From assembly GCA_902595535.1 (NCBI GenBank), contig CACJQI010000002.1, positions 1 through 64,000 of the forward strand: a stretch of 64,000 bases of DNA, read 5' to 3'. The stretch is from an uncultured Pelagibacteraceae bacterium (lineage in GTDB: Bacteria; Pseudomonadota; Alphaproteobacteria; Pelagibacterales; Pelagibacteraceae). Every line of letters begins with the position of its first letter. Positions within the stretch are counted from its first letter, which is position 1. The notes under the pieces are model-generated. The model was not told the DNA's origin. It saw only the letters and a program-made list of their open reading frames with translations, and searched no databases. A program made the position numbers and the translations under genes. This document shows, in pieces, positions 1 to 64,000 of the stretch.

Positions 1-2166
1 TACTATAGAAATTCTGAAAAGATAATTACACGAGGTGAAACAAAAGCAGATATTCAATCTAAATATCTTATAAATTCAAAAGATATCACCTACTTGCACG
101 ATAAAAAAATTATTACTTCTAAATACAAGACTAAAATTCAAGATAAAAAATCTCAAGTTTATTTTACTGACAGATTTAACTATTCTATTGATCAAGAAAT
201 AATAAAAGGAGAAAATTTTTTAATCATTACTAATTATAATCTTCCAAAAAGTGATAAATTCTATTTGGATAGCGCAATAATTAACCTTAAAGAAAATAAA
301 TTTATTGCAAAAAATACAAAAATTGAAGTCCACAAAGATGTTTTTGGTAACTCAGAAAATGATCCAAGAATTGAAGGTGTGTCTTCAAGTGGAGATAAAA
401 ATTATACTTTAATAAATAAAGGAGTTTTTACTAGCTGTAAGAAAAATGATAATTGCCCACCATGGTCAATACAATCAAAATTGATTAAACATGATAAAAT
501 AAAAAAGACATTAAATTATGATAATGCTGTTCTAAAAATTTATGATGTTCCAGTATTTTATTTTCCAAAATTTTTTCATCCAGACCCTTCTGTAAAAAGA
601 CAATCTGGACTAATAAAGCCATCAATCAATAATTCAAATGTTCTTGGCACTTCTCTTACACTACCTTATTTTAAGGTAATTTCTGATAGTAAAGATTTAA
701 CTTTAACACCTACATGGTTTGATAGTGACACATTTATGTCTACAATAGAATACAGACAAGAAAATAAGAACTCATCGTTAATAACTGATTTTGGATTTGT
801 AAATGGATATAAATCACCAACTACAAGAAAAAAAAATAGTTTATCACACCTATTCTTAGATTACAATTTAGACTTAAAATTAGAAAACTTTAATTCAAGT
901 AATTTTGAAATGTCAATTAATAAAGTCTCAAATGACTCTTATTTAAATGTATTTGATCAGTATATAACAAAATCAAATTTAAGACCTTCAGATTTTAATA
1001 AATTAACTAATAATATTGATCTTAATTTGAGTCATGATGATTTTAACTTTGAAACTGGTTTTCAAATTTTTGAAAATCTTCGTATAAAAAATCAAAGTGA
1101 TCGATATCAATATGTGTTGCCTTATTATAACTTTGAAAAATATATCTCTAAAAATTTATTTAATGGGAATGTTTCTTTTAACTCTAATGGAAATAACGTT
1201 CTAGATAGTACAAACAAACTTGAAACTAACATTACAAATAATTTAACTTACAATAGTATAGACTTTATTTCTAACTTAGGTTTTAAAAATAATTTTGGTA
1301 TTAATCTTAAAAATTTAAATTCTGTTGGAAAAAAATCATCTAAATATAAATCTAGTTTACAAAGTGAGTTAGTAAGCTTATATAACCTAGATGTTAGTTT
1401 GCCACTTAAAAAAAATAGTCAAAAATCTATAAATTATCTGACACCTAAACTATCATTAAGATTTAACCCTCATGATATGAAAAATTATTCAAGTTCAGCA
1501 AGAAATATTGATGCTCACAATGCATTTGCAATTAATAGACTTGGATTATCTGATACATTTGAATCAGGAAGATCACTGACATTAGGATTAGATTATTCAA
1601 GTGAACAAAAAAATGAATTAAATGAAATAAATAACTATTTTGAGTTAAAATTAGCTACAGTCTTTAGAGATAAGGAAGAAAAATTTGTTCCAAATAAAAG
1701 CACTATTAATAGAAAAAATTCAAACTTATTTGGTTCAATCACAAATGAATTTTCAGAAGATTTAAAAATTGGTTATAATTTTTCTTTAGATAACGATATT
1801 AATACTTTGGAGTATAATAATATTAATACAACAGTTTCAATTAATAACATTGTAACAAAATTTAATTTTATTGAAGAAAATGGAGAACGTGGTGAGTCTA
1901 ATATATTAGCAAGCTCAATATCTTACGAACTAGATGATAATAATTTTTTATCATTTGAAACGAGACGAAATAGAAAATTAAATTTAACAGAATTTTATGA
2001 TCTTGTTTATGAATATAAAAATGATTGTTTAACAGCTGGGATTAAATATAAAAAAACTTATTACTCTGATGGAGACTTAAAACCTACTGAAAATTTATTA
2101 TTTACAGTAACTCTATTTCCTTTAACAACATATGAACATGATGCTCAAGATTTATTAAACAATTAA
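1..2166 (+). CDS. lptD: LPS-assembly protein LptD (5'-truncated by window)
   Basis: Outer-membrane beta-barrel that inserts lipopolysaccharide into the outer leaflet together with LptE. The reading frame is open from base 1, so the true start lies outside the window; about 721 residues are visible. The first part resembles the LptA-like (OstA) domain, with a Cys-containing stretch near 430-460 (SCKKNDNCPPW) and the typical family sequence FYFPKFFHPDPSVKRQSG just before the barrel. The rest is strand-rich with many Asn, Ser and Lys, as expected for a barrel in an AT-rich genome. The downstream order surA-like, pdxA, rsmA is the classical lptD operon order and supports the call. Confidence 0.9.
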   Translation, partial: YYRNSEKIITRGETKADIQSKYLINSKDITYLHDKKIITSKYKTKIQDKKSQVYFTDRFNYSIDQEIIKGENFLIITNYNLPKSDKFYLDSAIINLKENKFIAKNTKIEVHKDVFGNSENDPRIEGVSSSGDKNYTLINKGVFTSCKKNDNCPPWSIQSKLIKHDKIKKTLNYDNAVLKIYDVPVFYFPKFFHPDPSVKRQSGLIKPSINNSNVLGTSLTLPYFKVISDSKDLTLTPTWFDSDTFMSTIEYRQENKNSSLITDFGFVNGYKSPTTRKKNSLSHLFLDYNLDLKLENFNSSNFEMSINKVSNDSYLNVFDQYITKSNLRPSDFNKLTNNIDLNLSHDDFNFETGFQIFENLRIKNQSDRYQYVLPYYNFEKYISKNLFNGNVSFNSNGNNVLDSTNKLETNITNNLTYNSIDFISNLGFKNNFGINLKNLNSVGKKSSKYKSSLQSELVSLYNLDVSLPLKKNSQKSINYLTPKLSLRFNPHDMKNYSSSARNIDAHNAFAINRLGLSDTFESGRSLTLGLDYSSEQKNELNEINNYFELKLATVFRDKEEKFVPNKSTINRKNSNLFGSITNEFSEDLKIGYNFSLDNDINTLEYNNINTTVSINNIVTKFNFIEENGERGESNILASSISYELDDNNFLSFETRRNRKLNLTEFYDLVYEYKNDCLTAGIKYKKTYYSDGDLKPTENLLFTVTLFPLTTYEHDAQDLLNN

Positions 2167-2182
2167 ATTTATTCTTTATAAA

Positions 2183-3112
2183 ATGATGATTTATACCAGA
2201 TATATAATATTATGCTTTGTTTGTTTTTTATTATCTTTAAATTTTGCTAATTCTTTTGAAAATAAGATAATTTTTAAAATTAATAATGAAATCATAACAT
2301 CATTGGATATACTCAACGAGCTACGATACCTTAAAATTATCAATAAAGAATTTAATAATATTAAAAAAGAAGAAGCATTCCAAATTTCAAAAAATTCTCT
2401 AATTAGAGAAAAAATTAAAGAAATTGAAATTAAAAAAATAATCAAAGAAATTGAAATAGAAGATAAAATCTTACAAAATCTTATATTAAATTATTTTAAA
2501 GAATTTGAGATAAAATCTATTTCTGAATTTGAAAAATATTTTTTAGATAGAAGTATTGATCCTAACGAAATAAGAAAAAAAATTACAATAGAGTTTTTTT
2601 GGAATCAATTAATCTATAACAAATATCAAAATAACGTAAAAATAGATAAACAATTAATTGTAGATGATTTAAAAAAAAATGATAAACAATCAGAATTTTT
2701 ACTTGCAGAGATATTGTTTAATGTGAATGAAAGTGAAAATTTTAAAGACAAAGTTAATCTAATAAATAAAAGTATTAAGAAAATTAATTTTTCTCAAACT
2801 GCATTGGCATATAGTATTTCAAATACTGCAAATAAAGGTGGAAAATTAGGTTGGGTTGCAGAGTCCATCTTAAGTGAGAAAATTTTTAAAGAACTTAAAA
2901 ATTTAAAAATTGGAGAACACACAAATCCAATATTAATACCAGGTGGTTTTTTGATATTAAAACTTTTAGATTTAAGAAAAATAAGTAAAGAGTTTGACTT
3001 AGATAAAGAAGTAAAAAAAATAGTTAGAAAAAAAACAAATCAACAATTAAATCGTTTTTCAAATATCTATTTCAATAAAATAAAAAAAGATATTATAATA
3101 AATGAATTCTAG
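2183..3112 (+). CDS. surA: SurA-like periplasmic peptidyl-prolyl isomerase
   Basis: Likely periplasmic chaperone that helps outer-membrane proteins such as LptD to fold. Residues 1-24 form a signal peptide ending at FANS. A SurA N-terminal-like helical region follows, beginning with the family's typical FKINNEIITSLDI. One parvulin domain lies at about residues 171-266 and contains GGKLGWVAES and GGFLILKL. E. coli SurA is about 428 residues with two parvulin domains; this protein has 309 and only one, which fits alphaproteobacterial short forms. It starts 17 bases after lptD and overlaps pdxA by 11 bases, so the genes are probably cotranscribed. Confidence 0.8.
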   Translation: MMIYTRYIILCFVCFLLSLNFANSFENKIIFKINNEIITSLDILNELRYLKIINKEFNNIKKEEAFQISKNSLIREKIKEIEIKKIIKEIEIEDKILQNLILNYFKEFEIKSISEFEKYFLDRSIDPNEIRKKITIEFFWNQLIYNKYQNNVKIDKQLIVDDLKKNDKQSEFLLAEILFNVNESENFKDKVNLINKSIKKINFSQTALAYSISNTANKGGKLGWVAESILSEKIFKELKNLKIGEHTNPILIPGGFLILKLLDLRKISKEFDLDKEVKKIVRKKTNQQLNRFSNIYFNKIKKDIIINEF

Positions 3113-4064
3113 TCCAATTTTAATAATCTCTGGTGAACCAAACAGTGTATTTATAGAACTTTTTTTTAAGGTATTTAATAATAATAAAATTAAAAGTCCA
3201 ATGATACTGATTTCATCAAAAAGATTATTAAATCTTCAAATGAAAAAGCTTGGTTTTAAAAACAAGATAAGATTAATCAATGCATCTAAACTTGAGTTTT
3301 ACAAACTTGACAACAAAACTATTAACCTAATAGATGTAAAATATAATCAAGATAAAGCTTTTGAAAAAATATCAAGTAAATCAAATATTTTTATTAAAAA
3401 CTCTTTTGAATTAGCATTCAAGATTATCAAAAAATATAATATCGTTAAATTTATTAATGGACCTATTTCTAAAAAATTTTTTTTAAAAAAAGAATTTTTA
3501 GGAATTACTGAATATATTTCTGAGAAATTTTTAACTAAAAAAACGTGTATGTTAATTTTTAATAAAAAACTTTCTGTATGTCCAATTACAACACATTTAC
3601 CACTAAAAGTTGTTTCAAAGAAAATAACCAAGAAAAATATTATCAACAAAGTAACCTTGATTGATAATTTTTATAAAAAAAATTTAAAGTTTAAGCCGCG
3701 TATTGCAATTTTAGGTTTAAACCCACATTGTGAGAGTATTCATGCATTTAACGAAGATGAAAAAATTATCCAACCTACAATAAAATACTTAAAAAAAAAA
3801 TACAACGTATCTGGCCCATACCCAGCTGATACAATTTTTTTAAAAAATAATAGAAAAAATTTTGATGTAATCGTTGGAATGTATCATGATCAGGTATTAA
3901 CCCCTATTAAAACACTATATGAGTACGATGCTATTAATATAACATTGGGCTTACCTTTTACGAGAATATCTCCAGACCATGGACCTAATGAAACTATGCT
4001 GGGTAAAAATCTATCCAATCCACTAAGCTTACTAAGAGCTATTAAATTTTTGGATAAAAATTGA
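3102..4064 (+). CDS. pdxA: 4-hydroxythreonine-4-phosphate dehydrogenase
   Basis: Oxidises 4-phosphohydroxy-L-threonine in the DXP-dependent pyridoxal phosphate pathway. The protein has 320 residues, near the family's usual length. The three metal-binding histidines can be placed at His165 (TTHLPL), His209 (LNPHCES) and His262 (YHDQVLTP), close to the E. coli positions 166, 211 and 266. The C-terminal PDHGPNE motif is present. The N-terminal glycine-rich motif is degenerate (SGEPNSVF). The start overlaps surA by 11 bases and the stop overlaps the rsmA start by 4 bases. Confidence 0.9.
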   Translation: MNSSPILIISGEPNSVFIELFFKVFNNNKIKSPMILISSKRLLNLQMKKLGFKNKIRLINASKLEFYKLDNKTINLIDVKYNQDKAFEKISSKSNIFIKNSFELAFKIIKKYNIVKFINGPISKKFFLKKEFLGITEYISEKFLTKKTCMLIFNKKLSVCPITTHLPLKVVSKKITKKNIINKVTLIDNFYKKNLKFKPRIAILGLNPHCESIHAFNEDEKIIQPTIKYLKKKYNVSGPYPADTIFLKNNRKNFDVIVGMYHDQVLTPIKTLYEYDAINITLGLPFTRISPDHGPNETMLGKNLSNPLSLLRAIKFLDKN

Positions 4065-4846
4065 TAAAAGCTAAAAAAAGTTTAGGCCAGAATTTCTTGG
4101 TAGATAGAAATATTCTAGAAAAAATTGTAAATGTTACCCAAATTACAGATAAAACTATTTTAGAGGTTGGACCAGGAACTGGAAATTTAACTTCTTTTAT
4201 TCTTAAAAAAAAACCAAGAAAAATTTTTGTTGTAGAAAAAGATGAAGATCTTGCAAATCATTTAGAGGAAACATTTAAAAATCGGCTTACAATTATAAAT
4301 GATGATATTCTAAAAATAAATGAAGGTTCATTATTTGATAGCAAAGTTACAGTTTTTGGCAATCTACCATATAACATATCTACTGAAATACTGGGTAAGT
4401 GGATAACAAATTCTACAGAAGATTTATGGTTTAACAATTTGATTTTAATGTTTCAAAAAGAAGTAGCAGATAGAATAATTGCCAAGTTTGATACGTCTAA
4501 TTATGGAAGATTATCAATTATAAGTAATTGGAAGTTAAATGTAGAAAAGGTTTGTGATATTAAACCTGATTGTTTTTCTCCAAGACCGAAAATTGATAGC
4601 TCTTTATTATTTTTTTCACCTAAAAAAGATTTTTTTAAAATAAAAAATCCAAAAAACTTAGAAAAAATTACTAGAATTTTTTTTAATCACCGAAGAAAAA
4701 TGATAAAAAAACCTTTTAATCAATTATTTAATGGTAATAAAAAAGTTTTAGATGAACTTAATATTGATTTAGATTTAAGGCCTCAAAATTTAGATTTTAA
4801 TACTTATTATAAGTTAACTCAAGTTTACGAAAAATTAGGAGGTTAA
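4061..4846 (+). CDS. rsmA: 16S rRNA dimethyladenosine methyltransferase RsmA (KsgA)
   Basis: Dimethylates the two adjacent adenosines near the 3' end of 16S rRNA during small-subunit maturation. The N-terminus [14 protein letters not shown] motif I ([10 protein letters not shown]) and the catalytic NLPYNIST motif are all present, and the length of 261 residues is normal. The start is TTG, overlapping the pdxA stop as TTGA, which favours translational coupling. The 3' end overlaps the convergent gmk gene by 12 bases. Confidence 0.95.
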
Positions 4847-5467
4847 TTTATTTACATGATTTCTAATAAACTCTAAATCGTAATCCTTAGATCCATCGCT
4901 AATTTCAGCATCTATTAAATTTTTAATCTTTGAAAAACAAGTATCCAAATTATCATTAACAACTACATAATCATAATTAATCCAATGCAATACATCTCTT
5001 TCAAATTGTTTCATTCTCTCTTCTGCTATTAACTTATCTTTCATATCTCGATTTGAAAGTCTTTCAAATAGCTCATCTTTACTTGGAGGAAGAATAAAAA
5101 AAGTTATTAGCTTGTAATCTAGTTTTTTATTTTTAATTTGGTCGGCTCCTTGCCAATCAATATCAAATAAAATGTTTTTACCTTTATCTAATTTATCAAT
5201 TACTGGTGTTCTTGAAGTGCCATAAAGGTTGTTGAATACTTTTGCATATTCAAGAAATTCCTCATTTTTGATTAGTCTTTCAAATTCATTTTCATCAATA
5301 AAAAAATAATCTTTATTAGATGTTTCGTTAGGCCTTGGTTGTCGTGTAGTGTGAGAAACTGAGATTTCAAAATTATCAAGATTAGATAACATCTTAACCA
5401 ATGTGGTTTTACCTGCTCCAGATGGAGAGGATAAAATTATCATTACCCCATGTTTTTCTAAGGGCAT
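4835..5467 (-). CDS. gmk: Guanylate kinase
   Basis: Phosphorylates GMP to GDP with ATP. The P-loop SPSGAGKTT is at residues 14-22, and the GMP-binding segment [11 protein letters not shown] and the [11 protein letters not shown] motif follow. The length of 210 residues is normal. It is convergent with rsmA and lies 8 bases downstream of acpP on the same strand, apparently as the last gene of the fabD-fabG-acpP-gmk run. Confidence 0.95.
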
Positions 5468-5475
5468 TAAAATTA

Positions 5476-5715
5476 TTAGTTAGCTTTTCCTTCGATAAAC
5501 TTAACTGCATCTCCTACAGTTAAAATTTTCTCTGCTTCGCTATCTGAAATTTCTGATCCAAACTCTTCTTCAAAAGCCATCACTAATTCAACTGTATCTA
5601 AGCTGTCAGCTCCTAAGTCATCTATAAAACTAGACTCCTCAGTTACTTTTGCTTCATCGATACCTAAATGATCTGCTACAATTTTTTTCACTTTGCTTGA
5701 AACGTCTTCTGACAT
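5476..5715 (-). CDS. acpP: Acyl carrier protein
   Basis: Carries growing acyl chains on 4'-phosphopantetheine during fatty acid synthesis. The attachment serine is Ser38 in the motif [18 protein letters not shown]. It is a 79-residue, strongly acidic protein of normal ACP length. It lies downstream of fabD and fabG in the usual order. About 50 bases separate it from fabG; this gap is larger than others in the run and could hold a separate promoter or a 5' UTR, as acpP is usually more highly expressed. Confidence 0.96.
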
Positions 5716-5765
5716 ATTGATCCTTTTTTAGTTTTAAATTCTTATTAGTTTAAAAAGCTATTTTG

Positions 5766-6503
5766 TCAAGCCATATACATGCCTCCATTTACATGTATTG
5801 TCTCTCCATTTATATAATTGGACAGGTCTGAACTTAAAAAAAGAACTGCATTTGCAATATCATCTGGCTCACCCAGCCGAGCAGACGGAATTTTTGATAT
5901 TATAACTTCTTTAAACTTTTCATCAATTTTATCTGTCATGGCAGTTTTAATAAATCCTGGTGAAATACAATTTATGTTAATATTTTTTTTAGCATACTCA
6001 ATTGCTAGACTTTTTGACATTGCAACAATACCTGCTTTAGATGCAGTATAATTTGCCTGTCCTAAGTTACCAGTATGACCTACTACTGAAGTAATGTTTA
6101 CAATTTTTCCAAATTTGTTTTTAAGCATTTTTTTAATTGCAAACTTGCTCAATAAAAAAGTTGAGGTTAAATTAATATTTATAACTTTTTGCCATTCTTC
6201 TAAACTCATCCTTATTGCTAAATTATCCTGCGTAATCCCGGCATTATTTATTATTCCATCTAAACTTCCACCTAATTCATTAGTAACATTTTCAATAAAT
6301 TCTTCAATTTTTTCACTTTGAGAAATATCAAATTTTAATATTTTAATTTTTCCGTATTTCTTTTTAAGCTCTTCTAGTTTTTCAATTCTTGTTCCGGATG
6401 CTAAGATATTTGCACCTGCTTTATTTAATTTTTTAATTATAGCATTTCCTATTCCACCTGACGCGCCAGTTACTATAATATTCTTATTTTCTAAATTAAT
6501 CAT
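5766..6503 (-). CDS. fabG: 3-oxoacyl-ACP reductase
   Basis: NADPH-dependent reduction of 3-oxoacyl-ACP, the first reductive step of fatty acid elongation. It is a short-chain dehydrogenase of 245 residues. It has the cofactor motif TGASGGIG (12-19), NNAG (about 86-89), Ser139 and the catalytic Tyr152-x3-Lys156 in NYTASKAG. The start overlaps the fabD stop by 4 bases (ATGA), so the two are translationally coupled. Confidence 0.95.
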   Translation of the reverse strand: MINLENKNIIVTGASGGIGNAIIKKLNKAGANILASGTRIEKLEELKKKYGKIKILKFDISQSEKIEEFIENVTNELGGSLDGIINNAGITQDNLAIRMSLEEWQKVININLTSTFLLSKFAIKKMLKNKFGKIVNITSVVGHTGNLGQANYTASKAGIVAMSKSLAIEYAKKNININCISPGFIKTAMTDKIDEKFKEVIISKIPSARLGEPDDIANAVLFLSSDLSNYINGETIHVNGGMYMA

Positions 6504-7426
6504 ATTTCTAAATTTTCAATATCGTTTTGATTATTTATAGTACTTATTTTTACTTCTTTGTTAATTCTTTTTACTAATCCAGACAAAACTTTTCCTGGTC
6601 CAATTTCAATAAAATGATTCACATTATTATTGATCATATTTATCACACTTTCTCTCCATCTAACTCTGTTTTCAATTTGTTTGATAAGTAGTTCCTTCAG
6701 TTCATCAATATTTATTATTTCTTCAGCAGTTACATTTGAAATTAATTTTATTTCTGATTGTAAGAAATTTAATTTATTTAACTCAGTACTCATTACTTGA
6801 GTTGCTTTATTCATTAAGCTGCAATGAAATGGAGCACTTACAGGTAGCTTAATATTTTTAATTGATTTTTCTTTTAAAATTATAGTTAGTTTATCCAAAT
6901 CTTTGATTTGACCACTTAGAACAATTTGTCCTTCAGAATTATCATTTGCTATTTGTGCTTTAAAATTTTGATCATTTTCTTCTAAAACTTTTTCGATAAT
7001 CTCGACTGTAGAACCTAAAACCGCAACCATTCCCCCTTCCCCTTTTGGAACTGAATTTTGCATTGCGTCTCCTCTTATTCTTAATATTTTTAAGGTTTCA
7101 GAAAAAGGCAAGTATCCTCCACAAGATAAAGCTGAATATTCACCTAATGAATGGCCTGCAAAATATTTTGCTTTATTTAAATCAATATTAAACTCTTTTT
7201 TAACAACATTAAAAATTGCATAACTAATTAAAAAAATTGCAGGTTGAGTATTAGCTGTTAAATCCAATTCTTCTTTGGGACCTTCTAATATAATTTTTGA
7301 TAAAGGATAATTTAGGCTTTCATCGGCCTCTTTAAATAGATTTTTAACAAGATCGAACTTGTCATAAAATTCCTTTCCCATACCAACAATTTGAGAACCT
7401 TGACCAGGAAAAATTACTGAAAACAT
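6500..7426 (-). CDS. fabD: Malonyl-CoA:ACP transacylase
   Basis: Moves the malonyl group from CoA to ACP. The N-terminus FPGQGSQ and the nucleophile motif GHSLGEYSAL (Ser93) are characteristic, as is SAPFHCSLM containing the catalytic His. The length of 308 residues is normal. It is first in the fabD-fabG-acpP-gmk run, divergent from rpsF. The 87-base spacer to rpsF must hold both promoters. Confidence 0.95.
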   Translation of the reverse strand: MFSVIFPGQGSQIVGMGKEFYDKFDLVKNLFKEADESLNYPLSKIILEGPKEELDLTANTQPAIFLISYAIFNVVKKEFNIDLNKAKYFAGHSLGEYSALSCGGYLPFSETLKILRIRGDAMQNSVPKGEGGMVAVLGSTVEIIEKVLEENDQNFKAQIANDNSEGQIVLSGQIKDLDKLTIILKEKSIKNIKLPVSAPFHCSLMNKATQVMSTELNKLNFLQSEIKLISNVTAEEIINIDELKELLIKQIENRVRWRESVINMINNNVNHFIEIGPGKVLSGLVKRINKEVKISTINNQNDIENLEI

Positions 7427-7513
7427 ATAAAAAAAACTATTTATTTTGCCTTTTTAACTATTGTAATTGAACATTTATAATAGTATATCCTCACTTTTTA
7501 TTAAAGAACTTAA

Positions 7514-7867
7514 ATGAATTTATACGAACATACAATTATAGCTAGGCAAGATACATCACCAAGTGAAATTAAGCAATTAACTGAAAAGTATTCTAAAATT
7601 GTTGAAAAAAATGAAGGTGAGATTGTTAAAACCGAAAATTGGGGATTACTTAATTTATCATACTTAATTAAAAAGAATAAAAAAGGAAGCTACATTCACT
7701 TTAAGATTAAAGGTAAAGGAAATGTAATAGATGAATTAGAAAAAAATGAAGCTATTGATAAAAAATTACTTAGATATTTAACAATTAGAGTTAAAAAATT
7801 TGATTTAGAAACAAATTATTTTGCAAAAAGAGAAGACGATGACAAAAAAGAGAGTTTTAAAAACTAA
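7514..7867 (+). CDS. rpsF: 30S ribosomal protein S6
   Basis: Small-subunit protein that binds 16S rRNA as a pair with S18. The N-terminus [12 protein letters not shown], the internal [20 protein letters not shown] and the [10 protein letters not shown] segment match the family, at 117 residues. It is first in the conserved rpsF-rpsR-rplI operon with only 2 bases before rpsR. The C-terminal tail is short and highly charged. Confidence 0.95.
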
Positions 7868-7869
7868 TT

Positions 7870-8142
7870 ATGCCTAAAAGACAAAGTGGAAATAAAAAAG
7901 GTAAACAAAGTAACTTTGCAAAATTAAGTATCTTTCAACCTAACAAATATAAATTTAAAAAAACCTGTCCGCTTTCAGCAAAAGGTGCACCTACAGTTGA
8001 CTACAAAAACATTAGACTTTTAAAAAAATACATGTCTGAAAATGGTAAAATTTTACCTTCAAGAATTACAAATGTTTCTCAAAAAAAACAAAGAGAATTA
8101 TCTCTTTCAATAAAAAGAGCTAGAAATTTAGCGTTATTATAA
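7870..8142 (+). CDS. rpsR: 30S ribosomal protein S18
   Basis: Small-subunit protein partnered with S6. The core [18 protein letters not shown] followed by [17 protein letters not shown] is diagnostic; the length is 90 residues. The basic N-terminal extension contains [12 protein letters not shown], near the CPF(x) motif region. Spacers of 2 bases to rpsF and 1 base to rplI show an operon. Confidence 0.95.
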
Positions 8143-8143
8143 A

Positions 8144-8602
8144 ATGAAAGTAATTTTATTAGAAAATGTGAAAAGAGTTGGTTCTATTGGAGAAGTAATA
8201 GATGTTAAGAGAGGCTATGCAAGAAATTTTTTAATAGCGAATAAAAAAGCACTTTACGCTTCAAAAGAAAATATTTTAGAAGTTGAAAAAATTAAAACTG
8301 ATCTATCTAAAAAAGATAATGAAAAGAAAAAAGAAGCTATCCTTATTTCTGAGCAGATTAATGGAAAAGAATATTCTGTTAAAAAATTAAGTACTGAAAA
8401 TAATGAATTATATGGTTCAGTTAAACCGACTGAAATAGCAAAACTAATTCAAGAGGAAAATAAAATAGACATTAAGCCATCTATGATTCAACCAGTTGAA
8501 GAAATAAAATCTTTAGGTAAATTTAAAGTTAAAATTTCTTTACACTCTGTAGTTGATGCAGAGATAACTATCAGTGTTTCTTCTGCTGATACAATTCAAT
8601 AA
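8144..8602 (+). CDS. rplI: 50S ribosomal protein L9
   Basis: Large-subunit protein at the base of the L1 stalk. The N-terminal domain shows MKVILLENVKRVGSIGEVI and VKRGYARNFLI, which are hallmark sequences, then a charged connecting helix and a C-terminal domain containing LYGSVKPTEIA. The length of 152 residues is normal. It follows rpsR by one base; dnaB follows after a 67-base spacer, an arrangement common in bacteria. Confidence 0.95.
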   Translation: MKVILLENVKRVGSIGEVIDVKRGYARNFLIANKKALYASKENILEVEKIKTDLSKKDNEKKKEAILISEQINGKEYSVKKLSTENNELYGSVKPTEIAKLIQEENKIDIKPSMIQPVEEIKSLGKFKVKISLHSVVDAEITISVSSADTIQ

Positions 8603-8669
8603 TTATACATTTTTTTCCCCAGAGCTTATTAATAATTTTATTTAGAAGAAAATTCTGTAAGTTATTAAA

Positions 8670-10088
8670 ATGGAAAATAACTTAAGCATTGTAAAAGATC
8701 AGTTTAAAGAATTACCAAATAATATCGAAGCCGAACAAGCTGTCATAGGCTCTATCTTAGTAAGCAATGATATATTTGATGAAATTAGTACCATAATTTC
8801 AAGTCTTAATTTTTATGACCCTATGCATCAAAAAATTTATGAAGCAATTGAAAGCCTAATTTATAAGGGGATGCTTGCAAATCCAATCACTCTTAAAAAT
8901 TATTTTGAAGATGAAAAAGATGATTTAAATGTTCCTGAATATTTAGTTAAAATTACAAAATTTTCTACGTCTGTTCGTCAAGCAATAGAATATTCAAAAA
9001 TCATTTATGATATGTTTGTAAGACGTGAGTTAATTAAAATTTCAGAACAAACAATTGATAGCGCTAAACTAAATGAGCTTGATACCAATGGTCAAAATAT
9101 AATTGAAAACTCTGAAAGATTATTATTTGATTTAGCTGAGAAAGGCTCTTTTAATTCCTCTCTAATAAAGTTTGATGAAGCAATGAAACAAACAATTGAA
9201 ATGGCTTCAGCAGCTTATAAAAATGAGGAAGGTATAGTTGGTGTTCCAACTGGTCTTAGAGATTTAGACGACAAACTTGGGGGGTTACATCAATCAGATT
9301 TAATTATTATTGCTGGACGACCTTCAATGGGTAAAACATCTCTTGCAACAAATATTGCATTCAATGCAGCTCAAAAATTACAAGATAGTGGAAAAAAATC
9401 TTCTATAGCTTTTTTTTCACTAGAAATGTCATCAGAACAATTATCAACTAGAATAATTTCTGAACAAGCTAGAATTAGTTCAAATGATATTAGACGAGGA
9501 AGAATTTCTGATGAACAATTTGATAAATTTTTAGAAACATCAAAAAATATTGCGGAGCTTCCATTATATATCGATGAGACACCAGCAATTAGTATTGCGG
9601 CAATGAGTAATAGAGCAAGACGTATAAAAAGATTATTTGGCCTAGATATGATTGTGGTTGATTATATTCAATTAATGAGAGGTACTACTTATAATAAAGA
9701 TGGTAGAGTTCAGGAAATTTCACAAATCACTCAAGGACTTAAGGCAATTGCTAAAGAATTATCTGTCCCAGTTGTAGCTCTATCACAATTATCAAGGCAA
9801 GTTGAGCAAAGGGATGATCATAAACCTCAGCTAGCTGACTTAAGAGAGTCTGGTTCTATTGAGCAAGATGCTGATGTTGTGATGTTTGTATATAGAGAAG
9901 GATATTATTTACAAAGAAAAGAACCAAGAGAGGCAACTGTTGAACACGCAGAATGGCAAGCAAAAATGAATGAAGTTGCACATCTAGCACAAATCATAAT
10001 TGGAAAACAAAGACATGGACCAATTGGCAATGTAACTCTAGAATTTGAGGAAAGATTTACCAAATTTAAGGATACTCAAACTAATTAA
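8670..10088 (+). CDS. dnaB: Replicative DNA helicase DnaB
   Basis: Hexameric 5'-3' helicase of the replication fork. The N-terminal domain begins with LPNNIEAEQAVIGSIL. The RecA-like domain carries Walker A GRPSMGKT at residues 216-223, the FFSLEMSSEQL segment, the Walker B region MIVVDYIQLM and the conserved LSQLSRQVEQR and DLRESGSIEQDADVV motifs. At 472 residues there is no intein or unusual insertion. It follows the ribosomal operon on the same strand. Confidence 0.97.
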   Translation: MENNLSIVKDQFKELPNNIEAEQAVIGSILVSNDIFDEISTIISSLNFYDPMHQKIYEAIESLIYKGMLANPITLKNYFEDEKDDLNVPEYLVKITKFSTSVRQAIEYSKIIYDMFVRRELIKISEQTIDSAKLNELDTNGQNIIENSERLLFDLAEKGSFNSSLIKFDEAMKQTIEMASAAYKNEEGIVGVPTGLRDLDDKLGGLHQSDLIIIAGRPSMGKTSLATNIAFNAAQKLQDSGKKSSIAFFSLEMSSEQLSTRIISEQARISSNDIRRGRISDEQFDKFLETSKNIAELPLYIDETPAISIAAMSNRARRIKRLFGLDMIVVDYIQLMRGTTYNKDGRVQEISQITQGLKAIAKELSVPVVALSQLSRQVEQRDDHKPQLADLRESGSIEQDADVVMFVYREGYYLQRKEPREATVEHAEWQAKMNEVAHLAQIIIGKQRHGPIGNVTLEFEERFTKFKDTQTN

Positions 10089-10108
10089 TTTCCAATATAA
10101 AAGAGTAA

Positions 10109-12505
10109 ATGCTTGCTCATTTTTATCAAAATTCAATTTTAAAAAATCCAAAAGCAATATTTACTCTTTTAATAATAGTAATTTTAAGTTTTGGTTATTA
10201 TTCAAAGGATTTTAGACTTGATGCTTCATCAGAAACTTTACTCATTGAAGGCGACCCTGACTTAGCTTATTTAAAAGAAATAACTGAAAGATATGGGTCT
10301 AAAGACTTTTTAATTTTAACTTATACGCCTAATGAGAAAATGGCATCAAATAATTCAATTAATAATCTTCTTAGTTTAAAGTATAAAATTCAAAGCTTAG
10401 ATTGGGTTCATAGCGTTATAACTCTTTTAGATATTCCACTTTTAAATAACTCTGATACCCCTCTTCAAGAACGTTTGCAGAGTTTTAAAACTTTAAAAGA
10501 TGAAGATGTAGATAGAGACCGAGGATTTAACGAAATTTTAAATAGTCCGGTATTTAGAAATTTTGTGATTAGCGAAAATGGTAATACCAGTGGTATAATT
10601 GTAAACATTAAAGCGAGTAAAAAATTAGATAATATTGAGAATTTATCTAAAGAAGAAATAGAAAAATATAAAGATCAAATTAAAAAACAGAATCATAAAA
10701 ATATTTTAGAAATAAGACAAGTTATTCAAAGTTATGATGATGTAGGAAAAATATATCTTGGGGGAATTCCAATGATCGCAGATGATATGATGACTTTTAT
10801 CAAAAGTGATATCATAGTATTTGGATTGGGAGTTCTTTTATTCATTATTGCTACATTGTGGTTTATTTTTAGAAAATTAATTTGGATAATTGTTCCAATT
10901 AGTAGCTGTTTATTTTCAGTAATAATAATGATGGGATTACTTGGAATTCTTGGCTGGAAAGTAACTGTTATATCATCAAATTTTATTGCGTTAATGCTGA
11001 TATTAACAATGGCGATGAATATTCACATGAGTACTCGCTATCTTCAATTAAGAAAAGATCATCAAAACAAAAGTAATTATGAAATAATTTCTTTAACGAC
11101 TAATAAAATGTTTTGGCCAATAATTTATACAGTCTTTACAACTATATTTGCTTTTTTGTCTTTGATCTTTAGTGAAATAAAGCCAATTATTGATTTTGGA
11201 TGGATGATGACTTTTGGTTTAATTACATCTTTTATCATAACGTTCACTTTGCTACCTACACTTTTAAGTTTTGTATCAACTGAAAATATGTCTATCAAAA
11301 AAGAACAGAGCTCAAAAATTACTTCTTTTTTAGGACTAATTTCACTTAATAATAAGAATATAATTTTTGGATTGACAGGTATTGTTATAATTTTGAGCGT
11401 CATTGGTATTAGTAAACTCGAGGTAGAGAATAGTTTTATAAATTATTTTAATAAAAATACGGAAATTTACAAAGGTATGAGACTTATTGATGAACAATTA
11501 GGTGGCACAACACCATTAGAAGTAATTTTAAAATTTCCCTCTAAAGATAAAGAAAATAAAGAAAAATCTAGTGAAGATGATGAATTTGAGGATTGGGGTG
11601 ATGAGGAAGATTCAAATGATGAAAAATATTGGTTCACTAAAGATAAAATTGATAAAATTGCCTCAGTTCATAACTATTTAGATGGTCTACCTCAAGTAGG
11701 TAAGGTTTTATCTTTTTCTTCTATTATTGATGTTGCCACGCAATTAAATAATAATAAACCACTAGGTACGTTAGAAATGGGAGTGCTCTATTCTAAAATT
11801 CCGGAGAGTATTAAAACAGAAATAATAGATCCATATATTTCAATTGAAAATAATGAAGCTCGTATAAGTCTAAGAATTATAGACTCTCAAGAAAATTTGA
11901 GAAGAAATGATCTCATTAATAAAATTAATTTTGATCTCAAAAATAAAATTGGATTAAATGAAGAAGAGTTCAAATTAGCAGGTGTTTTGATTTTATTTAA
12001 TAATTTATTGCAAAGTTTATTTAAGTCTCAAATTTTAACTTTAGGATTAGTGATGATCGGCATATTCTCTATGTTTATTATTTTATTTAAAAATATAAAA
12101 TTGTCTTTAATAGGAGTAGTTCCAAATTTTATTGCTGCATTTTTTATTTTAGGAATTATTGGTCTTCTGGGAATTCCGCTAGATATGATGACAATAACAA
12201 TAGCTGCTATTACTATCGGTATTGCGGTAGATAATAGCATTCATTATATCTATAGGTTTAAAGAAGAGTTTAAAAAGATTAAAGATTACAACAAAACATT
12301 AAAAGTTTGTCATTCAACCGTTGGTGTAGCAATTTTAAATACATCAATCACAATTGTCTTTGGATTTTCAATTTTAGTATTATCTAAATTCATACCAACA
12401 ATATATTTTGGGATTTTTACAGGACTTGCAATGTTATTAGCAATGATATCTGTTTTAACATTATTGCCTTCATTAATTTTAATTATTAAACCTTTTGGGA
12501 GATAA
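10109..12505 (+). CDS. RND/MMPL-family exporter (patched-like, two sterol-sensing-type bundles)
   Basis: Large inner-membrane protein of 798 residues with the duplicated RND layout: one N-terminal helix, a periplasmic loop, five to six helices (about residues 230-390), a further helix, a second loop and a final helix bundle (about 640-790). The second bundle contains TIAAITIGIAVDNSIHYIYR, typical of MMPL-type proteins with their membrane Asp residues. The second loop has an acidic stretch near residues 485-505. The substrate is not visible; relatives export hopanoids, lipids or hydrophobic compounds. It starts 20 bases after dnaB and ends 5 bases before cvpA. Confidence 0.75.
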   Translation: MLAHFYQNSILKNPKAIFTLLIIVILSFGYYSKDFRLDASSETLLIEGDPDLAYLKEITERYGSKDFLILTYTPNEKMASNNSINNLLSLKYKIQSLDWVHSVITLLDIPLLNNSDTPLQERLQSFKTLKDEDVDRDRGFNEILNSPVFRNFVISENGNTSGIIVNIKASKKLDNIENLSKEEIEKYKDQIKKQNHKNILEIRQVIQSYDDVGKIYLGGIPMIADDMMTFIKSDIIVFGLGVLLFIIATLWFIFRKLIWIIVPISSCLFSVIIMMGLLGILGWKVTVISSNFIALMLILTMAMNIHMSTRYLQLRKDHQNKSNYEIISLTTNKMFWPIIYTVFTTIFAFLSLIFSEIKPIIDFGWMMTFGLITSFIITFTLLPTLLSFVSTENMSIKKEQSSKITSFLGLISLNNKNIIFGLTGIVIILSVIGISKLEVENSFINYFNKNTEIYKGMRLIDEQLGGTTPLEVILKFPSKDKENKEKSSEDDEFEDWGDEEDSNDEKYWFTKDKIDKIASVHNYLDGLPQVGKVLSFSSIIDVATQLNNNKPLGTLEMGVLYSKIPESIKTEIIDPYISIENNEARISLRIIDSQENLRRNDLINKINFDLKNKIGLNEEEFKLAGVLILFNNLLQSLFKSQILTLGLVMIGIFSMFIILFKNIKLSLIGVVPNFIAAFFILGIIGLLGIPLDMMTITIAAITIGIAVDNSIHYIYRFKEEFKKIKDYNKTLKVCHSTVGVAILNTSITIVFGFSILVLSKFIPTIYFGIFTGLAMLLAMISVLTLLPSLILIIKPFGR

Positions 12506-12510
12506 TCTAA

Positions 12511-13056
12511 GTGCTAGATACCTTAAGGGAATTATTTAGCGATATATCAGTTATTGATTTTTTATATCTTCTGATTACAATTTTATCAATAATACAGTGT
12601 TATAGAAATGGATTTGTATTAAGTATTCTTTCAATGGCTAAATGGATTTTAGCCTATGTCATTACATTGATTTTGTTCCCAAAAGTAAAACCCTACTTTA
12701 AAGATATTATAGATAGTGAATATGTTCTGGATATTGGGCTAGGTATTACAATATTTATAATCGTTATATTTGTTGTTTTGCTTATAAATAAAGGGATAAG
12801 TAAAGCAGTTAGTTATACTGGTATTGGTGGTCTGGATAAGACATTTGGATTCTTTTTTGGATTTATAAAAGCTTACATAATTGCAGTTTGTATCTTTTCA
12901 GGGATTCATATTGTCTACAATTATGATAAATGGCCATTAAATAATGATCAATCATACATCTTTCCATACCTTGAAAAAGGTAGTAATTATCTCATAAAAG
13001 AATTTCCGAATGAAAAAACATATCAAGATTCTAAAGAAAAAATTAAAGAACTTTGA
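12511..13056 (+). CDS. cvpA: CvpA family membrane protein
   Basis: Inner-membrane protein with four predicted helices, here 181 residues, including the family's NGFVLSILSMAKWILAY and GGLDKTFGFFFGFIKAY segments. CvpA is linked to colicin V production in E. coli and is usually next to purF, as here. The start is GTG. The last 47 bases overlap the beginning of purF, an unusually long overlap. The molecular function of the family is unclear. Confidence 0.85.
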   Translation: MLDTLRELFSDISVIDFLYLLITILSIIQCYRNGFVLSILSMAKWILAYVITLILFPKVKPYFKDIIDSEYVLDIGLGITIFIIVIFVVLLINKGISKAVSYTGIGGLDKTFGFFFGFIKAYIIAVCIFSGIHIVYNYDKWPLNNDQSYIFPYLEKGSNYLIKEFPNEKTYQDSKEKIKEL

Positions 13057-14491
13057 TCCAAAACTTAAAGAAGAATGTGGTGTTTTTGGTGTAAGTAATG
13101 CAACAGATGCTTCAGCTTTAACAGCGCTTGGACTTCATGCTTTACAACATCGTGGACAAGAAGGTTGTGGAATTGTTACTTTTGACGGTGAAAAATACTA
13201 TTCAGAAAAAAGATTTGGATTAGTAGGAGATAATTTTAATAAAGAAAAAGTACTTAAAAATCTTAGAGGGAATTACGCAATTGGACATAATAGATACAGT
13301 ACCACTGGAGAAAATACTTTAAGAAATATTCAACCATTCTTTGCAGATACTAATGCAGGTGGAATAGGTGTTGCACACAATGGGAATTTGACTAACTCAA
13401 TATCTTTAAGAAATAAATTAGTAGAAGATGGTGCTATTTTTTATACAACTTCAGATACAGAGACAATTGTTCAATTAATTGCAAAATCAAAAAGACTTAA
13501 AACAATTGATAAAGTTGTTGATGCTATATTTCAAATTCAAGGTGGCTATTCATTAGTAATGTTAACTCAAAATTCTTTAATTGGTGTTAGAGATCCTTAT
13601 GGAATAAGACCTCTTGTAATTGGGAAATTAGGCAAAAGTTATGTTCTGGCCTCAGAAACATGTGCTTTAGATATCATTGGAGCAAAATTTGTAAGAGATG
13701 TTGAAAATGGAGAGATAGTTTTAATTGAAAATGATGAATTAAAGAGTATCAAGCCCTTCCCTCCTAAAAAAGTTAGACCTTGTGTGTTTGAATATATTTA
13801 TTTTGCAAGACCTGACAGCGTACTAAATGGTAAAACTGCTTATGAACATAGAAAGAATATAGGTATAGAGCTTGCTAAAGAAAATGATATTGATGCAGAT
13901 ATAGTAGTTCCTGTGCCAGATAGCGGAAATGCAGCCGCACTTGGTTTTGCTCAATATCTAAAAATTAATTATGAGCACGGTTTAATAAGAAATCACTATG
14001 TTGGAAGAACTTTTATTGAACCAAGTCAACAAATTCGAAGCCTAGGTGTAAAATTAAAATTAAACGCAAATCAAACAACCATTAGAGATAAAAAAATTAT
14101 ATTAGTTGACGACTCTTTGGTTAGAGGAACAACATCATATAAAATAGTTAAAATGTTATACGATGCTGGCGCAAAAGAAGTACACGTTAAAATTGCTTGC
14201 CCAGAAATAAGACACCCAGACTTCTATGGTGTAGATACCCCAACTAAAAAAGAACTTTTGGCTGCTAATAAAACAAACGATGAAATTTGTGAATATATTG
14301 GAGCAAAATCTTTAAAATTTTTATCATTAGAAGGATTATATAAAGCAGTTGGTTTTGATAAAAGGAACGAAACATATCCTCAGCTTACAGATCATTATTT
14401 TACAGGTGATTATCCAGTTAAACCTATTGATGAACTTGGAGATAACAAGGTTACGCAACTATCTTTATTAAGTACTGCATCTAATAATTAA
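13010..14491 (+). CDS. purF: Amidophosphoribosyltransferase
   Basis: First committed step of purine synthesis: PRPP plus glutamine to phosphoribosylamine. The glutaminase nucleophile is Cys23 in EECGVFGV, so a 22-residue propeptide would be removed to expose it. The motifs LQHRGQEG, GHNRYSTTG and the PRPP-binding IILVDDSLVRGTT are present. The length of 493 residues is normal. The ATG at 13010 lies inside cvpA; no better start is visible before Cys23. Confidence 0.95.
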   Translation: MKKHIKILKKKLKNFDPKLKEECGVFGVSNATDASALTALGLHALQHRGQEGCGIVTFDGEKYYSEKRFGLVGDNFNKEKVLKNLRGNYAIGHNRYSTTGENTLRNIQPFFADTNAGGIGVAHNGNLTNSISLRNKLVEDGAIFYTTSDTETIVQLIAKSKRLKTIDKVVDAIFQIQGGYSLVMLTQNSLIGVRDPYGIRPLVIGKLGKSYVLASETCALDIIGAKFVRDVENGEIVLIENDELKSIKPFPPKKVRPCVFEYIYFARPDSVLNGKTAYEHRKNIGIELAKENDIDADIVVPVPDSGNAAALGFAQYLKINYEHGLIRNHYVGRTFIEPSQQIRSLGVKLKLNANQTTIRDKKIILVDDSLVRGTTSYKIVKMLYDAGAKEVHVKIACPEIRHPDFYGVDTPTKKELLAANKTNDEICEYIGAKSLKFLSLEGLYKAVGFDKRNETYPQLTDHYFTGDYPVKPIDELGDNKVTQLSLLSTASNN

Positions 14492-14493
14492 AA

Positions 14494-15051
14494 ATGAAAA
14501 AAGTAAATTTTACAGAAATGAAAAATGGTACCAAAGAGGATTACCAGCTATTAGAAAAATATGAAAAAAATTATGAAAGACAAACTGCGGAAAGAATTTT
14601 AAAATATTTATCTTCTCAAACAACGACACTAGAGGGTTATAAGATAACTAGACTTGAACATTCTTTACAAGCGGCTACCAGAGCTTTTAAAAATGGAGAA
14701 GATGAGGAGATGGTAGTTGCTGCATTGCTACATGATATAGGGGATGACTTAGCACCAATGAATCATTCTCAATATGCTGCTTCAATCCTTAGGCCTTATG
14801 TTTCTGAAAAGACATATTGGATAATTAAACATCATGGACTTTTTCAAACTTATTATAGTGCCCACCACTTGGGTGGAGATAGAAATGCTAGAGATAAATT
14901 CAAAGACCATAAATATTATGATGCAACAGTTTATTTTTGTGAAAATTATGACCAGGCTTCATTTGATCCAGAATATAGAAGTATGACTTTAGATGACTTT
15001 TCTCCCATGGTAAGAAAAATTTTCTCAAGAGAACCTTATTATTTTGTTTAA
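14494..15051 (+). CDS. HD-domain protein, PhnZ/oxygenase-like subgroup possible
   Basis: A 185-residue cytosolic HD-superfamily protein with RLEHSLQAATRAF and VAALLHDIGDDL supplying the metal-binding His and His-Asp, and a further IIKHHG motif. The combination EHSLQ plus AALLHDIG resembles the mixed-valent di-iron HD oxygenases such as PhnZ, but also ordinary HD phosphohydrolases. I cannot decide from sequence alone. It starts 2 bases after purF, so it is probably cotranscribed with it, though no purine role follows from that. Confidence 0.65.
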   Translation: MKKVNFTEMKNGTKEDYQLLEKYEKNYERQTAERILKYLSSQTTTLEGYKITRLEHSLQAATRAFKNGEDEEMVVAALLHDIGDDLAPMNHSQYAASILRPYVSEKTYWIIKHHGLFQTYYSAHHLGGDRNARDKFKDHKYYDATVYFCENYDQASFDPEYRSMTLDDFSPMVRKIFSREPYYFV

Positions 15052-15068
15052 CTTAAAATATTAAATTA

Positions 15069-16364
15069 ATGATTAATTCAAAAGAACATATTATTGACTA
15101 TTTTAAATCTGGTGTAAAAAGCACTAAAAATTTTAGAGTTGGTATTGAACATGAAAAGTTTCTTTTCAACAATCAAGATAATAAGAGAGTTGATTATTCA
15201 AAAATTAAAGAAATGTTTTCATCTTTATTGGAATTTGGTTGGAATCCAATTTTGGAAAAAGGAAATATTATAGGATTAAACAAAGGGGGTAAAAATATAA
15301 CACTTGAGCCAGGCAATCAAATAGAACTATCTGGTGATAAACTTGTTACACTTCATGAAGCATGTGCCGAGTCACATGATTATTTATTTGAATTAAAGCA
15401 AGTTACAAAAAAATTAGATATCAAAATCATAAGTACTGGATTTGATCCAATTTCAAAATTAGAAGAAATTCCAAATAATCCAAAACAAAGATATGAATTA
15501 ATGACTAAAGACATGCCTTTAGGAGGAGAGCTTAGTTTAGATATGATGTATCGAACATGTGGTACACAGTTGAATATAGATTTCAATTCTGAAGAAGATT
15601 TTGTAAAAAAATTTAAAATTGTTAATTCTATTGTTCCAATATCAATTGCTTTATTTGCGAACTCATCAATAGTTGAAAAAAAAAATAGTGGTTATCTATC
15701 TTACCGATCTAAAGTTTGGCAAAATACTTCAAGAGGTGGGTTACCAAAATTATTTTTTGAAGAATTAAATTTTGATAAATACGCAGAATTTATAATTAAT
15801 TTTCCCATTTTATTTATTCAAGATAAAGACACCTACATTTCAGGTCTAAAATATACTTTTAAAGACTTTATGGATGGGAACATTACCGAAATAGAAAATA
15901 GATTGCCGACTGAAAGTGACTTGACTACTCACTTAAGCACAATTTTTACAGAAAATAGACTAAAAAAATATATAGAACTCAGATCTATGGACACTTGTGG
16001 CTGGGATTGTTTATGCGCGGGTCCTGCTTTTAATGTTGGAATGTTGTACGGTAATTTAGATGAAGTGTATGAACTAATTTCTAATTGGGATAAAGAAAAA
16101 ATAATTAACGCTTATTTAGAGGCACCAAAAAAAGGTTTCAATACTCAACTAATGGGTAAAGATCTCTTTTATTGGGCTTCAACTTTATTAGATTTATCTA
16201 GAAAGGGATTAAACGATAGAGATATTCTTAACAAAAGTGGAAAAAATGAAACATTGTTCTTAAATCATTTACAAAAAATAATTGATAATAAAACTACCAA
16301 CGCAGATCATATGACTAATAAATTTTCAAACAATGAAGATTTAAGTGAATTATATGATGAATAA
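15069..16364 (+). CDS. gshA: Glutamate-cysteine ligase (alphaproteobacterial/plant type)
   Basis: Joins glutamate and cysteine with ATP, the first step of glutathione synthesis. The protein has 431 residues and shows FRVGIEHEKF, TLEPGNQIELSG, MYRTCGTQLNIDF and ELRSMDTCGWD, all typical of the plant/alphaproteobacterial class. The stop overlaps the start region of the following ATP-grasp protein by 20 bases, which is consistent with a gshA-gshB pair. Confidence 0.92.
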   Translation: MINSKEHIIDYFKSGVKSTKNFRVGIEHEKFLFNNQDNKRVDYSKIKEMFSSLLEFGWNPILEKGNIIGLNKGGKNITLEPGNQIELSGDKLVTLHEACAESHDYLFELKQVTKKLDIKIISTGFDPISKLEEIPNNPKQRYELMTKDMPLGGELSLDMMYRTCGTQLNIDFNSEEDFVKKFKIVNSIVPISIALFANSSIVEKKNSGYLSYRSKVWQNTSRGGLPKLFFEELNFDKYAEFIINFPILFIQDKDTYISGLKYTFKDFMDGNITEIENRLPTESDLTTHLSTIFTENRLKKYIELRSMDTCGWDCLCAGPAFNVGMLYGNLDEVYELISNWDKEKIINAYLEAPKKGFNTQLMGKDLFYWASTLLDLSRKGLNDRDILNKSGKNETLFLNHLQKIIDNKTTNADHMTNKFSNNEDLSELYDE

Positions 16365-17280
16365 AATTGTAGCTATACAAGGAAATCACCCTTCAAAATT
16401 AAATCCAGTTACGGATACTAGCGTTTTCTTGGCTCATGAAATTCAAAATAAAAAATATAAAATATTTTATTACGATCCTAAAAATCTATCTGTAATTAAC
16501 TCTAAGGTTATAGCCAAAGGTTTTTTTATTAAATTTAACTACAATAAAAAAAATTTCTTCAAAATTCTTAAAAAACAAAGTTTAGACCTTACACTTTGTA
16601 GGTATATTCTGATTAGACAAGATCCTCCATTTAACCTTGAATATATTTCAACTACATACATTTTAGATACCATTAAAGATAGAGTAAAAATAATTAATAA
16701 CCCAACATCAATTAGAAATATTTCTGAAAAACTTTATTCAGTAAAGTATCAAAAATTTATGCCAAGTACTATTTTCACTCAAAATATTGAAGAAATTAAA
16801 AAATTTTTTAAAAAACATAAAAAAGTAATTTTAAAACCAATACATAGTTTTAGTGGTAATGATATTCATTTATTAAACAATTTTAATCTTAAACTAATTA
16901 AAAAGTTTATTAAGCAGCATGATCATATTATGTGCCAAAAATATTTGCCTAAGATTAGTAAAGGCGACAAGAGAGTTTTTTTAATTAATGGAAAAGTATG
17001 TGGTGCTATATCACGAGTTCCAAAAAAAGGATCTTTCTTAAGCAATATGAGCAAAGGTGCTAAACCAATGAATATTAAATTAACTAAATTAGAAAATAAA
17101 ATATCAAAATTAATTGCAAAAGATTTAAAAAAAGAAAATATTTATTTTGCAGGTATTGATTTTATTGACCAAAAACTAAATGGAGATATCAATGTAACTT
17201 CACCCACTGGGTTAAAAACTCTATTTGATTTATCAGGCATTAATCTTGCAAAGATTTTTTGGAAAAATTTAAAATTATGA
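16345..17280 (+). CDS. gshB: Glutathione synthase
   Basis: Adds glycine to gamma-glutamylcysteine using ATP. It is an ATP-grasp protein of about 311 residues with the N-terminal MNKIVAIQGNHPSKLNP, the IRQDPPFNLEYI segment, ILKPIHSFSGNDIH in the ATP-grasp part, and NVTSPTGLKTL near the C-terminus (the family NVTSPTG motif). The start could equally be the ATG at 16354 or 16357, which would shorten the overlap with gshA. Confidence 0.92.
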   Translation: MNYMMNKIVAIQGNHPSKLNPVTDTSVFLAHEIQNKKYKIFYYDPKNLSVINSKVIAKGFFIKFNYNKKNFFKILKKQSLDLTLCRYILIRQDPPFNLEYISTTYILDTIKDRVKIINNPTSIRNISEKLYSVKYQKFMPSTIFTQNIEEIKKFFKKHKKVILKPIHSFSGNDIHLLNNFNLKLIKKFIKQHDHIMCQKYLPKISKGDKRVFLINGKVCGAISRVPKKGSFLSNMSKGAKPMNIKLTKLENKISKLIAKDLKKENIYFAGIDFIDQKLNGDINVTSPTGLKTLFDLSGINLAKIFWKNLKL

Positions 17281-18125
17281 AAAAATCATACAAGTTAATG
17301 CAGCTATCTAAAACTAAAATTTTTATACTTAAAATAATTCTTTTTTTGGGTCAAAAAACATTTTTAGGGAGGGGTCAAATTAGAAAAGTAATTATAGATT
17401 TTATAAATTTTTTTATTGGAATTGGTAATATTGATGATCCTAGATTTGTTTGTAAAGTTAACAAAATACCTCTTTATTTCTATAATGATAAATTAACTGG
17501 GATTAAAGTTTATTTTGGAAGAAATGAAAATAAAGAAATAAATTTTATAAAAAAAAAATCTTTAAATAATAGTGTTTTTATTGATATCGGCTCAAATATG
17601 GGTCTCTTCACACTTAATGTTGCGTCTCTACATAGCAATAATAATAAAGTTAAGATTATCGCGATTGATGCAAACCCAATCAATAATTTAAGATTAAAAA
17701 AAAATTTGAAATTATTAAAAAAGAAAATTCCTAAAATTTTTTCAATTGTAAAAATTAAAAATTGTGCCCTAGGTGATAAAAATAAAAAAATTTACTTTGA
17801 TTTTACTCCAGGTTTAGCAAATGGACGTGTACTTCAAAAAAAAAATAAGAAAAATATTTTAGTTAACTGTAGAAAGTTAATCAATATAGTTAAAGAAGAA
17901 AAATTAAATTATATAACAAATCTTAAAATAGATATTGAAGGATATGAAGATAGAGTTCTTTTATCATTTTTAAAAAGTTGTAAAAAAAAACTTTACCCTA
18001 AAAATATAATTTTAGAACATGCCTCTGAACACCTATGGAAACATGATTTAGTAAAATTTCTTTATAATCTTGGATATATAAAAGCATTTAAAAATAATGC
18101 TAACATTGTGATGACTTTAAAATAG
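17277..18125 (+). CDS. FkbM family methyltransferase
   Basis: SAM-dependent methyltransferase of 282 residues. The motif VFIDIGSNMGLFTLNVA is SAM motif I of the FkbM family, followed by IIAIDANP and the ALGDKNKKIYF segment, then LKIDIEGYEDRVL, the family's typical DIEGxE motif. I chose the ATG at 17277, which overlaps the gshB stop, rather than a TTG at 17259. FkbM enzymes O-methylate sugars or small molecules; the target here is unknown. It has no obvious link to glutathione. Confidence 0.8.
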   Translation: MKKSYKLMQLSKTKIFILKIILFLGQKTFLGRGQIRKVIIDFINFFIGIGNIDDPRFVCKVNKIPLYFYNDKLTGIKVYFGRNENKEINFIKKKSLNNSVFIDIGSNMGLFTLNVASLHSNNNKVKIIAIDANPINNLRLKKNLKLLKKKIPKIFSIVKIKNCALGDKNKKIYFDFTPGLANGRVLQKKNKKNILVNCRKLINIVKEEKLNYITNLKIDIEGYEDRVLLSFLKSCKKKLYPKNIILEHASEHLWKHDLVKFLYNLGYIKAFKNNANIVMTLK

Positions 18126-18134
18126 ATTTTGTCA

Positions 18135-18995
18135 ATGAATAAATTTTCAAACCAAAAAAAAGGTTCTTTTTTAGCATTTATTGCAGTAATGTTGATTACT
18201 CCTGACTCAATTTTAATTAGGCTTTCTAATATTGAAACTTGGGGAATGCTTTTTTATAGGGGTGCTATCCCTTTTGTAGTTGTGCTTGTTGGGCTTATAT
18301 TTTTTTATAAGAATAATCTTTTTAAAGCTTTAATTAACATCGGTTATCCTGGTATTTTTTACGTTATCAGCTTTTCTATTTGTAATATTACTTTTATAAT
18401 TTCTATTCAAAATACTAATGTTGCTAATACGCTAGTAATGATTGCAATGGCACCTATGTTATCAGCTATATTGGGAAGTATATTTCTAAAAGAAGTTCCA
18501 GACCATAAAACTTGGATTGCTATTATTATTACTTTAATTTCTGTTACCTATATTTTCCACGACTCGATTGAAATGGGTAATTTTTATGGTGATTTATTTG
18601 GTATAATTACCGCTTTTGGTCTTGCTTGTAACGCTGTCATCGCTAGATATGCCAAAAATAGAGACCTTGTGCCGTCTGCTGTAATTGGAAAACTATGTGT
18701 AGCAATTTTTGCTTTCTTTTTCGTAGATACTTTTGCGCTTGTAGATAAAGATCTAATATTTGTTCCTTTAATGTGTGTAATGTGTGTAGCTATCCCATTT
18801 GTTTTAGTAACAATTGCACCAAGATTTATACCTGCTGAAGAGGTTAACCTTTTCTTTTTACTAGAAACAATCATAGGTCCTTTTTGGGTATGGCTAGTTA
18901 TCAATGAGCAACCAAGTATCGAGACAATCCAAGGTGGGGTTGTTATCATCCTGACCATAGCCATTCACTCATTTTTAAAGCTTAAAAAAAACTAA
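18135..18995 (+). CDS. EamA/DMT family permease
   Basis: Ten-helix drug/metabolite transporter of 286 residues made of two EamA repeats. The first repeat has FLAFIAVMLITPDSILIRLS and NTNVANTLVMIAMAPM; the second has RFIPAEEVNLFFLLETIIGP, a typical EamA end. I use the ATG at 18135 rather than a TTG six bases earlier. Substrate unknown. It is one of three EamA permeases in the window, a family that SAR11-type genomes keep in many copies. Confidence 0.85.
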   Translation: MNKFSNQKKGSFLAFIAVMLITPDSILIRLSNIETWGMLFYRGAIPFVVVLVGLIFFYKNNLFKALINIGYPGIFYVISFSICNITFIISIQNTNVANTLVMIAMAPMLSAILGSIFLKEVPDHKTWIAIIITLISVTYIFHDSIEMGNFYGDLFGIITAFGLACNAVIARYAKNRDLVPSAVIGKLCVAIFAFFFVDTFALVDKDLIFVPLMCVMCVAIPFVLVTIAPRFIPAEEVNLFFLLETIIGPFWVWLVINEQPSIETIQGGVVIILTIAIHSFLKLKKN

Positions 18996-19054
18996 GCGAT
19001 TGTCACAATAAAGACTTGATTCACGAATAGATCGAACTAAATAGGGCTGAATTT

Positions 19055-20365
19055 ATGCAAAAAATATTAAAAAACTCTTGGGCACTTTTTCTTGGTATGG
19101 GCTTAATTATGCTAGCTCATGGTTATCAAGGCTCTTTGCTAGGTGTAAGAGCTGTTAAAGAAGATTTTAGTTTAACAGCAACAGGTTTCATGTTGTCAGG
19201 TTATTATGTTGGATATTTTATTGGAGCAAAAACAATTACCAATCTAATTTCTAGAGTAGGTCATATTAGAGTGTTTGCAGCTTTTGCATCCATTGCATCA
19301 ATAGTTGTTCTTATGCACTCAATCTTAATTAATCCTTTTACTTGGTTTATCCTTAGAGTGATTACAGGTATTAGTATGGTTTCCATATATACAATTGCAG
19401 AAAGTTGGTTAAACGACAGATCTTCTAACAAAAATAGAGGAAGTGTTTTGTCTATTTATATGATCATACTTTATGGATCAATGGCAATTGGGATGTTCTT
19501 TTTGAATTTTAGTTCACCAATTAATTTTCAACCTTTTATACTTATATCTTTATTCATGTCTTTAGCGCTTATTCCAATTTTACTTACGAAAAAAAAAGCT
19601 CCTACATTTAAAAGAATTAGAGGAATGAGTTTAAAAGAACTTTACAAAGTATCGCCATTAGGAATGGTTGGATCTCTTTTTTATGGTACCGCTCAGTCAG
19701 CTTTATTTTCTTTATTACCAGTTTATGCAGCTTCAATGAATTTTTCAATTTTAGAAATTTCTGTTGTAACTTTTTTAGTTGCAATTTCAGGTGCATTATC
19801 GCAATGGCCTATAGGAAAATTTTCAGATAGTATTGATCGTAGACGAGTAATTATTTATACAACTTTTGCAGCTGCATTTTTTGCTCTTTGTGCAATTCTT
19901 AGTAGTGGCACAATGTTTTATGACGGCGTGCTTGGATCTAGCAAAACTTTTTTTTATATTTCAATTATTTTGTTTGCATTTGCAAGTCTACCAATGTTTG
20001 CAATAATTTTTGCGCATACAAATGATTTTATTCCAAAAGAAAAATTTGTAGCAGCAGGGGCTGCATTACAATTTGCATTTGGTTTAGGTGCTATTAGTGG
20101 ACCTTTTTTATGTTCATTATTTATGAATGCTACAGGTCCTAACGGTTATTTTGTATTTTTAATTGTTTTTCACGGAATAATTGGAATTTTTGGATTATAT
20201 AGAATGAAAGTTAGAGATACAAAAGATAATCCGGACTCACAATTTACTCCTATGCCACAAACTATTACACCTATAGGTATGGAGCTAAACCCTACAACCG
20301 AACCTATTGAGGAGCCTATTAAAGTAATAGATGAAACTGTAGTTAAAGAAAATAAAACCTATTAA
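19055..20365 (+). CDS. Major facilitator superfamily transporter (YcaD-like)
   Basis: Integral membrane protein of 436 residues with about twelve helices and an MFS fold. The N-terminal half has LAHGYQGSLLGVRA and the segment RVITGISMVSIYTIAESWLNDR, which resembles the YcaD/UMF subgroup (family motif AESWLN). The loop after helix 8 has PIGKFSDSIDRRR, the MFS loop signature. The last 45 residues are hydrophilic and acidic. The substrate is unknown. It ends 5 bases before the convergent thioredoxin-like gene. Confidence 0.8.
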   Translation: MQKILKNSWALFLGMGLIMLAHGYQGSLLGVRAVKEDFSLTATGFMLSGYYVGYFIGAKTITNLISRVGHIRVFAAFASIASIVVLMHSILINPFTWFILRVITGISMVSIYTIAESWLNDRSSNKNRGSVLSIYMIILYGSMAIGMFFLNFSSPINFQPFILISLFMSLALIPILLTKKKAPTFKRIRGMSLKELYKVSPLGMVGSLFYGTAQSALFSLLPVYAASMNFSILEISVVTFLVAISGALSQWPIGKFSDSIDRRRVIIYTTFAAAFFALCAILSSGTMFYDGVLGSSKTFFYISIILFAFASLPMFAIIFAHTNDFIPKEKFVAAGAALQFAFGLGAISGPFLCSLFMNATGPNGYFVFLIVFHGIIGIFGLYRMKVRDTKDNPDSQFTPMPQTITPIGMELNPTTEPIEEPIKVIDETVVKENKTY

Positions 20366-20370
20366 ATTTT

Positions 20371-20745
20371 TCAATATTTATTAGATTTAATTTGAGAATA
20401 AATCTCCTTTTTGTTTGTCTGACCAATAGAACGTGATATTTCTTTGTTATTCTTGTAAACAACTATTGTTGTCCAATAATCAATATCTAAAAATTTAGCA
20501 ATTGTTTTATCTTTAGTCTGTTCAAAGCTCAAAAATATCGTGTCTTTAAAGTCCTTTTTAGCATGGTCTAAAATCTTAACTTGTTCTGCACAAGTTAAAC
20601 AAGTTTTATTCCATGAGTGTATAACGACTGTTTTTCCATCTTGTTGAGATTTTTTAAATATCTCATTTGTAAATGTTGTTTCTTTACTTATGGCAAAAGA
20701 GTTAATATCAAAAAAAACAATTATTAAGATTAATATTTTTTTCAT
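20371..20745 (-). CDS. Secreted thioredoxin-fold protein
   Basis: A 124-residue protein with a signal peptide (about residues 1-20, ending near INSFA) and a thioredoxin-like fold. It has VIHSWNKTCLTCAEQ with a CxxC pair, and IDYWTTIVVYKNNKE where thioredoxins have the cis-Pro loop; here the expected proline is replaced by threonine. It probably acts in the periplasm on disulfides or as a redox sensor, but the partner is not visible. Convergent with the MFS gene. The missing cis-Pro argues against a standard reductase. Confidence 0.65.
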   Translation of the reverse strand: MKKILILIIVFFDINSFAISKETTFTNEIFKKSQQDGKTVVIHSWNKTCLTCAEQVKILDHAKKDFKDTIFLSFEQTKDKTIAKFLDIDYWTTIVVYKNNKEISRSIGQTNKKEIYSQIKSNKY

Positions 20746-20764
20746 GTAAAATTAATTAAAATCA

Positions 20765-20802
20765 AGATAAGTCAAATAGCCATTTAAAGCAAATAGACTC
20801 AT
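20765..20802. repeat. Intergenic repeat copy R1
   Basis: This stretch (starting AGATAAGTCAAATA and ending AAATAGACTCAT) is a diverged copy of bases 27819-27858. The two share the order AGATAARTCAAATA, then an ATTT-rich part, then AAATAGACTCAT. It lies about 130 bases upstream of the channel gene, at the left edge of the variable region. It could be promoter-related or an old recombination site; the sequence does not decide. The remaining 20803-20934 spacer is AT-rich without other recognisable signals. Confidence 0.5.
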
Positions 20803-20934
20803 GGTTCAGGATTTGTTAGTCTAAGATTTATGATAACTTTAAAATATAAATATGAATTTTTACATGGAAATATTAGTCAAAGGTGAAATTACAATTACAT
20901 AAACAATTTACAGTATTTGTAATTTAGATCAAAT

Positions 20935-21624
20935 ATGAAAAAATTTTTATACAATTTAAAAGAAAGTAGAATTTTTCAATTTATTGTAATTTCAATTATT
21001 ATAATTAATGCAATAACTATTGGGGTAAATACCTACGATTTAAGTCAATTTACTAGACAATTAATAAATTATTTAGATTATTCAATTACTATTTTTTTTG
21101 TTATCGAGATTTTAATACGATTTGTTGGAGAGCCTAAAAAATTAAATTTTTTTAAAAGTGGATGGAATATTTTCGATACATTAATTGTTTTAATCTCATT
21201 AATTCCAATACCAAATAACTCAAATTTTTTACTATTAAGATTATTAAGAGTATTTAGAGTATTAAGAATTATCTCTGTTGTTCCAGAATTAAAAAAAATA
21301 ATAGAAGCTTTATTGTCATCAGTAAAAAGAGTGTTTTATGTAGGGCTATTGTTATTTATAATTCTTTACATTTATGCAACTATAGGATCAATTTTATTTA
21401 GCCCCAATATACCTGAAAGATGGAACGATGTAGGAGTTGCAATGATTACATTATTCCAAGTCTTAACTTTATCTAGCTGGGAGCAAGTTATGTTACCTTT
21501 ACAAGATATTTACTGGTGGGCTTGGATTTATTTTTTCAGCTTCATTATAATCTGTGGGATTACTATGCTAAATTTATTAATTGCAATACTTGTGGATGTA
21601 GTGATTAACCAAAAAAAATTATAA
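20935..21624 (+). CDS. Single-domain voltage-gated cation channel (ion transport family)
   Basis: Six-helix channel subunit of 229 residues, expected to form a tetramer in the inner membrane. Helices S1-S3 lie at about 12-92. The S4 voltage sensor has four evenly spaced arginines, Arg102, 105, 108 and 111 (RLLRVFRVLRII). S5 is near 132-155 and S6 near 192-222. The pore loop is FQVLTLSSWEQVM, with the filter TLSSWEQ at 178-184. Bacterial sodium channels normally have TLESWS; here the ring Glu is Ser180 and a Glu appears three positions on at 183. There is no long C-terminal coiled coil. Ion preference cannot be assigned. Confidence 0.8.
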   Translation: MKKFLYNLKESRIFQFIVISIIIINAITIGVNTYDLSQFTRQLINYLDYSITIFFVIEILIRFVGEPKKLNFFKSGWNIFDTLIVLISLIPIPNNSNFLLLRLLRVFRVLRIISVVPELKKIIEALLSSVKRVFYVGLLLFIILYIYATIGSILFSPNIPERWNDVGVAMITLFQVLTLSSWEQVMLPLQDIYWWAWIYFFSFIIICGITMLNLLIAILVDVVINQKKL

Positions 21625-21647
21625 TGATAAAATTTAAGTAGATTGTA

Positions 21648-21698
21648 ATGAACAAAGAAAACGCAAGTAAACTCTGGAAAATTATTCAGGAAGCATAA
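21648..21698 (+). pseudogene. Copy A of the 5' end of the 75-residue gene
   Basis: Bases 21648-21694 are identical over 47 bases to 29179-29225, the start of the intact 75-residue gene. The copy encodes MNKENASKLWKIIQEA and then stops (TAA at 21696-21698), four bases before the next gene. It is either a fragment left by recombination or, less likely, a short leader peptide coupled to the downstream gene. Homology upstream of the ATG is weak. Confidence 0.75.
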
Positions 21699-21702
21699 AT
21701 AA

Positions 21703-22176
21703 ATGATGAAACTTATATCAATACTATTTCTTGGTTTGTTGTTTAGTGGAATTGCTAATGCTGGCGATAATTATTATAAGACCCCCAAAATATACAAGGT
21801 GCATGATAACATCAACTGGACTGGGAAATGTTTTATTCAGTACGAAGGTAAAGTCGTAGTTAATAATGAAATGTGTACAATGTCGTTAACAGAATATGGT
21901 GAAGAAAAGGATGAATTTACAATTGTAGTTTCAAAAGAAGTTGATTGTGATGATGGGACAAAAAATTGCTCTTATTTTTTTTATGCACATAAAAACAAAC
22001 TTTTAAAAACATATTTTTTTAATGTCTATTATAATGTTTGGAAAGATATGACACAGGCTGGACAACGAATAAGTCCTACTCGAATTGATGAATATTTTGT
22101 TGGGGTAATTGATGGAGCGTGTTTTCTCAAAGATAATCATAAATTTTGTTATGAATTTAAAGGTAAGTTGGATTAA
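21703..22176 (+). CDS. Small secreted protein of unknown function
   Basis: A 157-residue protein not recognised as a known family. Residues 1-21 form a signal peptide (LISILFLGLLFSGIANA). The mature part has paired cysteines (Cys in GKCFIQY, NEMCTMS, VDCDDGTKNCSYFF, GACFLKD, KFCYEF), suggesting disulfides in the periplasm. It starts four bases after the copy A fragment and ends two bases before the next gene, so the two may be cotranscribed. Part of its 3' half is repeated downstream of that gene. Confidence 0.6.
   Translation: MMKLISILFLGLLFSGIANAGDNYYKTPKIYKVHDNINWTGKCFIQYEGKVVVNNEMCTMSLTEYGEEKDEFTIVVSKEVDCDDGTKNCSYFFYAHKNKLLKTYFFNVYYNVWKDMTQAGQRISPTRIDEYFVGVIDGACFLKDNHKFCYEFKGKLD
21990..22058 (+). 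repeat. 69-base direct repeat, copy 1 (inside gene)
   Basis: Bases 21990-22058 are identical to 23469-23537, by direct comparison. Copy 1 lies in the coding sequence of the 157-residue secreted protein and encodes KNKLLKTYFFNVYYNVWKD plus a few residues. The perfect identity in otherwise drifting DNA suggests a recent duplication or recombination. Confidence 0.9.
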
Positions 22177-22178
22177 TA

Positions 22179-23471
22179 ATGAGGAAACTTCTAACAATCC
22201 TGGTTCTTGGTTTGTTGTTTAGTGGGAGTGGTTATGCTGAGGAAGAAAATTTTTATAAAAAATATTTATCTGAGTGTAGTAACAGTCCAATAAAAACATT
22301 TTTAATAACTGATCGTTCCTCATTTAGTAGTAAATTAGTTGGAGAAATAGGTAACCAAAAAATTGAAAAAGAATTAATTAAAGACAAGGGTACTTTGGTT
22401 TACTCTGGAAAAAATTTAGATAAAAATTGTCTTAAGCAAAAATTCACAGAACATCATAAAAGTAAAATTCTTACAAAAAATTTAGAAAATAAATTGAACA
22501 AAAATTATAATTTGTCTAAAAAATCTTTAGGAATTTTTCCTACTAAAATTCATAATAAAAATTTTAAAATCCATTTCATAAGAGAAGGTTCAAGTGCATA
22601 CAAAAGCAATCTAAGAGTTGGTGATACAATTCTTACATATAATGGTATTGGCTTAATATCTGATGATAAGGAGTGTACCGATAATATTGATGATATTTAT
22701 AATTGTTTTTATGAGTTTGAGAAAATATTTGAGCAATTCAACGTTGGTGACAAAATTGATTTGCAAGTAATTAGGAATAATAAATCTAAAAATATAGTTC
22801 TAGAAATTTCCCCGATAAAAGACAGAGTTATTGCTTCATTAGGGTGGTCAGAAAATTTTAATAACAGTATTCCTAAAATTAAATCACTAGAAAATATAGT
22901 ATGTGTAGAAGGTTGTAAGTTGATAGATGATTATATTTATTTCTACAAAAATAATTATTTATATTTTTATAACAATACCCATAGTTATGGATATGACATT
23001 AATATTTTAGAAAGAGATAATAACAAAATTGTAAAATCAAATAAATGGGATTTAAATAATCCACATTCAATTCTAATTTCTCAGTCTACTGGAACTTATA
23101 CTGACAACACTCTGGTTGAGTTTGATAAAATTATAAACGCTAATAACAGCATTATTAATGGGCTAAGTTTAATGGATGGTAAATTAGAGTTTCATAACAA
23201 CTATTATATTGCCAAGGGTAAAAAATCTTATCTTTCTACAGGTGGTGGAGCTTTTTGGTTTGATGCAGTATTTAATTATAAAAATGAATATATTGAACTC
23301 TTAAACACAGGAAGTGATTGCTATAAAGTTAATGAATTAATTAAAGGGTATGACAAAGATTTAAATAAAACAAAAAAAGAAATAAAGAAGAATCTTTCTG
23401 AGAATAAAAATCCAACATCGTGGTTAGCAGCCTTATCAAAGCATAAGAAAGATGAATGGTGTATTAATTAA
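22179..23471 (+). CDS. Secreted PDZ-domain protein of unknown function
   Basis: A 430-residue exported protein. The signal peptide spans about residues 1-20 (LLTILVLGLLFSGSGYA). A PDZ-like domain lies at about 120-212, with IHFIREGSSAYKSNLRVGD, TILTYNGIGL and KIDLQVIRN. No protease triad is seen, so it is probably a binding protein. The C-terminal half is not recognised. The signal-peptide DNA shares a 20-base run (CTTGGTTTGTTGTTTAGTGG) with the preceding gene. Its stop codon coincides with the left end of the second 69-base repeat. Confidence 0.65.
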   Translation: MRKLLTILVLGLLFSGSGYAEEENFYKKYLSECSNSPIKTFLITDRSSFSSKLVGEIGNQKIEKELIKDKGTLVYSGKNLDKNCLKQKFTEHHKSKILTKNLENKLNKNYNLSKKSLGIFPTKIHNKNFKIHFIREGSSAYKSNLRVGDTILTYNGIGLISDDKECTDNIDDIYNCFYEFEKIFEQFNVGDKIDLQVIRNNKSKNIVLEISPIKDRVIASLGWSENFNNSIPKIKSLENIVCVEGCKLIDDYIYFYKNNYLYFYNNTHSYGYDINILERDNNKIVKSNKWDLNNPHSILISQSTGTYTDNTLVEFDKIINANNSIINGLSLMDGKLEFHNNYYIAKGKKSYLSTGGGAFWFDAVFNYKNEYIELLNTGSDCYKVNELIKGYDKDLNKTKKEIKKNLSENKNPTSWLAALSKHKKDEWCIN

Positions 23472-23537
23472 AAACAAACTTTTAAAAACATATTTTTTTA
23501 ATGTCTATTATAATGTTTGGAAAGATATGACACAGGC
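23469..23537 (+). repeat. 69-base direct repeat, copy 2 (intergenic)
   Basis: Identical to 21990-22058. It begins at the stop codon of the PDZ gene (TAA at 23469-23471) and stays in the reading frame of the upstream gene, as part of the fragment annotated at 23470-23565. Confidence 0.9.
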
Positions 23538-23565
23538 GGGATCGCAGTTATCATACGCAACGTAA
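23470..23565 (+). pseudogene. Fragment of the 157-residue secreted-protein gene
   Basis: Thirty-one codons in the same frame as the repeat in the secreted-protein gene: KNKLLKTYFFNVYYNVWKD, then MTQAG as in the parent, then SQLSYAT and a TAA stop at 23563-23565. There is no start codon, so it is a remnant. It shows that a second copy of that gene, or one with a different tail, once stood here. Confidence 0.65.
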
Positions 23566-23922
23566 GCACTCACGTGACAGTACTTACAGACACGGCATAT
23601 TTCCATATATTGGAACTCCTATTGTTGATTGATTTTTTGAGAGTTAAAAGTTTGTAATTTGTAATGGTCTCAATCCTTTTCGTTTGGTTCGAATTACGCA
23701 ACAAGGGAGATAATAAAAAAAGCGGAATACGATAGAAAAGGATTGAAATCCAATGCATATGCCTAGCAAATCATTCTTAGATGTTTTATTTTTGACTTAA
23801 TTATGTTTTTAAAAAGATTAATTTTTTTAATAGACCAAAGAGGTAAATAACCTAACAAAAAAATCTCTAAGATTAAATTAACAAAACCAATAAATTTTTT
23901 GATTAAAATTACTATTAGAAAT
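23566..23922. other. Non-coding stretch with an inverted repeat
   Basis: No supported gene. It holds an 11-base inverted repeat, CAATCCTTTTC at 23671-23681 and GAAAAGGATTG at 23735-23745, 53 bases apart. The stretch 23566-23760 is richer in GC than its surroundings. In the plus frame ending at the stop after 23753 it reads TREIIKKAEYDRKGLKSNA with no start, possibly the tail of a lost gene. From 23760 to 23922 it is plain AT-rich DNA with nothing I recognise. Confidence 0.4.
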
Positions 23923-24114
23923 TCATAAATCAAGTTTATGCTCTATTTTTTTTATTTTTTTATATTGGAAATAAATTATTAAAAGCAAAGCTATTGCAAA
24001 TAATGGATAACCAACAACAAATATTACTATATTAACAAACTCATAACTTGTTCCAGTAAAATTTGCTATCCAAACAAGAATATCGACACATAAATAAAAT
24101 AGATAATCTATCAT
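23923..24114 (-). CDS. Small two-helix membrane protein
   Basis: A 63-residue protein, unrecognised, with two hydrophobic helices (about residues 3-20 and 26-48) and a basic end, YKKIKKIEHKLD. The ATG overlaps the stop of the upstream 102-residue gene by four bases (ATGA), which supports it being translated. It may be the last gene of the helicase operon or a separate pair. Confidence 0.5.
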   Translation of the reverse strand: MIDYLFYLCVDILVWIANFTGTSYEFVNIVIFVVGYPLFAIALLLIIYFQYKKIKKIEHKLDL

Positions 24115-24419
24115 AAGTTAATTTCCTCATTGTTATGTATTTTTTCAAGCATGTTATTAATTTTGTTATTTATTTTTTTATTAGATTTTCTTTTTATAAG
24201 TTCGCTTAGTTTTTCAGAAATAAATTGATTATTTTGAATTATCTTTAAAATTTGACTTCTGTTTGATTGAAATTTTGACAGTTCAAATAATATTAAAAAA
24301 TCTCTATAATTTTTTGTATAATTTAACAATTTTGGAGCTAAAAGCCTTACTGGATCTGGGAAGAGCCTTAATTCTCCTGTAATTATTTTTGTTATTTTAT
24401 TAAGTTCTGAGATTTTCAA
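24111..24419 (-). CDS. Hypothetical protein, 102 residues
   Basis: Helical, basic, soluble protein without a domain I recognise. The start is probably TTG, with no good ATG nearby. It lies about 65 bases downstream of the helicase gene on the same strand and overlaps the next small gene by four bases. The C-terminus is rich in Lys and Asn. It could belong to the HNH-helicase operon, but the spacer is larger than between the other members. Confidence 0.45.
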   Translation of the reverse strand: MKISELNKITKIITGELRLFPDPVRLLAPKLLNYTKNYRDFLILFELSKFQSNRSQILKIIQNNQFISEKLSELIKRKSNKKINNKINNMLEKIHNNEEINL

Positions 24420-24484
24420 TAATTAATAAAAACATTTTCTGATGTTAATAATTAGACTGAATTTTGTCTTAAAATTGATATAAA

Positions 24485-26161
24485 TTATTTTGATGCTTTA
24501 TCTAGTATTCTTTTTAATTTAACTAGCGCTTCATCTGGAAACAAGCTTAAAACCTCAATCACTCGTGCATCACCACTTTCTAAAATTTCTTTTCTAATAT
24601 TCTTATAATATTTTTCAGCCTCTTGAACATCGGCCTCATCTACATCCATTTCTCTTGCAATTCCACCCATTCTCAAAGCATTATCTAATGTAATAACAAA
24701 ATCATGACCAAACTTCTCACCACATTTTTGGCATTCATCTAGATTTACTGGGTTTTGATGACCACAACCATCGTTTTCGCACACTTTAAATCTTGTTGAT
24801 CTTTGAGGAAATTCATATCCACAAAATTTACATTCAACGTTACTTTTGTCATTTTCCTCCTCACACTTAGGACAAATTTTTGTATTTTTTGAGGATTCTT
24901 TTATTTTGATTAATTTCATCTCTCTTTCTACTCTACGAGCATAATCTTCAAAAATATTATGAGTAGGCATTACCACATATGCGCTAGAGTCATCGTTTTT
25001 TCCTGCAGATCTAACAACTCTTCCCAATGCTTGTCTAAAAGATAATTCAGTTTGTGCATTTGGAAGATAAACAAGAACTCTTAATCTTTTTATATCTACA
25101 CCTTCACTGATCATTGCAACAGATACGATCCAATCCTTGTTACTCTCTCTAAATGCTTCAATTAAACTATCTGCATTGGACATATTGCTATGAACCAACA
25201 TTGGTTTTTCGCCTGTTAATTCTTTAAGAGTATCAGCCATGTACTCAGCAACCTTAATATTAGGTGCAATAACTAACCCTCCAGCATTTGGTAATCTTTC
25301 TTTGATATCTTCAAGTTTAGATATCCCCCACTCTAACATTGATGCTTGATAAGAATTTAAATCAGGTGTTTTTCCGTCCTTTTTATATTTTGGTGACCTG
25401 GCTAATGTGTAAAAATCGCAAGATTTTTGAATTGCTCCAATAAATTTTTTAGTATGCTTTTTTTCATCTATTTCTATGCCTGTTGTCCCTGATACAAATA
25501 TTGGATCATTTTCATCTTTAAGAACAACAGTGAATTTACCTTCATGTCGATGAAAAAATGCTGGTCTACAATATTTTAAATCTACTGCTTCACCATATGT
25601 AAGTGTATACTGGCCTTCTTCAGGATGCGTAATCTCCCCACCAGAATATTCAAACCAAACAGGTCTTTCGCCATCACTACGTATTGGTGTTCCAGTTAAA
25701 ATTAAAACATATTTTGCTTTTAAAAATGCGCTATCAGCACTTTCTCCCCAAGCAGCTTTAACCGCCGCATGATGATGTTCATCGCATATAACTAAAGTGT
25801 TATCTGTTTCACAAATTGTTTGGAATAAATCTTTTTGATCATTTACTGAGTTCCAGGTTGCACAAACATCTAATCCCTGATCCTCGTTTTTACCTACTAC
25901 AACAAGCATAGTTCTGCCAGTTACAGCTTTAAACTCATCTTTCCATTGTCTTACAACTTCCTTTCTTGGTGCTATAACAATAACTCTTTTTACAGCCTCT
26001 TTTTCAATAAGTTTTTTTGCGATTACAGCAGCACAAATAGTTTTTCCAGCACCAGGTGCAGCATTAATTAAAAATTTATTATTTGCTTGTTCCTGGCTAA
26101 AATACCAATTTAAAGACTTATTTACTGCTTGGTCTTGCCAAGATCTTAAAGACAATGACAT
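24485..26161 (-). CDS. SF2 (DEAD/DEAH-type) helicase with C-terminal zinc ribbons
   Basis: ATP-dependent nucleic-acid translocase of 558 residues. Motifs in order: N-terminal LRSWQDQAV (Q-like), Walker A AAPGAGKT (34-41), motif II DEHH (127-130), motif III TGTP (156-159), motif V SEGVDIK (352-358) and motif VI QALGRVVR (377-384), so both RecA lobes are intact. Two CxxC-type zinc ribbons follow, Cys430/433/444/447 and Cys461/466/477/480, then a short helical tail. It is adjacent to the HNH nuclease gene with no gap. The arrangement resembles restriction-type or defence helicases working with a nuclease; this role is inferred. Confidence 0.85.
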   Translation of the reverse strand: MSLSLRSWQDQAVNKSLNWYFSQEQANNKFLINAAPGAGKTICAAVIAKKLIEKEAVKRVIVIAPRKEVVRQWKDEFKAVTGRTMLVVVGKNEDQGLDVCATWNSVNDQKDLFQTICETDNTLVICDEHHHAAVKAAWGESADSAFLKAKYVLILTGTPIRSDGERPVWFEYSGGEITHPEEGQYTLTYGEAVDLKYCRPAFFHRHEGKFTVVLKDENDPIFVSGTTGIEIDEKKHTKKFIGAIQKSCDFYTLARSPKYKKDGKTPDLNSYQASMLEWGISKLEDIKERLPNAGGLVIAPNIKVAEYMADTLKELTGEKPMLVHSNMSNADSLIEAFRESNKDWIVSVAMISEGVDIKRLRVLVYLPNAQTELSFRQALGRVVRSAGKNDDSSAYVVMPTHNIFEDYARRVEREMKLIKIKESSKNTKICPKCEEENDKSNVECKFCGYEFPQRSTRFKVCENDGCGHQNPVNLDECQKCGEKFGHDFVITLDNALRMGGIAREMDVDEADVQEAEKYYKNIRKEILESGDARVIEVLSLFPDEALVKLKRILDKASK

Positions 26162-26359
26162 TTACTTTGCACCCTTTTTTAAATTACACTTTGGACATAA
26201 AGCTTGCCCATTGTTTAATATTGTCTTACCTTTTTTAGAGTAAGGTATTACATGATCGGCATGGAATCCATCCTTAAGATTTTTGCCACAAGAAGCACAA
26301 GTGTTTCCACCAACTATCTCTAAAATTTTTCTTTGTCTTTGACTAAAAGATCTGCTCAT
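26162..26359 (-). CDS. Small HNH endonuclease
   Basis: A 65-residue protein that is almost only an HNH fold. Zinc cysteines are Cys21/Cys24 and Cys55/Cys58. The catalytic core is FHADHVIPYSKKGK (His33, Asp35-His36), and NGQALCPKCNLKKG contains the expected Asn residues. It overlaps the HTH gene upstream by four bases and its stop directly precedes the helicase ATG. I recall proteins where a very similar HNH domain is fused in front of such a helicase, so this may be the split form. Likely a DNA nuclease guided or fed by the helicase. Confidence 0.85.
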   Translation of the reverse strand: MSRSFSQRQRKILEIVGGNTCASCGKNLKDGFHADHVIPYSKKGKTILNNGQALCPKCNLKKGAK

Positions 26360-26631
26360 TTACTTATCCACCATTCACTCATTATTATATCTCTTATGGG
26401 TAAATTTTTTGGTGGCTCGCACTTAAGATCTTTATTTATTCGCCTTAAAATTTTGGCCATAGAAACGGGTGTTTTTTTTACAATAAATCCTTTTCTTTTG
26501 ATGATTGTAAGAACAGCTGTAAAATTTTGTACCCCGAATAATAGCAACGATTCGAGTCTTGATACTCTGTTACCTTCAATCATATATTCAGTTAAAGCTG
26601 AGGTATTTCCATATTTTATTTTATCAGCCAT
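26356..26631 (-). CDS. Small winged-helix/HTH protein
   Basis: A 91-residue basic protein. The part TEYMIEGNRVSRLESLLLFG followed by VQNFTAVLTIIKRKGF resembles the small helix-turn-helix domain common in phage proteins (pattern L-x-P/R-LEAL-x-LFG ... I-x-x-L-R-x-x-G). It may bind DNA, for regulation or target choice. It overlaps the 173-residue gene by eight bases and the HNH gene by four, so it is translated as part of the operon. The assignment rests on pattern similarity only. Confidence 0.6.
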   Translation of the reverse strand: MADKIKYGNTSALTEYMIEGNRVSRLESLLLFGVQNFTAVLTIIKRKGFIVKKTPVSMAKILRRINKDLKCEPPKNLPIRDIIMSEWWISK

Positions 26632-27145
26632 ATCTTAAATCTTTATTTATATCAGTTAGATGATATCCTCTTATTCTAGGATAATCATTGTTATTTTCAA
26701 TTTTTATATTATCTTTTTCTAAAATATTATTTAGCTTAATTGCATCTGGCTCACGAATATCTTCAAAAATCTCTGATATTTCTGGTCTATCTAATCTCTG
26801 TAACTCTCTTACAAGTACAGCAAACTCTAATCTGGTTATCATCAGAAATACGTTTTGAGAAAAAAAATATGGCCTGCCCTCACGAGATTTTAATTCTTTA
26901 ATTTCTCCTTTTTCATCTATTACTGTTTTTTCAATTAAAGCATCAGATAACAGAACAACTTGTTCATCAGATAAGCCAACATTAAATTCTTCGGAAATAT
27001 ATTCTACAGCTTCTCGTATTTTTAATGCTTGTTTAACTTCATCTATGGATTTAATTTTAGAAATATCTATATCTCTCTTAGAATTTTTTTCTAAGAATTT
27101 TTTCCATTCCTTTTTAATATATTCTATTCTCTCTTTTTCATTCAT
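26624..27145 (-). CDS. Hypothetical protein, first gene of the HNH-helicase operon
   Basis: A 173-residue, highly charged, mostly helical soluble protein. I recognise no family. Visible features are a Lys/Glu-rich N-terminus, a conserved-looking central piece EGRPYFFSQNVFLMITRLEF and a C-terminal YPRIRGYHLTD. It leads the four-gene run with overlapping coding regions, so it is probably required in amounts similar to the nuclease and helicase. A palindrome lies 13 bases upstream of its start. Function unknown. Confidence 0.6.
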   Translation of the reverse strand: MNEKERIEYIKKEWKKFLEKNSKRDIDISKIKSIDEVKQALKIREAVEYISEEFNVGLSDEQVVLLSDALIEKTVIDEKGEIKELKSREGRPYFFSQNVFLMITRLEFAVLVRELQRLDRPEISEIFEDIREPDAIKLNNILEKDNIKIENNNDYPRIRGYHLTDINKDLRYG

Positions 27146-27157
27146 AAATAATTTTGA

Positions 27158-27172
27158 TACACCTATGGTGTA
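27158..27172. promoter_or_regulatory. Operator-like palindrome upstream of the HNH-helicase operon
   Basis: TACACC-TAT-GGTGTA is a perfect 6+6 inverted repeat with a 3-base centre, 13 bases before the start of the first operon gene. It stands out as a short GC-containing palindrome in a very AT-rich 193-base divergent spacer (27146-27338). A dimeric repressor site is the simplest reading; the HTH protein of the operon is one candidate. The rest of the spacer is AT-rich, with no clear terminator. Confidence 0.45.
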
Positions 27173-27338
27173 AAAATTTTTTTACTTTTTAAAATTTTTT
27201 TTTTTCAATTTCACTTTTTCATAGACAAAAGTATATTAATGATATATGGTTAATCATATCTAAATTAATCCCTTTAAAATCTAAATAATCATCAACTCAG
27301 GTAGAATTTTTATCAATAATAATATACAAATATTTTTT

Positions 27339-27539
27339 ATGAATAATTGGCAAATATTATTAGCTATAGTAATAGTTGGATTAACAATTTTAATTCCAAT
27401 TTATTATTCTTACTTAGAAAAAAGTAAAAGAAAAAAATTACAGGATAAATTAGTAGAATCTAGACGTGTTACGGAAAGAGAAAAAATAAGGGTTTATATC
27501 GATAGTATTAACGAAAAATACAGAGCTAAAAGAAGATAA
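27339..27539 (+). CDS. Small single-helix membrane protein
   Basis: A 66-residue protein with one N-terminal membrane helix (about residues 5-25) and a basic cytosolic tail (EKSKRKKLQDKL, EKYRAKRR). No family recognised. It is divergent from the HNH-helicase operon across the 193-base spacer and has an ATG start. Composition is consistent with a translated small protein, but the evidence is only length and the helix. Confidence 0.45.
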   Translation: MNNWQILLAIVIVGLTILIPIYYSYLEKSKRKKLQDKLVESRRVTEREKIRVYIDSINEKYRAKRR

Positions 27540-27615
27540 GTTTGTTTAAAAGATTTCATTATATAACTAGACACAAAACTAGATCTTTTTTAGATAAAAC
27601 AAGGTTTAGAGTAGT

Positions 27616-27684
27616 ATGACGCCAGAAAACTCGCAGAAACTCTGGAAAATTATTCAGGAAGCTGGCGATTATTTGGGGTGCTAG
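27616..27684 (+). pseudogene. Copy B of the 5' end of the 75-residue gene
   Basis: It encodes M-TPENSQ-KLWKIIQEAGDYLG, then Cys and a TAG stop at 27682-27684. The run from AAACTCTGG to GGCGATTATTTGGG matches the intact gene at 29179 almost base for base, while the first nine codons differ at several bases. Homology also continues about 25 bases upstream (AGATAAAACAAGGTTTAG against AGATAAATCAAGGTTTGA). After codon 21 the similarity ends. This looks like a truncated, partly diverged copy. Confidence 0.75.
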
Positions 27685-27696
27685 TGGTACACCCGA

Positions 27697-27726
27697 CTTC
27701 ACACTACCTCACACTACTTCGCACTA
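27697..27726. repeat. Three tandem 10-base units
   Basis: CTTCACACTA, CCTCACACTA and CTTCGCACTA follow each other without gaps, directly after the break in copy B. They are within about 60 bases that are richer in C and G than their neighbours. The gene-free interval 27540-27884 otherwise holds copy B and the R2 repeat, with AT-rich filler. Confidence 0.7.
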
Positions 27727-27792
27727 GTTACGGGGATAATTAAAATTTAATTAAAAATAATTCGCATTAAGACTCATCAATCTAAGCAAAAA

Positions 27793-27858
27793 ACTATACC
27801 CCAAACTATACTAAGCTGAGATAAATCAAATATCTATTTTTCAAATAAATAGACTCAT
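27793..27858. repeat. Intergenic repeat copy R2
   Basis: The left part, 27793-27829, matches 29129-29165 at about 31 of 37 positions (ACTATACCC ... ACTATAC ... TGAGATAAATCAA). The right part, 27819-27858, resembles 20765-20802. It ends about 26 bases before the GTG start of the 197-residue gene, so it may carry its promoter. The element thus joins features of both other copies. Confidence 0.6.
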
Positions 27859-27884
27859 TTTTAAGTTTTTGGTAATCTTGAATT

Positions 27885-28478
27885 GTGAAAAAACTTTCAG
27901 TAATATTGGTACTTAGTTTTTTTTGGTGTAATATTAGTTATTCTAATGAATATTCCTCAATAGGTCTCTTTGAAAAAAAAATTGATTTCAACTTTGAATG
28001 TGTAGAAAGAGATGATCCAAATTTTACTTTCGATTTTGGTTTAAAAAAAATCAAAAATACACTTTATTTTTTAAGAAAAAATACAAACACAAATAAATAT
28101 AGATCTCCAGCCTCAACTGTGTGGGATTTTGGTGAATTTGAATATGAGGGTAAACAGTATTCAAATATGAAGATGTTTTTTTATCATTATCCAAATAAAA
28201 TGTCTGATGGAAAATATATATTGTCTAGATATGCATTGTTAGAACAAAATAAAAAATATGATCTTAGCATAACAGAATTTGAAATAAATCAGGAGTTGTT
28301 TGATAAATTATCATATAATATGAAAACGAGAGTAGAGTTTATAAAAGAAAAAAATTTTGATGAGGCAATTAAATATGTAATAGACTACACTGATTTAATT
28401 GGTGGATTTTTAATGTTAAATTCAAAGACTGCTATTATGGATTGGAGTTGGTTTTTTAATTGTAAAAAAATAAAATAG
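27885..28478 (+). CDS. Secreted protein of unknown function, 197 residues
   Basis: The signal peptide spans about residues 1-20 (LSVILVLSFFWCNISYS) and is of the same style as those of the two secreted proteins at 21.7 and 22.2 kb. The start is GTG. The mature part has one early and one late cysteine (FECVERDD and FFNCKK), possibly paired. No domain recognised. It lies 15 bases before the next gene on the same strand. Confidence 0.55.
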   Translation: MKKLSVILVLSFFWCNISYSNEYSSIGLFEKKIDFNFECVERDDPNFTFDFGLKKIKNTLYFLRKNTNTNKYRSPASTVWDFGEFEYEGKQYSNMKMFFYHYPNKMSDGKYILSRYALLEQNKKYDLSITEFEINQELFDKLSYNMKTRVEFIKEKNFDEAIKYVIDYTDLIGGFLMLNSKTAIMDWSWFFNCKKIK

Positions 28479-28493
28479 TCAAATCAAAATGCG

Positions 28494-29081
28494 ATGAAAC
28501 TCCATAGACCCTCACATATTTTATTTGGAATTATTTTCTTTGTAGGATCTTATTTTGCTTATTCAATATACAATGCAAGTACAATTGTTTTAGGAATAAT
28601 AATATTCATAGGTATTGCTAATATTTTTTATGCTTTTTCTGACCCAAAAGAAGATCCCCCTAAAAGCAAGCACACTCAAGGTAAAATATTTTATGAAGCT
28701 TCAAAACAATATTTAAAAGATTCAAAAGAAGCTAATGCACAAGAAAATTTTAAAGATCAAGTTATAATATGTCCTAAATGCAAAGTAGAAGAAAAACTTT
28801 ATAATCTTGCGAAAAGAAAAAGCTCACAATTAATGATTTATAATGAAAACAAACCAAGAATTAGAGCTAAAGATGGTCTACATATTTTTCCAATGATTTG
28901 TTTTAATTGCAAAACTTTTTCTGAATTTGCATCAGACCCAAATGATACTTCTGGAAAATCTATAAATGGTATTGAATATTTTAAATCTCAAAAACTAAAT
29001 AAGAAACATATATCCGACGCTCTTAGTTATGTAAAAAAAAATAATAACAAAATGCTAATTCAGAAATTAAATACTTTATGA
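28494..29081 (+). CDS. Membrane-anchored zinc-ribbon protein of unknown function
   Basis: A 195-residue protein with two N-terminal hydrophobic helices (about 8-50) and a soluble part. Two CxxC pairs, IICPKCKVEE and MICFNCKTFSE, about 47 residues apart, suggest one zinc site. There is no known family that I can name. It lies between R2 and R3 repeats and is probably cotranscribed with the preceding secreted protein gene. Confidence 0.55.
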   Translation: MKLHRPSHILFGIIFFVGSYFAYSIYNASTIVLGIIIFIGIANIFYAFSDPKEDPPKSKHTQGKIFYEASKQYLKDSKEANAQENFKDQVIICPKCKVEEKLYNLAKRKSSQLMIYNENKPRIRAKDGLHIFPMICFNCKTFSEFASDPNDTSGKSINGIEYFKSQKLNKKHISDALSYVKKNNNKMLIQKLNTL

Positions 29082-29128
29082 AAAAACTTTTAGAGATCGT
29101 GGTTTTTGTTTATAGGATTTTATAGGAT

Positions 29129-29165
29129 ACTATACCCAGAACTATACCAGATTGAGATAAATCAA
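29129..29165. repeat. Intergenic repeat copy R3
   Basis: Matches 27793-27829 with six mismatches in 37 bases. It sits 13 bases upstream of the intact 75-residue gene, and its last part (AGATAAATCAAGGTTTG with the following bases) also precedes copy B. It is therefore probably part of the gene's native upstream region. Confidence 0.6.
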
Positions 29166-29178
29166 GGTTTGAAGCAGT

Positions 29179-29406
29179 ATGAACAAAGAAAACGCAAGTA
29201 AACTCTGGAAAATTATTCAGGAAGCTGGCGATTATTTGGGCGGTCAGCTGCCCGACCACCCAAATCATCCTAGAGGAAGAAACCCCTACGCCCATGTAGC
29301 GATATGTGTGAAAGATAATTTTAATGCAAGTTACAAAGATATTCCTGATGAAAAATTTAATGAAGTGGTAGATTATATTAAATATCTAAAACAAAATCCT
29401 AGTTAG
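29179..29406 (+). CDS. Small soluble protein, antirepressor-tail-like (intact copy C)
   Basis: A 75-residue protein; truncated copies of its 5' end occur at 21648 and 27616. The middle is DYLGGQLPDHPNHPRGRNPY and the end NASYKDIPDEKFNEVVDYIK. The pattern SYKDIP-x-x-x-F-x-E-x-x-x-(F/Y)I resembles the C-terminal domain of phage antirepressors (P22_AR / ORF6C type); this is a resemblance from memory. It is convergent with and overlaps ltaE by eight bases. It seems to be the target gene where islands enter. Confidence 0.6.
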   Translation: MNKENASKLWKIIQEAGDYLGGQLPDHPNHPRGRNPYAHVAICVKDNFNASYKDIPDEKFNEVVDYIKYLKQNPS

Positions 29407-30451
29407 TTTTATTGATTATATTTAAAAATTCATCAACATCATTGTCCTTAGTATTCCAAGCTGCAACTAATCTCACTGCTTTACCGTCCCACTCGTCTTC
29501 ATTTATTGTATAGCCCTCAGAATTTAAATGTTCAATTTTATTTTTTGGGAATGTTGCAAAAACCTCATTAGCTTCAGTTGGGAAAGACAAATTAATATCA
29601 GGGTGATTAGTCAATCCATCACTGAGTTTTTTTCCCATTTTGTTTGCATGTCTTGCATTTTTAATCCAAACGTCATTAGTTATGTATGCGTCCAGTTGAG
29701 CAGATACAAAACGCATTTTAGATAACAAATGCCCTGCTCTTTTCATTAAAAAAGCAACATTGCCAACTAAATCTTTTTTAAAGAAAATTATAGCTTCTGC
29801 AGCTAAACAACCATTTTTGGTTGCACCAAAAGATAATACATCAATACCTGACTTCCAAGTCATCTCGGCTGGCGTTACATCGAGTGACACTAATGCATTA
29901 GCAAACCGTGCTCCATCCATATGCATATTTAAATTATGATTATGAGCAACATCTGATATTTTTTTAATTTCATCTAATTGATAAACTTCTCCTGTTTCAC
30001 AAACTTGTGTAATGCTAACAGACGAGGGTTGAGTATGGTGTACAATTCCTTTTCCAGTAATCGCTTCATCTAGTTCTTCAGCAGTTATTTTTCCTTTAAC
30101 ACCCTGGAGAGTAACAAGCTTTCCGCCACCAGTATAAAATTCTGGAGCACCACATTCATCAGTGTTTATATGGGACATCTTATGACAATAAATATTACCA
30201 AATGATGGTGTCATCGTTGATAAAGCTAAAGCATTAGCAGCCGTTCCTGAAGCTGTTGGAAAAACTATAACTTCTTTTTCAAAAATTTCAGAAAATTTAT
30301 CTTGAAGTTCGGTTGAAATTTGATCATTTCCATAAGGAGTGCTGTCTCCTTCATTAGCCTTTATAATTGCATCTAATACTTCTGGACAAGCACCCGCTAC
30401 ATTATCTGATGCAAATTTAACTCTTTCTCTTTTTGTTTTAATTTTTGCCAT
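29399..30451 (-). CDS. ltaE: Low-specificity threonine aldolase
   Basis: PLP enzyme that splits threonine to glycine and acetaldehyde. It has 350 residues with family segments FASDNVAGACPEVLDAI, TASGTAANALAL, NMHMDGARFANALV and LSFGATKNGCLAAEA, where the Lys in TKNG binds PLP. It is the last gene of a four-gene minus-strand operon (EamA permease, creatinase, amidinotransferase, aldolase) with spacers of 2-4 bases. All three enzymes touch glycine. Confidence 0.9.
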   Translation of the reverse strand: MAKIKTKRERVKFASDNVAGACPEVLDAIIKANEGDSTPYGNDQISTELQDKFSEIFEKEVIVFPTASGTAANALALSTMTPSFGNIYCHKMSHINTDECGAPEFYTGGGKLVTLQGVKGKITAEELDEAITGKGIVHHTQPSSVSITQVCETGEVYQLDEIKKISDVAHNHNLNMHMDGARFANALVSLDVTPAEMTWKSGIDVLSFGATKNGCLAAEAIIFFKKDLVGNVAFLMKRAGHLLSKMRFVSAQLDAYITNDVWIKNARHANKMGKKLSDGLTNHPDINLSFPTEANEVFATFPKNKIEHLNSEGYTINEDEWDGKAVRLVAAWNTKDNDVDEFLNIINKTN

Positions 30452-30453
30452 AT

Positions 30454-31569
30454 CTATTGTTTTGGAAAGTAATCTTTAAGATCCCCTTCTCGATAAACAT
30501 CCGCAGTACAACAATGAAGTCCACCTCCAAATGCGTAAGCATCTCTAAGTTCTACAGGAACTACCTCCATACCTAATTTATCTAGTTGTTCCGCTTGATA
30601 AACTTCACTCTTTTCAACACAAACTGTTTTTGGGTCAAGAACTAACACATTCATTGATAGCCATGTTGATGAATAACATAAAGGAGGTGGTTCATTATGT
30701 GCAGGTTGAGCACTATCAATAATTTCCCAGCCATTATTTTCAAATAGTTTTCTTTGTTCTTTTGGTAGTCTTCTTTGAGGATTGTTAATAATTAATCCCT
30801 CTTTGATTGGAGTAAAAGTTGCATCAATATGTATTGGATAAGGGTCACCTGGAAAGTTAACAGCATGAACTCTATGATCTTTGTAGTGTCTTTTTAACCA
30901 ATCAATACCTTTTAAATTAGTGGTAAAACCATGTTGAACGACCAAGTCTTTACCAAATCTTAAAACATCAGCAGCATCAAATAACGGTTCTTCTTCAGTT
31001 GTTACAAAAAACTTATCTTCAGTCCATTGTAATCTTTTTTGAATACCAATCTTGTCAGATAAATAATCTTTTCGATAATCAGCATCTGTCAGTCTTGGTT
31101 TTGGAGCTGACTCATGTCTCATATTTGGATCAGAGTTATAATAATCTTTTAACAAAGGTCGGTAACAAAGATATTCAAACCATCTACATCGATAACTCAT
31201 GGTTGCTTCTAAAATTTCATTTCCAACGGTAAGCAAAACATCTCTTGGAGGCATACATCCAAACATAGTTTCTGCTTCCCAATCTGGAGTAGATGTTTTT
31301 TGATTAAAATCTATTGGGGTTGGACGATCTACTTTAATTCCTTTTTTCTCAAGCAAGCTTGCAAAATTATCTAAAAGTTGATTTGCTTTATCAACAGTGT
31401 CTTTTGTTCTAGGGCCAAACTGACCTCTCATATCACTATCCTCTGGAACCTTTGCATCTAAAGCTGGCTCTGGTGCTGGAATACATGTTCCATCCGCTTT
31501 ACCAACAATTACATGTTTTAACGGATCCCATTCATTCCAACTATTAACGATAGTCTTCTGATCATTCAT
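30454..31569 (-). CDS. Glycine amidinotransferase-like enzyme
   Basis: Amidinotransferase of the AGAT family, which moves the amidino group of arginine to glycine to make guanidinoacetate, or acts in reverse. I start it at the ATG at 31569 (MNDQKTIVNSWNEWDPLKHV), giving 371 residues, because the start fits the family and the creatinase stop lies five bases upstream. The catalytic Cys is Cys353 in FGGGLHCCTADV. Other family parts are CMPPRDVLLTVGNEI, FHIDATF-like PIHIDATFTPIKEGL and ALDAKVPEDSD. Acceptor specificity is not proven by sequence. The partner creatinase suggests guanidino metabolism. Confidence 0.82.
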   Translation of the reverse strand: MNDQKTIVNSWNEWDPLKHVIVGKADGTCIPAPEPALDAKVPEDSDMRGQFGPRTKDTVDKANQLLDNFASLLEKKGIKVDRPTPIDFNQKTSTPDWEAETMFGCMPPRDVLLTVGNEILEATMSYRCRWFEYLCYRPLLKDYYNSDPNMRHESAPKPRLTDADYRKDYLSDKIGIQKRLQWTEDKFFVTTEEEPLFDAADVLRFGKDLVVQHGFTTNLKGIDWLKRHYKDHRVHAVNFPGDPYPIHIDATFTPIKEGLIINNPQRRLPKEQRKLFENNGWEIIDSAQPAHNEPPPLCYSSTWLSMNVLVLDPKTVCVEKSEVYQAEQLDKLGMEVVPVELRDAYAFGGGLHCCTADVYREGDLKDYFPKQ

Positions 31570-31573
31570 AATT

Positions 31574-32791
31574 TTAATTTTGTATAATATTATGCTCAGG
31601 CCCGAAAGGAAATTTTGTAATATTCTCAGCACCTTCTTCACCAATAACTAAAATATCATGCTCTCTATATCCACCTGCCCCTGGATTTCCTTCGGGAATC
31701 ATAATCATTGGCTCCATTGAAATGACCATATTTTTTTCGAGTACAGTATCGATATCTTCTCTGAGTTCTAATCCAGCTTCTCTTCCATAAAAATGCGAAA
31801 GAACTCCAAAAGAATGGCCATACCCAAAAGTTCGATAATGCAAATAACCAAGTTCAGCAAACATTTCATTCAGTTCATGGCAAATATCAGAACATTTTAC
31901 ACCAGGTTTGATAAGTTCTAATCCACGTTTATGAACTTTAACATTTGCTTCCCATACTTTGAGTGAAGCATCATCAGCATGATCTAAAAATAATGTTCTC
32001 TCTAATGCGGTATAGTATCCAGAAATCATTGGAAAAGTATTTAGAGATAATATGTCTCCTTTTGTTAATTTTCTATTTGTCTTTGGATTATGTGCGCCAT
32101 CTGTATTAATCCCTGATTGAAACCAAACCCATGTATCCATATATTCTGCATCAGGATAAGTTTTTACAATTTCTCTTTCCATTCGATCACGTCCAGCAAT
32201 TGCAACTTCAATTTCTGTATTGCCTTCTCTAATATTTTTTACAATTTCTTCTCCACCTAGGTCGGCAATACGTGCTCCATTTTTAATAATCTCAATTTCT
32301 TCATTAGATTTGATCATTCTTAATTGCATTAATTCTTTTGAGACATCGCTAAAAACTGAAAAAGTAAAAATAGATCCAATTTTTTCTCTCATATCTAGTG
32401 TTACATGATCATTCTCAAGTCCAATATTTTTAGGTGGATCGTCTCTACCAATAATTGATACTATTGCTCTGAGAAAATTATCTCTTTTCCAATCTGTATA
32501 AATTACATTATCGCAGTGTGATCTTCTCCAAGGTTGGCTTGCATCAATGTTTGCTGAAATAGTTGAAATTTTATTTTGAGTGATAACACATCCATAAGGT
32601 CTTCCAAAAGAGCAGTAAATAAAACCTGTGTAATAAGCAATATTATGCATTGAGGTTAAAATAACCATGTCTAGATTATTTTTATCCATGACAGTTCTTA
32701 AATTATTTACTCTTGTGTTATACTCAGAGTTTGAAAAAGGAAGCTTAACTTTCTCTCCATTTCTAAGAGTAAAAAAATCTGGTCGTTCCAT
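31574..32791 (-). CDS. Creatinase (creatine amidinohydrolase), M24 family
   Basis: Hydrolyses creatine to sarcosine and urea. At 405 residues it has the pita-bread fold of M24 proteins, and it follows the Pseudomonas creatinase sequence as I remember it very closely, including YCSFGRPYGCVIT, NIDASQPWRRS, WFQSGINTDGAHNP (His234 at the active site), RTFGYGHSFGVLSHFYGREA and SMEPMIMIPEGNPGAGGYRE. It lacks the full metal-ligand set expected in metallo-aminopeptidases, as creatinase does. Guanidinoacetate is an alternative substrate. Spacers of four bases join it to the EamA permease and the amidinotransferase. Confidence 0.85.
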   Translation of the reverse strand: MERPDFFTLRNGEKVKLPFSNSEYNTRVNNLRTVMDKNNLDMVILTSMHNIAYYTGFIYCSFGRPYGCVITQNKISTISANIDASQPWRRSHCDNVIYTDWKRDNFLRAIVSIIGRDDPPKNIGLENDHVTLDMREKIGSIFTFSVFSDVSKELMQLRMIKSNEEIEIIKNGARIADLGGEEIVKNIREGNTEIEVAIAGRDRMEREIVKTYPDAEYMDTWVWFQSGINTDGAHNPKTNRKLTKGDILSLNTFPMISGYYTALERTLFLDHADDASLKVWEANVKVHKRGLELIKPGVKCSDICHELNEMFAELGYLHYRTFGYGHSFGVLSHFYGREAGLELREDIDTVLEKNMVISMEPMIMIPEGNPGAGGYREHDILVIGEEGAENITKFPFGPEHNIIQN

Positions 32792-32795
32792 AAAA

Positions 32796-33701
32796 TTAAT
32801 TTAAACCGATATATCTTTTATTCCATCTCATTACCAAACTATAATAAGTAAGAGACACAAATAAGAAGAAACCACCTATAATAGTATTATTTGTTGGAAT
32901 TTCATTAATGCCAAATAATGGTAACCAAACCCAAAATATTCCACCTATGACTTCTGTTAGAGATAATAAGGTTAATTCAGCTGCTGGAATTGCTTTAGAT
33001 CCAATTGAATATAAAATTAATCCAAGGCAAACTAATGTTCCATGTAAAGAAAACAGTGCACTATTGTAACTAGATGAAAAGAAAACTAAGTCGTTGGTTA
33101 AAATCATTATTGAAGCAAAAATAACACAAAAAAATCCTGCAAAAGCAGTTGTAGTAAATTTTGGAGTTTCTTTACGCCACCTTAAAGAAACTGAAAATAC
33201 TGAAAATCCAACTGAAGATGTAATTCCAAAAATAAAACCTACCATGGTATTTTGGTTGTCGGTTCCAATTGCCATAATAGAAATTCCTATTGTTGCAATA
33301 ATAATTGATATCCAAACGTTCAAAGTAATTTTTTCTCTTAAAAATAAAAAAGCTAATAAAGCTGTAAAAAAAGGCATTGCAGCTAAACATAATAACGTGA
33401 TTGCAGCACTTGTATTAGTTATTGAAAACATAAAACAAATCATTGCAATACCAAGGCCCGAACCTCCTATGAGACCAGAGATACCCATCTTAAAATAATT
33501 CTTATAAAAATTTTTTCCCTCTTCAAAGAATAAATATAAATTTAATAAAATAAAAATTGTTGAACCTCTTCCAAAAATATATTGCCATGGAATTAATTGA
33601 GGATCATTCATGTATCTAACAACTAGGGGCCCAAATGACCAAATTAGACCTGCAAACAACACTATCGGAACAGCTATTTTAGGATTTTTAAGTATTAACA
33701 T
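32796..33701 (-). CDS. EamA/DMT family permease
   Basis: Ten-helix permease of 301 residues with two EamA repeats, for example VLFAGLIWSFGPLVVRYM, FSITNTSAAITLLCLAAMPF and KAIPAAELTLLSLTEVIGG. It leads the creatinase-amidinotransferase-threonine aldolase operon, four bases before creatinase, so it may move creatine, another guanidino compound or an amino acid; this is inference from position. The start is ATG. Confidence 0.85.
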   Translation of the reverse strand: MLILKNPKIAVPIVLFAGLIWSFGPLVVRYMNDPQLIPWQYIFGRGSTIFILLNLYLFFEEGKNFYKNYFKMGISGLIGGSGLGIAMICFMFSITNTSAAITLLCLAAMPFFTALLAFLFLREKITLNVWISIIIATIGISIMAIGTDNQNTMVGFIFGITSSVGFSVFSVSLRWRKETPKFTTTAFAGFFCVIFASIMILTNDLVFFSSSYNSALFSLHGTLVCLGLILYSIGSKAIPAAELTLLSLTEVIGGIFWVWLPLFGINEIPTNNTIIGGFFLFVSLTYYSLVMRWNKRYIGLN

Positions 33702-33751
33702 AAGCAGATATTTAATTGTAAATAGATTTAACTACAACAAAAATGACATTG

Positions 33752-35011
33752 CTATATTAAGGCTTGATTTGATTGATTAGGTAAATAGCAATCTATAATT
33801 TCACCTTTTTTAAATTCAGATTTGCCAGATGGTAATATTGCCCAAATATTTGATTTTACAAAAGATTTAATTCTAAAAGATTCTTGACCCTTTAAAATTT
33901 CAACTTCAATTTTTCCATTTTTAGTTGTGTTTAATTTACTTTTAACAAATCTAGTAAAATTTTTTTTCTTCAAAAAATCATTTTTTAAAACAGCCTTAAT
34001 CGGCTTTTCTGCGCTAAGTCCTAAAATTTTTTCAAAATAAGGGTATACAAAAAATCTAAAGCAAGCAGCTGATGACATCGGATTACCTGGTAATCCAAAA
34101 ATTGCTTTTTGCTTATTTTTAATCTTTGCAAACAAAATAGGTTTGCCAGGACGTATAGCGACACTTTTAAAATAATCAGATAACTGAAAAGACCTTACTA
34201 CACTTGGTATATAGTCAAATTTACCTGCTGAAACAGCTCCTGAAGTAATAATTATATTAATATTAGACCTTAACATTCTATTGATCTTGGTTTTATATAG
34301 TTTTTGATGGTGATCCTTTAAAATTCCACCATCTATAAAATTAAATAAAAAGTTTTTATCTAAATTTCTAATATATTGACTATTTGAATTTCTCACTTTC
34401 CAATCAGGGATATTATCTTTATTAGAAATTTCATTTCCTGTTGAAAAAAATAATATATTTATCTTTTTTTTAACTTTGATGTTCTTAATACCCAAAGTTT
34501 TAAAAGCTAGTATGTGATTTGGTTGAACTATAGTATTTTTTTTTATTACTAATTCATTTTTTTTATAATCAGATCCTGCAAATCTAACATGATCATATTT
34601 CTTAACTTTTTTATCAATTATTATGTATTTTTTTTTGTTTTTGTTTTTGTTTGGATGAAAATTAATCTGTTCGATTGGAATAATAGCATCAAAACCTTTT
34701 GGAATAATTCCTCCTGTCATTATTTCAACAGCATTAAATTTATCTATTCTTTTTTTAAACGGTTTAGCACCTGCTGCAACAGAACCAATAATTTTGAAAT
34801 GCTGAGGTAATCTTTTTTTAATTTGTTTAGTGTCTTTAGAATTTATTGCGTAACCATCAAAAGCTGCATTATTTCCTGATGGATAATTCATTTTTGAATA
34901 AATATTTTCAGATAAAACTCTATTTAATGAATTCATACTTTTTATATTTTCATCTTGAATTTTAATAATTGCTTTAGATAAAATTTTTTTTGAATTTTGA
35001 TAACTAATCAT
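33752..35011 (-). CDS. moeA: Molybdopterin molybdenumtransferase MoeA
   Basis: Inserts molybdate into adenylated molybdopterin. The protein has 419 residues with GNNAAFDGYAINSKD near the N-terminus, MTGGIIPKGFDAIIPIEQ, the MoCF motif ITSGAVSAGKFDYIP and FGLPGNPMSSAACF. It is very lysine-rich. It overlaps mobA by eight bases. The nearby molybdenum formate dehydrogenase (40-43 kb) is the apparent client. Confidence 0.92.
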   Translation of the reverse strand: MISYQNSKKILSKAIIKIQDENIKSMNSLNRVLSENIYSKMNYPSGNNAAFDGYAINSKDTKQIKKRLPQHFKIIGSVAAGAKPFKKRIDKFNAVEIMTGGIIPKGFDAIIPIEQINFHPNKNKNKKKYIIIDKKVKKYDHVRFAGSDYKKNELVIKKNTIVQPNHILAFKTLGIKNIKVKKKINILFFSTGNEISNKDNIPDWKVRNSNSQYIRNLDKNFLFNFIDGGILKDHHQKLYKTKINRMLRSNINIIITSGAVSAGKFDYIPSVVRSFQLSDYFKSVAIRPGKPILFAKIKNKQKAIFGLPGNPMSSAACFRFFVYPYFEKILGLSAEKPIKAVLKNDFLKKKNFTRFVKSKLNTTKNGKIEVEILKGQESFRIKSFVKSNIWAILPSGKSEFKKGEIIDCYLPNQSNQALI

Positions 35012-35612
35012 TTTCTAAATATTCTTCAGCTTTTATTAAATCTTCTTTGGTATTAATATTGAAAAAAGGATCTTTGTTTTCAAACTTCATATTAATTGAC
35101 TTTACACCAATTTTATTTGCCCACATTTCAACTTTTCTTTCACCATTATCTAAATCTTTTTCCAATCTTTCTAATAAATCAATAGACCAAAGTCCAAATA
35201 TATTATGTCTAGTATCATTAGAATTTATAAAAAAAAGCTTGCCCTCATAATTTTTAATTTCTTCTAAAAAATTATTTAAAATCTGTTTTTTAAAAAAAGG
35301 CGTATCCGATGGAAAAGTTGAAATCCATTTATAACTTTTATTATTTTGTCTAATCCATTTCATAGCAGTTAAAATACCTCCTAAAGGACCTAATCCCATC
35401 TTTGTATCTTCAACTAATGAAATTTTATTTGAATTAATATATTTAATTTTATTATTTGAAATTAATAATACCTCGTTAAATTCATCAATAATTTCTGATA
35501 AAATATAATCTATTAACAATTTATCCCCTAATTTAACTTGGCATTTATCTTCACCAAACCTTTGGGACTTTCCGCCTGCTAGTACAACACCTAAAATATT
35601 GCTATGGTCCAT
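35004..35612 (-). CDS. mobA: Molybdenum cofactor guanylyltransferase MobA
   Basis: Attaches GMP to molybdenum cofactor to give the guanine dinucleotide form used by bacterial formate dehydrogenases. The protein has 202 residues with the nucleotide-binding VVLAGGKSQRFGEDKC, the MGLGPLGGILTAM segment and FPSDTPFFKKQIL. It overlaps moeA by eight bases and is divergent from the IscU-like gene. Confidence 0.9.
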   Translation of the reverse strand: MDHSNILGVVLAGGKSQRFGEDKCQVKLGDKLLIDYILSEIIDEFNEVLLISNNKIKYINSNKISLVEDTKMGLGPLGGILTAMKWIRQNNKSYKWISTFPSDTPFFKKQILNNFLEEIKNYEGKLFFINSNDTRHNIFGLWSIDLLERLEKDLDNGERKVEMWANKIGVKSINMKFENKDPFFNINTKEDLIKAEEYLEND

Positions 35613-35655
35613 TTATCAAAATATAAAACATTAAAATTTGAATTAAAGAAATATA

Positions 35656-36054
35656 ATGGATCTTAGAATTTTAGAAATAGCATCACACACAGAAAATAAT
35701 AAGATTATTGAAGACTTCACTCATAAGTCAAAACATAAAAATCCTCTATGTGGAGATGAAATGGAAATCAGCTTAATTGTTAAAAACGATGTGATTAAAG
35801 ATATGGGATATCAATGTAAATCTTGTGTTTATTGCCAAGCTTCAGTGAGTTTATTATCAAGAAAAATAAGGGGAAAACACGTTGAGGATATAAAGTCATT
35901 TATATCGCATACAGAAAAGTTATTTGATGATGTAAAAATTAATATTGATAAGTACTGGAAAGATTTTAAAGAGATTTTAGATAAAAAAAATATTTCTCGT
36001 AAAGAATGTTTGCTGCTACCTTTTAAAACTATTTTGAAAGCTTTAAAAATTTAA
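35656..36054 (+). CDS. IscU/NifU-like iron-sulfur scaffold
   Basis: A 132-residue protein with the three scaffold cysteines: Cys32 in NPLCGDEME (with Asp34), Cys57 or Cys60 in YQCKSCVYCQASVSLL, and Cys118 in SRKECLLLPFKTI. This is the pattern of IscU/SufU proteins (CGD, then CxxS/A, then R-x-x-C). It could help build the many clusters of the formate dehydrogenase encoded downstream. An ATG start and close spacing (0 bases) to the HPP gene suggest cotranscription. Confidence 0.8.
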   Translation: MDLRILEIASHTENNKIIEDFTHKSKHKNPLCGDEMEISLIVKNDVIKDMGYQCKSCVYCQASVSLLSRKIRGKHVEDIKSFISHTEKLFDDVKINIDKYWKDFKEILDKKNISRKECLLLPFKTILKALKI

Positions 36055-36531
36055 ATGATAAAAATAACAAAACCTACTCTACAGAAAGCACTAATTGCTG
36101 GTTTTTTCTCTGCATTTACTATTGGGGTATTAACTGTTTTAACTTACAAAAGTACTTTAGGTTATTTTTTAGCAGGATCGTTTGGTTCATCGATGGTTTT
36201 GTTGTTTGGTTTTCCCGAAAGTCCTTTTGCTCAACCAAAAAATGTTTTTTTTGGACACCTGATAACAGCATTGGTAGGTGTTATTTTTGTAAATTATATT
36301 CCTCTTCCTATTTATATTAATATAGCTTTAGCTGTTGGTGCAGGAATCTTTTTTATGATTTTACTAAATGTAGTTCATCCTCCTGCAGGTGGGAATCCTA
36401 TAATGGTAATTATAGGAAGTGCGTCTTACGAATATTTAATAAATCCAATTATTTTTGGATGTATAATAATTTTATTGCTAGCAATATTAGTTAATAAGTT
36501 TCTTCTAAAAAAGAATTATCCTTCTCAATAA
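36055..36531 (+). CDS. HPP-family membrane protein
   Basis: Integral membrane protein of 158 residues with four to five helices. The core LAGSFGSSMVLLFGFPESPFA followed by QPKNVFFGHLITALVGV and VVHPPAGGNPIMVI gives the HPP motif for which the family is named. Some HPP proteins transport nitrite. It directly abuts the IscU-like gene and precedes the formate dehydrogenase gene by 118 bases. Confidence 0.8.
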   Translation: MIKITKPTLQKALIAGFFSAFTIGVLTVLTYKSTLGYFLAGSFGSSMVLLFGFPESPFAQPKNVFFGHLITALVGVIFVNYIPLPIYINIALAVGAGIFFMILLNVVHPPAGGNPIMVIIGSASYEYLINPIIFGCIIILLLAILVNKFLLKKNYPSQ

Positions 36532-36649
36532 ATATTTCTAAGTTTCTTAAATAAAGTAATTATTGAATAATTCTAATTTACATATATATATTTTAGTATG
36601 AAAAATAGGGTAAATAACATTAAGGGTAAAGAAATGAGAGATAAACAAA

Positions 36650-37849
36650 ATGAAAATACTATGTGTCTTATACGACGACCCGAAAAATGGAATGCCCAAA
36701 AGCTATGCTCTGGATAAACTTCCAAAGATAGAAAAATATCCAGATGGAATGACGCTTCCATCTCCTCAAGGTAGAGATTTTAATGAAGGTGAGTTGCTTG
36801 GTTGTGTTTCAGGTGAGTTAGGATTAAGAAAATTTTTGGAGAGTAATGGTCATCAACTGGTAGTTACCTCTGATAAAGACGGTGAAGGATGTACTGCAGA
36901 CAAAGAGTTAGTTGACGCTGATGTAGTAATCTCACAACCATTCTTTCCTTATTACCTTACCAGGGAAAAAATGGAGACGGCACCCAATTTAAAAATGGCA
37001 ATTACTGCTGGAATTGGTTCTGATCATGTAGACTTACAGGCAGCTATGGATCGGAAAGTTGATGTTGTTGAAGTAACTTATTGTAATTCTAGATCAGTTG
37101 CAGAGCACATTGTTATGATGATTGTTTCTATGGTTAGAGATTATCATACACAATACGCAATTGTGAATAATGGTGGTTGGAACATAGCTGATGCTGTTCA
37201 AAGATCTTATGATGTTGAAGGAATGCATATTGGTACTGTTGCAGCTGGTAGAATTGGTTTAGACGCTTTAAGAAAAATGAAACCATTTGATGTACATCTT
37301 CACTACTTTGATAGACATAGATTACCAGAGAGTGTTGAAAAAGAACTAAATTTAACTTTTCATGACTCTGTAGAATCTATGGTTAAAGTGTGTGATGTAG
37401 TAACAATAAATTGTCCTTTGCACCCTGAGACTGAACACCTATTTGATGAAGCAATGATAAATAAAATGAAAAAAGGTGCTTATATAGTTAATACTGCTAG
37501 AGGTAAAATTTGTGACAAAGATGCAATCGCTTCAGCACTTAAATCTGGTCAGTTAAGTGGTTATGCTGGAGATGTATGGTTTCCACAGCCAGCTCCTAAT
37601 GATCATCCTTGGAGATCAATGCCTCATCATGGTATGACACCTCATACATCAGGGACATCATTATCGGCTCAAACTAGATATGCTGATGGTGTAAGAGAAA
37701 TATTAGAGTGCTTTTTTGACAACAAAGAAATTAGAAATCAATATCTTATTGTTAAAGACGGAGAACTTGCGGGAATGGGTGCTCATTCGTATAGCAAAGG
37801 CACTGCAACTGATGGATCTGAAGAAGCAGCAAAATATCAAAAAAAATAA
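36650..37849 (+). CDS. fdh: NAD-dependent formate dehydrogenase (2-hydroxyacid dehydrogenase family)
   Basis: Oxidises formate to CO2 with NAD, without metal. At 399 residues it matches the Pseudomonas/Candida enzyme family. Features are the NAD site GMHIGTVAAGRIGLDALR, NTARGKICD with the catalytic Arg, and MTPHTSGTSLSAQTRYADG with the catalytic His; the C-terminus GMGAHSYSKGTATDGSEEA is also distinctive. The canonical Rossmann GxGxxG is here TVAAGRIG, as in this family. An intrinsic terminator follows, so it is a separate unit from fdhD and fds genes. Confidence 0.93.
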   Translation: MKILCVLYDDPKNGMPKSYALDKLPKIEKYPDGMTLPSPQGRDFNEGELLGCVSGELGLRKFLESNGHQLVVTSDKDGEGCTADKELVDADVVISQPFFPYYLTREKMETAPNLKMAITAGIGSDHVDLQAAMDRKVDVVEVTYCNSRSVAEHIVMMIVSMVRDYHTQYAIVNNGGWNIADAVQRSYDVEGMHIGTVAAGRIGLDALRKMKPFDVHLHYFDRHRLPESVEKELNLTFHDSVESMVKVCDVVTINCPLHPETEHLFDEAMINKMKKGAYIVNTARGKICDKDAIASALKSGQLSGYAGDVWFPQPAPNDHPWRSMPHHGMTPHTSGTSLSAQTRYADGVREILECFFDNKEIRNQYLIVKDGELAGMGAHSYSKGTATDGSEEAAKYQKK

Positions 37850-37863
37850 TTTAAATAAAAAAA

Positions 37864-37896
37864 AGCGATTTATAACTAATATAAATCGCTTTTTTT
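37864..37896 (+). terminator. Intrinsic terminator after fdh
   Basis: AGCGATTTAT at 37864-37873 pairs perfectly with ATAAATCGCT at 37881-37890 across a 7-base loop, followed by a run of seven T. It lies 15 bases after the formate dehydrogenase stop. Confidence 0.85.
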
Positions 37897-37969
37897 AATG
37901 AGATTAGATTATCAAAATAAAACTAATTTTCATTCTTTCATATTTTGTAAGTTAAAATATACTGAATGA

Positions 37970-38815
37970 ATGAGTTCTAAATTTACGGTCTTTAAGTATA
38001 AATCAAATAAATTAAATGATTTTGAAGATCATATATCTATCGAAGAACCTCTAGAAATAATACTTAAATATAAAGATAAAGATGATTCATGGATTGAAAA
38101 AACTATTTCAATTACAATGCGAACACCAGGTGATGATGAGGATCTAGTAAGAGGATTTCTTTTCAATGAAAAAGTTATAGATAAATTAGATTATATCGAA
38201 AAAATTGAAAGTGTTGGAGAAACTTCAGAACAATACGGTTTACAAAATAAAATCATAGTTACAATTAATAATTCAGAAAACATAGATATTGATAAAATAA
38301 AAAGAAATTTTTTGACTAATTCATCTTGTGGAGTTTGTGGCAAAAGTTCTTTAGATGTCTTAGACATAATCAAAAAAGATAAAATTTTTAAATTCGAACC
38401 AAAAATTCCTAAAGAGGTTTTAATGAAATCACCTAAAAATCTTAGACAAAATCAATCAGAATTTTCAAAAACTGGAGGCATTCATGCAAGTGGTTTGTTT
38501 TCATCACAAGGAGATATTATAGCTATCAAAGAGGATGTTGGTCGACATAACGCTCTAGACAAATTAATTGGATATGCTTTAAGTAAAAAATTACTTGATA
38601 ATAAATGTCAATTTTTAACTTGCTCTGGTAGACTCAATTTTGACTTGGTCCAAAAAGCTCTTATGGCCAATATTGGTATTTTAATTGGTGTGGGTGCGCC
38701 AACCAGCCTCGCTATAGATTTAGCTAATAAGTTTGACATGACATTGGTTGGTTTTGTAAAAGAGGATAGTTTTAATATTTATAGTAATAGGGAAAGAATT
38801 ATAATAAATACTTGA
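37970..38815 (+). CDS. fdhD: Formate dehydrogenase accessory sulfurtransferase FdhD
   Basis: Transfers sulfur from the IscS persulfide to the molybdenum cofactor of formate dehydrogenase. The protein has 281 residues with the active CxxC loop SSCGVCGKSS (Cys120 and Cys123) and family motifs MRTPGDDEDLVRGFLF, TGGIHASGLF, EDVGRHNALDKLIG and GVGAPTSLAIDLA. It directly precedes the molybdenum formate dehydrogenase genes on the same strand. Confidence 0.95.
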   Translation: MSSKFTVFKYKSNKLNDFEDHISIEEPLEIILKYKDKDDSWIEKTISITMRTPGDDEDLVRGFLFNEKVIDKLDYIEKIESVGETSEQYGLQNKIIVTINNSENIDIDKIKRNFLTNSSCGVCGKSSLDVLDIIKKDKIFKFEPKIPKEVLMKSPKNLRQNQSEFSKTGGIHASGLFSSQGDIIAIKEDVGRHNALDKLIGYALSKKLLDNKCQFLTCSGRLNFDLVQKALMANIGILIGVGAPTSLAIDLANKFDMTLVGFVKEDSFNIYSNRERIIINT

Positions 38816-38841
38816 ACTATTAAAAAAGGGTAAAGGGTAAA

Positions 38842-40497
38842 TTGTCAAAAAATATAAGTAATCTCTCTGGTAGAATTGGACTTAAAGACAATCTGTTTAA
38901 ACAGATTTCTGAAAATACGTTAAGTAAATCTCCAAAAGACATAAATGAGATTGCAAAAGAAAATAATTTGGGTGTTTCAACAATTCATGGAGCAGAGTCT
39001 TTTTATGAGTTTTTAAGGCCTTCTCACCGAGAAAAAAAAGCATTTGTTTGTAATGGAAGTGCATGTATGTGTGCGGGAACTCAAGAAAAACTAAAAGATA
39101 CTTTAAAAGAAAAACTAGGGAACGATAAAGTTGGTGAAATGTTTTGTCTTGGTCATTGTTATGAAAATAATGCATTTCACTATGATGGTGAAAATTATGC
39201 AGGAAAAGATATAGAAAAAATTGATCAAATTTTAAAAGGTGAAGATATCAAACAAGAAAAGTTTTTTTCAAAAAGTTTTGCTACTACAAGTTTTTTAATG
39301 GATGATAAACTTTCATCGACAGATCAATTTAAAGATCAACTTAGTAAATTTTTAAAAACTGATAAAAAAGAAATCATTAAATCATTATTAGACTCTAACT
39401 TAACTGGTAGAGGTGGTGCAGGTTTTCCCACAGGAATGAAATGGGATTTCTGTAGCAAAGCAAAAGGTGATAAAAAATATGTTCTTTGCAATGCTGATGA
39501 GGGTGACTCAGGAGCATTTTCAGATAGATATCTATTAGAAGACCAACCTCTAAAAGTTATCTTTGGAATGGTAATTTGTGGTCTAGTAATTGGAAGTGAT
39601 GAAGGTGTTTTGTATATAAGAGGTGAGTATCCAAAATCTATTGAGGCAATTAATGGTAGCATCAATGAACTAAAAAAATTAAATCTTTTAGGTGAAAATA
39701 TTCTAGGAACAGATTTTTCATTTGATCTTGGTATTTGCATTGGTCAGGGCGCTTATATTTGTGGTGAAGAAACAGCTTTGATTGCATCTATTGAGGGAAG
39801 GCGAGCAGAAGTAGATGTTAGACCTCCTTTTCCTGTCACAGAAGGCTTGTATAAAAAACCAACTGTCGTAAATAATGTAGAAACTTTAGCTGCTGCAACT
39901 GGTATTTTAATAAATGGTTCTGAAAAATTTTCAGCTATAGGAAATAAAAAATCTGCAGGAACAAAATTAGTGTGTCTTGATAGTTTTTTTAATAATCCTG
40001 GTGTCTACGAAATTGATATGGGAACATCTATGAAAAAAATATTTGAAGAAATTGGTGGTGGATATAAAGAAGCTGTCAAAGCATTTCAAATAGGAGGTCC
40101 ATTAGGCGGTGTTGTGCCTTTAGCTGAGATTGATAATTTAAATTTAGATTTTCAAGAATTTACTGCAAAAGGATTTATGCTAGGACATGCAAGTGTAGTA
40201 AGTATTCCAAAAGATTTTTCAATGTCAGAATATATTCATCATCTATTTGAATTTTCTGCTGAAGAATCGTGTGGAAAATGTTTTCCTGGAAGACTAGGAT
40301 CATACAGGGGTAAAGAAATGTTTGACCAAGCAAAGAAAAAAACAGCTAAAATTCCCCTTAAATTGCTTAATGAATTACTAGTTACGATGCAAAAAGGATG
40401 TTTATGTGCTCTTTGTGGAGCAATCCCTACTCCAATAATGAATATACTTAAGTACTTTGGAGATGAAATGAAAAATGATATGGTTAAGGATAATTAA
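38842..40497 (+). CDS. fdsB: NAD-linked formate dehydrogenase beta subunit, FdsG-FdsB fusion
   Basis: Diaphorase part of a molybdenum formate dehydrogenase, 551 residues. Residues 1 to about 135 are a NuoE-like thioredoxin domain with [2Fe-2S] cysteines in FVCNGSACMCAG and MFCLGHCYE. The rest is NuoF-like: the FMN/NADH part with LTGRGGAGFPTGMKWDFC and CNADEGDSGAF, then ICGEETALIASIEGRRA and PTVVNNVETLAA, and the [4Fe-4S] site SCGKCFPGR with CLCALCG near the end. In Cupriavidus these parts are separate (FdsG, FdsB). The start is TTG; it overlaps the alpha-subunit start by one base. Confidence 0.9.
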   Translation: MSKNISNLSGRIGLKDNLFKQISENTLSKSPKDINEIAKENNLGVSTIHGAESFYEFLRPSHREKKAFVCNGSACMCAGTQEKLKDTLKEKLGNDKVGEMFCLGHCYENNAFHYDGENYAGKDIEKIDQILKGEDIKQEKFFSKSFATTSFLMDDKLSSTDQFKDQLSKFLKTDKKEIIKSLLDSNLTGRGGAGFPTGMKWDFCSKAKGDKKYVLCNADEGDSGAFSDRYLLEDQPLKVIFGMVICGLVIGSDEGVLYIRGEYPKSIEAINGSINELKKLNLLGENILGTDFSFDLGICIGQGAYICGEETALIASIEGRRAEVDVRPPFPVTEGLYKKPTVVNNVETLAAATGILINGSEKFSAIGNKKSAGTKLVCLDSFFNNPGVYEIDMGTSMKKIFEEIGGGYKEAVKAFQIGGPLGGVVPLAEIDNLNLDFQEFTAKGFMLGHASVVSIPKDFSMSEYIHHLFEFSAEESCGKCFPGRLGSYRGKEMFDQAKKKTAKIPLKLLNELLVTMQKGCLCALCGAIPTPIMNILKYFGDEMKNDMVKDN

Positions 40498-43265
40498 TGA
40501 GTTCTGAAAAAAGAAAAATAGCTTATATAGACGGAAAACCATATGAAATTGGCGCTAATCATACGTCAATTCTAAAGTTTGTTAAAAGTTATGTTGGCGA
40601 AAAAAAAGTTCCAACATTATGTGATGATCCTAATTTAGCTCCCTACGGTGCTTGTAGAGTTTGTTCTGTTGAGGTTGCTCTTGAAAAAGATGGCCCAACA
40701 AGAGTCGTTGCTTCTTGCCATACACCCGTTGCTGAAAATCAACATATCTTCACATCGAATGAGTCATTAAAAGATCTTAGAAAAAATATTGTAGAATTGG
40801 TTTTAACAGACCATCCTATGGAGTGCGATAGTTGTGAAGTAAATAATAATTGTGAACTTCAAACTGTTGCTAATGATCTTGGTATCTCTGATCATAGATA
40901 CAATAGCCCTAAACAACATAAAGGAATTCCAAGAGATACTTCTCATGACTATATGAGAATGAATTTAGATAACTGCATTAATTGTGGAAGATGTGTCAGA
41001 GCATGTGATGAAATTCAAGGATCATTTGTTTTAACCATGAGTGGAAGAGGTTTCGAGTCTAGAATTACAACAGACAATGATATGATGTTTGGAGACTCAT
41101 CTTGTGTTTCATGTGGAGCATGTGCTCATACATGTCCTACTGATGCTATTTCGGATGTTTTCCAATCTAAATCTGCAGCAGTAGATAAAAAAGTTAGAAC
41201 TACATGTTCTTATTGTGGAGTTGGTTGTAACTTAGAAGCATCAATTAAAGATGAAAAAGTAGTTGCAATTGATACACCAAAAGAAACTGAAGTTAATGCA
41301 GGACACACTTGTATTAAAGGAAGGTATGCATTTAGTTTTTATGAACATCCTGACAGATTAAAAATGCCATTAATTAAACGAAACGGAAAATTTGAAGAAG
41401 CATCATGGGATGAAGCTTATGATTTTATTAAAAAAGAAATGAATAGAATTATTGATAACAATGGTCCTGACGCATTTGCTGGAATATCATCTGCAAGATG
41501 TACTAATGAAGAAAACTATGTATTTCAAAAAATGATTAGAGCTACTGTTGGAACAAACAGTGTTGATTGTTGCGCTAGAATTTGTCACTCGCCAACTGCA
41601 TGGGGAATGCAACAAACTTTTGGAACAGGTGCAGCAACTAATTCTACAGAAGATATTTATCATGCTGATTGTTTTATAGTTATTGGCGCAAACCCAACTA
41701 ATGCTCATCCAGTTACTGGTGCAAAAATTAAGCAGCAAGTAATGAAGGGTAAAAAGTTAATTGTTCTAGATCCAGTTACTACTGATTTAGCTAAACTTGC
41801 AGATTACCACATTAAACTAAGACCAGGAACAAACGTTGCTGTTTTAAATATGATGTTGCACTTCATTGTTAAGTCAAAATTATATAATGCTGATTTTGTA
41901 AGAGATAGAACTGAAGGATTTGATAATTTTCTTAAAGAAATAGAAAGACAAGATGTTGATCATTTAGCTAGAGTTGCTGGTGTTGATAAACAATTAGTTA
42001 AAGAGGCAGCAATTACATATGCAACAGCAAGAAATTCAATGGAATTCCATGGACTTGGGGTTACTGAGCAAGAACAAGGTTCAAAAACAGTAATGTTAAT
42101 TGCTGATCTTGCAATGATTACAGGAAATATTGGTAGAAAGGGTGTTGGTGTAAATCCACTTAGAGGACAAAATAATGTTCAGGGTGCAGCAGATATGGGG
42201 TGTCAGCCTCATCAAGGAGCAGGTTACTTTGAAGTTGCAGATGAAAAAAATCAAAAATTTTATACTGAAAAATATGGTGTAACACACCCAACAAAACCAG
42301 GTTTGAAAATCCCTCAGATGTTTGAAGCTGCAATTGATAAAGAACTAAAAGGATTATGGATTATTGGAGAAGATATTGTACAAACTGATCCAAATAGTGC
42401 ACATGTTATTGAAGCAATGAACTCATTAGAACTTTTGGTTGTTCAAGAAATATTTATGAGTGAAACAGCAAAACTTGCAACTGTTGTACTTCCAGGGACA
42501 ACCTTCTTAGAAAAAGATGGAACTTTTACAAATACTGAAAGAAGAATACAAAGAGTAAATAGAGCTGTGCCACCTTTACCTGGAACAAAACCAGACGGAG
42601 TAATCGTAACTGACATGATGCAAAAACTTGGTTTTGATCAACCAACATATGATGCTGACCAAGTATTAAAAGAAATTGCTGACGTTGTTCCATTTTTCAA
42701 AGGTGTTACCAGAGAAAGACTTGGAAAACTTGGTCTACAATGGCCAGTAAAAGAAGATGGAACAGATACACAAATTTTACATACTGAAACATTTAAGCTA
42801 GGAAAAGGAAGACTTAAAAATTTCGATTGGAAAGAGTCAGCAGAAATTGAGACTAATAAAAAAGATTATCCATTAATTTTAACAACGAGCAGAGTTCTAC
42901 AACATTATAATGCAGCCACCATGACTAGAAGAACAAAAAATATAAATATAGTTGATGAAGATGTTCTTCTTATTCATCCAAACGACGCGGCTCATAGAGA
43001 TCTTAATACAGGTGATATTGGAAGACTATACTCTGGAAGAGGTGAAGTAGCTTTAAAAGTTGAAGTAACTGATAAAGTTAAAGAAGGAATTGTATTTACA
43101 ACTTTTCATTTTCCAGAACATATGGTTAATATGGTTACAGGTCATGGTAAAGACGAAGAAACTATGTGTGCTGAATACAAAGTATCTTCAGTAGAGGTTC
43201 AAAAAATTTCTAATCAGTTTAAAACGGAAGTAAAACCTAAAGAAAATCAAGCTGAAGTAGTTTAA
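40497..43265 (+). CDS. fdsA: Molybdenum formate dehydrogenase alpha subunit
   Basis: Catalytic subunit of 922 residues. The N-terminus is NuoG-like, with a [2Fe-2S] site (TLCDDPNLAPYGACRVCSVE) and [4Fe-4S] sites including MECDSCEVNNNCEL, NCINCGRCVRACDE and SCVSCGACAHTCP. The molybdopterin domain begins at TCSYCGVGCNLEAS, with the Mo ligand Cys363 in CARICHSPTAWG (cysteine, not selenocysteine). Motifs of the bis-MGD fold (HCHHP-type VNPLRGQNNVQGAADMG) are clear. Works with the fused FdsGB subunit to yield NADH from formate in the cytosol. A separate fdsC or fdsD was not seen. Confidence 0.93.
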   Translation: MSSEKRKIAYIDGKPYEIGANHTSILKFVKSYVGEKKVPTLCDDPNLAPYGACRVCSVEVALEKDGPTRVVASCHTPVAENQHIFTSNESLKDLRKNIVELVLTDHPMECDSCEVNNNCELQTVANDLGISDHRYNSPKQHKGIPRDTSHDYMRMNLDNCINCGRCVRACDEIQGSFVLTMSGRGFESRITTDNDMMFGDSSCVSCGACAHTCPTDAISDVFQSKSAAVDKKVRTTCSYCGVGCNLEASIKDEKVVAIDTPKETEVNAGHTCIKGRYAFSFYEHPDRLKMPLIKRNGKFEEASWDEAYDFIKKEMNRIIDNNGPDAFAGISSARCTNEENYVFQKMIRATVGTNSVDCCARICHSPTAWGMQQTFGTGAATNSTEDIYHADCFIVIGANPTNAHPVTGAKIKQQVMKGKKLIVLDPVTTDLAKLADYHIKLRPGTNVAVLNMMLHFIVKSKLYNADFVRDRTEGFDNFLKEIERQDVDHLARVAGVDKQLVKEAAITYATARNSMEFHGLGVTEQEQGSKTVMLIADLAMITGNIGRKGVGVNPLRGQNNVQGAADMGCQPHQGAGYFEVADEKNQKFYTEKYGVTHPTKPGLKIPQMFEAAIDKELKGLWIIGEDIVQTDPNSAHVIEAMNSLELLVVQEIFMSETAKLATVVLPGTTFLEKDGTFTNTERRIQRVNRAVPPLPGTKPDGVIVTDMMQKLGFDQPTYDADQVLKEIADVVPFFKGVTRERLGKLGLQWPVKEDGTDTQILHTETFKLGKGRLKNFDWKESAEIETNKKDYPLILTTSRVLQHYNAATMTRRTKNINIVDEDVLLIHPNDAAHRDLNTGDIGRLYSGRGEVALKVEVTDKVKEGIVFTTFHFPEHMVNMVTGHGKDEETMCAEYKVSSVEVQKISNQFKTEVKPKENQAEVV

Positions 43266-43270
43266 TTTAA

Positions 43271-44716
43271 ATGACCATTGGTTGGCATTTTGATAACACC
43301 TATTCAAAACTTTCTGATAATTTTAAAGAAGTAATCAAACCAACGCCAGTAAAAGATCCTGAATTAATAATATTAAATGAAAAACTTGCTGAAGAGCTAA
43401 ATTTAGATTTTTCTAAAATATCAAAAGAAGAATTGGCGAAAATTTTTTCAGGTAATGTTTTACCTGAAGGAAGTTCTACAATTGCCCAAGCTTATGCAGG
43501 TCATCAGTTTGGTCATTTTACTATGTTGGGAGATGGAAGAGCTGTCCTATTAGGTGAGCATTTGGTCAATAAAAACAAGCGTTTTGATATCCAATTTAAA
43601 GGGTCAGGAAAAACATCATTTTCTAGAAGTGGTGACGGACGTGCAGTATTAGGACCAATGCTTAGAGAGTATATTATTAGTGAGGCTATACATGCATTAA
43701 ATATTCCAACTACAAGAAGTTTAGCTGTAATTAGCACTGGAGAAAAAGTTGTTAGAGAAAATTTATTACCTGGAGCAATTTTAACACGTGTAGCATCTAG
43801 CCATATTCGTGTTGGAACTTTTCAATATATCGCTGCTAAACAAAATATAGATGATTTAAACACTCTAGTTAATTATACAATTGATAGACACTATCCAGAA
43901 ATTCAAACATCTAATAATAAAGCACTAGACTTATTAAATCTTGTAATGGAGAAACAATGTCAACTAGTTGTTAACTGGATGCGGGTAGGTTTTATTCATG
44001 GTGTAATGAATACAGATAATATGGCCATCTCAGGAGAAACTATTGATTATGGTCCTTGTGCATTTATGGATTATTATGATCCAAAAACAGTATTTAGTTC
44101 AATTGATAGATTTGGAAGATATTCATTTTCAAACCAACCACCAATAACTAAATGGAATTTAGCTAGATTTGCTGAGTGCCTCATACCACTAATCGATAAA
44201 GATGAAGATGAGGCAATTAAAATAGCAAGTGAAAGTATTAATAATTTTCAAAATATATATGAAGAAAAATGGTTAAACATGATGAGAGACAAACTTGGTT
44301 TTTTTGGAGAAGATAAAAATGATAAAAAAATTATTGAGGATTTGCTTAATTGGATGGAGCAAAATAAAGCAGACTATACAAATACTTTTTGTTACTTAAT
44401 GAACAAAAAATCTATTGGTAATGAAATTTATAAAGATCAAGAATTTTTAACTTGGATTAAAAATTGGAAAAATAGAGTTTTAATTAATAACGGTTCTATC
44501 GAAAAATCTTTAAAACTAATGAAAAATTCTAATCCAATTGTAATTCCAAGAAATCATAAAGTTGAAGAAGCATTATTAGCTGCTAATGAAAATAATTTAG
44601 ATAATTTCAATAAGTTACTGTCTGTTTTGGAAAACCCGTACGATAATTTAAAAAATATTGATGAATTCCAATCTCCATCCTCAAATAATAATTATCAAAC
44701 TTATTGTGGGACTTAA
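43271..44716 (+). CDS. selO: Protein adenylyltransferase SelO (YdiU family)
   Basis: Pseudokinase that transfers AMP to Ser, Thr or Tyr of proteins, involved in redox stress in other bacteria. At 481 residues the length is normal. The sequence has AQAYAGHQFGHFTMLGDGRA, QFKGSGKTSFSRSGDGRAVL, LREYIISEAIHALNIPTTR, GFIHGVMNTDNMAISGETID with the active-site Asp and Asn, and IDYGPCAFMDYYDP. It starts five bases after fdsA and may be cotranscribed. The C-terminal selenocysteine known from eukaryotes is not present; the end is a cysteine followed by Gly-Thr. Confidence 0.95.
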   Translation: MTIGWHFDNTYSKLSDNFKEVIKPTPVKDPELIILNEKLAEELNLDFSKISKEELAKIFSGNVLPEGSSTIAQAYAGHQFGHFTMLGDGRAVLLGEHLVNKNKRFDIQFKGSGKTSFSRSGDGRAVLGPMLREYIISEAIHALNIPTTRSLAVISTGEKVVRENLLPGAILTRVASSHIRVGTFQYIAAKQNIDDLNTLVNYTIDRHYPEIQTSNNKALDLLNLVMEKQCQLVVNWMRVGFIHGVMNTDNMAISGETIDYGPCAFMDYYDPKTVFSSIDRFGRYSFSNQPPITKWNLARFAECLIPLIDKDEDEAIKIASESINNFQNIYEEKWLNMMRDKLGFFGEDKNDKKIIEDLLNWMEQNKADYTNTFCYLMNKKSIGNEIYKDQEFLTWIKNWKNRVLINNGSIEKSLKLMKNSNPIVIPRNHKVEEALLAANENNLDNFNKLLSVLENPYDNLKNIDEFQSPSSNNNYQTYCGT

Positions 44717-44718
44717 TT

Positions 44719-45822
44719 CTATAAAACGTAAGGTTCAGGTCTAGCACTTTTGCCAAGTACTCTTTCAACTGAAAAATCACTTATATCAATCGTTTGATAT
44801 GAGCCTGTAGTAATTAATTCTGTTAAGGCTCTTCCAATTCCAGGTGCTTGCATTAAACCTCTTCCTGTAAAACCTGAAGCCATATATACATTTTCATATT
44901 TAGGATGTTTGCCAACAACCGCATTATTATCCAGTTTATTACAATCATAATAGCCTGCCCAACCACCAGTTAATTTTAATTCTTCAAATGCTGGTATTCT
45001 TTTAGCTAATGCGGGCCAAACTAATTCCTCAAAATCATTCCAAGCTGGTTCTAAATCTTCTGCATCAAATACAGAATGTGGAGAACCTGCAAGATACTCA
45101 CCACCTTCTGGTCTCCAATAAACTCCGGTAGTTAAATCACCAGTTAATGGCATTTCTTTTATATATTTTGGACACTTAACTCTAAAAACTGTGTGTTTTT
45201 GAGGTACTACAGGAATGTCATCTAGCAACTTTTTAGTCCAGCACCCTGCAGCAGAAATTATAGTTTTAGCTTTAATTTCTGAGATACTTTTTACTTCTCC
45301 TTTAATAAATTCTGCTCCTAATTCAATAGCTTTACTTTTTAACGCTCCATGAAACATGAATGGATCAATCCACCCTTCACTTTGGTTGTCTGTATAAGTG
45401 GCTGTCTCAATTCCATCATTGTTAATGTAGGGAAAAACATTTGATAACTCAGAACCCTTAATATTTTTTGTGCCTGCATCGCATTCTTTATGATTTTCAA
45501 GAGCTCTATATTGTTCTTCTGCATGCTCAGGGCCAAACATTAATAAATAGCCATTAGTAACCATACTAGCAGTAGGATTAGGATTTTTTTCTGTTTTTAA
45601 AACTTCAGGAATATTAAAGATAAACTCTCTAGCAAATTTACCTAAAAGAATATTTTCTTTTTGAAAAAACTGTCTTCTAAATCCACCTAAAGATAAAGGG
45701 AATGAAGCGGTTTTATATGTAGGATCTCTTTCAATTACTTTAACTTTTCTTCCTTCTTTTGATAAAAAGTAAGCAGTAGCTGTTCCAATTATTCCACCAC
45801 CGATAATTACTACATCATCCAT
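44719..45822 (-). CDS. FAD-dependent DAO-family oxidoreductase
   Basis: Flavin amine oxidase of 367 residues with the dinucleotide fold VVIIGGGIIGTATAYFLSKE followed by an acidic end (ERDP), the ATP-type GGFRRQFF and the C-terminal TGRGLMQAPGIGRALTEL. This resembles sarcosine, dimethylglycine or glycine oxidases/dehydrogenases. I use the ATG at 45822; an upstream start would overlap tspO. The substrate is not fixed by the sequence. If it is sarcosine, it would link creatinase to glycine. Convergent with selO. Confidence 0.8.
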   Translation of the reverse strand: MDDVVIIGGGIIGTATAYFLSKEGRKVKVIERDPTYKTASFPLSLGGFRRQFFQKENILLGKFAREFIFNIPEVLKTEKNPNPTASMVTNGYLLMFGPEHAEEQYRALENHKECDAGTKNIKGSELSNVFPYINNDGIETATYTDNQSEGWIDPFMFHGALKSKAIELGAEFIKGEVKSISEIKAKTIISAAGCWTKKLLDDIPVVPQKHTVFRVKCPKYIKEMPLTGDLTTGVYWRPEGGEYLAGSPHSVFDAEDLEPAWNDFEELVWPALAKRIPAFEELKLTGGWAGYYDCNKLDNNAVVGKHPKYENVYMASGFTGRGLMQAPGIGRALTELITTGSYQTIDISDFSVERVLGKSARPEPYVL

Positions 45823-45824
45823 AT

Positions 45825-46292
45825 TTAATTTAATATTAATAAACTCGTATTGAGGATTAATGCAAAGCAACACCAAAGTAAATATGGAATCATTAAATAA
45901 GAGCTAAGCAGATTGACACGTTTAAATCTTATAATGAGAATAATTATCAATACGATTAATATAATTAATACTATTAGCGCTAAGAAAATATTATGGAGTA
46001 CAAAAAAGATTATACTCCAAGTTGTATTAAAGATTAAATGAATAAAGTATATATAAACTGTATTCATGTTTCTGTTTTTTGAATGCCAAAAAGACCAAAT
46101 TGCTACTGTCATCATTAAATAAAGTGTTGTCCAAACTGGAGCAAAGATCCAATCTGGTGGATTAAATATTGGCTTGTTTAATAACGAGTACCAAGGTTCC
46201 TTAAAACTGATAGTAGCAAAACCACCTATGGCAGATGCTGAATAGGTAATCAATGCAAATAATACAAAGGATAAGAATTTGTTTTTTAACAT
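45825..46292 (-). CDS. tspO: TspO/MBR family membrane protein
   Basis: Five-helix membrane protein of 155 residues that binds tetrapyrroles or regulates stress responses in relatives. Typical parts are GGFATISFKEPWYSLLNKP, FNPPDWIFAPVWTTLYLMM and a Trp-containing third helix segment (AIWSFWHSKN). I use the ATG at 46292; a TTG 15 bases earlier is possible. It is divergent from the SDR gene by 21 bases and precedes the DAO gene by two bases. Confidence 0.88.
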   Translation of the reverse strand: MLKNKFLSFVLFALITYSASAIGGFATISFKEPWYSLLNKPIFNPPDWIFAPVWTTLYLMMTVAIWSFWHSKNRNMNTVYIYFIHLIFNTTWSIIFFVLHNIFLALIVLIILIVLIIILIIRFKRVNLLSSYLMIPYLLWCCFALILNTSLLILN

Positions 46293-46313
46293 GTATCTAT
46301 TATACAATGAATT

Positions 46314-47075
46314 ATGTCAGAAAAAAAAATTATTTGGATTACAGGTGCTAGTAGTGGAATTGGAAAAGCACTTGCGATTAAATTTGCTGAAAAAGGATGG
46401 ATTGTTGCTGCTTCTGCTAGACGTGAAAATTTATTAGAGGACCTTAACAAATTTAACCAAAATATTTATTCTTTTCCATTAGATGTTACAGAGATTGAAA
46501 ATTGTAAATTAGTTGCAAATAAGATAATCGATAAATTTGGAGGTATAGATATTTGTGTATTTGGCACTGGTATGCATGATCCAAAATCAGAAAAAAGATT
46601 TAATCTAAATAAAATTAGAGAAATAATGGAGGTCAATTATTTTGGAACAATGAACTCAATAAATTCGATATATGAATATTTTTCTGAAAAGAAAAATGGT
46701 CAAATTTCTATAATTTCTTCTGTAGCAGGATATAGAGGATTACCAGCAGCTGGAGCATATTGTGCTTCAAAAGCAGCACTTACAAGCTATGCAGAAAGTT
46801 TAAATTTTGACATGCAAATGAAAAATGTAAAAGTTTCACTAATTAGCCCTGGTTTTATAAAAACACCAATGACAGATCAAAATGATTTTCCTATGCCAAT
46901 GATTAAATCACCTGAATTTGCTGCAAATGAAATATTTAAAGGTCTTACCGAAAAAAAATCATTTGAAATACATTTTCCAAAAGCTTTTACTTATTTTCTT
47001 AAATTTCTACAGATACTTCCAAGCAGTATATATTTTAAATTAGTTTCTAAAGGAATGAAAAAAATAGATTACTAA
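46314..47075 (+). CDS. Short-chain dehydrogenase/reductase
   Basis: NAD(P)-dependent SDR of 253 residues with ITGASSGIGKALAIKFAEKG, the active Ser in ISIISSVAGYRGLP, the catalytic AYCASKAAL (Tyr-x3-Lys) and ISPGFIKTPMTDQND. It may act on a lipid or aldehyde in the neighbouring lipid-modification set; this is inference from position. The start is 21 bases from the divergent tspO gene, and it is convergent with the DUF3833 lipoprotein. Confidence 0.88.
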   Translation: MSEKKIIWITGASSGIGKALAIKFAEKGWIVAASARRENLLEDLNKFNQNIYSFPLDVTEIENCKLVANKIIDKFGGIDICVFGTGMHDPKSEKRFNLNKIREIMEVNYFGTMNSINSIYEYFSEKKNGQISIISSVAGYRGLPAAGAYCASKAALTSYAESLNFDMQMKNVKVSLISPGFIKTPMTDQNDFPMPMIKSPEFAANEIFKGLTEKKSFEIHFPKAFTYFLKFLQILPSSIYFKLVSKGMKKIDY

Positions 47076-47624
47076 TTAATCTTTAACAAAAACTACTGTT
47101 AGTTCTGCTACTTTAAATCCAAACTTTGTCATTGTTGCTCGATTAATAGCAACTCTATCATCTTGTTTAAAAATCCAATCATCAAAAGTAATTTTCATTT
47201 CCTTACCTTTAACAGGAACTAATAAAACATACTCAAATTTAAATGCTGGTCCATAAGAATACCCGATTGCTTTACCAACAACATCTCCGGCAGTACCTTC
47301 ATAATTATTTTCATCAATTTTGGTGATAGTCCATTCTCTATTTTGAATCTCTCCATCATCCCAATTGAATTTTTCTTTTAAAATTAACTGTTTACCGTCC
47401 CACAATCCATTCAAATCTGCTGAAAATTGTCTGGTAACTTTTCCTGAACGATTTTGTAAGACACCCCAAGCCTTAACATTTCCAGTTAAATACTCTTCTA
47501 TTATAAGTCTTGGTTCTTTATTTTTAAAATCTTCTGGTTTCATTGCACTATTGTCTGAACAACTTGTAATTAAGAACAATGAAATTATCAATAAAATAGA
47601 GTTAACAAACTTTATATGACGCAT
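47076..47624 (-). CDS. DUF3833-family lipoprotein
   Basis: A 182-residue exported lipoprotein; the lipobox ends LFLITSC at about residue 22. The body matches what I recall of DUF3833, with LIIEEYLTGNVKAWGVLQNR, FSADLNGLWDG and LKEKFNWDDGEIQNREWTI. The function is unknown, but this family commonly sits beside cyclopropane-synthase-like and DUF1365 genes in alphaproteobacteria, as here. It is 20 bases from the upstream CFA gene. Confidence 0.8.
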   Translation of the reverse strand: MRHIKFVNSILLIISLFLITSCSDNSAMKPEDFKNKEPRLIIEEYLTGNVKAWGVLQNRSGKVTRQFSADLNGLWDGKQLILKEKFNWDDGEIQNREWTITKIDENNYEGTAGDVVGKAIGYSYGPAFKFEYVLLVPVKGKEMKITFDDWIFKQDDRVAINRATMTKFGFKVAELTVVFVKD

Positions 47625-47644
47625 CTAAAGCTCCAATATATTCA

Positions 47645-48826
47645 TTATTTGTTTTGAACAGAAAATTGAATTAAATCAATATTTTTTGATTTAAATCCTG
47701 CTTCACAATAAGAAAGGTAAAATTCCCACATTCTTTTAAAGGTTAAATCAAAACCTTGGTTTTTAATCATATCCCACTTTTTATTAAATTCTTTTTTCCA
47801 AATCGCAAGTGTATCTGCATAATGATCTGCATATGAAATATATGAATTAACAGTTAGTCCATTTTTAGAAACTAGTTTATTGATTGTATTTTTATTGGGC
47901 AAAAAACCTCCAGGGAAGATATATTTTTGAATAAAATCTTGTTTATTTTTGTATCGATCAAATAAACCGTCATCTATTGTAATAGCTTGAATACCTGCCT
48001 TGCCTCCATCAGCTAAATTATTTTTTAATGTTTGAAAATAACTTTCTAAGTAATTTTGCCCAACTGCCTCTATCATTTCAATCGAAGCTATTGAATTATA
48101 TTTACCTTTTAAATCTCGATAATCTTTAATTTCTATATTTACTTTTTCATTTAACCCACAATTATGAATTCTCTCTTTAGCATACTCGAATTGCTTTTTT
48201 GAAATTGTGATACAATCCAGTTTAATATCGTAGTTTTTGCCGCAATATTCTGCAAAACCGCCCCATCCACAACCAATTTCTAAAACACGATCTCCAATAT
48301 TAGGTTGGATTAGATTAATTAACTTTTGATACTTGTTATTTTGTGCTTCAGACAAATTTTTAGTTTGTTCATCAAATATAGCACTTGAATAAGTTAGTGT
48401 TTCGTCTAGCCATAAAGAAAAAAAATCATTTCCAAGATCATAATGCTTTGCAATATTTTCTTTACTCCTACTTTTTGTATTTTTGACAAATTTATTTTTA
48501 ATAAAATTAAGGAATTTAAGATCTAATATTCCAGAAAATTTATGAACAATGTCTATATTTCTAGCTGTAAATTCAATTAAATTAGACAAATTATCAGTTT
48601 CAAACTCATTTCGCATATAACACTCAGCAAACCCAACGCTTCCTTTTTTTATCAAATTAAAATTTAATGCTGGATTTTTAATTTTTAAAGTTGCTTTTAA
48701 TTTTTGATCTGGGTTGCCAAATTTTAAGATTTGACCTGAAAAAGTTGTTATTTCTAAGTAACCATAAACAACTTTATTGAGAATACTAAAAACTATTTTG
48801 TCTGCTATAGTATGTAAAATCATCAA
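47645..48826 (-). CDS. Cyclopropane-fatty-acid-synthase-like methyltransferase
   Basis: SAM-dependent enzyme of 393 residues, similar to Cfa. The motifs are KHYDLGNDFFSLWLDETLTY, SAM motif EIGCGWGGFAEYC, IEAVGQNYLESY and QAITIDDGLFDRY, then FIQKYIFPGGFLPN. It methylates phospholipid acyl chains, giving either a cyclopropane ring or a methyl branch. It overlaps the DUF1365 gene by four bases. In Rhodobacter such a set with an amine-oxidase-like protein is linked, as I recall, to furan fatty acid synthesis and the RpoE oxidative response. Confidence 0.88.
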   Translation of the reverse strand: MMILHTIADKIVFSILNKVVYGYLEITTFSGQILKFGNPDQKLKATLKIKNPALNFNLIKKGSVGFAECYMRNEFETDNLSNLIEFTARNIDIVHKFSGILDLKFLNFIKNKFVKNTKSRSKENIAKHYDLGNDFFSLWLDETLTYSSAIFDEQTKNLSEAQNNKYQKLINLIQPNIGDRVLEIGCGWGGFAEYCGKNYDIKLDCITISKKQFEYAKERIHNCGLNEKVNIEIKDYRDLKGKYNSIASIEMIEAVGQNYLESYFQTLKNNLADGGKAGIQAITIDDGLFDRYKNKQDFIQKYIFPGGFLPNKNTINKLVSKNGLTVNSYISYADHYADTLAIWKKEFNKKWDMIKNQGFDLTFKRMWEFYLSYCEAGFKSKNIDLIQFSVQNK

Positions 48827-49587
48827 TTCTCAATCGTAATATTATTCTTAATTTTAATATTTTTTTTGATGAATTTAATTCCTTTTGCCCACAATTTAAA
48901 CGCTTCATAATGTATCGCTAATATAATTTTAAAGGTCATTATTGGATGTTTTATGTATGATTTAAGCAAATACTTTGAGTTTAAATCAGTTCTTACACCC
49001 TCTTGAGAAGCAAATAAAATCTTACCTTTGTTATCATATTGATCAATTACAACTGATATTTTATTTCCTGGTTTTAATATTCTAAAAAAATAATTGCATT
49101 TCATTTCAATAAAAGGAGATACATGAAACTTTTTTGAACAATTGTTTTGAATTAAATTATTATCCTCCTCAACTCTAAATATATAAGTATGTTGCTCACC
49201 AAATGTATTTTTAACTTCATACAAAATTGCAATAATTTGTTTACTTTTATCGTATACGTAAAATACACTCAAAGGATTGAATACAAATCCAAAAATTCTT
49301 GGGTAACATAATAATTTAATACTTATATTTTCTGTAGAAATTTTATTTTTTTTTAAATTTTTATTTACCCACTCTATCAAGGAGGTTCCATTTCTATCAC
49401 CATGATCTTTGTCGTAGAAACTGACTAAATTAAATCTATTATAGGAAAAAAGATTAATTTTTTTATCTAATTGATCTAATTCAGATAGATCTATTAGTAA
49501 TGAAAAAACATTGTATTTAAAATAATGAACTTTTGGTTTAAATCTTTTGTGAATAACCTGTCCGTTGTAAATTGAAGAATTAATCAT
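48823..49587 (-). CDS. DUF1365 protein
   Basis: A 254-residue protein of the family found with cyclopropane fatty acid genes. Characteristic segments are YNGQVIHKRFKPKVHYFKYN, DHGDRNGTSLIEWVN, IKLLCYPRIFGFVFNPLSVF (RhxxFNPvsf-like) and YVYDKSKQIIAILYEVKNTFGE, then KKFHVSPFIEMKCNY. Role unknown; it is thought to take part in lipid modification. It overlaps both neighbours by 4 and 8 bases. Confidence 0.85.
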   Translation of the reverse strand: MINSSIYNGQVIHKRFKPKVHYFKYNVFSLLIDLSELDQLDKKINLFSYNRFNLVSFYDKDHGDRNGTSLIEWVNKNLKKNKISTENISIKLLCYPRIFGFVFNPLSVFYVYDKSKQIIAILYEVKNTFGEQHTYIFRVEEDNNLIQNNCSKKFHVSPFIEMKCNYFFRILKPGNKISVVIDQYDNKGKILFASQEGVRTDLNSKYLLKSYIKHPIMTFKIILAIHYEAFKLWAKGIKFIKKNIKIKNNITIEN

Positions 49588-50827
49588 TTAAGGTTTTAAG
49601 CATTTCAATAGAAGATTTTATGCCATCTTCATGAAATCCGTAACCAAAATAACTGCCCGCGTATAAAGTATTGTTAATATTTTGAATTGATCTTAATTTT
49701 GACTGATTTTCTAAAGCTTTTTGATCATAATAAGGGTGAGTAAAATCTATTGTATTATAAATCAGATCAGGATTGATATTAAAAAAAGGATTTATAGTTA
49801 AAAAAATATTCTTATTAATTTTGAGGTTTTGTAATTGATTTAGCCAATAAGTGACCGAAGATTGTTGATTATTTTTTGGATTTAATGAAGAATTCCAAGA
49901 ACACCAGGCTTTTCTATTTTTTGGCATTGAACTTTCGTCTGAATGAATGACTGCTTTATTTTTTCTATATTTAAAATTACTTAAAATTTCTCTCTCTTGA
50001 GTTGTTAAATCTGAAATAATATTTAAAGTTTCATCTGCGTGAGAAGCGAGCACTACTTTATCATAAGTAAAAAATTCATTCTCAGATCCATAATAAACTT
50101 TTACAAGATTTTTTTCTCTTATAACTTTATTTATTTCATAGTTTTTAAAATATTCTCCACTTACACATGATAGAATTTTATTCACATATGTTTTACTTCT
50201 ATTAGAAACTGTGTACCACTGAGGACGATTTTTAAGTTTGAATAATCCATGGTTTTTAAAAAAATTTAGAAAAAAAACCATTGGCATTTGAGAGGCCTCA
50301 TAAGGTGGCATTGACCATATTGCTGAAACCATAGGAATTATATGATAATCAACAAAGAATTTTGATTTTTTTATTTTTTTTAAATACTCTCCAAGCGTAA
50401 TGTGTTTGTCCAGATTGTTAGCATCTAAATTTTCACAATTTTTATAAAAATTTAAGATTTCAAAAAACATTTTGACAAATTTAATATTAAACAAATTTTG
50501 TCGATTAGAAAAAATACCGTTTAAGCCTTTGCCACAATATTCAATATTGCTTTCTCTGACTGTAACTGAAAATGACATGTCACTTTTTTCAATTTTTACA
50601 TCATTTTCATCAAAAAATTTTATTAAATTTGGATATGTGACTTTATTAAAAACCATAAAACCAATATCAATTGTAACTTTTTCCTTTTCGCTATAAATAA
50701 CATCAAGAGTATAAGAATGTCCTCCAAATCGATCCTGCTTTTCAAACAAATCAACTTTATGTTTTTTTGATAAATAATAGGCTGAACTTAATCCTGATAT
50801 ACCGGACCCAACAACAGCAATTTTCAT
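49580..50827 (-). CDS. FAD-dependent amine-oxidase-like protein (lipid modification set)
   Basis: A 415-residue flavoprotein with AVVGSGISGLSSAYYLSKKH, VDLFEKQDRFGGHSYTLDV, and the C-terminal LYAGSYFGYGFHEDGIKSS, typical of the NAD(P)/FAD-binding proteins that accompany DUF1365 and Cfa. In Rhodobacter related proteins were reported to act on acyl chains (desaturation step to furan fatty acids). It starts only six bases after the gcvP stop on the same strand, so it may be read from the gcv transcript. Confidence 0.85.
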   Translation of the reverse strand: MKIAVVGSGISGLSSAYYLSKKHKVDLFEKQDRFGGHSYTLDVIYSEKEKVTIDIGFMVFNKVTYPNLIKFFDENDVKIEKSDMSFSVTVRESNIEYCGKGLNGIFSNRQNLFNIKFVKMFFEILNFYKNCENLDANNLDKHITLGEYLKKIKKSKFFVDYHIIPMVSAIWSMPPYEASQMPMVFFLNFFKNHGLFKLKNRPQWYTVSNRSKTYVNKILSCVSGEYFKNYEINKVIREKNLVKVYYGSENEFFTYDKVVLASHADETLNIISDLTTQEREILSNFKYRKNKAVIHSDESSMPKNRKAWCSWNSSLNPKNNQQSSVTYWLNQLQNLKINKNIFLTINPFFNINPDLIYNTIDFTHPYYDQKALENQSKLRSIQNINNTLYAGSYFGYGFHEDGIKSSIEMLKTLND

Positions 50828-50833
50828 TAATTA

Positions 50834-53704
50834 TTATGCAGCATCTTCTTTAAACTCATCCATACTTGGACAAGTACAAAAAATATTTTTATCTCCGTAT
50901 ACATTATCCACTCTTGCAACGGGAGGCCAAAATTTATTTGTTTTTAAGAATTTTGCTGGATATGCGGCTTGCTCTCTTGAGTATTTATGACTCCATTCAT
51001 CTGAAGCTAATTCAATATCAGTATGTGGCGCATTTTTAATTGGATTATCAACTTTATCAAATTTACCTGACTTGATCATATCTATTTCAGATTTAATATT
51101 AATTAAAGTATCACAAAATCTATCCAGTTCAGATAAGCTCTCGCTTTCTGTTGGCTCGATCATCATTGTACCAGCTACTGGCCATGACATTGTTGGTGCA
51201 TGAAATCCATAATCTATCAATCTTTTAGCTATATCTTCTTCCGTAATTCCTGTTTCACTTTTAATAGATCGTATATCAATTATGCATTCATGAGCTACAT
51301 TTCCGTTTGAGCCTTTATAAAGAATTGGATAATGGTCTTTGAGTCTATGGGCTATATAGTTTGCATTTAATATTGCAACTTGTGTAGCTAGTTTCAAGCC
51401 CTGAGATCCCATCATTTTAATATACATCCAGGAAATTGATAAAATACTTGAGCTTCCCCAAGGTGCTGCTGAAACTGATCCTATTCCTGTAGCAGGTCCG
51501 CAATCTTTAACAACTGGATGATTTGGTAAATAAACTTGTAAATGTTTTTTGCATGCTATTGGTCCCATTCCTGGTCCTCCTCCACCATGTGGTATACAGA
51601 ATGTTTTATGTAAATTTATATGACAAACATCTGGGCCAAAATTACCAGGTCTTGCTATACCAACAAGTGCATTTAAGTTTGCACCATCCATGTAAACTTG
51701 ACCACCATTTTCGTGAATTAATTTACATATATCAGTAATTTTTTCCTCAAATACACCATGAGTAGATGGGTATGTTACCATTAATGCTCCAAGGTTTTCA
51801 GAATGTATTTCGGCTTTTTTCTTTAAATCATCAAAATCAACATTTCCTTCTTTATCACAATCAACAACAACCACTTTCATGCCAACCATTTGCGCGCTAG
51901 CAGGATTGGTTCCGTGTGCTGAGCTTGGTATTAAACAAATATTCCTGTTTTCTTCACCTCTATCTAAATGATATTTTCTAATTACCATTAATCCTGCATA
52001 TTCTCCTTGAGCACCTGCATTAGGCTGAAGTGAAACTCCAGAAAAACCAGTGATTGATCTCAGCCAATTTTTAAGATCAGTGAACAATGCTCTATATCCT
52101 TCCATCTGCTCAATAGGAACAAATGGATGAGGCTCAGCTAATTCTCTCCATGAAATAGGTATCATTTCTGCAGTAGCATTTAATTTCATAGTGCATGAAC
52201 CAAGTGCAATCATGGTTCTGTTAAGAGCTATATCTTTATCTTCTAATTTTTTTAAATATCTAAGCATTTCAGTTTCTGAATGATATAAATTAAAAACGGG
52301 ATGTTCTAAATATTTTGAAGTTCTTAATAAATTTTTTGGTAGATTAGGCAAACTTACAGTGGGATCTTCTTTTTTAATTGATTCTGCTGCATTAAAAATT
52401 TTTAACAATTGATTTACTCTATAAACATTTTTCTTTTCATCAAAAGAAACTGCTAACATTTCAGAATTAACTTTTCTGATATTTACTTTTTGATCTAATG
52501 CATTTTTATAAATTTGATCAGTTTTTTCCTTAGATACAATTGTGACTGTGTCAAAGAAATGATCTGAATAAATCTCATATCCTGATTGCTTTAATTTATC
52601 TGCAAAGTTTTTAGCTAATTGGGAAACTCGTTCAGCAATAGTTCGTATACCTTCTGGGCCATGATATATAACATATGCTGCTGAGACAATTGCTAATAAT
52701 GCTTGGGCAGTACAAATATTACTTGTCGCTTTATCTCTTCTAATATGTTGCTCTCTAGTTTGAAGCGACAATCGATAAGCTTTATTTCCATGTCGATCAA
52801 CTGACACACCAATAATTCTTCCTGGCATTGATCTTTTAAATTCATCTTTAGTCGCAAAAAATGCTGCATGCGGTCCACCATAACCCATTGGAATTCCAAA
52901 CCTTTGGGAACTACCTACAGCAATATCTGCTCCTAGTTCTCTAGGGGTTTTTAACAATGCTAAAGCTAATAAATCAGAAACTAGTACTGCCTTACCATTT
53001 TTTTTATGAATTTTACTTATTGCTTCACTAGGATCTTTAATATCTCCTAAAGTTCCTGGATATTGTAATATTCCACAAACTAAATCTTCTTTTAATTGAT
53101 CCAATACTTTACCCTCATCGCCAACAAGTACTTTTAATCCCATTGGTTCTGCTCTTGTTTGAATTACATCTATTGTTTGAGGATGACAATTTTCTGAAAC
53201 AAAAACTAAATTACTATCCTTTTTATTTAATCTGTGACTTAATCCCATAGCCTCTGCGGCTGCTGTTCCTTCATCTAATAAAGATGCGTTTGCGATATCC
53301 ATTCCTGTGAAATCAACAATCATTTGTTGGAAATTAAGCAGCATTTCTAATCTACCTTGGGCTACTTCAGGCTGATAAGGTGTATAAGCGGTATACCAAC
53401 CTGGATTTTCTAAAATATTTCTTAAAATTACATATGGTGTATAAGTTCCATAATAACCCATTCCTATAAAGTTAGAGTAAATTTGATTTTTTTTGGAAAT
53501 TGCTTTTAATTTTCTTAATGCTTCATATTCTGAATTTGACTCACCAATATTTAATTCATCTTTTAATTGGATCTTTTCTGGAACTGTACTTTTGATTAAA
53601 TCATCTAGTGATTTATAATTAAGTTCCTTCAACATTTTATTTTGATCATCATAAGAAGGTCCGATGTGTCTTTTTAAAAAGTCTTTTTGAGAATTGTGTA
53701 ACAT
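50834..53704 (-). CDS. gcvP: Glycine dehydrogenase (decarboxylating), P protein
   Basis: PLP enzyme that decarboxylates glycine and passes aminomethyl to the lipoyl arm of GcvH. At 956 residues it is the long, single-chain form. The PLP lysine is in NLHKTFCIPHGGGGPGMGP. It also has IGMGYYGTYTPYVILRNI, NASLLDEGTAAAEAM, MIALGSCTMKLNATAEM and LQPNAGAQGEYAGL. It starts one base after gcvH. Confidence 0.97.
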   Translation of the reverse strand: MLHNSQKDFLKRHIGPSYDDQNKMLKELNYKSLDDLIKSTVPEKIQLKDELNIGESNSEYEALRKLKAISKKNQIYSNFIGMGYYGTYTPYVILRNILENPGWYTAYTPYQPEVAQGRLEMLLNFQQMIVDFTGMDIANASLLDEGTAAAEAMGLSHRLNKKDSNLVFVSENCHPQTIDVIQTRAEPMGLKVLVGDEGKVLDQLKEDLVCGILQYPGTLGDIKDPSEAISKIHKKNGKAVLVSDLLALALLKTPRELGADIAVGSSQRFGIPMGYGGPHAAFFATKDEFKRSMPGRIIGVSVDRHGNKAYRLSLQTREQHIRRDKATSNICTAQALLAIVSAAYVIYHGPEGIRTIAERVSQLAKNFADKLKQSGYEIYSDHFFDTVTIVSKEKTDQIYKNALDQKVNIRKVNSEMLAVSFDEKKNVYRVNQLLKIFNAAESIKKEDPTVSLPNLPKNLLRTSKYLEHPVFNLYHSETEMLRYLKKLEDKDIALNRTMIALGSCTMKLNATAEMIPISWRELAEPHPFVPIEQMEGYRALFTDLKNWLRSITGFSGVSLQPNAGAQGEYAGLMVIRKYHLDRGEENRNICLIPSSAHGTNPASAQMVGMKVVVVDCDKEGNVDFDDLKKKAEIHSENLGALMVTYPSTHGVFEEKITDICKLIHENGGQVYMDGANLNALVGIARPGNFGPDVCHINLHKTFCIPHGGGGPGMGPIACKKHLQVYLPNHPVVKDCGPATGIGSVSAAPWGSSSILSISWMYIKMMGSQGLKLATQVAILNANYIAHRLKDHYPILYKGSNGNVAHECIIDIRSIKSETGITEEDIAKRLIDYGFHAPTMSWPVAGTMMIEPTESESLSELDRFCDTLINIKSEIDMIKSGKFDKVDNPIKNAPHTDIELASDEWSHKYSREQAAYPAKFLKTNKFWPPVARVDNVYGDKNIFCTCPSMDEFKEDAA

Positions 53705-54084
53705 TAACTAGCGCTCTCCTTTGCAAATTTATCGTATTCTTCTTTGTTCATAAGGCTATCCATTTCCGATTGATCTTTCATCTTAAGTTTAAAAAACCAA
53801 GCTGATCCTTCAGGATCTTCATTAATTTTAGAGGGATCATCAACAATTGCTTGATTGGTATCTACTACCTCGCCACTAATTGGAGTATAAACATCACTAG
53901 CAGCTTTTGTAGATTCTACCACTCCTGCAGTTCCATCTTTTTCAACGTTAGATCCTTTTTCAGGAAGTTCTGCAAAAACTATATCTCCAAGCATTTCTGT
54001 TGCATGCTTTGTAATTCCTATTGTTGCTACATCTCCCTCTAAAGTAATCCACTCGTGTTCTTTCGAAAATTTTACTTCACTCAT
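53704..54084 (-). CDS. gcvH: Glycine cleavage system H protein
   Basis: Lipoyl carrier of the glycine cleavage system. It has 126 residues; the lipoylated residue is Lys60 in [20 protein letters not shown], and the N-terminus [18 protein letters not shown] is typical. Both junctions overlap by one base (gcvT-gcvH and gcvH-gcvP), showing tight coupling. Confidence 0.97.
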
Positions 54085-55187
54085 TAATTTACTCCTTTCA
54101 CATAATTTTTTTTATAAAATGGTAGTGCACAAATATTTGCTGGATATTTTTTTCCTCTAACCTCAAGGAAAATCTTAGTATCAACTTTTGAAAACTCTTT
54201 GTTAACATAACCCATCGCTATAGGTCCATTTACACTTGGCCCAAATGTTCCACTTGTTATCTCACCAATTTGTGTTTCAGTTTCGTTAAATATTTTTGTC
54301 TTTTCTCTAGCTATCAATCTACCTTCAGGTTTAATCCCTACTCTTATTTTAGTTGCTCCACCTTGTATTTGGTTCATAATTTTTTCTGATCCAATGAAAC
54401 CTCCATTTGATAATCTTGATTTAGAGATTGCCCATTTAAGATTTGCTTCAATTGGTGTTTTATTTATATCTAATTCGTGCCCATATAAGCATAAACCAGC
54501 TTCTAATCTCAAGGTATCTCTTGCCCCAAGTCCTATGAGTTGTGCTCCTTTATCAATTAAATTTTGTACAAATTTTTCTGCATTTTCGTTAGAAATTGAT
54601 ATTTCAAATCCATCTTCTCCTGTGTAACCCGATCTAGTGACAAATAATTTTTGATTTTCAGAATCAAACCATTTTCCTGACATAAAATGTAATTGATCTA
54701 CCCCATTTATAATTGAATTCAATATTTCAACAGATTTAGGTCCCTGTATTGCTATCAATGATCTATTACTGTCTAAATTCATTTTAAATTTCGTACCTAA
54801 TATATTGGATAAAATCTCAAAATCTTTATCTTTGCATGCAGCATTTAGTATAATTAAATATCCTTCTTCAATTTTAGTAATAATTAGATCATCATAAATT
54901 CCAGCATCCTCGTTCATTAAAAAACTATACTTAGAGCTGTTTTGTTTAAGATTTTTTAAATCTAGAGGGAAAATTTTTTCTAATTCTTCTGTTAATCTTT
55001 CATCGCCATATATAAATAACTGGCCCATGTGAGATACATCAAATATTCCAGAATGAAGTCTTGTAAATTTATGTTCCTCGATAATACCTTTACTGTATTG
55101 TATTGGCATCTCATAACCAGCAAACTCTACAAATTTAGCCTGATTGTCTTTATGTAGATTATTTAGTGACGTTTTTTTTATTTCCAT
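54084..55187 (-). CDS. gcvT: Aminomethyltransferase, T protein
   Basis: Releases ammonia and passes the methylene group of glycine to tetrahydrofolate. I use the ATG at 55187 ([20 protein letters not shown]); a GTG at 55202 would extend it into the riboswitch. The 367-residue protein has [57 protein letters not shown] and [20 protein letters not shown]. It is first in gcvTHP, directly behind the glycine riboswitch. Confidence 0.96.
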
Positions 55188-55201
55188 ATTAACTCGTTTC
55201 A

Positions 55202-55343
55202 CCCATCTGTATATTTGCCTGAGAGTTTTGCTCCTTCGGCGAGAACTTAATCTCTTTCCAGAGTTAATATGGTACGGTCCTTTTACCTGAGAGTTTCCTG
55301 GGCGGTTGCTCCTTCGGTGTTACAAAATTTGTAATCTCTCCCG
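55202..55343 (-). promoter_or_regulatory. Tandem glycine riboswitch
   Basis: Read on the minus strand, two aptamers lie in series upstream of gcvT. The first (about 55343-55271) contains GGGAGAGATTAC, CACCGAAGGAGCAACCGCCC and AACTCTCAGGTAAAAGGACC. The second (about 55262-55203) has GGAAAGAGATTAAG, CGCCGAAGGAGCAAAACTC and TCTCAGGCAAATATACAG. The GCCGAAGGAGCAA and CTCTCAGG motifs are diagnostic of glycine aptamers. Classic glycine riboswitches of this kind activate gcvT when glycine is plentiful. Known in SAR11 for gcvT and malate synthase control. Confidence 0.95.
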
Positions 55344-55375
55344 TGGATTAATAATCTATCAACAACTTACAGATG

Positions 55376-56254
55376 TCAATGAGAAATTCTTTTTTTACTC
55401 TGAGACAAAAGTGAATAGAATTGCAATAATACAGCAATTAAGATTATTGCTCCTCCAATTAATCCAAATAATGAAGGTCTTTCACTTACAAATAGAAAAG
55501 CCCAAATGGGTCCTAAAACAGACTCAGACAACATAATTATACCCACCATTGCAGAAGGAGTTGTCCTAGCTCCTGTAGTGATAAATATAAAACCAAGGCC
55601 AACTTGAAAACAACCAGCAAGAAAACCTAAAAAAATATCATGAGGTGAAATCATTATTTTTGGTGAGAGCAAATAACCAATCAAACAAGAACAAATACCT
55701 GCAACAAATTGAGCTGGAACCATATCGACTGTTGGAAATTTTCTTACTATCATAATTAATACGGCAAAGGTAATTGGCATTGAAAAAGCAGCTAAATTTC
55801 CAGATAATTCACCTGGTGTTAATGAATTTCCAACCATTAGTAAAACACCAGTCATTGCTAAAATAATTGATGTTAATGTGATTGCTGAAATTTTCTCTCT
55901 TAAAAAAAAATACCCAAATATTGCAAGAAATAAAATTTGAAGTGAAATAATAAAATTTGTATTCGCAACTGTAGTATTGTACATCGCAAAAACATATCCA
56001 CAAAAACCAAAAGATAAAATTATGCCGCCAAAAAAACCTGGTAGTCCAGAGTCTTTAAATGCCTTAAATGTTCTCTTCTTATAGCTAATTAAAAGAAAAG
56101 TCAGAACTGTAAGTGAGAAAAATAAAGATCTCCAAAATAAAATTTGCCATAAAGTTGCTCCCTCAAATGACTTAACAATCAACCCTCCAAAACTAAGACT
56201 AAAAGCACCTAAAAAAATTAAAAAGGGTCCTGGGAGTTTTGTTATAAAATTCAT
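55376..56254 (-). CDS. EamA/DMT family permease
   Basis: Ten-helix permease of 292 residues with GPFLIFLGAFSLSFGGLIVK, NTTVANTNFIISLQILFLAI and TTPSAMVGIIMLSESVLGP. It lies upstream of the glycine riboswitch on the same strand and one base overlaps the pxpC stop, so it is grouped with pxpBC. The substrate is unknown. Confidence 0.85.
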   Translation of the reverse strand: MNFITKLPGPFLIFLGAFSLSFGGLIVKSFEGATLWQILFWRSLFFSLTVLTFLLISYKKRTFKAFKDSGLPGFFGGIILSFGFCGYVFAMYNTTVANTNFIISLQILFLAIFGYFFLREKISAITLTSIILAMTGVLLMVGNSLTPGELSGNLAAFSMPITFAVLIMIVRKFPTVDMVPAQFVAGICSCLIGYLLSPKIMISPHDIFLGFLAGCFQVGLGFIFITTGARTTPSAMVGIIMLSESVLGPIWAFLFVSERPSLFGLIGGAIILIAVLLQFYSLLSQSKKRISH

Positions 56255-57198
56255 TAAATTTGTGAAATTAAATTTTGAGTTTCCATCTCATACAGCTTAA
56301 ATAAAGTTTCTGCATCAGATAAATTTATTTCTTTAAATTTTATTTTTGTTCCTGGAGAAATTTGTACTAATCTATCATAATCAACGCTAGCAACGACGCC
56401 AATTTTTGGGTAACCACCAATTGTACCATGATCTGACAACATAATAATTGGATTGCCGTCAGCTGGAACTTGCACAACACCTTTCAATAAACCTTCAGAT
56501 TTTATATTTGTGTTAACGATATTTTCGATTTTTGGGCCTTCTAATCTCATACCCATTCTGTCAGACAATTTTGATACTATAAATTGTTTTCCAAAAAAAT
56601 TTTTTTTTCCTTTTTCTGAAAAATAGTCAAAATTGGTACCTTTAATAACCCTAATATTTTCTATCTTTGAATTGAGATAATTAACTTTCTTATTTCTTTG
56701 ATTTGAATTTATCTTACAAATATTTATTTTCTGCCCATCAGTAAGTTTATTTCCATTATTCGAACCAATATTAGCTTTAGTATTTATAGAACAACTTCCC
56801 CATTGAAATTTTAAATCAAATTCACCACTAATTGCTAAATACCCATATACTGATTTATTAGTTGATAAAATATCAATTTCATCACCATCTTCTAATTGAT
56901 AAGTCTCATAACATTTTCCATATGTTTCTTTGTCTTTTTTGATTAATTTAAAAATAACATCTCCTGTAATAGCAATGGTTATTTTATCTCCATTAAATTT
57001 TATGAGAGGTCCTTGATATGCAAATTCTATTACTGGTAAATTCTCTTTATTATCAACCAATTTGTTTGCTAAAAGAAAATTTCTATTATCCATAGCCCCA
57101 CTAAAAGGAATTCCTATGTGATATAAATTATCTCTTCCTTTATCTTGAAAAGTTGTATTTATGCCTGCTCTTTTTATCTCAAAATAATTTTTATCCAT
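56254..57198 (-). CDS. pxpC: 5-oxoprolinase subunit C (PxpC)
   Basis: With PxpA and PxpB forms the ATP-dependent 5-oxoprolinase, converting pyroglutamate to glutamate. This is the KipA/biotin-dependent carboxylase-like subunit, 314 residues, with GINTTFQDKGRDNLYHIGIP, AMDNRNFLLANKLV and LKGVVQVPADGNPIIMLSDH. It overlaps pxpB by eight bases. Confidence 0.9.
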   Translation of the reverse strand: MDKNYFEIKRAGINTTFQDKGRDNLYHIGIPFSGAMDNRNFLLANKLVDNKENLPVIEFAYQGPLIKFNGDKITIAITGDVIFKLIKKDKETYGKCYETYQLEDGDEIDILSTNKSVYGYLAISGEFDLKFQWGSCSINTKANIGSNNGNKLTDGQKINICKINSNQRNKKVNYLNSKIENIRVIKGTNFDYFSEKGKKNFFGKQFIVSKLSDRMGMRLEGPKIENIVNTNIKSEGLLKGVVQVPADGNPIIMLSDHGTIGGYPKIGVVASVDYDRLVQISPGTKIKFKEINLSDAETLFKLYEMETQNLISQI

Positions 57199-57865
57199 TA
57201 AAATCTTTATATTCTTCCATGTTTATTCTTTTAAATTTTACTATATCGCCAGGATTAATAAGATTTGGTTCTTTTTCTTTTGTGGAGTCAAATACATCTA
57301 GTGGAGTATTACCAATTATATTCCAGCCACCTGGGCTTTCAAAAGTATAAATATTTGCAAATTGTTCTGTTAGTCCTATTGATCCTTTTGGTACTTTTAC
57401 CCTAGGTGTTTCTAAACGTTGTGCTCTCATCTTCTCTTCTAAATCTCCTAAAAAAGGCATTCCAGCTATAAATCCTGTCATGTAACAAAAAAATTCTTTA
57501 TTGAAAAAAACCTCTAAAATATGCTCCCTATCAAAATTTAATTTTTTTTCTAATCTTTCTATATCTAATGAAAATGTTGCATCACAACAAACAGGGATTT
57601 CTAATTTTTTATTATTAAACTTTTGTGTTTCATTAATTGAAATACTTTCAATAATTTTTTTTATTTTTTTAAAATTTGTTATTTTTAGATCAAACGAAAT
57701 AATTAATTTATTATAAGAAGGAGTAAGGTTATTTATTCCATCAATATTCTTTTCCCTAATATTATTAAAATATTTAATTACTTCAGAATTAATTTGTTTA
57801 TTTACCTCAGTTCCAAAATCACAGTATAAAGCTGCGTCACCAAGATTTGATATATTTTTTATCAT
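57191..57865 (-). CDS. pxpB: 5-oxoprolinase subunit B (PxpB)
   Basis: KipI-like allophanate hydrolase domain 1 protein, 224 residues. Typical segments are LEIPVCCDATFSLDIERL, FFCYMTGFIAGMPFLGDL, QRLETPRVKVPKGSIGLTEQ and TFESPGGWNIIGNTPLDVFD. It acts with PxpC and PxpA. It starts at 57865, divergent from pxpA, whose ATG is 29 bases away. Confidence 0.92.
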   Translation of the reverse strand: MIKNISNLGDAALYCDFGTEVNKQINSEVIKYFNNIREKNIDGINNLTPSYNKLIISFDLKITNFKKIKKIIESISINETQKFNNKKLEIPVCCDATFSLDIERLEKKLNFDREHILEVFFNKEFFCYMTGFIAGMPFLGDLEEKMRAQRLETPRVKVPKGSIGLTEQFANIYTFESPGGWNIIGNTPLDVFDSTKEKEPNLINPGDIVKFKRINMEEYKDFNG

Positions 57866-57893
57866 GTCATGTTATACTTCAACATTTAATACT

Positions 57894-58667
57894 ATGGAAA
57901 TTAATATAAATTGTGATTTAGGTGAAAAATCTAAACATCATTCAAATAAACATGATCCTGATTTACTTGAAATAGTGAATTCAGCTAATGTCGCTTGTGG
58001 GTTTCATGCAGGTGATAATGAGTCAATGAATAGAGTAGTAGAAATATCAAAAAAAAATGGAGTAAGTATTGGAGCTCATCCATCATTTAATGATCCTGAA
58101 AATTTTGGTAGACGACGTATGAGTCTCTCATCTAATGAGATCCGAAAATTAATAATTGATCAGTACGAAATTTTACAAAAAATATCTGATAATCATGGAG
58201 AACAGGTTACTCATATAAAGCCACATGGTGCGTTAAATAATATGGCATGTGAAGATATTGAACTAGCAACCATTTTAGCCAAAGTTATTAATGAGATTAG
58301 TAAAGACATGATTTATTTAGTACCCACTGGATCAAAAATGGAAGAAGCAGCAAAAAAATTAAATATGAAAATTGCATGTGAAATTTTCGCTGACAGGAAC
58401 TATGAAGACGATGGAAACTTAGTTTCAAGAAAAAAATCTCACGCACTTATAACAGATCCAGAACAAGCAAAAAAACATGTGTTAAATATGGTAAAAAATC
58501 AGGCACTTAATTGTCACAGTGGAAAGCAAATACCTTGTGAAATAGACTCTGTATGCATACATGGAGACAATGAAAGTTCACTCGCTACTGCTAAATCGAT
58601 AAGAGAAAACTTAGTAGAGAATGCACTTATTTTAAAACCTTTAAATTTAATGGAGAAATTTTTGTAA
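57894..58667 (+). CDS. pxpA: 5-oxoprolinase subunit A (PxpA, LamB/YcsF family)
   Basis: TIM-barrel subunit of 257 residues with ININCDLGEKSKHHSNKHDP, ANVACGFHAGDNESMNRVVE, GAHPSFNDPENFGRRRM, THIKPHGALNNMACEDIELA, ACEIFADRNYEDDGNLVSRK and SVCIHGDNESSLA, all diagnostic. I use the ATG at 57894; an upstream ATG at 57864 would overlap the pxpB start on the other strand. The usual pxpBCA cluster is split here across two strands. Confidence 0.93.
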   Translation: MEININCDLGEKSKHHSNKHDPDLLEIVNSANVACGFHAGDNESMNRVVEISKKNGVSIGAHPSFNDPENFGRRRMSLSSNEIRKLIIDQYEILQKISDNHGEQVTHIKPHGALNNMACEDIELATILAKVINEISKDMIYLVPTGSKMEEAAKKLNMKIACEIFADRNYEDDGNLVSRKKSHALITDPEQAKKHVLNMVKNQALNCHSGKQIPCEIDSVCIHGDNESSLATAKSIRENLVENALILKPLNLMEKFL

Positions 58668-59158
58668 TGATTAAAAGAATTATATTAACTTTTTCGATAC
58701 TTACTTTACTAAGTGTAAATTCGTATTCAGCAGGAACTAGTAGCGATAGTTCTAGCAAAGTAAAATCTGATTATGATAAGGCAGTTAAACTTATTAAGTC
58801 AGCAAAGAAATATGAAAAGAAAGATAAAAAAGAAAAAGCAAAGAAAAGATATGAAGAAGCTCAAAAACTATTACTAGTATCTAACAGCAAAAAACCTAAT
58901 AAAGCTGATACACTTAATTATCTTGGTTTCACAACAAGAAAACTTGGAGATTATAAGGGTGGTGAAATGTATTATTTACAGGGTTTACAGATTGAACCAA
59001 ACCACGTCGGTATTAACGAATATTTAGGTGAGCTTTATGTAGTAACTAATCGAATAGATTTAGCTAAAGAACGTCTTGCTATTTTAAAAACTTGTAATTG
59101 TGAAGAATACGATGAGCTTAAAAAAATAATTGAAGGAAAGAAAAAATCTAAATATTAA
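58667..59158 (+). CDS. Secreted TPR-repeat protein
   Basis: A 163-residue protein with a signal peptide (IILTFSILTLLSVNSYSAG) and, after a lysine-rich helix (about 35-70), TPR units such as NSKKPNKADTLNYLGFTTRK and LQIEPNHVGINEYLGELYV. A CNCEEYDELK segment ends it. It overlaps the pxpA stop by one base (TAATG). The binding partner is unknown; periplasmic location inferred. Confidence 0.75.
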   Translation: MIKRIILTFSILTLLSVNSYSAGTSSDSSSKVKSDYDKAVKLIKSAKKYEKKDKKEKAKKRYEEAQKLLLVSNSKKPNKADTLNYLGFTTRKLGDYKGGEMYYLQGLQIEPNHVGINEYLGELYVVTNRIDLAKERLAILKTCNCEEYDELKKIIEGKKKSKY

Positions 59159-59160
59159 TT

Positions 59161-60471
59161 TTAATTGATATTCTGAGACATTTGATCTGGTAGCCATAAA
59201 GCTATTTCTGGAAAAATAATTATAATTATGACTGCTAAGATCATAAGTAAAAAGAGTGGAAAAGCGCTTTTTGCAATAAAAGACATATCTTTATTTGCCA
59301 TCCCTTGTAGTACGAATAAATTAAAACCTACGGGTGGAGTGATTTGTGCCATCTCTACAACAATAACAAGATAAATTCCAAACCAAATCATATCAAAACC
59401 AGCTTGTCTGATCATGGGCTCTATGATTGCCATTGTTAAAACTACAGCTGAAATTCCATCCAAAAACATTCCAAGAATAATGTAAAAAATAGTCAAAATA
59501 AAAATTAACATATAAGGAGATAGATTTAATTCTTGTATCCAAATTGCAAGATTTCTAGGTAAACCTGTAAAGCCCATTGCTAATGAAAGAAAAGTAGAAC
59601 CAGCTAAAATAAATGCAATCATACATGATGTTTTTGTTGCTCCTAATAAAGATAATTTAAATGAATTTTTATTCAGAGTTCCTTGAAATAAAGATAAAAT
59701 TAATGCACCAACAACACCTAGTGATGCAGCCTCCGTAGCGGTTGCTACACCGGTGTAAATTGACCCAATAACTGCAGTTATTAGCATAACAACTGGTAAT
59801 AATTGTTTTGATTTTTTAATTTTTTCTAAAAAAGAGAAATTTTCAGAGATCTTAGGCATCAGCTTTTTGTTAATTGTTGACCAAATAACAACATAAAGCA
59901 TAAAGATAACTGCAAGCATTATCCCTGGAAGAATTCCTGCCATAAATAGTTTAGCTATAGAGTCTTCAATTGTAACTCCGTAAATTATCAATATTATTGA
60001 TGGTGGAATTAATAATCCAAGAGTTCCTGAGCCAGCTAAACTTCCAAGAAGAATTTTTTCTGGGTATTTTCTTTTTCTTAATTCTGGTATTGACATTTTG
60101 CCAACTGTCGCAACGGTTGCTGCAGAAGAGCCTGAAATAGCAGCAAATAATCCACAACCAACGACATTAACATGAATTAATCCTCCAGGTAATTTTGATA
60201 ACCATGGAGACAGACCTTTAAACAAATTTTCTGATAGTTTTGTCCTAAATAAAATCTCTCCCATCCAAACAAATAGAGGTAATGCAGTTAAAGTCCATGA
60301 TGAGCTTGTCCCCCAAATAGTAGTTGCCATAGCATCTCCAACTGGTCTAGTTGTAAAAAGCATCATTCCAATTGCTGAAACAGCAATCATACTTAAGGCA
60401 ACCCAAACTCCTGATCCAAGTAAAAATAACAATAAGGAAATAAAAAAAATTGTTAAAAATACTTCATCCAT
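59161..60471 (-). CDS. dctM: TRAP transporter large permease (DctM)
   Basis: Integral membrane subunit of 436 residues with about twelve helices that moves substrate delivered by DctP using the sodium or proton gradient. The family segments are GAGVWVAL-like LGSGVWVALSMIA, ALPLFVWMGEILFRTKLSE, GGLIHVNVVGCGLFAAISGS, SSAATVATVGKMSIPEL and ATEAASLGVVGALIL. It ends at the window position 59161 next to the convergent TPR gene. Confidence 0.93.
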   Translation of the reverse strand: MDEVFLTIFFISLLLFLLGSGVWVALSMIAVSAIGMMLFTTRPVGDAMATTIWGTSSSWTLTALPLFVWMGEILFRTKLSENLFKGLSPWLSKLPGGLIHVNVVGCGLFAAISGSSAATVATVGKMSIPELRKRKYPEKILLGSLAGSGTLGLLIPPSIILIIYGVTIEDSIAKLFMAGILPGIMLAVIFMLYVVIWSTINKKLMPKISENFSFLEKIKKSKQLLPVVMLITAVIGSIYTGVATATEAASLGVVGALILSLFQGTLNKNSFKLSLLGATKTSCMIAFILAGSTFLSLAMGFTGLPRNLAIWIQELNLSPYMLIFILTIFYIILGMFLDGISAVVLTMAIIEPMIRQAGFDMIWFGIYLVIVVEMAQITPPVGFNLFVLQGMANKDMSFIAKSAFPLFLLMILAVIIIIIFPEIALWLPDQMSQNIN

Positions 60472-60473
60472 AA

Positions 60474-60965
60474 CTATTTAATTTTTTTACCTAAAGCTGA
60501 ATTAATTAAATGATGAAATACACATATAAAAAAAATAATAGATCCAATTGCTACAGTAGATTGTGGTATCCAGATTAAAATCTCATCTGCTCCCTCACTA
60601 CGTTCTTCAAATTTAATAGAGATATAAGTCATTTTAGTAAAATAAAATGCTAGAAATCCTGAAAAAAATGTTGCAACAAATAAACACCAAATCTCAGCTA
60701 ATTTTTTATTTAGTGGTTTCAGTTTTTCTAAAAATAGAGTTATTCTGATATGAGCTTTATCATAAAAAGTATATGACAGAGCAAAAAAAGATGATGCAGC
60801 CATGGAATAACCTGAATATTCAGCTAAACCTCTTATATAAAAACCAAAAATTCTAGATGAGATACCTGTAAGTATAAACAGTAGTACTGCTATTAAAAAA
60901 AAAGCAGCCAAATATCCAGATCCAATATAAAGAAAACTTAAATTTTTATTAATCTGTTTTATCAT
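60474..60965 (-). CDS. dctQ: TRAP transporter small permease (DctQ)
   Basis: Four-helix small subunit, 163 residues, two bases upstream of dctM. Features include FYIRGLAEYSGYSMAASSFF and AHIRITLFLEKLKP, the family's R-x-x-L-F region, and EILIWIPQSTVAIG. Works with DctM as the membrane complex. An intrinsic hairpin lies between dctP and this gene. Confidence 0.85.
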   Translation of the reverse strand: MIKQINKNLSFLYIGSGYLAAFFLIAVLLFILTGISSRIFGFYIRGLAEYSGYSMAASSFFALSYTFYDKAHIRITLFLEKLKPLNKKLAEIWCLFVATFFSGFLAFYFTKMTYISIKFEERSEGADEILIWIPQSTVAIGSIIFFICVFHHLINSALGKKIK

Positions 60966-60970
60966 AATAA

Positions 60971-60999
60971 AAAGGCCGTTTAATTTAAACGGCCTTTAT
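60971..60999 (-). terminator. Intrinsic terminator between dctP and dctQ
   Basis: AAAGGCCGTTTAA (60971-60983) pairs perfectly with TTAAACGGCCTTT (60985-60997). Read on the minus strand the hairpin is followed by a T-rich stretch directly before dctQ. It would stop most transcripts after dctP, giving more binding protein than permease. Confidence 0.85.
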
Positions 61000-61013
61000 T
61001 AATATATAGCTTT

Positions 61014-61991
61014 TTAATTGTAAGTAGCTAGAACAGCTTGTCCTCTAGAACCAGCTCTACTAGCCCATTCTTTTGACATTGTTGATCCAACTTCTTTAAA
61101 GTGATTGTTCAAAGCAGAGTTAACTTTTCCTACTGTCATACCTGCATCTGCCAAAGCTTTTTTATCAGCTGTGTTTCCTTTTTTAGAAAGATCCCAACCT
61201 TTTTTTTCAGCTATAGCAGCTTCAGACATAACTAATTTTTGAGTTGCAGAATCTAACTTACTCCAAGCTTCTTTGTTTACAATTATCATATTTTTTGGAT
61301 ACCAAGCTGCAATATCATAAAAATACTTCACACCATTTTCCCATATTTTACTATTTTTTCCAGTAGTAGGTGATGTAATCATGCTTTCAACTGCTCCAGT
61401 TGAAAAAGCCTGACTTATTTCTGCTGCTTCAATTTTAGTTGGTACCATTCCTGTTAGTTCAGCTAATCTAATTAAAGATGAGTTATAAGCTCTAAACTTT
61501 AAACCTTTAAGATCATCTTTGGAGTTGATTTCCTTTTTACTATAAAGACCTTGAGCTGGCCATGGTACAGCATATAAAAAAACTAAACCTTTTGAGTCTA
61601 AGCCTTTAACAATTTCAGGTTTTGAAGCCATGTATAGTTTCATTGCATCATCATATGATGAAGCCAAGAAAGGTTGTGAGTCTATTTCTAATAAAGGATC
61701 TTCTTTACCTAAAGCAGACATAAATCTTTCTCCAATTTGTGCTTGCCCTGTTCGAACTGCTCTAAAGATTTCTCCACCTTTATATAATGATCCACCAGGG
61801 TGAGTTACTATAGTTAGTTTACCGCCACTTTTTTCTGATACATTTTTAGCAAATTCCGTAGCATTTGCAGAATGAAAATTAGATGCACCATATGCTAGTG
61901 CCATATCCCATTTTTCTGCAGATGATGCAAAATTTGAAGTTAACAATAATGCAAATAAAATTGTTATCAATTTATTTATTATTTTCATCAA
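61014..61991 (-). CDS. dctP: TRAP transporter substrate-binding protein (DctP)
   Basis: Periplasmic binding protein of 325 residues. The signal peptide ends near FASSA (about residue 24). The DctP fold shows WDMALAYGASNFHSANATEF, GGSLYKGGEIFRAVRTGQAQ, the conserved Arg in LKGLKFRAYNS and GAVESMITSPTTGKNSKIWE. The Arg is the usual anchor of a carboxylate ligand. The ligand is unknown; organic acids or amino-acid derivatives are likely. The 122-base spacer upstream (61992-62113) probably holds the promoter. Confidence 0.9.
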   Translation of the reverse strand: MMKIINKLITILFALLLTSNFASSAEKWDMALAYGASNFHSANATEFAKNVSEKSGGKLTIVTHPGGSLYKGGEIFRAVRTGQAQIGERFMSALGKEDPLLEIDSQPFLASSYDDAMKLYMASKPEIVKGLDSKGLVFLYAVPWPAQGLYSKKEINSKDDLKGLKFRAYNSSLIRLAELTGMVPTKIEAAEISQAFSTGAVESMITSPTTGKNSKIWENGVKYFYDIAAWYPKNMIIVNKEAWSKLDSATQKLVMSEAAIAEKKGWDLSKKGNTADKKALADAGMTVGKVNSALNNHFKEVGSTMSKEWASRAGSRGQAVLATYN

Positions 61992-62113
61992 TACTCCTTT
62001 TTTAAAACAGTTATTTCATTATGAATCTGATTCAAAATCAATTTAAAAAATTGTTAATGATTAAATCTTTAATATATTGCTTTCCTACAGTTTTTTAATA
62101 TTATCAATATACC

Positions 62114-62728
62114 TTGATTGAAGAAGCCATAATATTACTCCAAATTATCTTTATAGATATAATTTTAGCAGCTGATAACGCCATAATTATTGGCCTAATA
62201 GCAGCTAATTTTGTTCCAAAATATAGAAAACAAATCATTTTATGGGGAGTAGCTGGTGCATTAGTGTTTAAAGTTATTTTTGCAATATTTGCTACTTATC
62301 TTTTTAAATTTTATTTCATTAAAATTCTGGGTGGTTTACTTTTAATTTGGATAGTAAATGATTTAAGAAAAGATTTGGTTGAGATGAAAACCAAAGTTAA
62401 AACTCCAGTAAAAAAAGGTAAAGAACCATCCTATATTCAAAGTATATACAAGGTACTATTTGCTGATATTACAATTAGTTTCGATAATGTAATTGGAGTA
62501 GTTGGTGCTGCTAAAGGTTATTTTGGCTTTATGATTTTTGGGCTAGTTTTATCAGTAATTTTAACAGGAGCATTAGCAACAATTATGGCAAATTATATTC
62601 AAAAAAATATGTGGATTGCATATATTGGTTTAGTATTTATTCTTATAGTTGGACTTCAATTAATTATTGGTGGATTAGTTGACTTAGATATACTAAAAAT
62701 AAATGAAGAATTTATTAAATATTTTTAA
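62114..62728 (+). CDS. TerC-family integral membrane protein (YjbE-like)
   Basis: A 204-residue membrane protein with about seven helices. The two TerC repeats are recognisable as IDIILAADNAIIIGLIAAN and DITISFDNVIGVVGAAKGY, each with the conserved Asp-Asn pair. The family is linked to metal ion export or tellurite response. The start appears to be TTG (MIEEAIILL). It is convergent with panB, one base apart. Confidence 0.88.
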   Translation: MIEEAIILLQIIFIDIILAADNAIIIGLIAANFVPKYRKQIILWGVAGALVFKVIFAIFATYLFKFYFIKILGGLLLIWIVNDLRKDLVEMKTKVKTPVKKGKEPSYIQSIYKVLFADITISFDNVIGVVGAAKGYFGFMIFGLVLSVILTGALATIMANYIQKNMWIAYIGLVFILIVGLQLIIGGLVDLDILKINEEFIKYF

Positions 62729-63502
62729 TTAATAAGAGTGTTTTTTTGAAGGAAATGTTTTCTTTCTTACTTCTCTTGAATAATTTGAAACAGCTTTAAC
62801 AATTTCTTTTCTAATATTAGAATATTTTTTTACAAATCTAACATTTATTGGGTTAAGACTTAAAAGATCATCTGTTACTAAGACTTGACCATCACAGTTT
62901 GCAGATGCTCCAATACCAATTGTTGGAATATTAACATTTTTAGTTATAATTTTAGCCAAGCTACTCTCTATACATTCTAAAACGATTGAAAATGCTCCAG
63001 CAGATTCTAATAATTTTGCTTCATTTAGTATTTTTTTACGTTCTGAAATTTTTTTTCCCTTAAATTTAAAATTTTTTGCCGATTGAGGTAAAACACCCAG
63101 ATGTCCCATAACAGGAATATTATTTTTTACTAATAATTTAACAATTTTAAAAATTTTCTTTCCACCTTCTAATTTCACTGCATCACATTTAGTTTTTGTC
63201 ATGATTTTTTTAGCATTTATCAATGCTTCTTTAGAGTTTCTGTAAGTATTGTAAGGCATATCAACGACCATTAAGCTTTTTTTAACTCCCATTCTCACGC
63301 TGTTAGAATGTTCAATCATCATATTTAATGTGACCTCTCTTGTAGATTTAAAATTATATAAAACAGAACCAAGGGAATCACCCACCAAAATTAAATCACA
63401 AAATTTATCTAAAATTGAAGCAATATTTTTTGAGTAAGCTGTTAAACTTACTATCTTTGATTTATTTTTTTTTTTTATAAAATTTAAAACTTTTTTTTTC
63501 AT
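62729..63502 (-). CDS. panB: 3-methyl-2-oxobutanoate hydroxymethyltransferase
   Basis: Transfers a hydroxymethyl group from methylene-THF to ketoisovalerate in pantothenate synthesis. The 257-residue protein shows TAYSKNIASILDKFCDLILV, GDSLGSVLY, DMPYNTYRNSKEAL, AVKLEGG, VMGHLGVLPQSAKN and TIGIGASANCDGQVLV. panC is not in the window. The lysine-rich C-terminal tail is short. It uses the same C1 donor that the glycine cleavage system supplies. Confidence 0.93.
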   Translation of the reverse strand: MKKKVLNFIKKKNKSKIVSLTAYSKNIASILDKFCDLILVGDSLGSVLYNFKSTREVTLNMMIEHSNSVRMGVKKSLMVVDMPYNTYRNSKEALINAKKIMTKTKCDAVKLEGGKKIFKIVKLLVKNNIPVMGHLGVLPQSAKNFKFKGKKISERKKILNEAKLLESAGAFSIVLECIESSLAKIITKNVNIPTIGIGASANCDGQVLVTDDLLSLNPINVRFVKKYSNIRKEIVKAVSNYSREVRKKTFPSKKHSY

Positions 63503-63553
63503 TTTCTTAAATTGATCTAAAATACTTAATTAAAATAGTTTATAATTATAAAA

Positions 63554-64000
63554 TTATTCTAATTCAATAGTGCTAGGTGGCTTAGATGTAACGTCATAAA
63601 CCACTCTATTAATACCTCTAATGCTATTAACAATTTTATTTGAGATAGTTTGTATAAATGATTTTTTAAATTCATAAAAATCAGCTGTCATACCATCCTC
63701 AGAAGTGATTGCTCTTAACAAACATAAATATTCGTAAGTTCTATTATCTCCCATAACACCAACTGTTTTGACAGGTAATAGGGCTGCATAAGCTTGCCAT
63801 ATCTTATGATAAAGTCCATAATCTCTTAATGCTTGAATGAAATAATAATCAGCTTCTTTTAAAATTTTTATTTTTTCATTTGTGATTATGCCAGGCATTC
63901 TTATTGCGAGGCCCGGGCCAGGAAAAGGATGTCTTGATATAATTTCACTACTTAAATTTAATTCTAAGCCAAGCTTTCTTACTTCGTCTTTAAATAAAAA
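63554..64000 (-). CDS. guaA: GMP synthase, C-terminal end (truncated by window)
   Basis: Makes GMP from XMP with glutamine and ATP. The visible 148 codons continue to the edge of the window. They include [34 protein letters not shown] and [20 protein letters not shown], the family's exact C-terminal signature ending in the dimerisation domain. The glutaminase and ATP-pyrophosphatase parts lie outside the window. It precedes panB on the same strand by 51 bases. Confidence 0.95.

Follow-up and report, generated by a model that had tools for sequence, protein, structure and literature searches.

An operon of an uncultured Pelagibacteraceae bacterium (GCA_902595535.1) combines a creatinase and an AGAT-like amidinotransferase with a permease and an aldolase, and this raises the question of what such a combination could do for the cell. 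The window analyzed is the stretch of 64,000 nucleotides at positions 1-64,000 of contig CACJQI010000002.1. The first-pass annotation had identified the four genes and their tight spacing, and both are confirmed by the open reading frame (ORF) coordinates and by similarity searches. Starting from the first gene, the operon comprises:

32796..33701, minus strand: EamA/DMT-family permease, 301 aa, the first gene of the operon
31574..32791, minus strand: creatinase (creatine amidinohydrolase), 405 aa, an optional cassette between EamA and AGAT
30454..31569, minus strand: AGAT-like amidinotransferase, 371 aa counted from ATG, the hub of the operon
29399..30451, minus strand: PLP-dependent aldolase, 350 aa, optional, after AGAT

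The successive intergenic gaps are 4, 4 and 2 bases by ORF coordinates. The mechanical TTG start of the AGAT ORF, at 31644, falls within the creatinase.

The creatinase can be identified with confidence from its sequence. It gives full-length matches to solved creatinases (E = 4.2e-163 and 1.1e-161), scoring 546 bits against 7yto and 541 against 1chm; the next family, prolidase, reaches 90 bits. Alignment to 1chm reveals the motifs GAHNP, ALERT and SMEPM with His234, Glu264 and Glu360, the active-site residues of creatinase. SLN and ALERT occupy the sites of the metal-enzyme Asp, and the Asp pair that provides metal ligands in M24 enzymes is not present. Identification as DddP (25 bits against a cut-off of 600), DoeA (66 against 613) or the dipeptidase PepQ (111 against 630) was rejected.

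Human AGAT gives the amidinotransferase its best solved match (E = 6e-87), with SxtG, HsvA and StrB1 ranking lower. The motifs FDAAD, HIDATF, NPQR, SSTW and LHCC are all present on alignment to the human enzyme, and include the catalytic Cys, His and Asp and the arginine-binding residues. Judged by this alignment, the donor-side and catalytic motifs are retained and the acceptor lid is altered. The human lid is D-P-N-P-M, whereas the SAR11 AGAT carries Y and I in place of N and M. The sequence is D-P-Y-P-I in 51 of 54 aligned rows and D-P-F-P-T in three, so that position 300 is aromatic throughout (Y, or F in 3/54). A section of PMC4887976 describes CyrA, with lid D-I-F-P-S, as using glycine, and AmtA, a lysine enzyme, as having D-M-H-P-M; in the same section amidinotransferases are reversible, and human AGAT and CyrA accept guanidinoacetate as donor. 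CyrA shares the aromatic residue at position 300 with the SAR11 AGAT. Yet glycine is not assured as a substrate, because the lid differs from that of human AGAT, and CyrA has S where the SAR11 enzyme has I.

By sequence the aldolase is nearest to the solved L-threonine aldolases. It matches the solved aldolases 1v72, 7yvr and 5vye with E = 5e-110 to 3e-84, and L-threonine aldolases over near full length (7yvr, 4e-106; 9l9g, 2.5e-105; 5vye, 3e-84). A GATKNG sequence at residue 209 provides the PLP-lysine motif. The score is below the cut-offs of both the curated L-threonine aldolase equivalog (PRK10534, 42 bits against 312) and the GntG subfamily (72 against 230). The permease exceeds the Pfam EamA cut-off (60.4 bits against 28.2) and falls below that of a carboxylate/amine transporter equivalog (52 against 230). 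Many EamA (DMT/EamA) proteins are exporters.

A central place for creatinase in the operon is not borne out by its distribution. Among 397 Pelagibacterales genomes AGAT is found in 289, aldolase in 103 and creatinase in 86. Creatinase occurs in 85 of the 289 AGAT-bearing and 1 of the 108 AGAT-less genomes, and aldolase in 102 and 1 respectively, these being counts without correction for relatedness. Creatinase is absent from 204 of the 289 and aldolase from 187, and AGAT therefore needs neither. Both accompany AGAT in 37 genomes, creatinase only in 48 and aldolase only in 65; the two do not track each other (Fisher p = 0.08, ignoring relatedness).

EamA and AGAT usually go together, as they do in 39 of the 41 AGAT-bearing loci read in the window's genus. 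Sixteen of the AGAT loci read there lack creatinase, and in 14 of these AGAT directly follows EamA. Where creatinase lies between them it is joined precisely, with a creatinase-AGAT gap of −7 to 7 bases. The gene order is not due to chance: of the 86 Pelagibacterales genomes with creatinase, 79 have it no more than 60 bases from AGAT. Where present, the aldolase is directly 3′ of AGAT, with a gap of −26 to 4 bases. On a 39-row tree creatinase changes state at least nine times and aldolase at least six. AGAT is the slowest-changing member of the operon. Since creatinase and aldolase come and go independently around EamA-AGAT, the operon is built on AGAT, some of its parts being optional, and not on creatinase. 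The first-pass annotation had taken an operon that is constant in strains unable to use guanidino compounds as evidence against its proposal. In gene content, this is half the case: the AGAT-EamA core does stay in place without creatinase. In the region flanking the operon, types of formate dehydrogenase have been swapped.

Glycine had been suggested as the common theme of these genes, and the genomic context agrees. The serC model TIGR01365 found no match in 16 of 17 genomes tested, the window's own included, although it misses other SerC types, and of 14 control genomes only two scored above its cut-off. Sarcosine oxidase alpha (SoxA) is over cut-off in 17/17 of the genomes tested, and in the window's genome it is encoded on another contig than the operon. 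Both gcvT and a glycine riboswitch (55265-55353) lie within the window. That riboswitch is the sole Rfam match in the window, and riboswitch control of the operon was therefore rejected; nine related loci gave no Rfam match at the gathering threshold. SAR11 cells are reported to need glycine or a precursor.

Two further parts of the earlier proposal fared less well. Urease had been noted as absent from the window, and urease alpha was indeed not found in the whole assembly that contains it (G000; 95.7% complete). Use of urea nitrogen is thus not supported for this genome. Of the 30 genomes with creatinase in which urease alpha was looked for, 10 matched strongly, compared with 0 of 10 creatinase-less ones; G006 (28 bits) and G022 (20 bits), which matched weakly and over part of the length, are left out of this count. 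The DAO-family oxidase offered as the next step for sarcosine does exist at 44719, but is under the curated cut-offs (soxA_mon, 57 bits against 479.65; ThiO, the best curated model, 77 against 251). It is also seen in 10 creatinase-less loci, and was rejected as the sarcosine oxidase of the pathway.

We propose, with a probability of about 0.4, that the operon is a glycine salvage unit around the AGAT-like enzyme and the EamA permease. EamA would move guanidinoacetate-like compounds, and AGAT would run mainly backwards, converting guanidinoacetate and ornithine into arginine and glycine. Where present, creatinase would convert creatine into sarcosine and urea, the sarcosine going on to glycine through a sarcosine oxidase whose gene lies outside the operon. 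The aldolase, where present, would free glycine from threonine or another β-hydroxy amino acid. Going by their families, creatinase, AGAT and the aldolase are each able to form glycine or sarcosine, its precursor. Glycine would then be the common product, in cells where serC was not found. The computation shows the genes with their order and families, the AGAT-EamA pairing and the independent turnover of creatinase and aldolase, together with the SoxA, serC and urease results. What EamA and AGAT act on and in which direction, that the four proteins are active, and that they serve glycine supply are inferred from it. The data suggest, as a plausible role for the operon, the recovery of glycine from seawater guanidino compounds. 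A catabolic AGAT operon, in which EamA imports guanidino compounds, AGAT passes the amidino group to ornithine, and creatinase and aldolase are strain-specific add-ons for glycine, is a tentative possibility. On that reading the guanidino nitrogen would be kept as arginine and not lost as urea. If this were true, it would give a bacterial AGAT a catabolic role in cells that rank among the ocean's most abundant.

Relatives of this AGAT occur in other settings. A EutA-like gene directly follows AGAT in 33 of 80 named loci, mostly of one lineage, and EutB- and EutC-like genes then follow in the one such locus examined with family models. AGAT adjoins EutA- and DoeA-like genes in genome G282, a DoeA-like gene adjoins it in two loci of a sister family, and solute-binding/ABC transporter genes are nearby in G282 and a Filomicrobium MAG. 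Carbamoyltransferase genes adjoin some relatives, and in one non-SAR11 relative, 74% identical, a serA-type dehydrogenase lies two genes from AGAT. In locus L177 a gene between AGAT and the serA-type gene is SerC-like by eye but had no Pfam match at 1e-10, and is not counted as SerC. Given this mixture of ectoine-type, carbamoyltransferase and serA-type neighbors, AGAT may have another substrate or direction than proposed; the ectoine-type and carbamoyltransferase genes hint at other substrates, and the serA-type gene fits the glycine reading. The enzyme might act on another amine or guanidino compound, such as a compatible-solute derivative, within a variant of a wider osmolyte-catabolism module, the creatinase being a neighbor with a related substrate. 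The Eut- and DoeA-like neighbors, the transporters and the altered but strictly kept lid all point that way. Yet the EutA, EutB and DoeA matches fall under curated cut-offs, so that the ectoine link is one of resemblance; moreover the nearest solved enzyme is human AGAT, and glycine or sarcosine suits the aldolase and creatinase of the window's genus. We regard this explanation as doubtful.

Alternatively AGAT could run forward, from arginine and glycine to ornithine and guanidinoacetate, with EamA exporting the product in a nitrogen-overflow, signaling or protective role and with glycine supplied by the aldolase and by sarcosine oxidation. This is the classical direction, the DMT/EamA family includes exporters, and an aldolase directly after AGAT would suit glycine supply. 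It is nevertheless unlikely, as glycine would be spent in cells where the serC model was not found, and an export route has no obvious place for the creatinase that separates EamA from AGAT. The genes might also be linked merely by an insertion-prone site, and co-transcribed without a common pathway. The repeated changes of state of creatinase and aldolase and the swapped formate dehydrogenases would agree with this, but the joins are precise each time, and creatinase (85/86) and aldolase (102/103) are almost confined to AGAT-bearing genomes. We consider it quite improbable.

The SAR11 creatinase has been published already, whereas our literature search found no paper on the SAR11 AGAT. In the part of Thompson 2013 consulted (PMC3686209), creatinase is core to SAR11 subgroup 1a and a creatine-to-glycine route is proposed. 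The fdhF-fdsB-fdhD-mobA-moeA genes of HTCC1062, described in part of Sun 2011 (PMC3160333), are those adjoining the operon here. Neither account of the SAR11 C1/osmolyte pathway mentions an amidinotransferase or the operon in the portions consulted. According to a 2007 survey (PMC2242806, in part), the only roles until then demonstrated for prokaryotic amidinotransferases were in antibiotic or toxin synthesis. In an ocean-virus paper that discusses creatine synthesis (PMC11360552, in part) the enriched viral gene is GAMT. A phage-borne copy was rejected, as a scan of viral contigs gave no confirmed relative; 15 phage records held distant homologues only, 21-28% identical.

SAR11 cells are very abundant in the ocean, and AGAT, at 289/397 Pelagibacterales genomes, is a candidate for connecting the guanidino compounds of the sea with arginine and glycine. 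The natural presence and absence of creatinase and aldolase in close relatives lends itself to direct comparison of substrates.

Bacterial creatine degradation by creatinase and sarcosine oxidase resembles the present system in creatinase length and active-site motifs, and in the presence of sarcosine oxidase alpha in the genome. It differs in that here the oxidase lies on a separate contig, urease was not found, and EamA and AGAT enclose the creatinase. Neither of the two non-SAR11 alphaproteobacterial genomes with both genes shows this arrangement, the genes there being on different contigs. The ectoine/hydroxyectoine cluster (eutABCD, doeA) has EutA-, EutB-, EutC- and DoeA-like counterparts beside relatives of AGAT, but none in the window's operon. 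Vertebrate AGAT/GATM and CyrA of cylindrospermopsin producers have in common with the SAR11 AGAT the fold family, judged by sequence, and the catalytic and donor-binding motifs. The SAR11 lid matches neither, however, and its genomic setting is not that of creatine or toxin synthesis.

The four genes assigned to one operon by the first-pass annotation are real, lie on the minus strand and are separated by gaps of 4, 4 and 2 bases (EamA/creatinase, creatinase/AGAT and AGAT/aldolase respectively). AGAT denotes an L-arginine:glycine-amidinotransferase-like enzyme and EamA an EamA/DMT-family permease.

33701-32796, minus strand, ORF, EamA permease
32791-31574, minus strand, ORF, creatinase
31569-30454, minus strand, ORF, AGAT-like enzyme
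30451-29399, minus strand, ORF, aldolase

We surveyed 397 Pelagibacterales genomes, 151 of them good. AGAT is present in 289 (116 of the good ones), the aldolase in 103 (50) and creatinase in 86 (40). AGAT is also found in 85 of the 86 creatinase-bearing genomes, the exception being G388, and in 102 of the 103 with aldolase, where the exception, G139, carries an incomplete aldolase close to the end of a contig. Creatinase and AGAT are no more than 60 bases apart in 79 of the 86 genomes. An interrupted AGAT lies 226 bases from creatinase in G326, 1,722 bases separate the two in G340, they are on different contigs in G006 and G113, and the AGAT position is absent from the listing for G291 and G328. 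For the aldolase, the distance to AGAT is at most 60 bases in 91 of 103 genomes and 3.7 kb in one more; in three the two genes are on separate contigs, and for eight no position is listed. Both optional genes occur in 37 genomes, creatinase without aldolase in 49, and aldolase without creatinase in 66.

Loci were then read around AGAT or creatinase. The order EamA-creatinase-AGAT occurs in 25 loci of the window's genus (window counted), and in 14 creatinase-less loci EamA stands immediately ahead of AGAT, the distance between them ranging from −6 to 45 bases. Creatinase is therefore a clean cassette within a constant pair, and the aldolase is a second optional part, behind that pair. A tree of EamA plus AGAT from 39 loci requires nine or more changes of state for creatinase and six or more for the aldolase. 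The two are not associated in independent pairs (means of 0.8 same, 1.2 opposite and 6.0 no difference). AGAT is the slowest-changing member of the operon, with mean pairwise identity of 90.4% vs 75.7% for EamA (39 loci), 92.7% vs 84.6% for creatinase (25 loci) and 92.7% vs 79.0% for aldolase (18 loci).

Two AGAT loci of the genus are without this EamA. One, L080, is a second AGAT copy in G028; in the other, L085 of G074, AGAT sits among other genes. In both (L080, 5173-7251; L085, 3433-11513) AGAT is divergent, 74-76% identical, and the surroundings differ; a different EamA-like protein lies near the G028 copy, and by eye the neighbors in G074 include an FAD/aminomethyltransferase-like protein of 801 aa and a Rieske-like one. 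Outside the genus, locus L062 of G388 has EamA and creatinase with no AGAT, and the G006 creatinase has neither alongside. The G326 assembly (L045/L100) has interruptions in both AGAT and EamA, with creatinase and aldolase open, reflecting either genuine decay or assembly error.

Two types of formate dehydrogenase seem to alternate beside the operon (window 33752-43265; loci L044-L099). The Mo-type cluster (fdhF-fdsB-fdhD with mobA and moeA) occurs in 17 of 25 creatinase-bearing vs 1 of 14 creatinase-less loci, and in independent pairs goes with creatinase 4.1 times vs 0.2 against on average (median p 0.125), in stretches of limited length where the genes are physically linked. Many loci without the Mo type have an NAD-type enzyme; the window carries both.

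The creatinase matches solved creatinases over its full length (E = 4.2e-163 and 1.1e-161), the runner-up family scoring 90 bits. Sequence comparison with these shows that the His and two Glu of the creatinase site are retained. The closest solved relatives of the aldolase are L-threonine aldolases, and it scores under the curated cut-offs. The amidinotransferase is nearest to human AGAT (295 bits), followed by SxtG (226), HsvA (208) and StrB1 (180), and retains the catalytic and arginine-side motifs. Of the 54 rows showing the five-residue motif of its acceptor lid, some of them the same gene retrieved twice, 51 read D-P-Y-P-I and three, all from the sister family, D-P-F-P-T. According to an excerpt of PMC4887976, the lids of human AGAT, CyrA and AmtA are D-P-N-P-M, D-I-F-P-S and D-M-H-P-M, and glycine is used by the first two and not by AmtA; position 300 being aromatic may thus be compatible with glycine. 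The lid is no proof of substrate.

Elsewhere the settings of AGAT are all metabolic, with no agreement on a single substrate. In a sample of 289 alphaproteobacterial genomes (thresholds E ≤ 1e-40 for AGAT and 1e-80 for creatinase), AGAT occurs in seven, five outside the window's order, and creatinase in 32, 30 outside it; two genomes, G579 and G682, carry AGAT and creatinase on separate contigs. Named genomes were scanned with the AGAT of G556. Among the best 80 of 589 loci, a EutA-like gene immediately follows AGAT in 33, mostly from one marine lineage, and EamA stands ahead of AGAT in 12 loci and EamA-creatinase in one. EutA-, EutB- and DoeA-like proteins near AGAT relatives fall under their curated cut-offs, and one EutC-like protein passes a cyclodeaminase model. 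A carbamoyltransferase-family gene adjoins or is near AGAT in two Desulfo-type genomes, one of which also has an amino-acid-kinase gene nearby; a serA-type gene is two genes from AGAT in one MAG, and solute-binding protein genes lie near it in G282 and in a Filomicrobium MAG. Single-cell genomes of other marine alphaproteobacteria (L109, L114-L152, L180) have AGAT first in a cluster that also encodes an amidohydrolase, a proline-racemase-family protein, an M24 protein and EutA-, EutB- and EutC-like proteins. By eye, creatinase and a DoeA-like or EutA-like gene are divergently oriented in two other alphaproteobacteria (L199, L207).

The analysis establishes the genes, their order and families, the AGAT-EamA pairing and the independence of the optional parts, whereas all substrates and reaction directions are inferred. 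The best-supported reading, with a probability of roughly 0.4, is glycine salvage: AGAT would run in the net reverse direction, creatinase would supply sarcosine and the aldolase would set glycine free. Given the variety of settings, it is possible, if doubtful, that AGAT acts on another substrate. AGAT might instead run forward, with export, which we consider unlikely. Least probable is that the genes are simply linked physically.

A search with the serC model TIGR01365 was negative in 16 of the 17 genomes examined, among them the window's own, and positive in G028; the model is above cut-off in 2 of 14 known control genomes and would miss SerC of other types. Sarcosine oxidase alpha (SoxA) is above cut-off in 17 of 17 genomes, 10 with creatinase and 7 without, and is thus no mark of creatinase. 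According to Sun et al. 2011 (PMC3160333), an N-methylglutamate dehydrogenase may be among the two sarcosine-oxidase operons of HTCC1062. The window's genome yielded no urease alpha; across the genomes tested, strong matches occur in 10 of 30 creatinase-bearing vs 0 of 10 creatinase-less ones. A glycine riboswitch precedes gcvT in the window.

55265-55353, minus strand, glycine riboswitch
54084-55202, minus strand, gcvT

The genes after gcvT are, by their sizes, candidates for gcvH and gcvP. PxpA/B/C-like 5-oxoprolinase genes adjoin TRAP transporter genes at 56254-58667.

Among openly licensed PMC papers we found no publication on a SAR11 AGAT. The literature already describes creatinase in SAR11 and proposes a route from creatine to glycine (PMC3686209), and creatine use has been proposed for AEGEAN169 relatives (PMC11366302).
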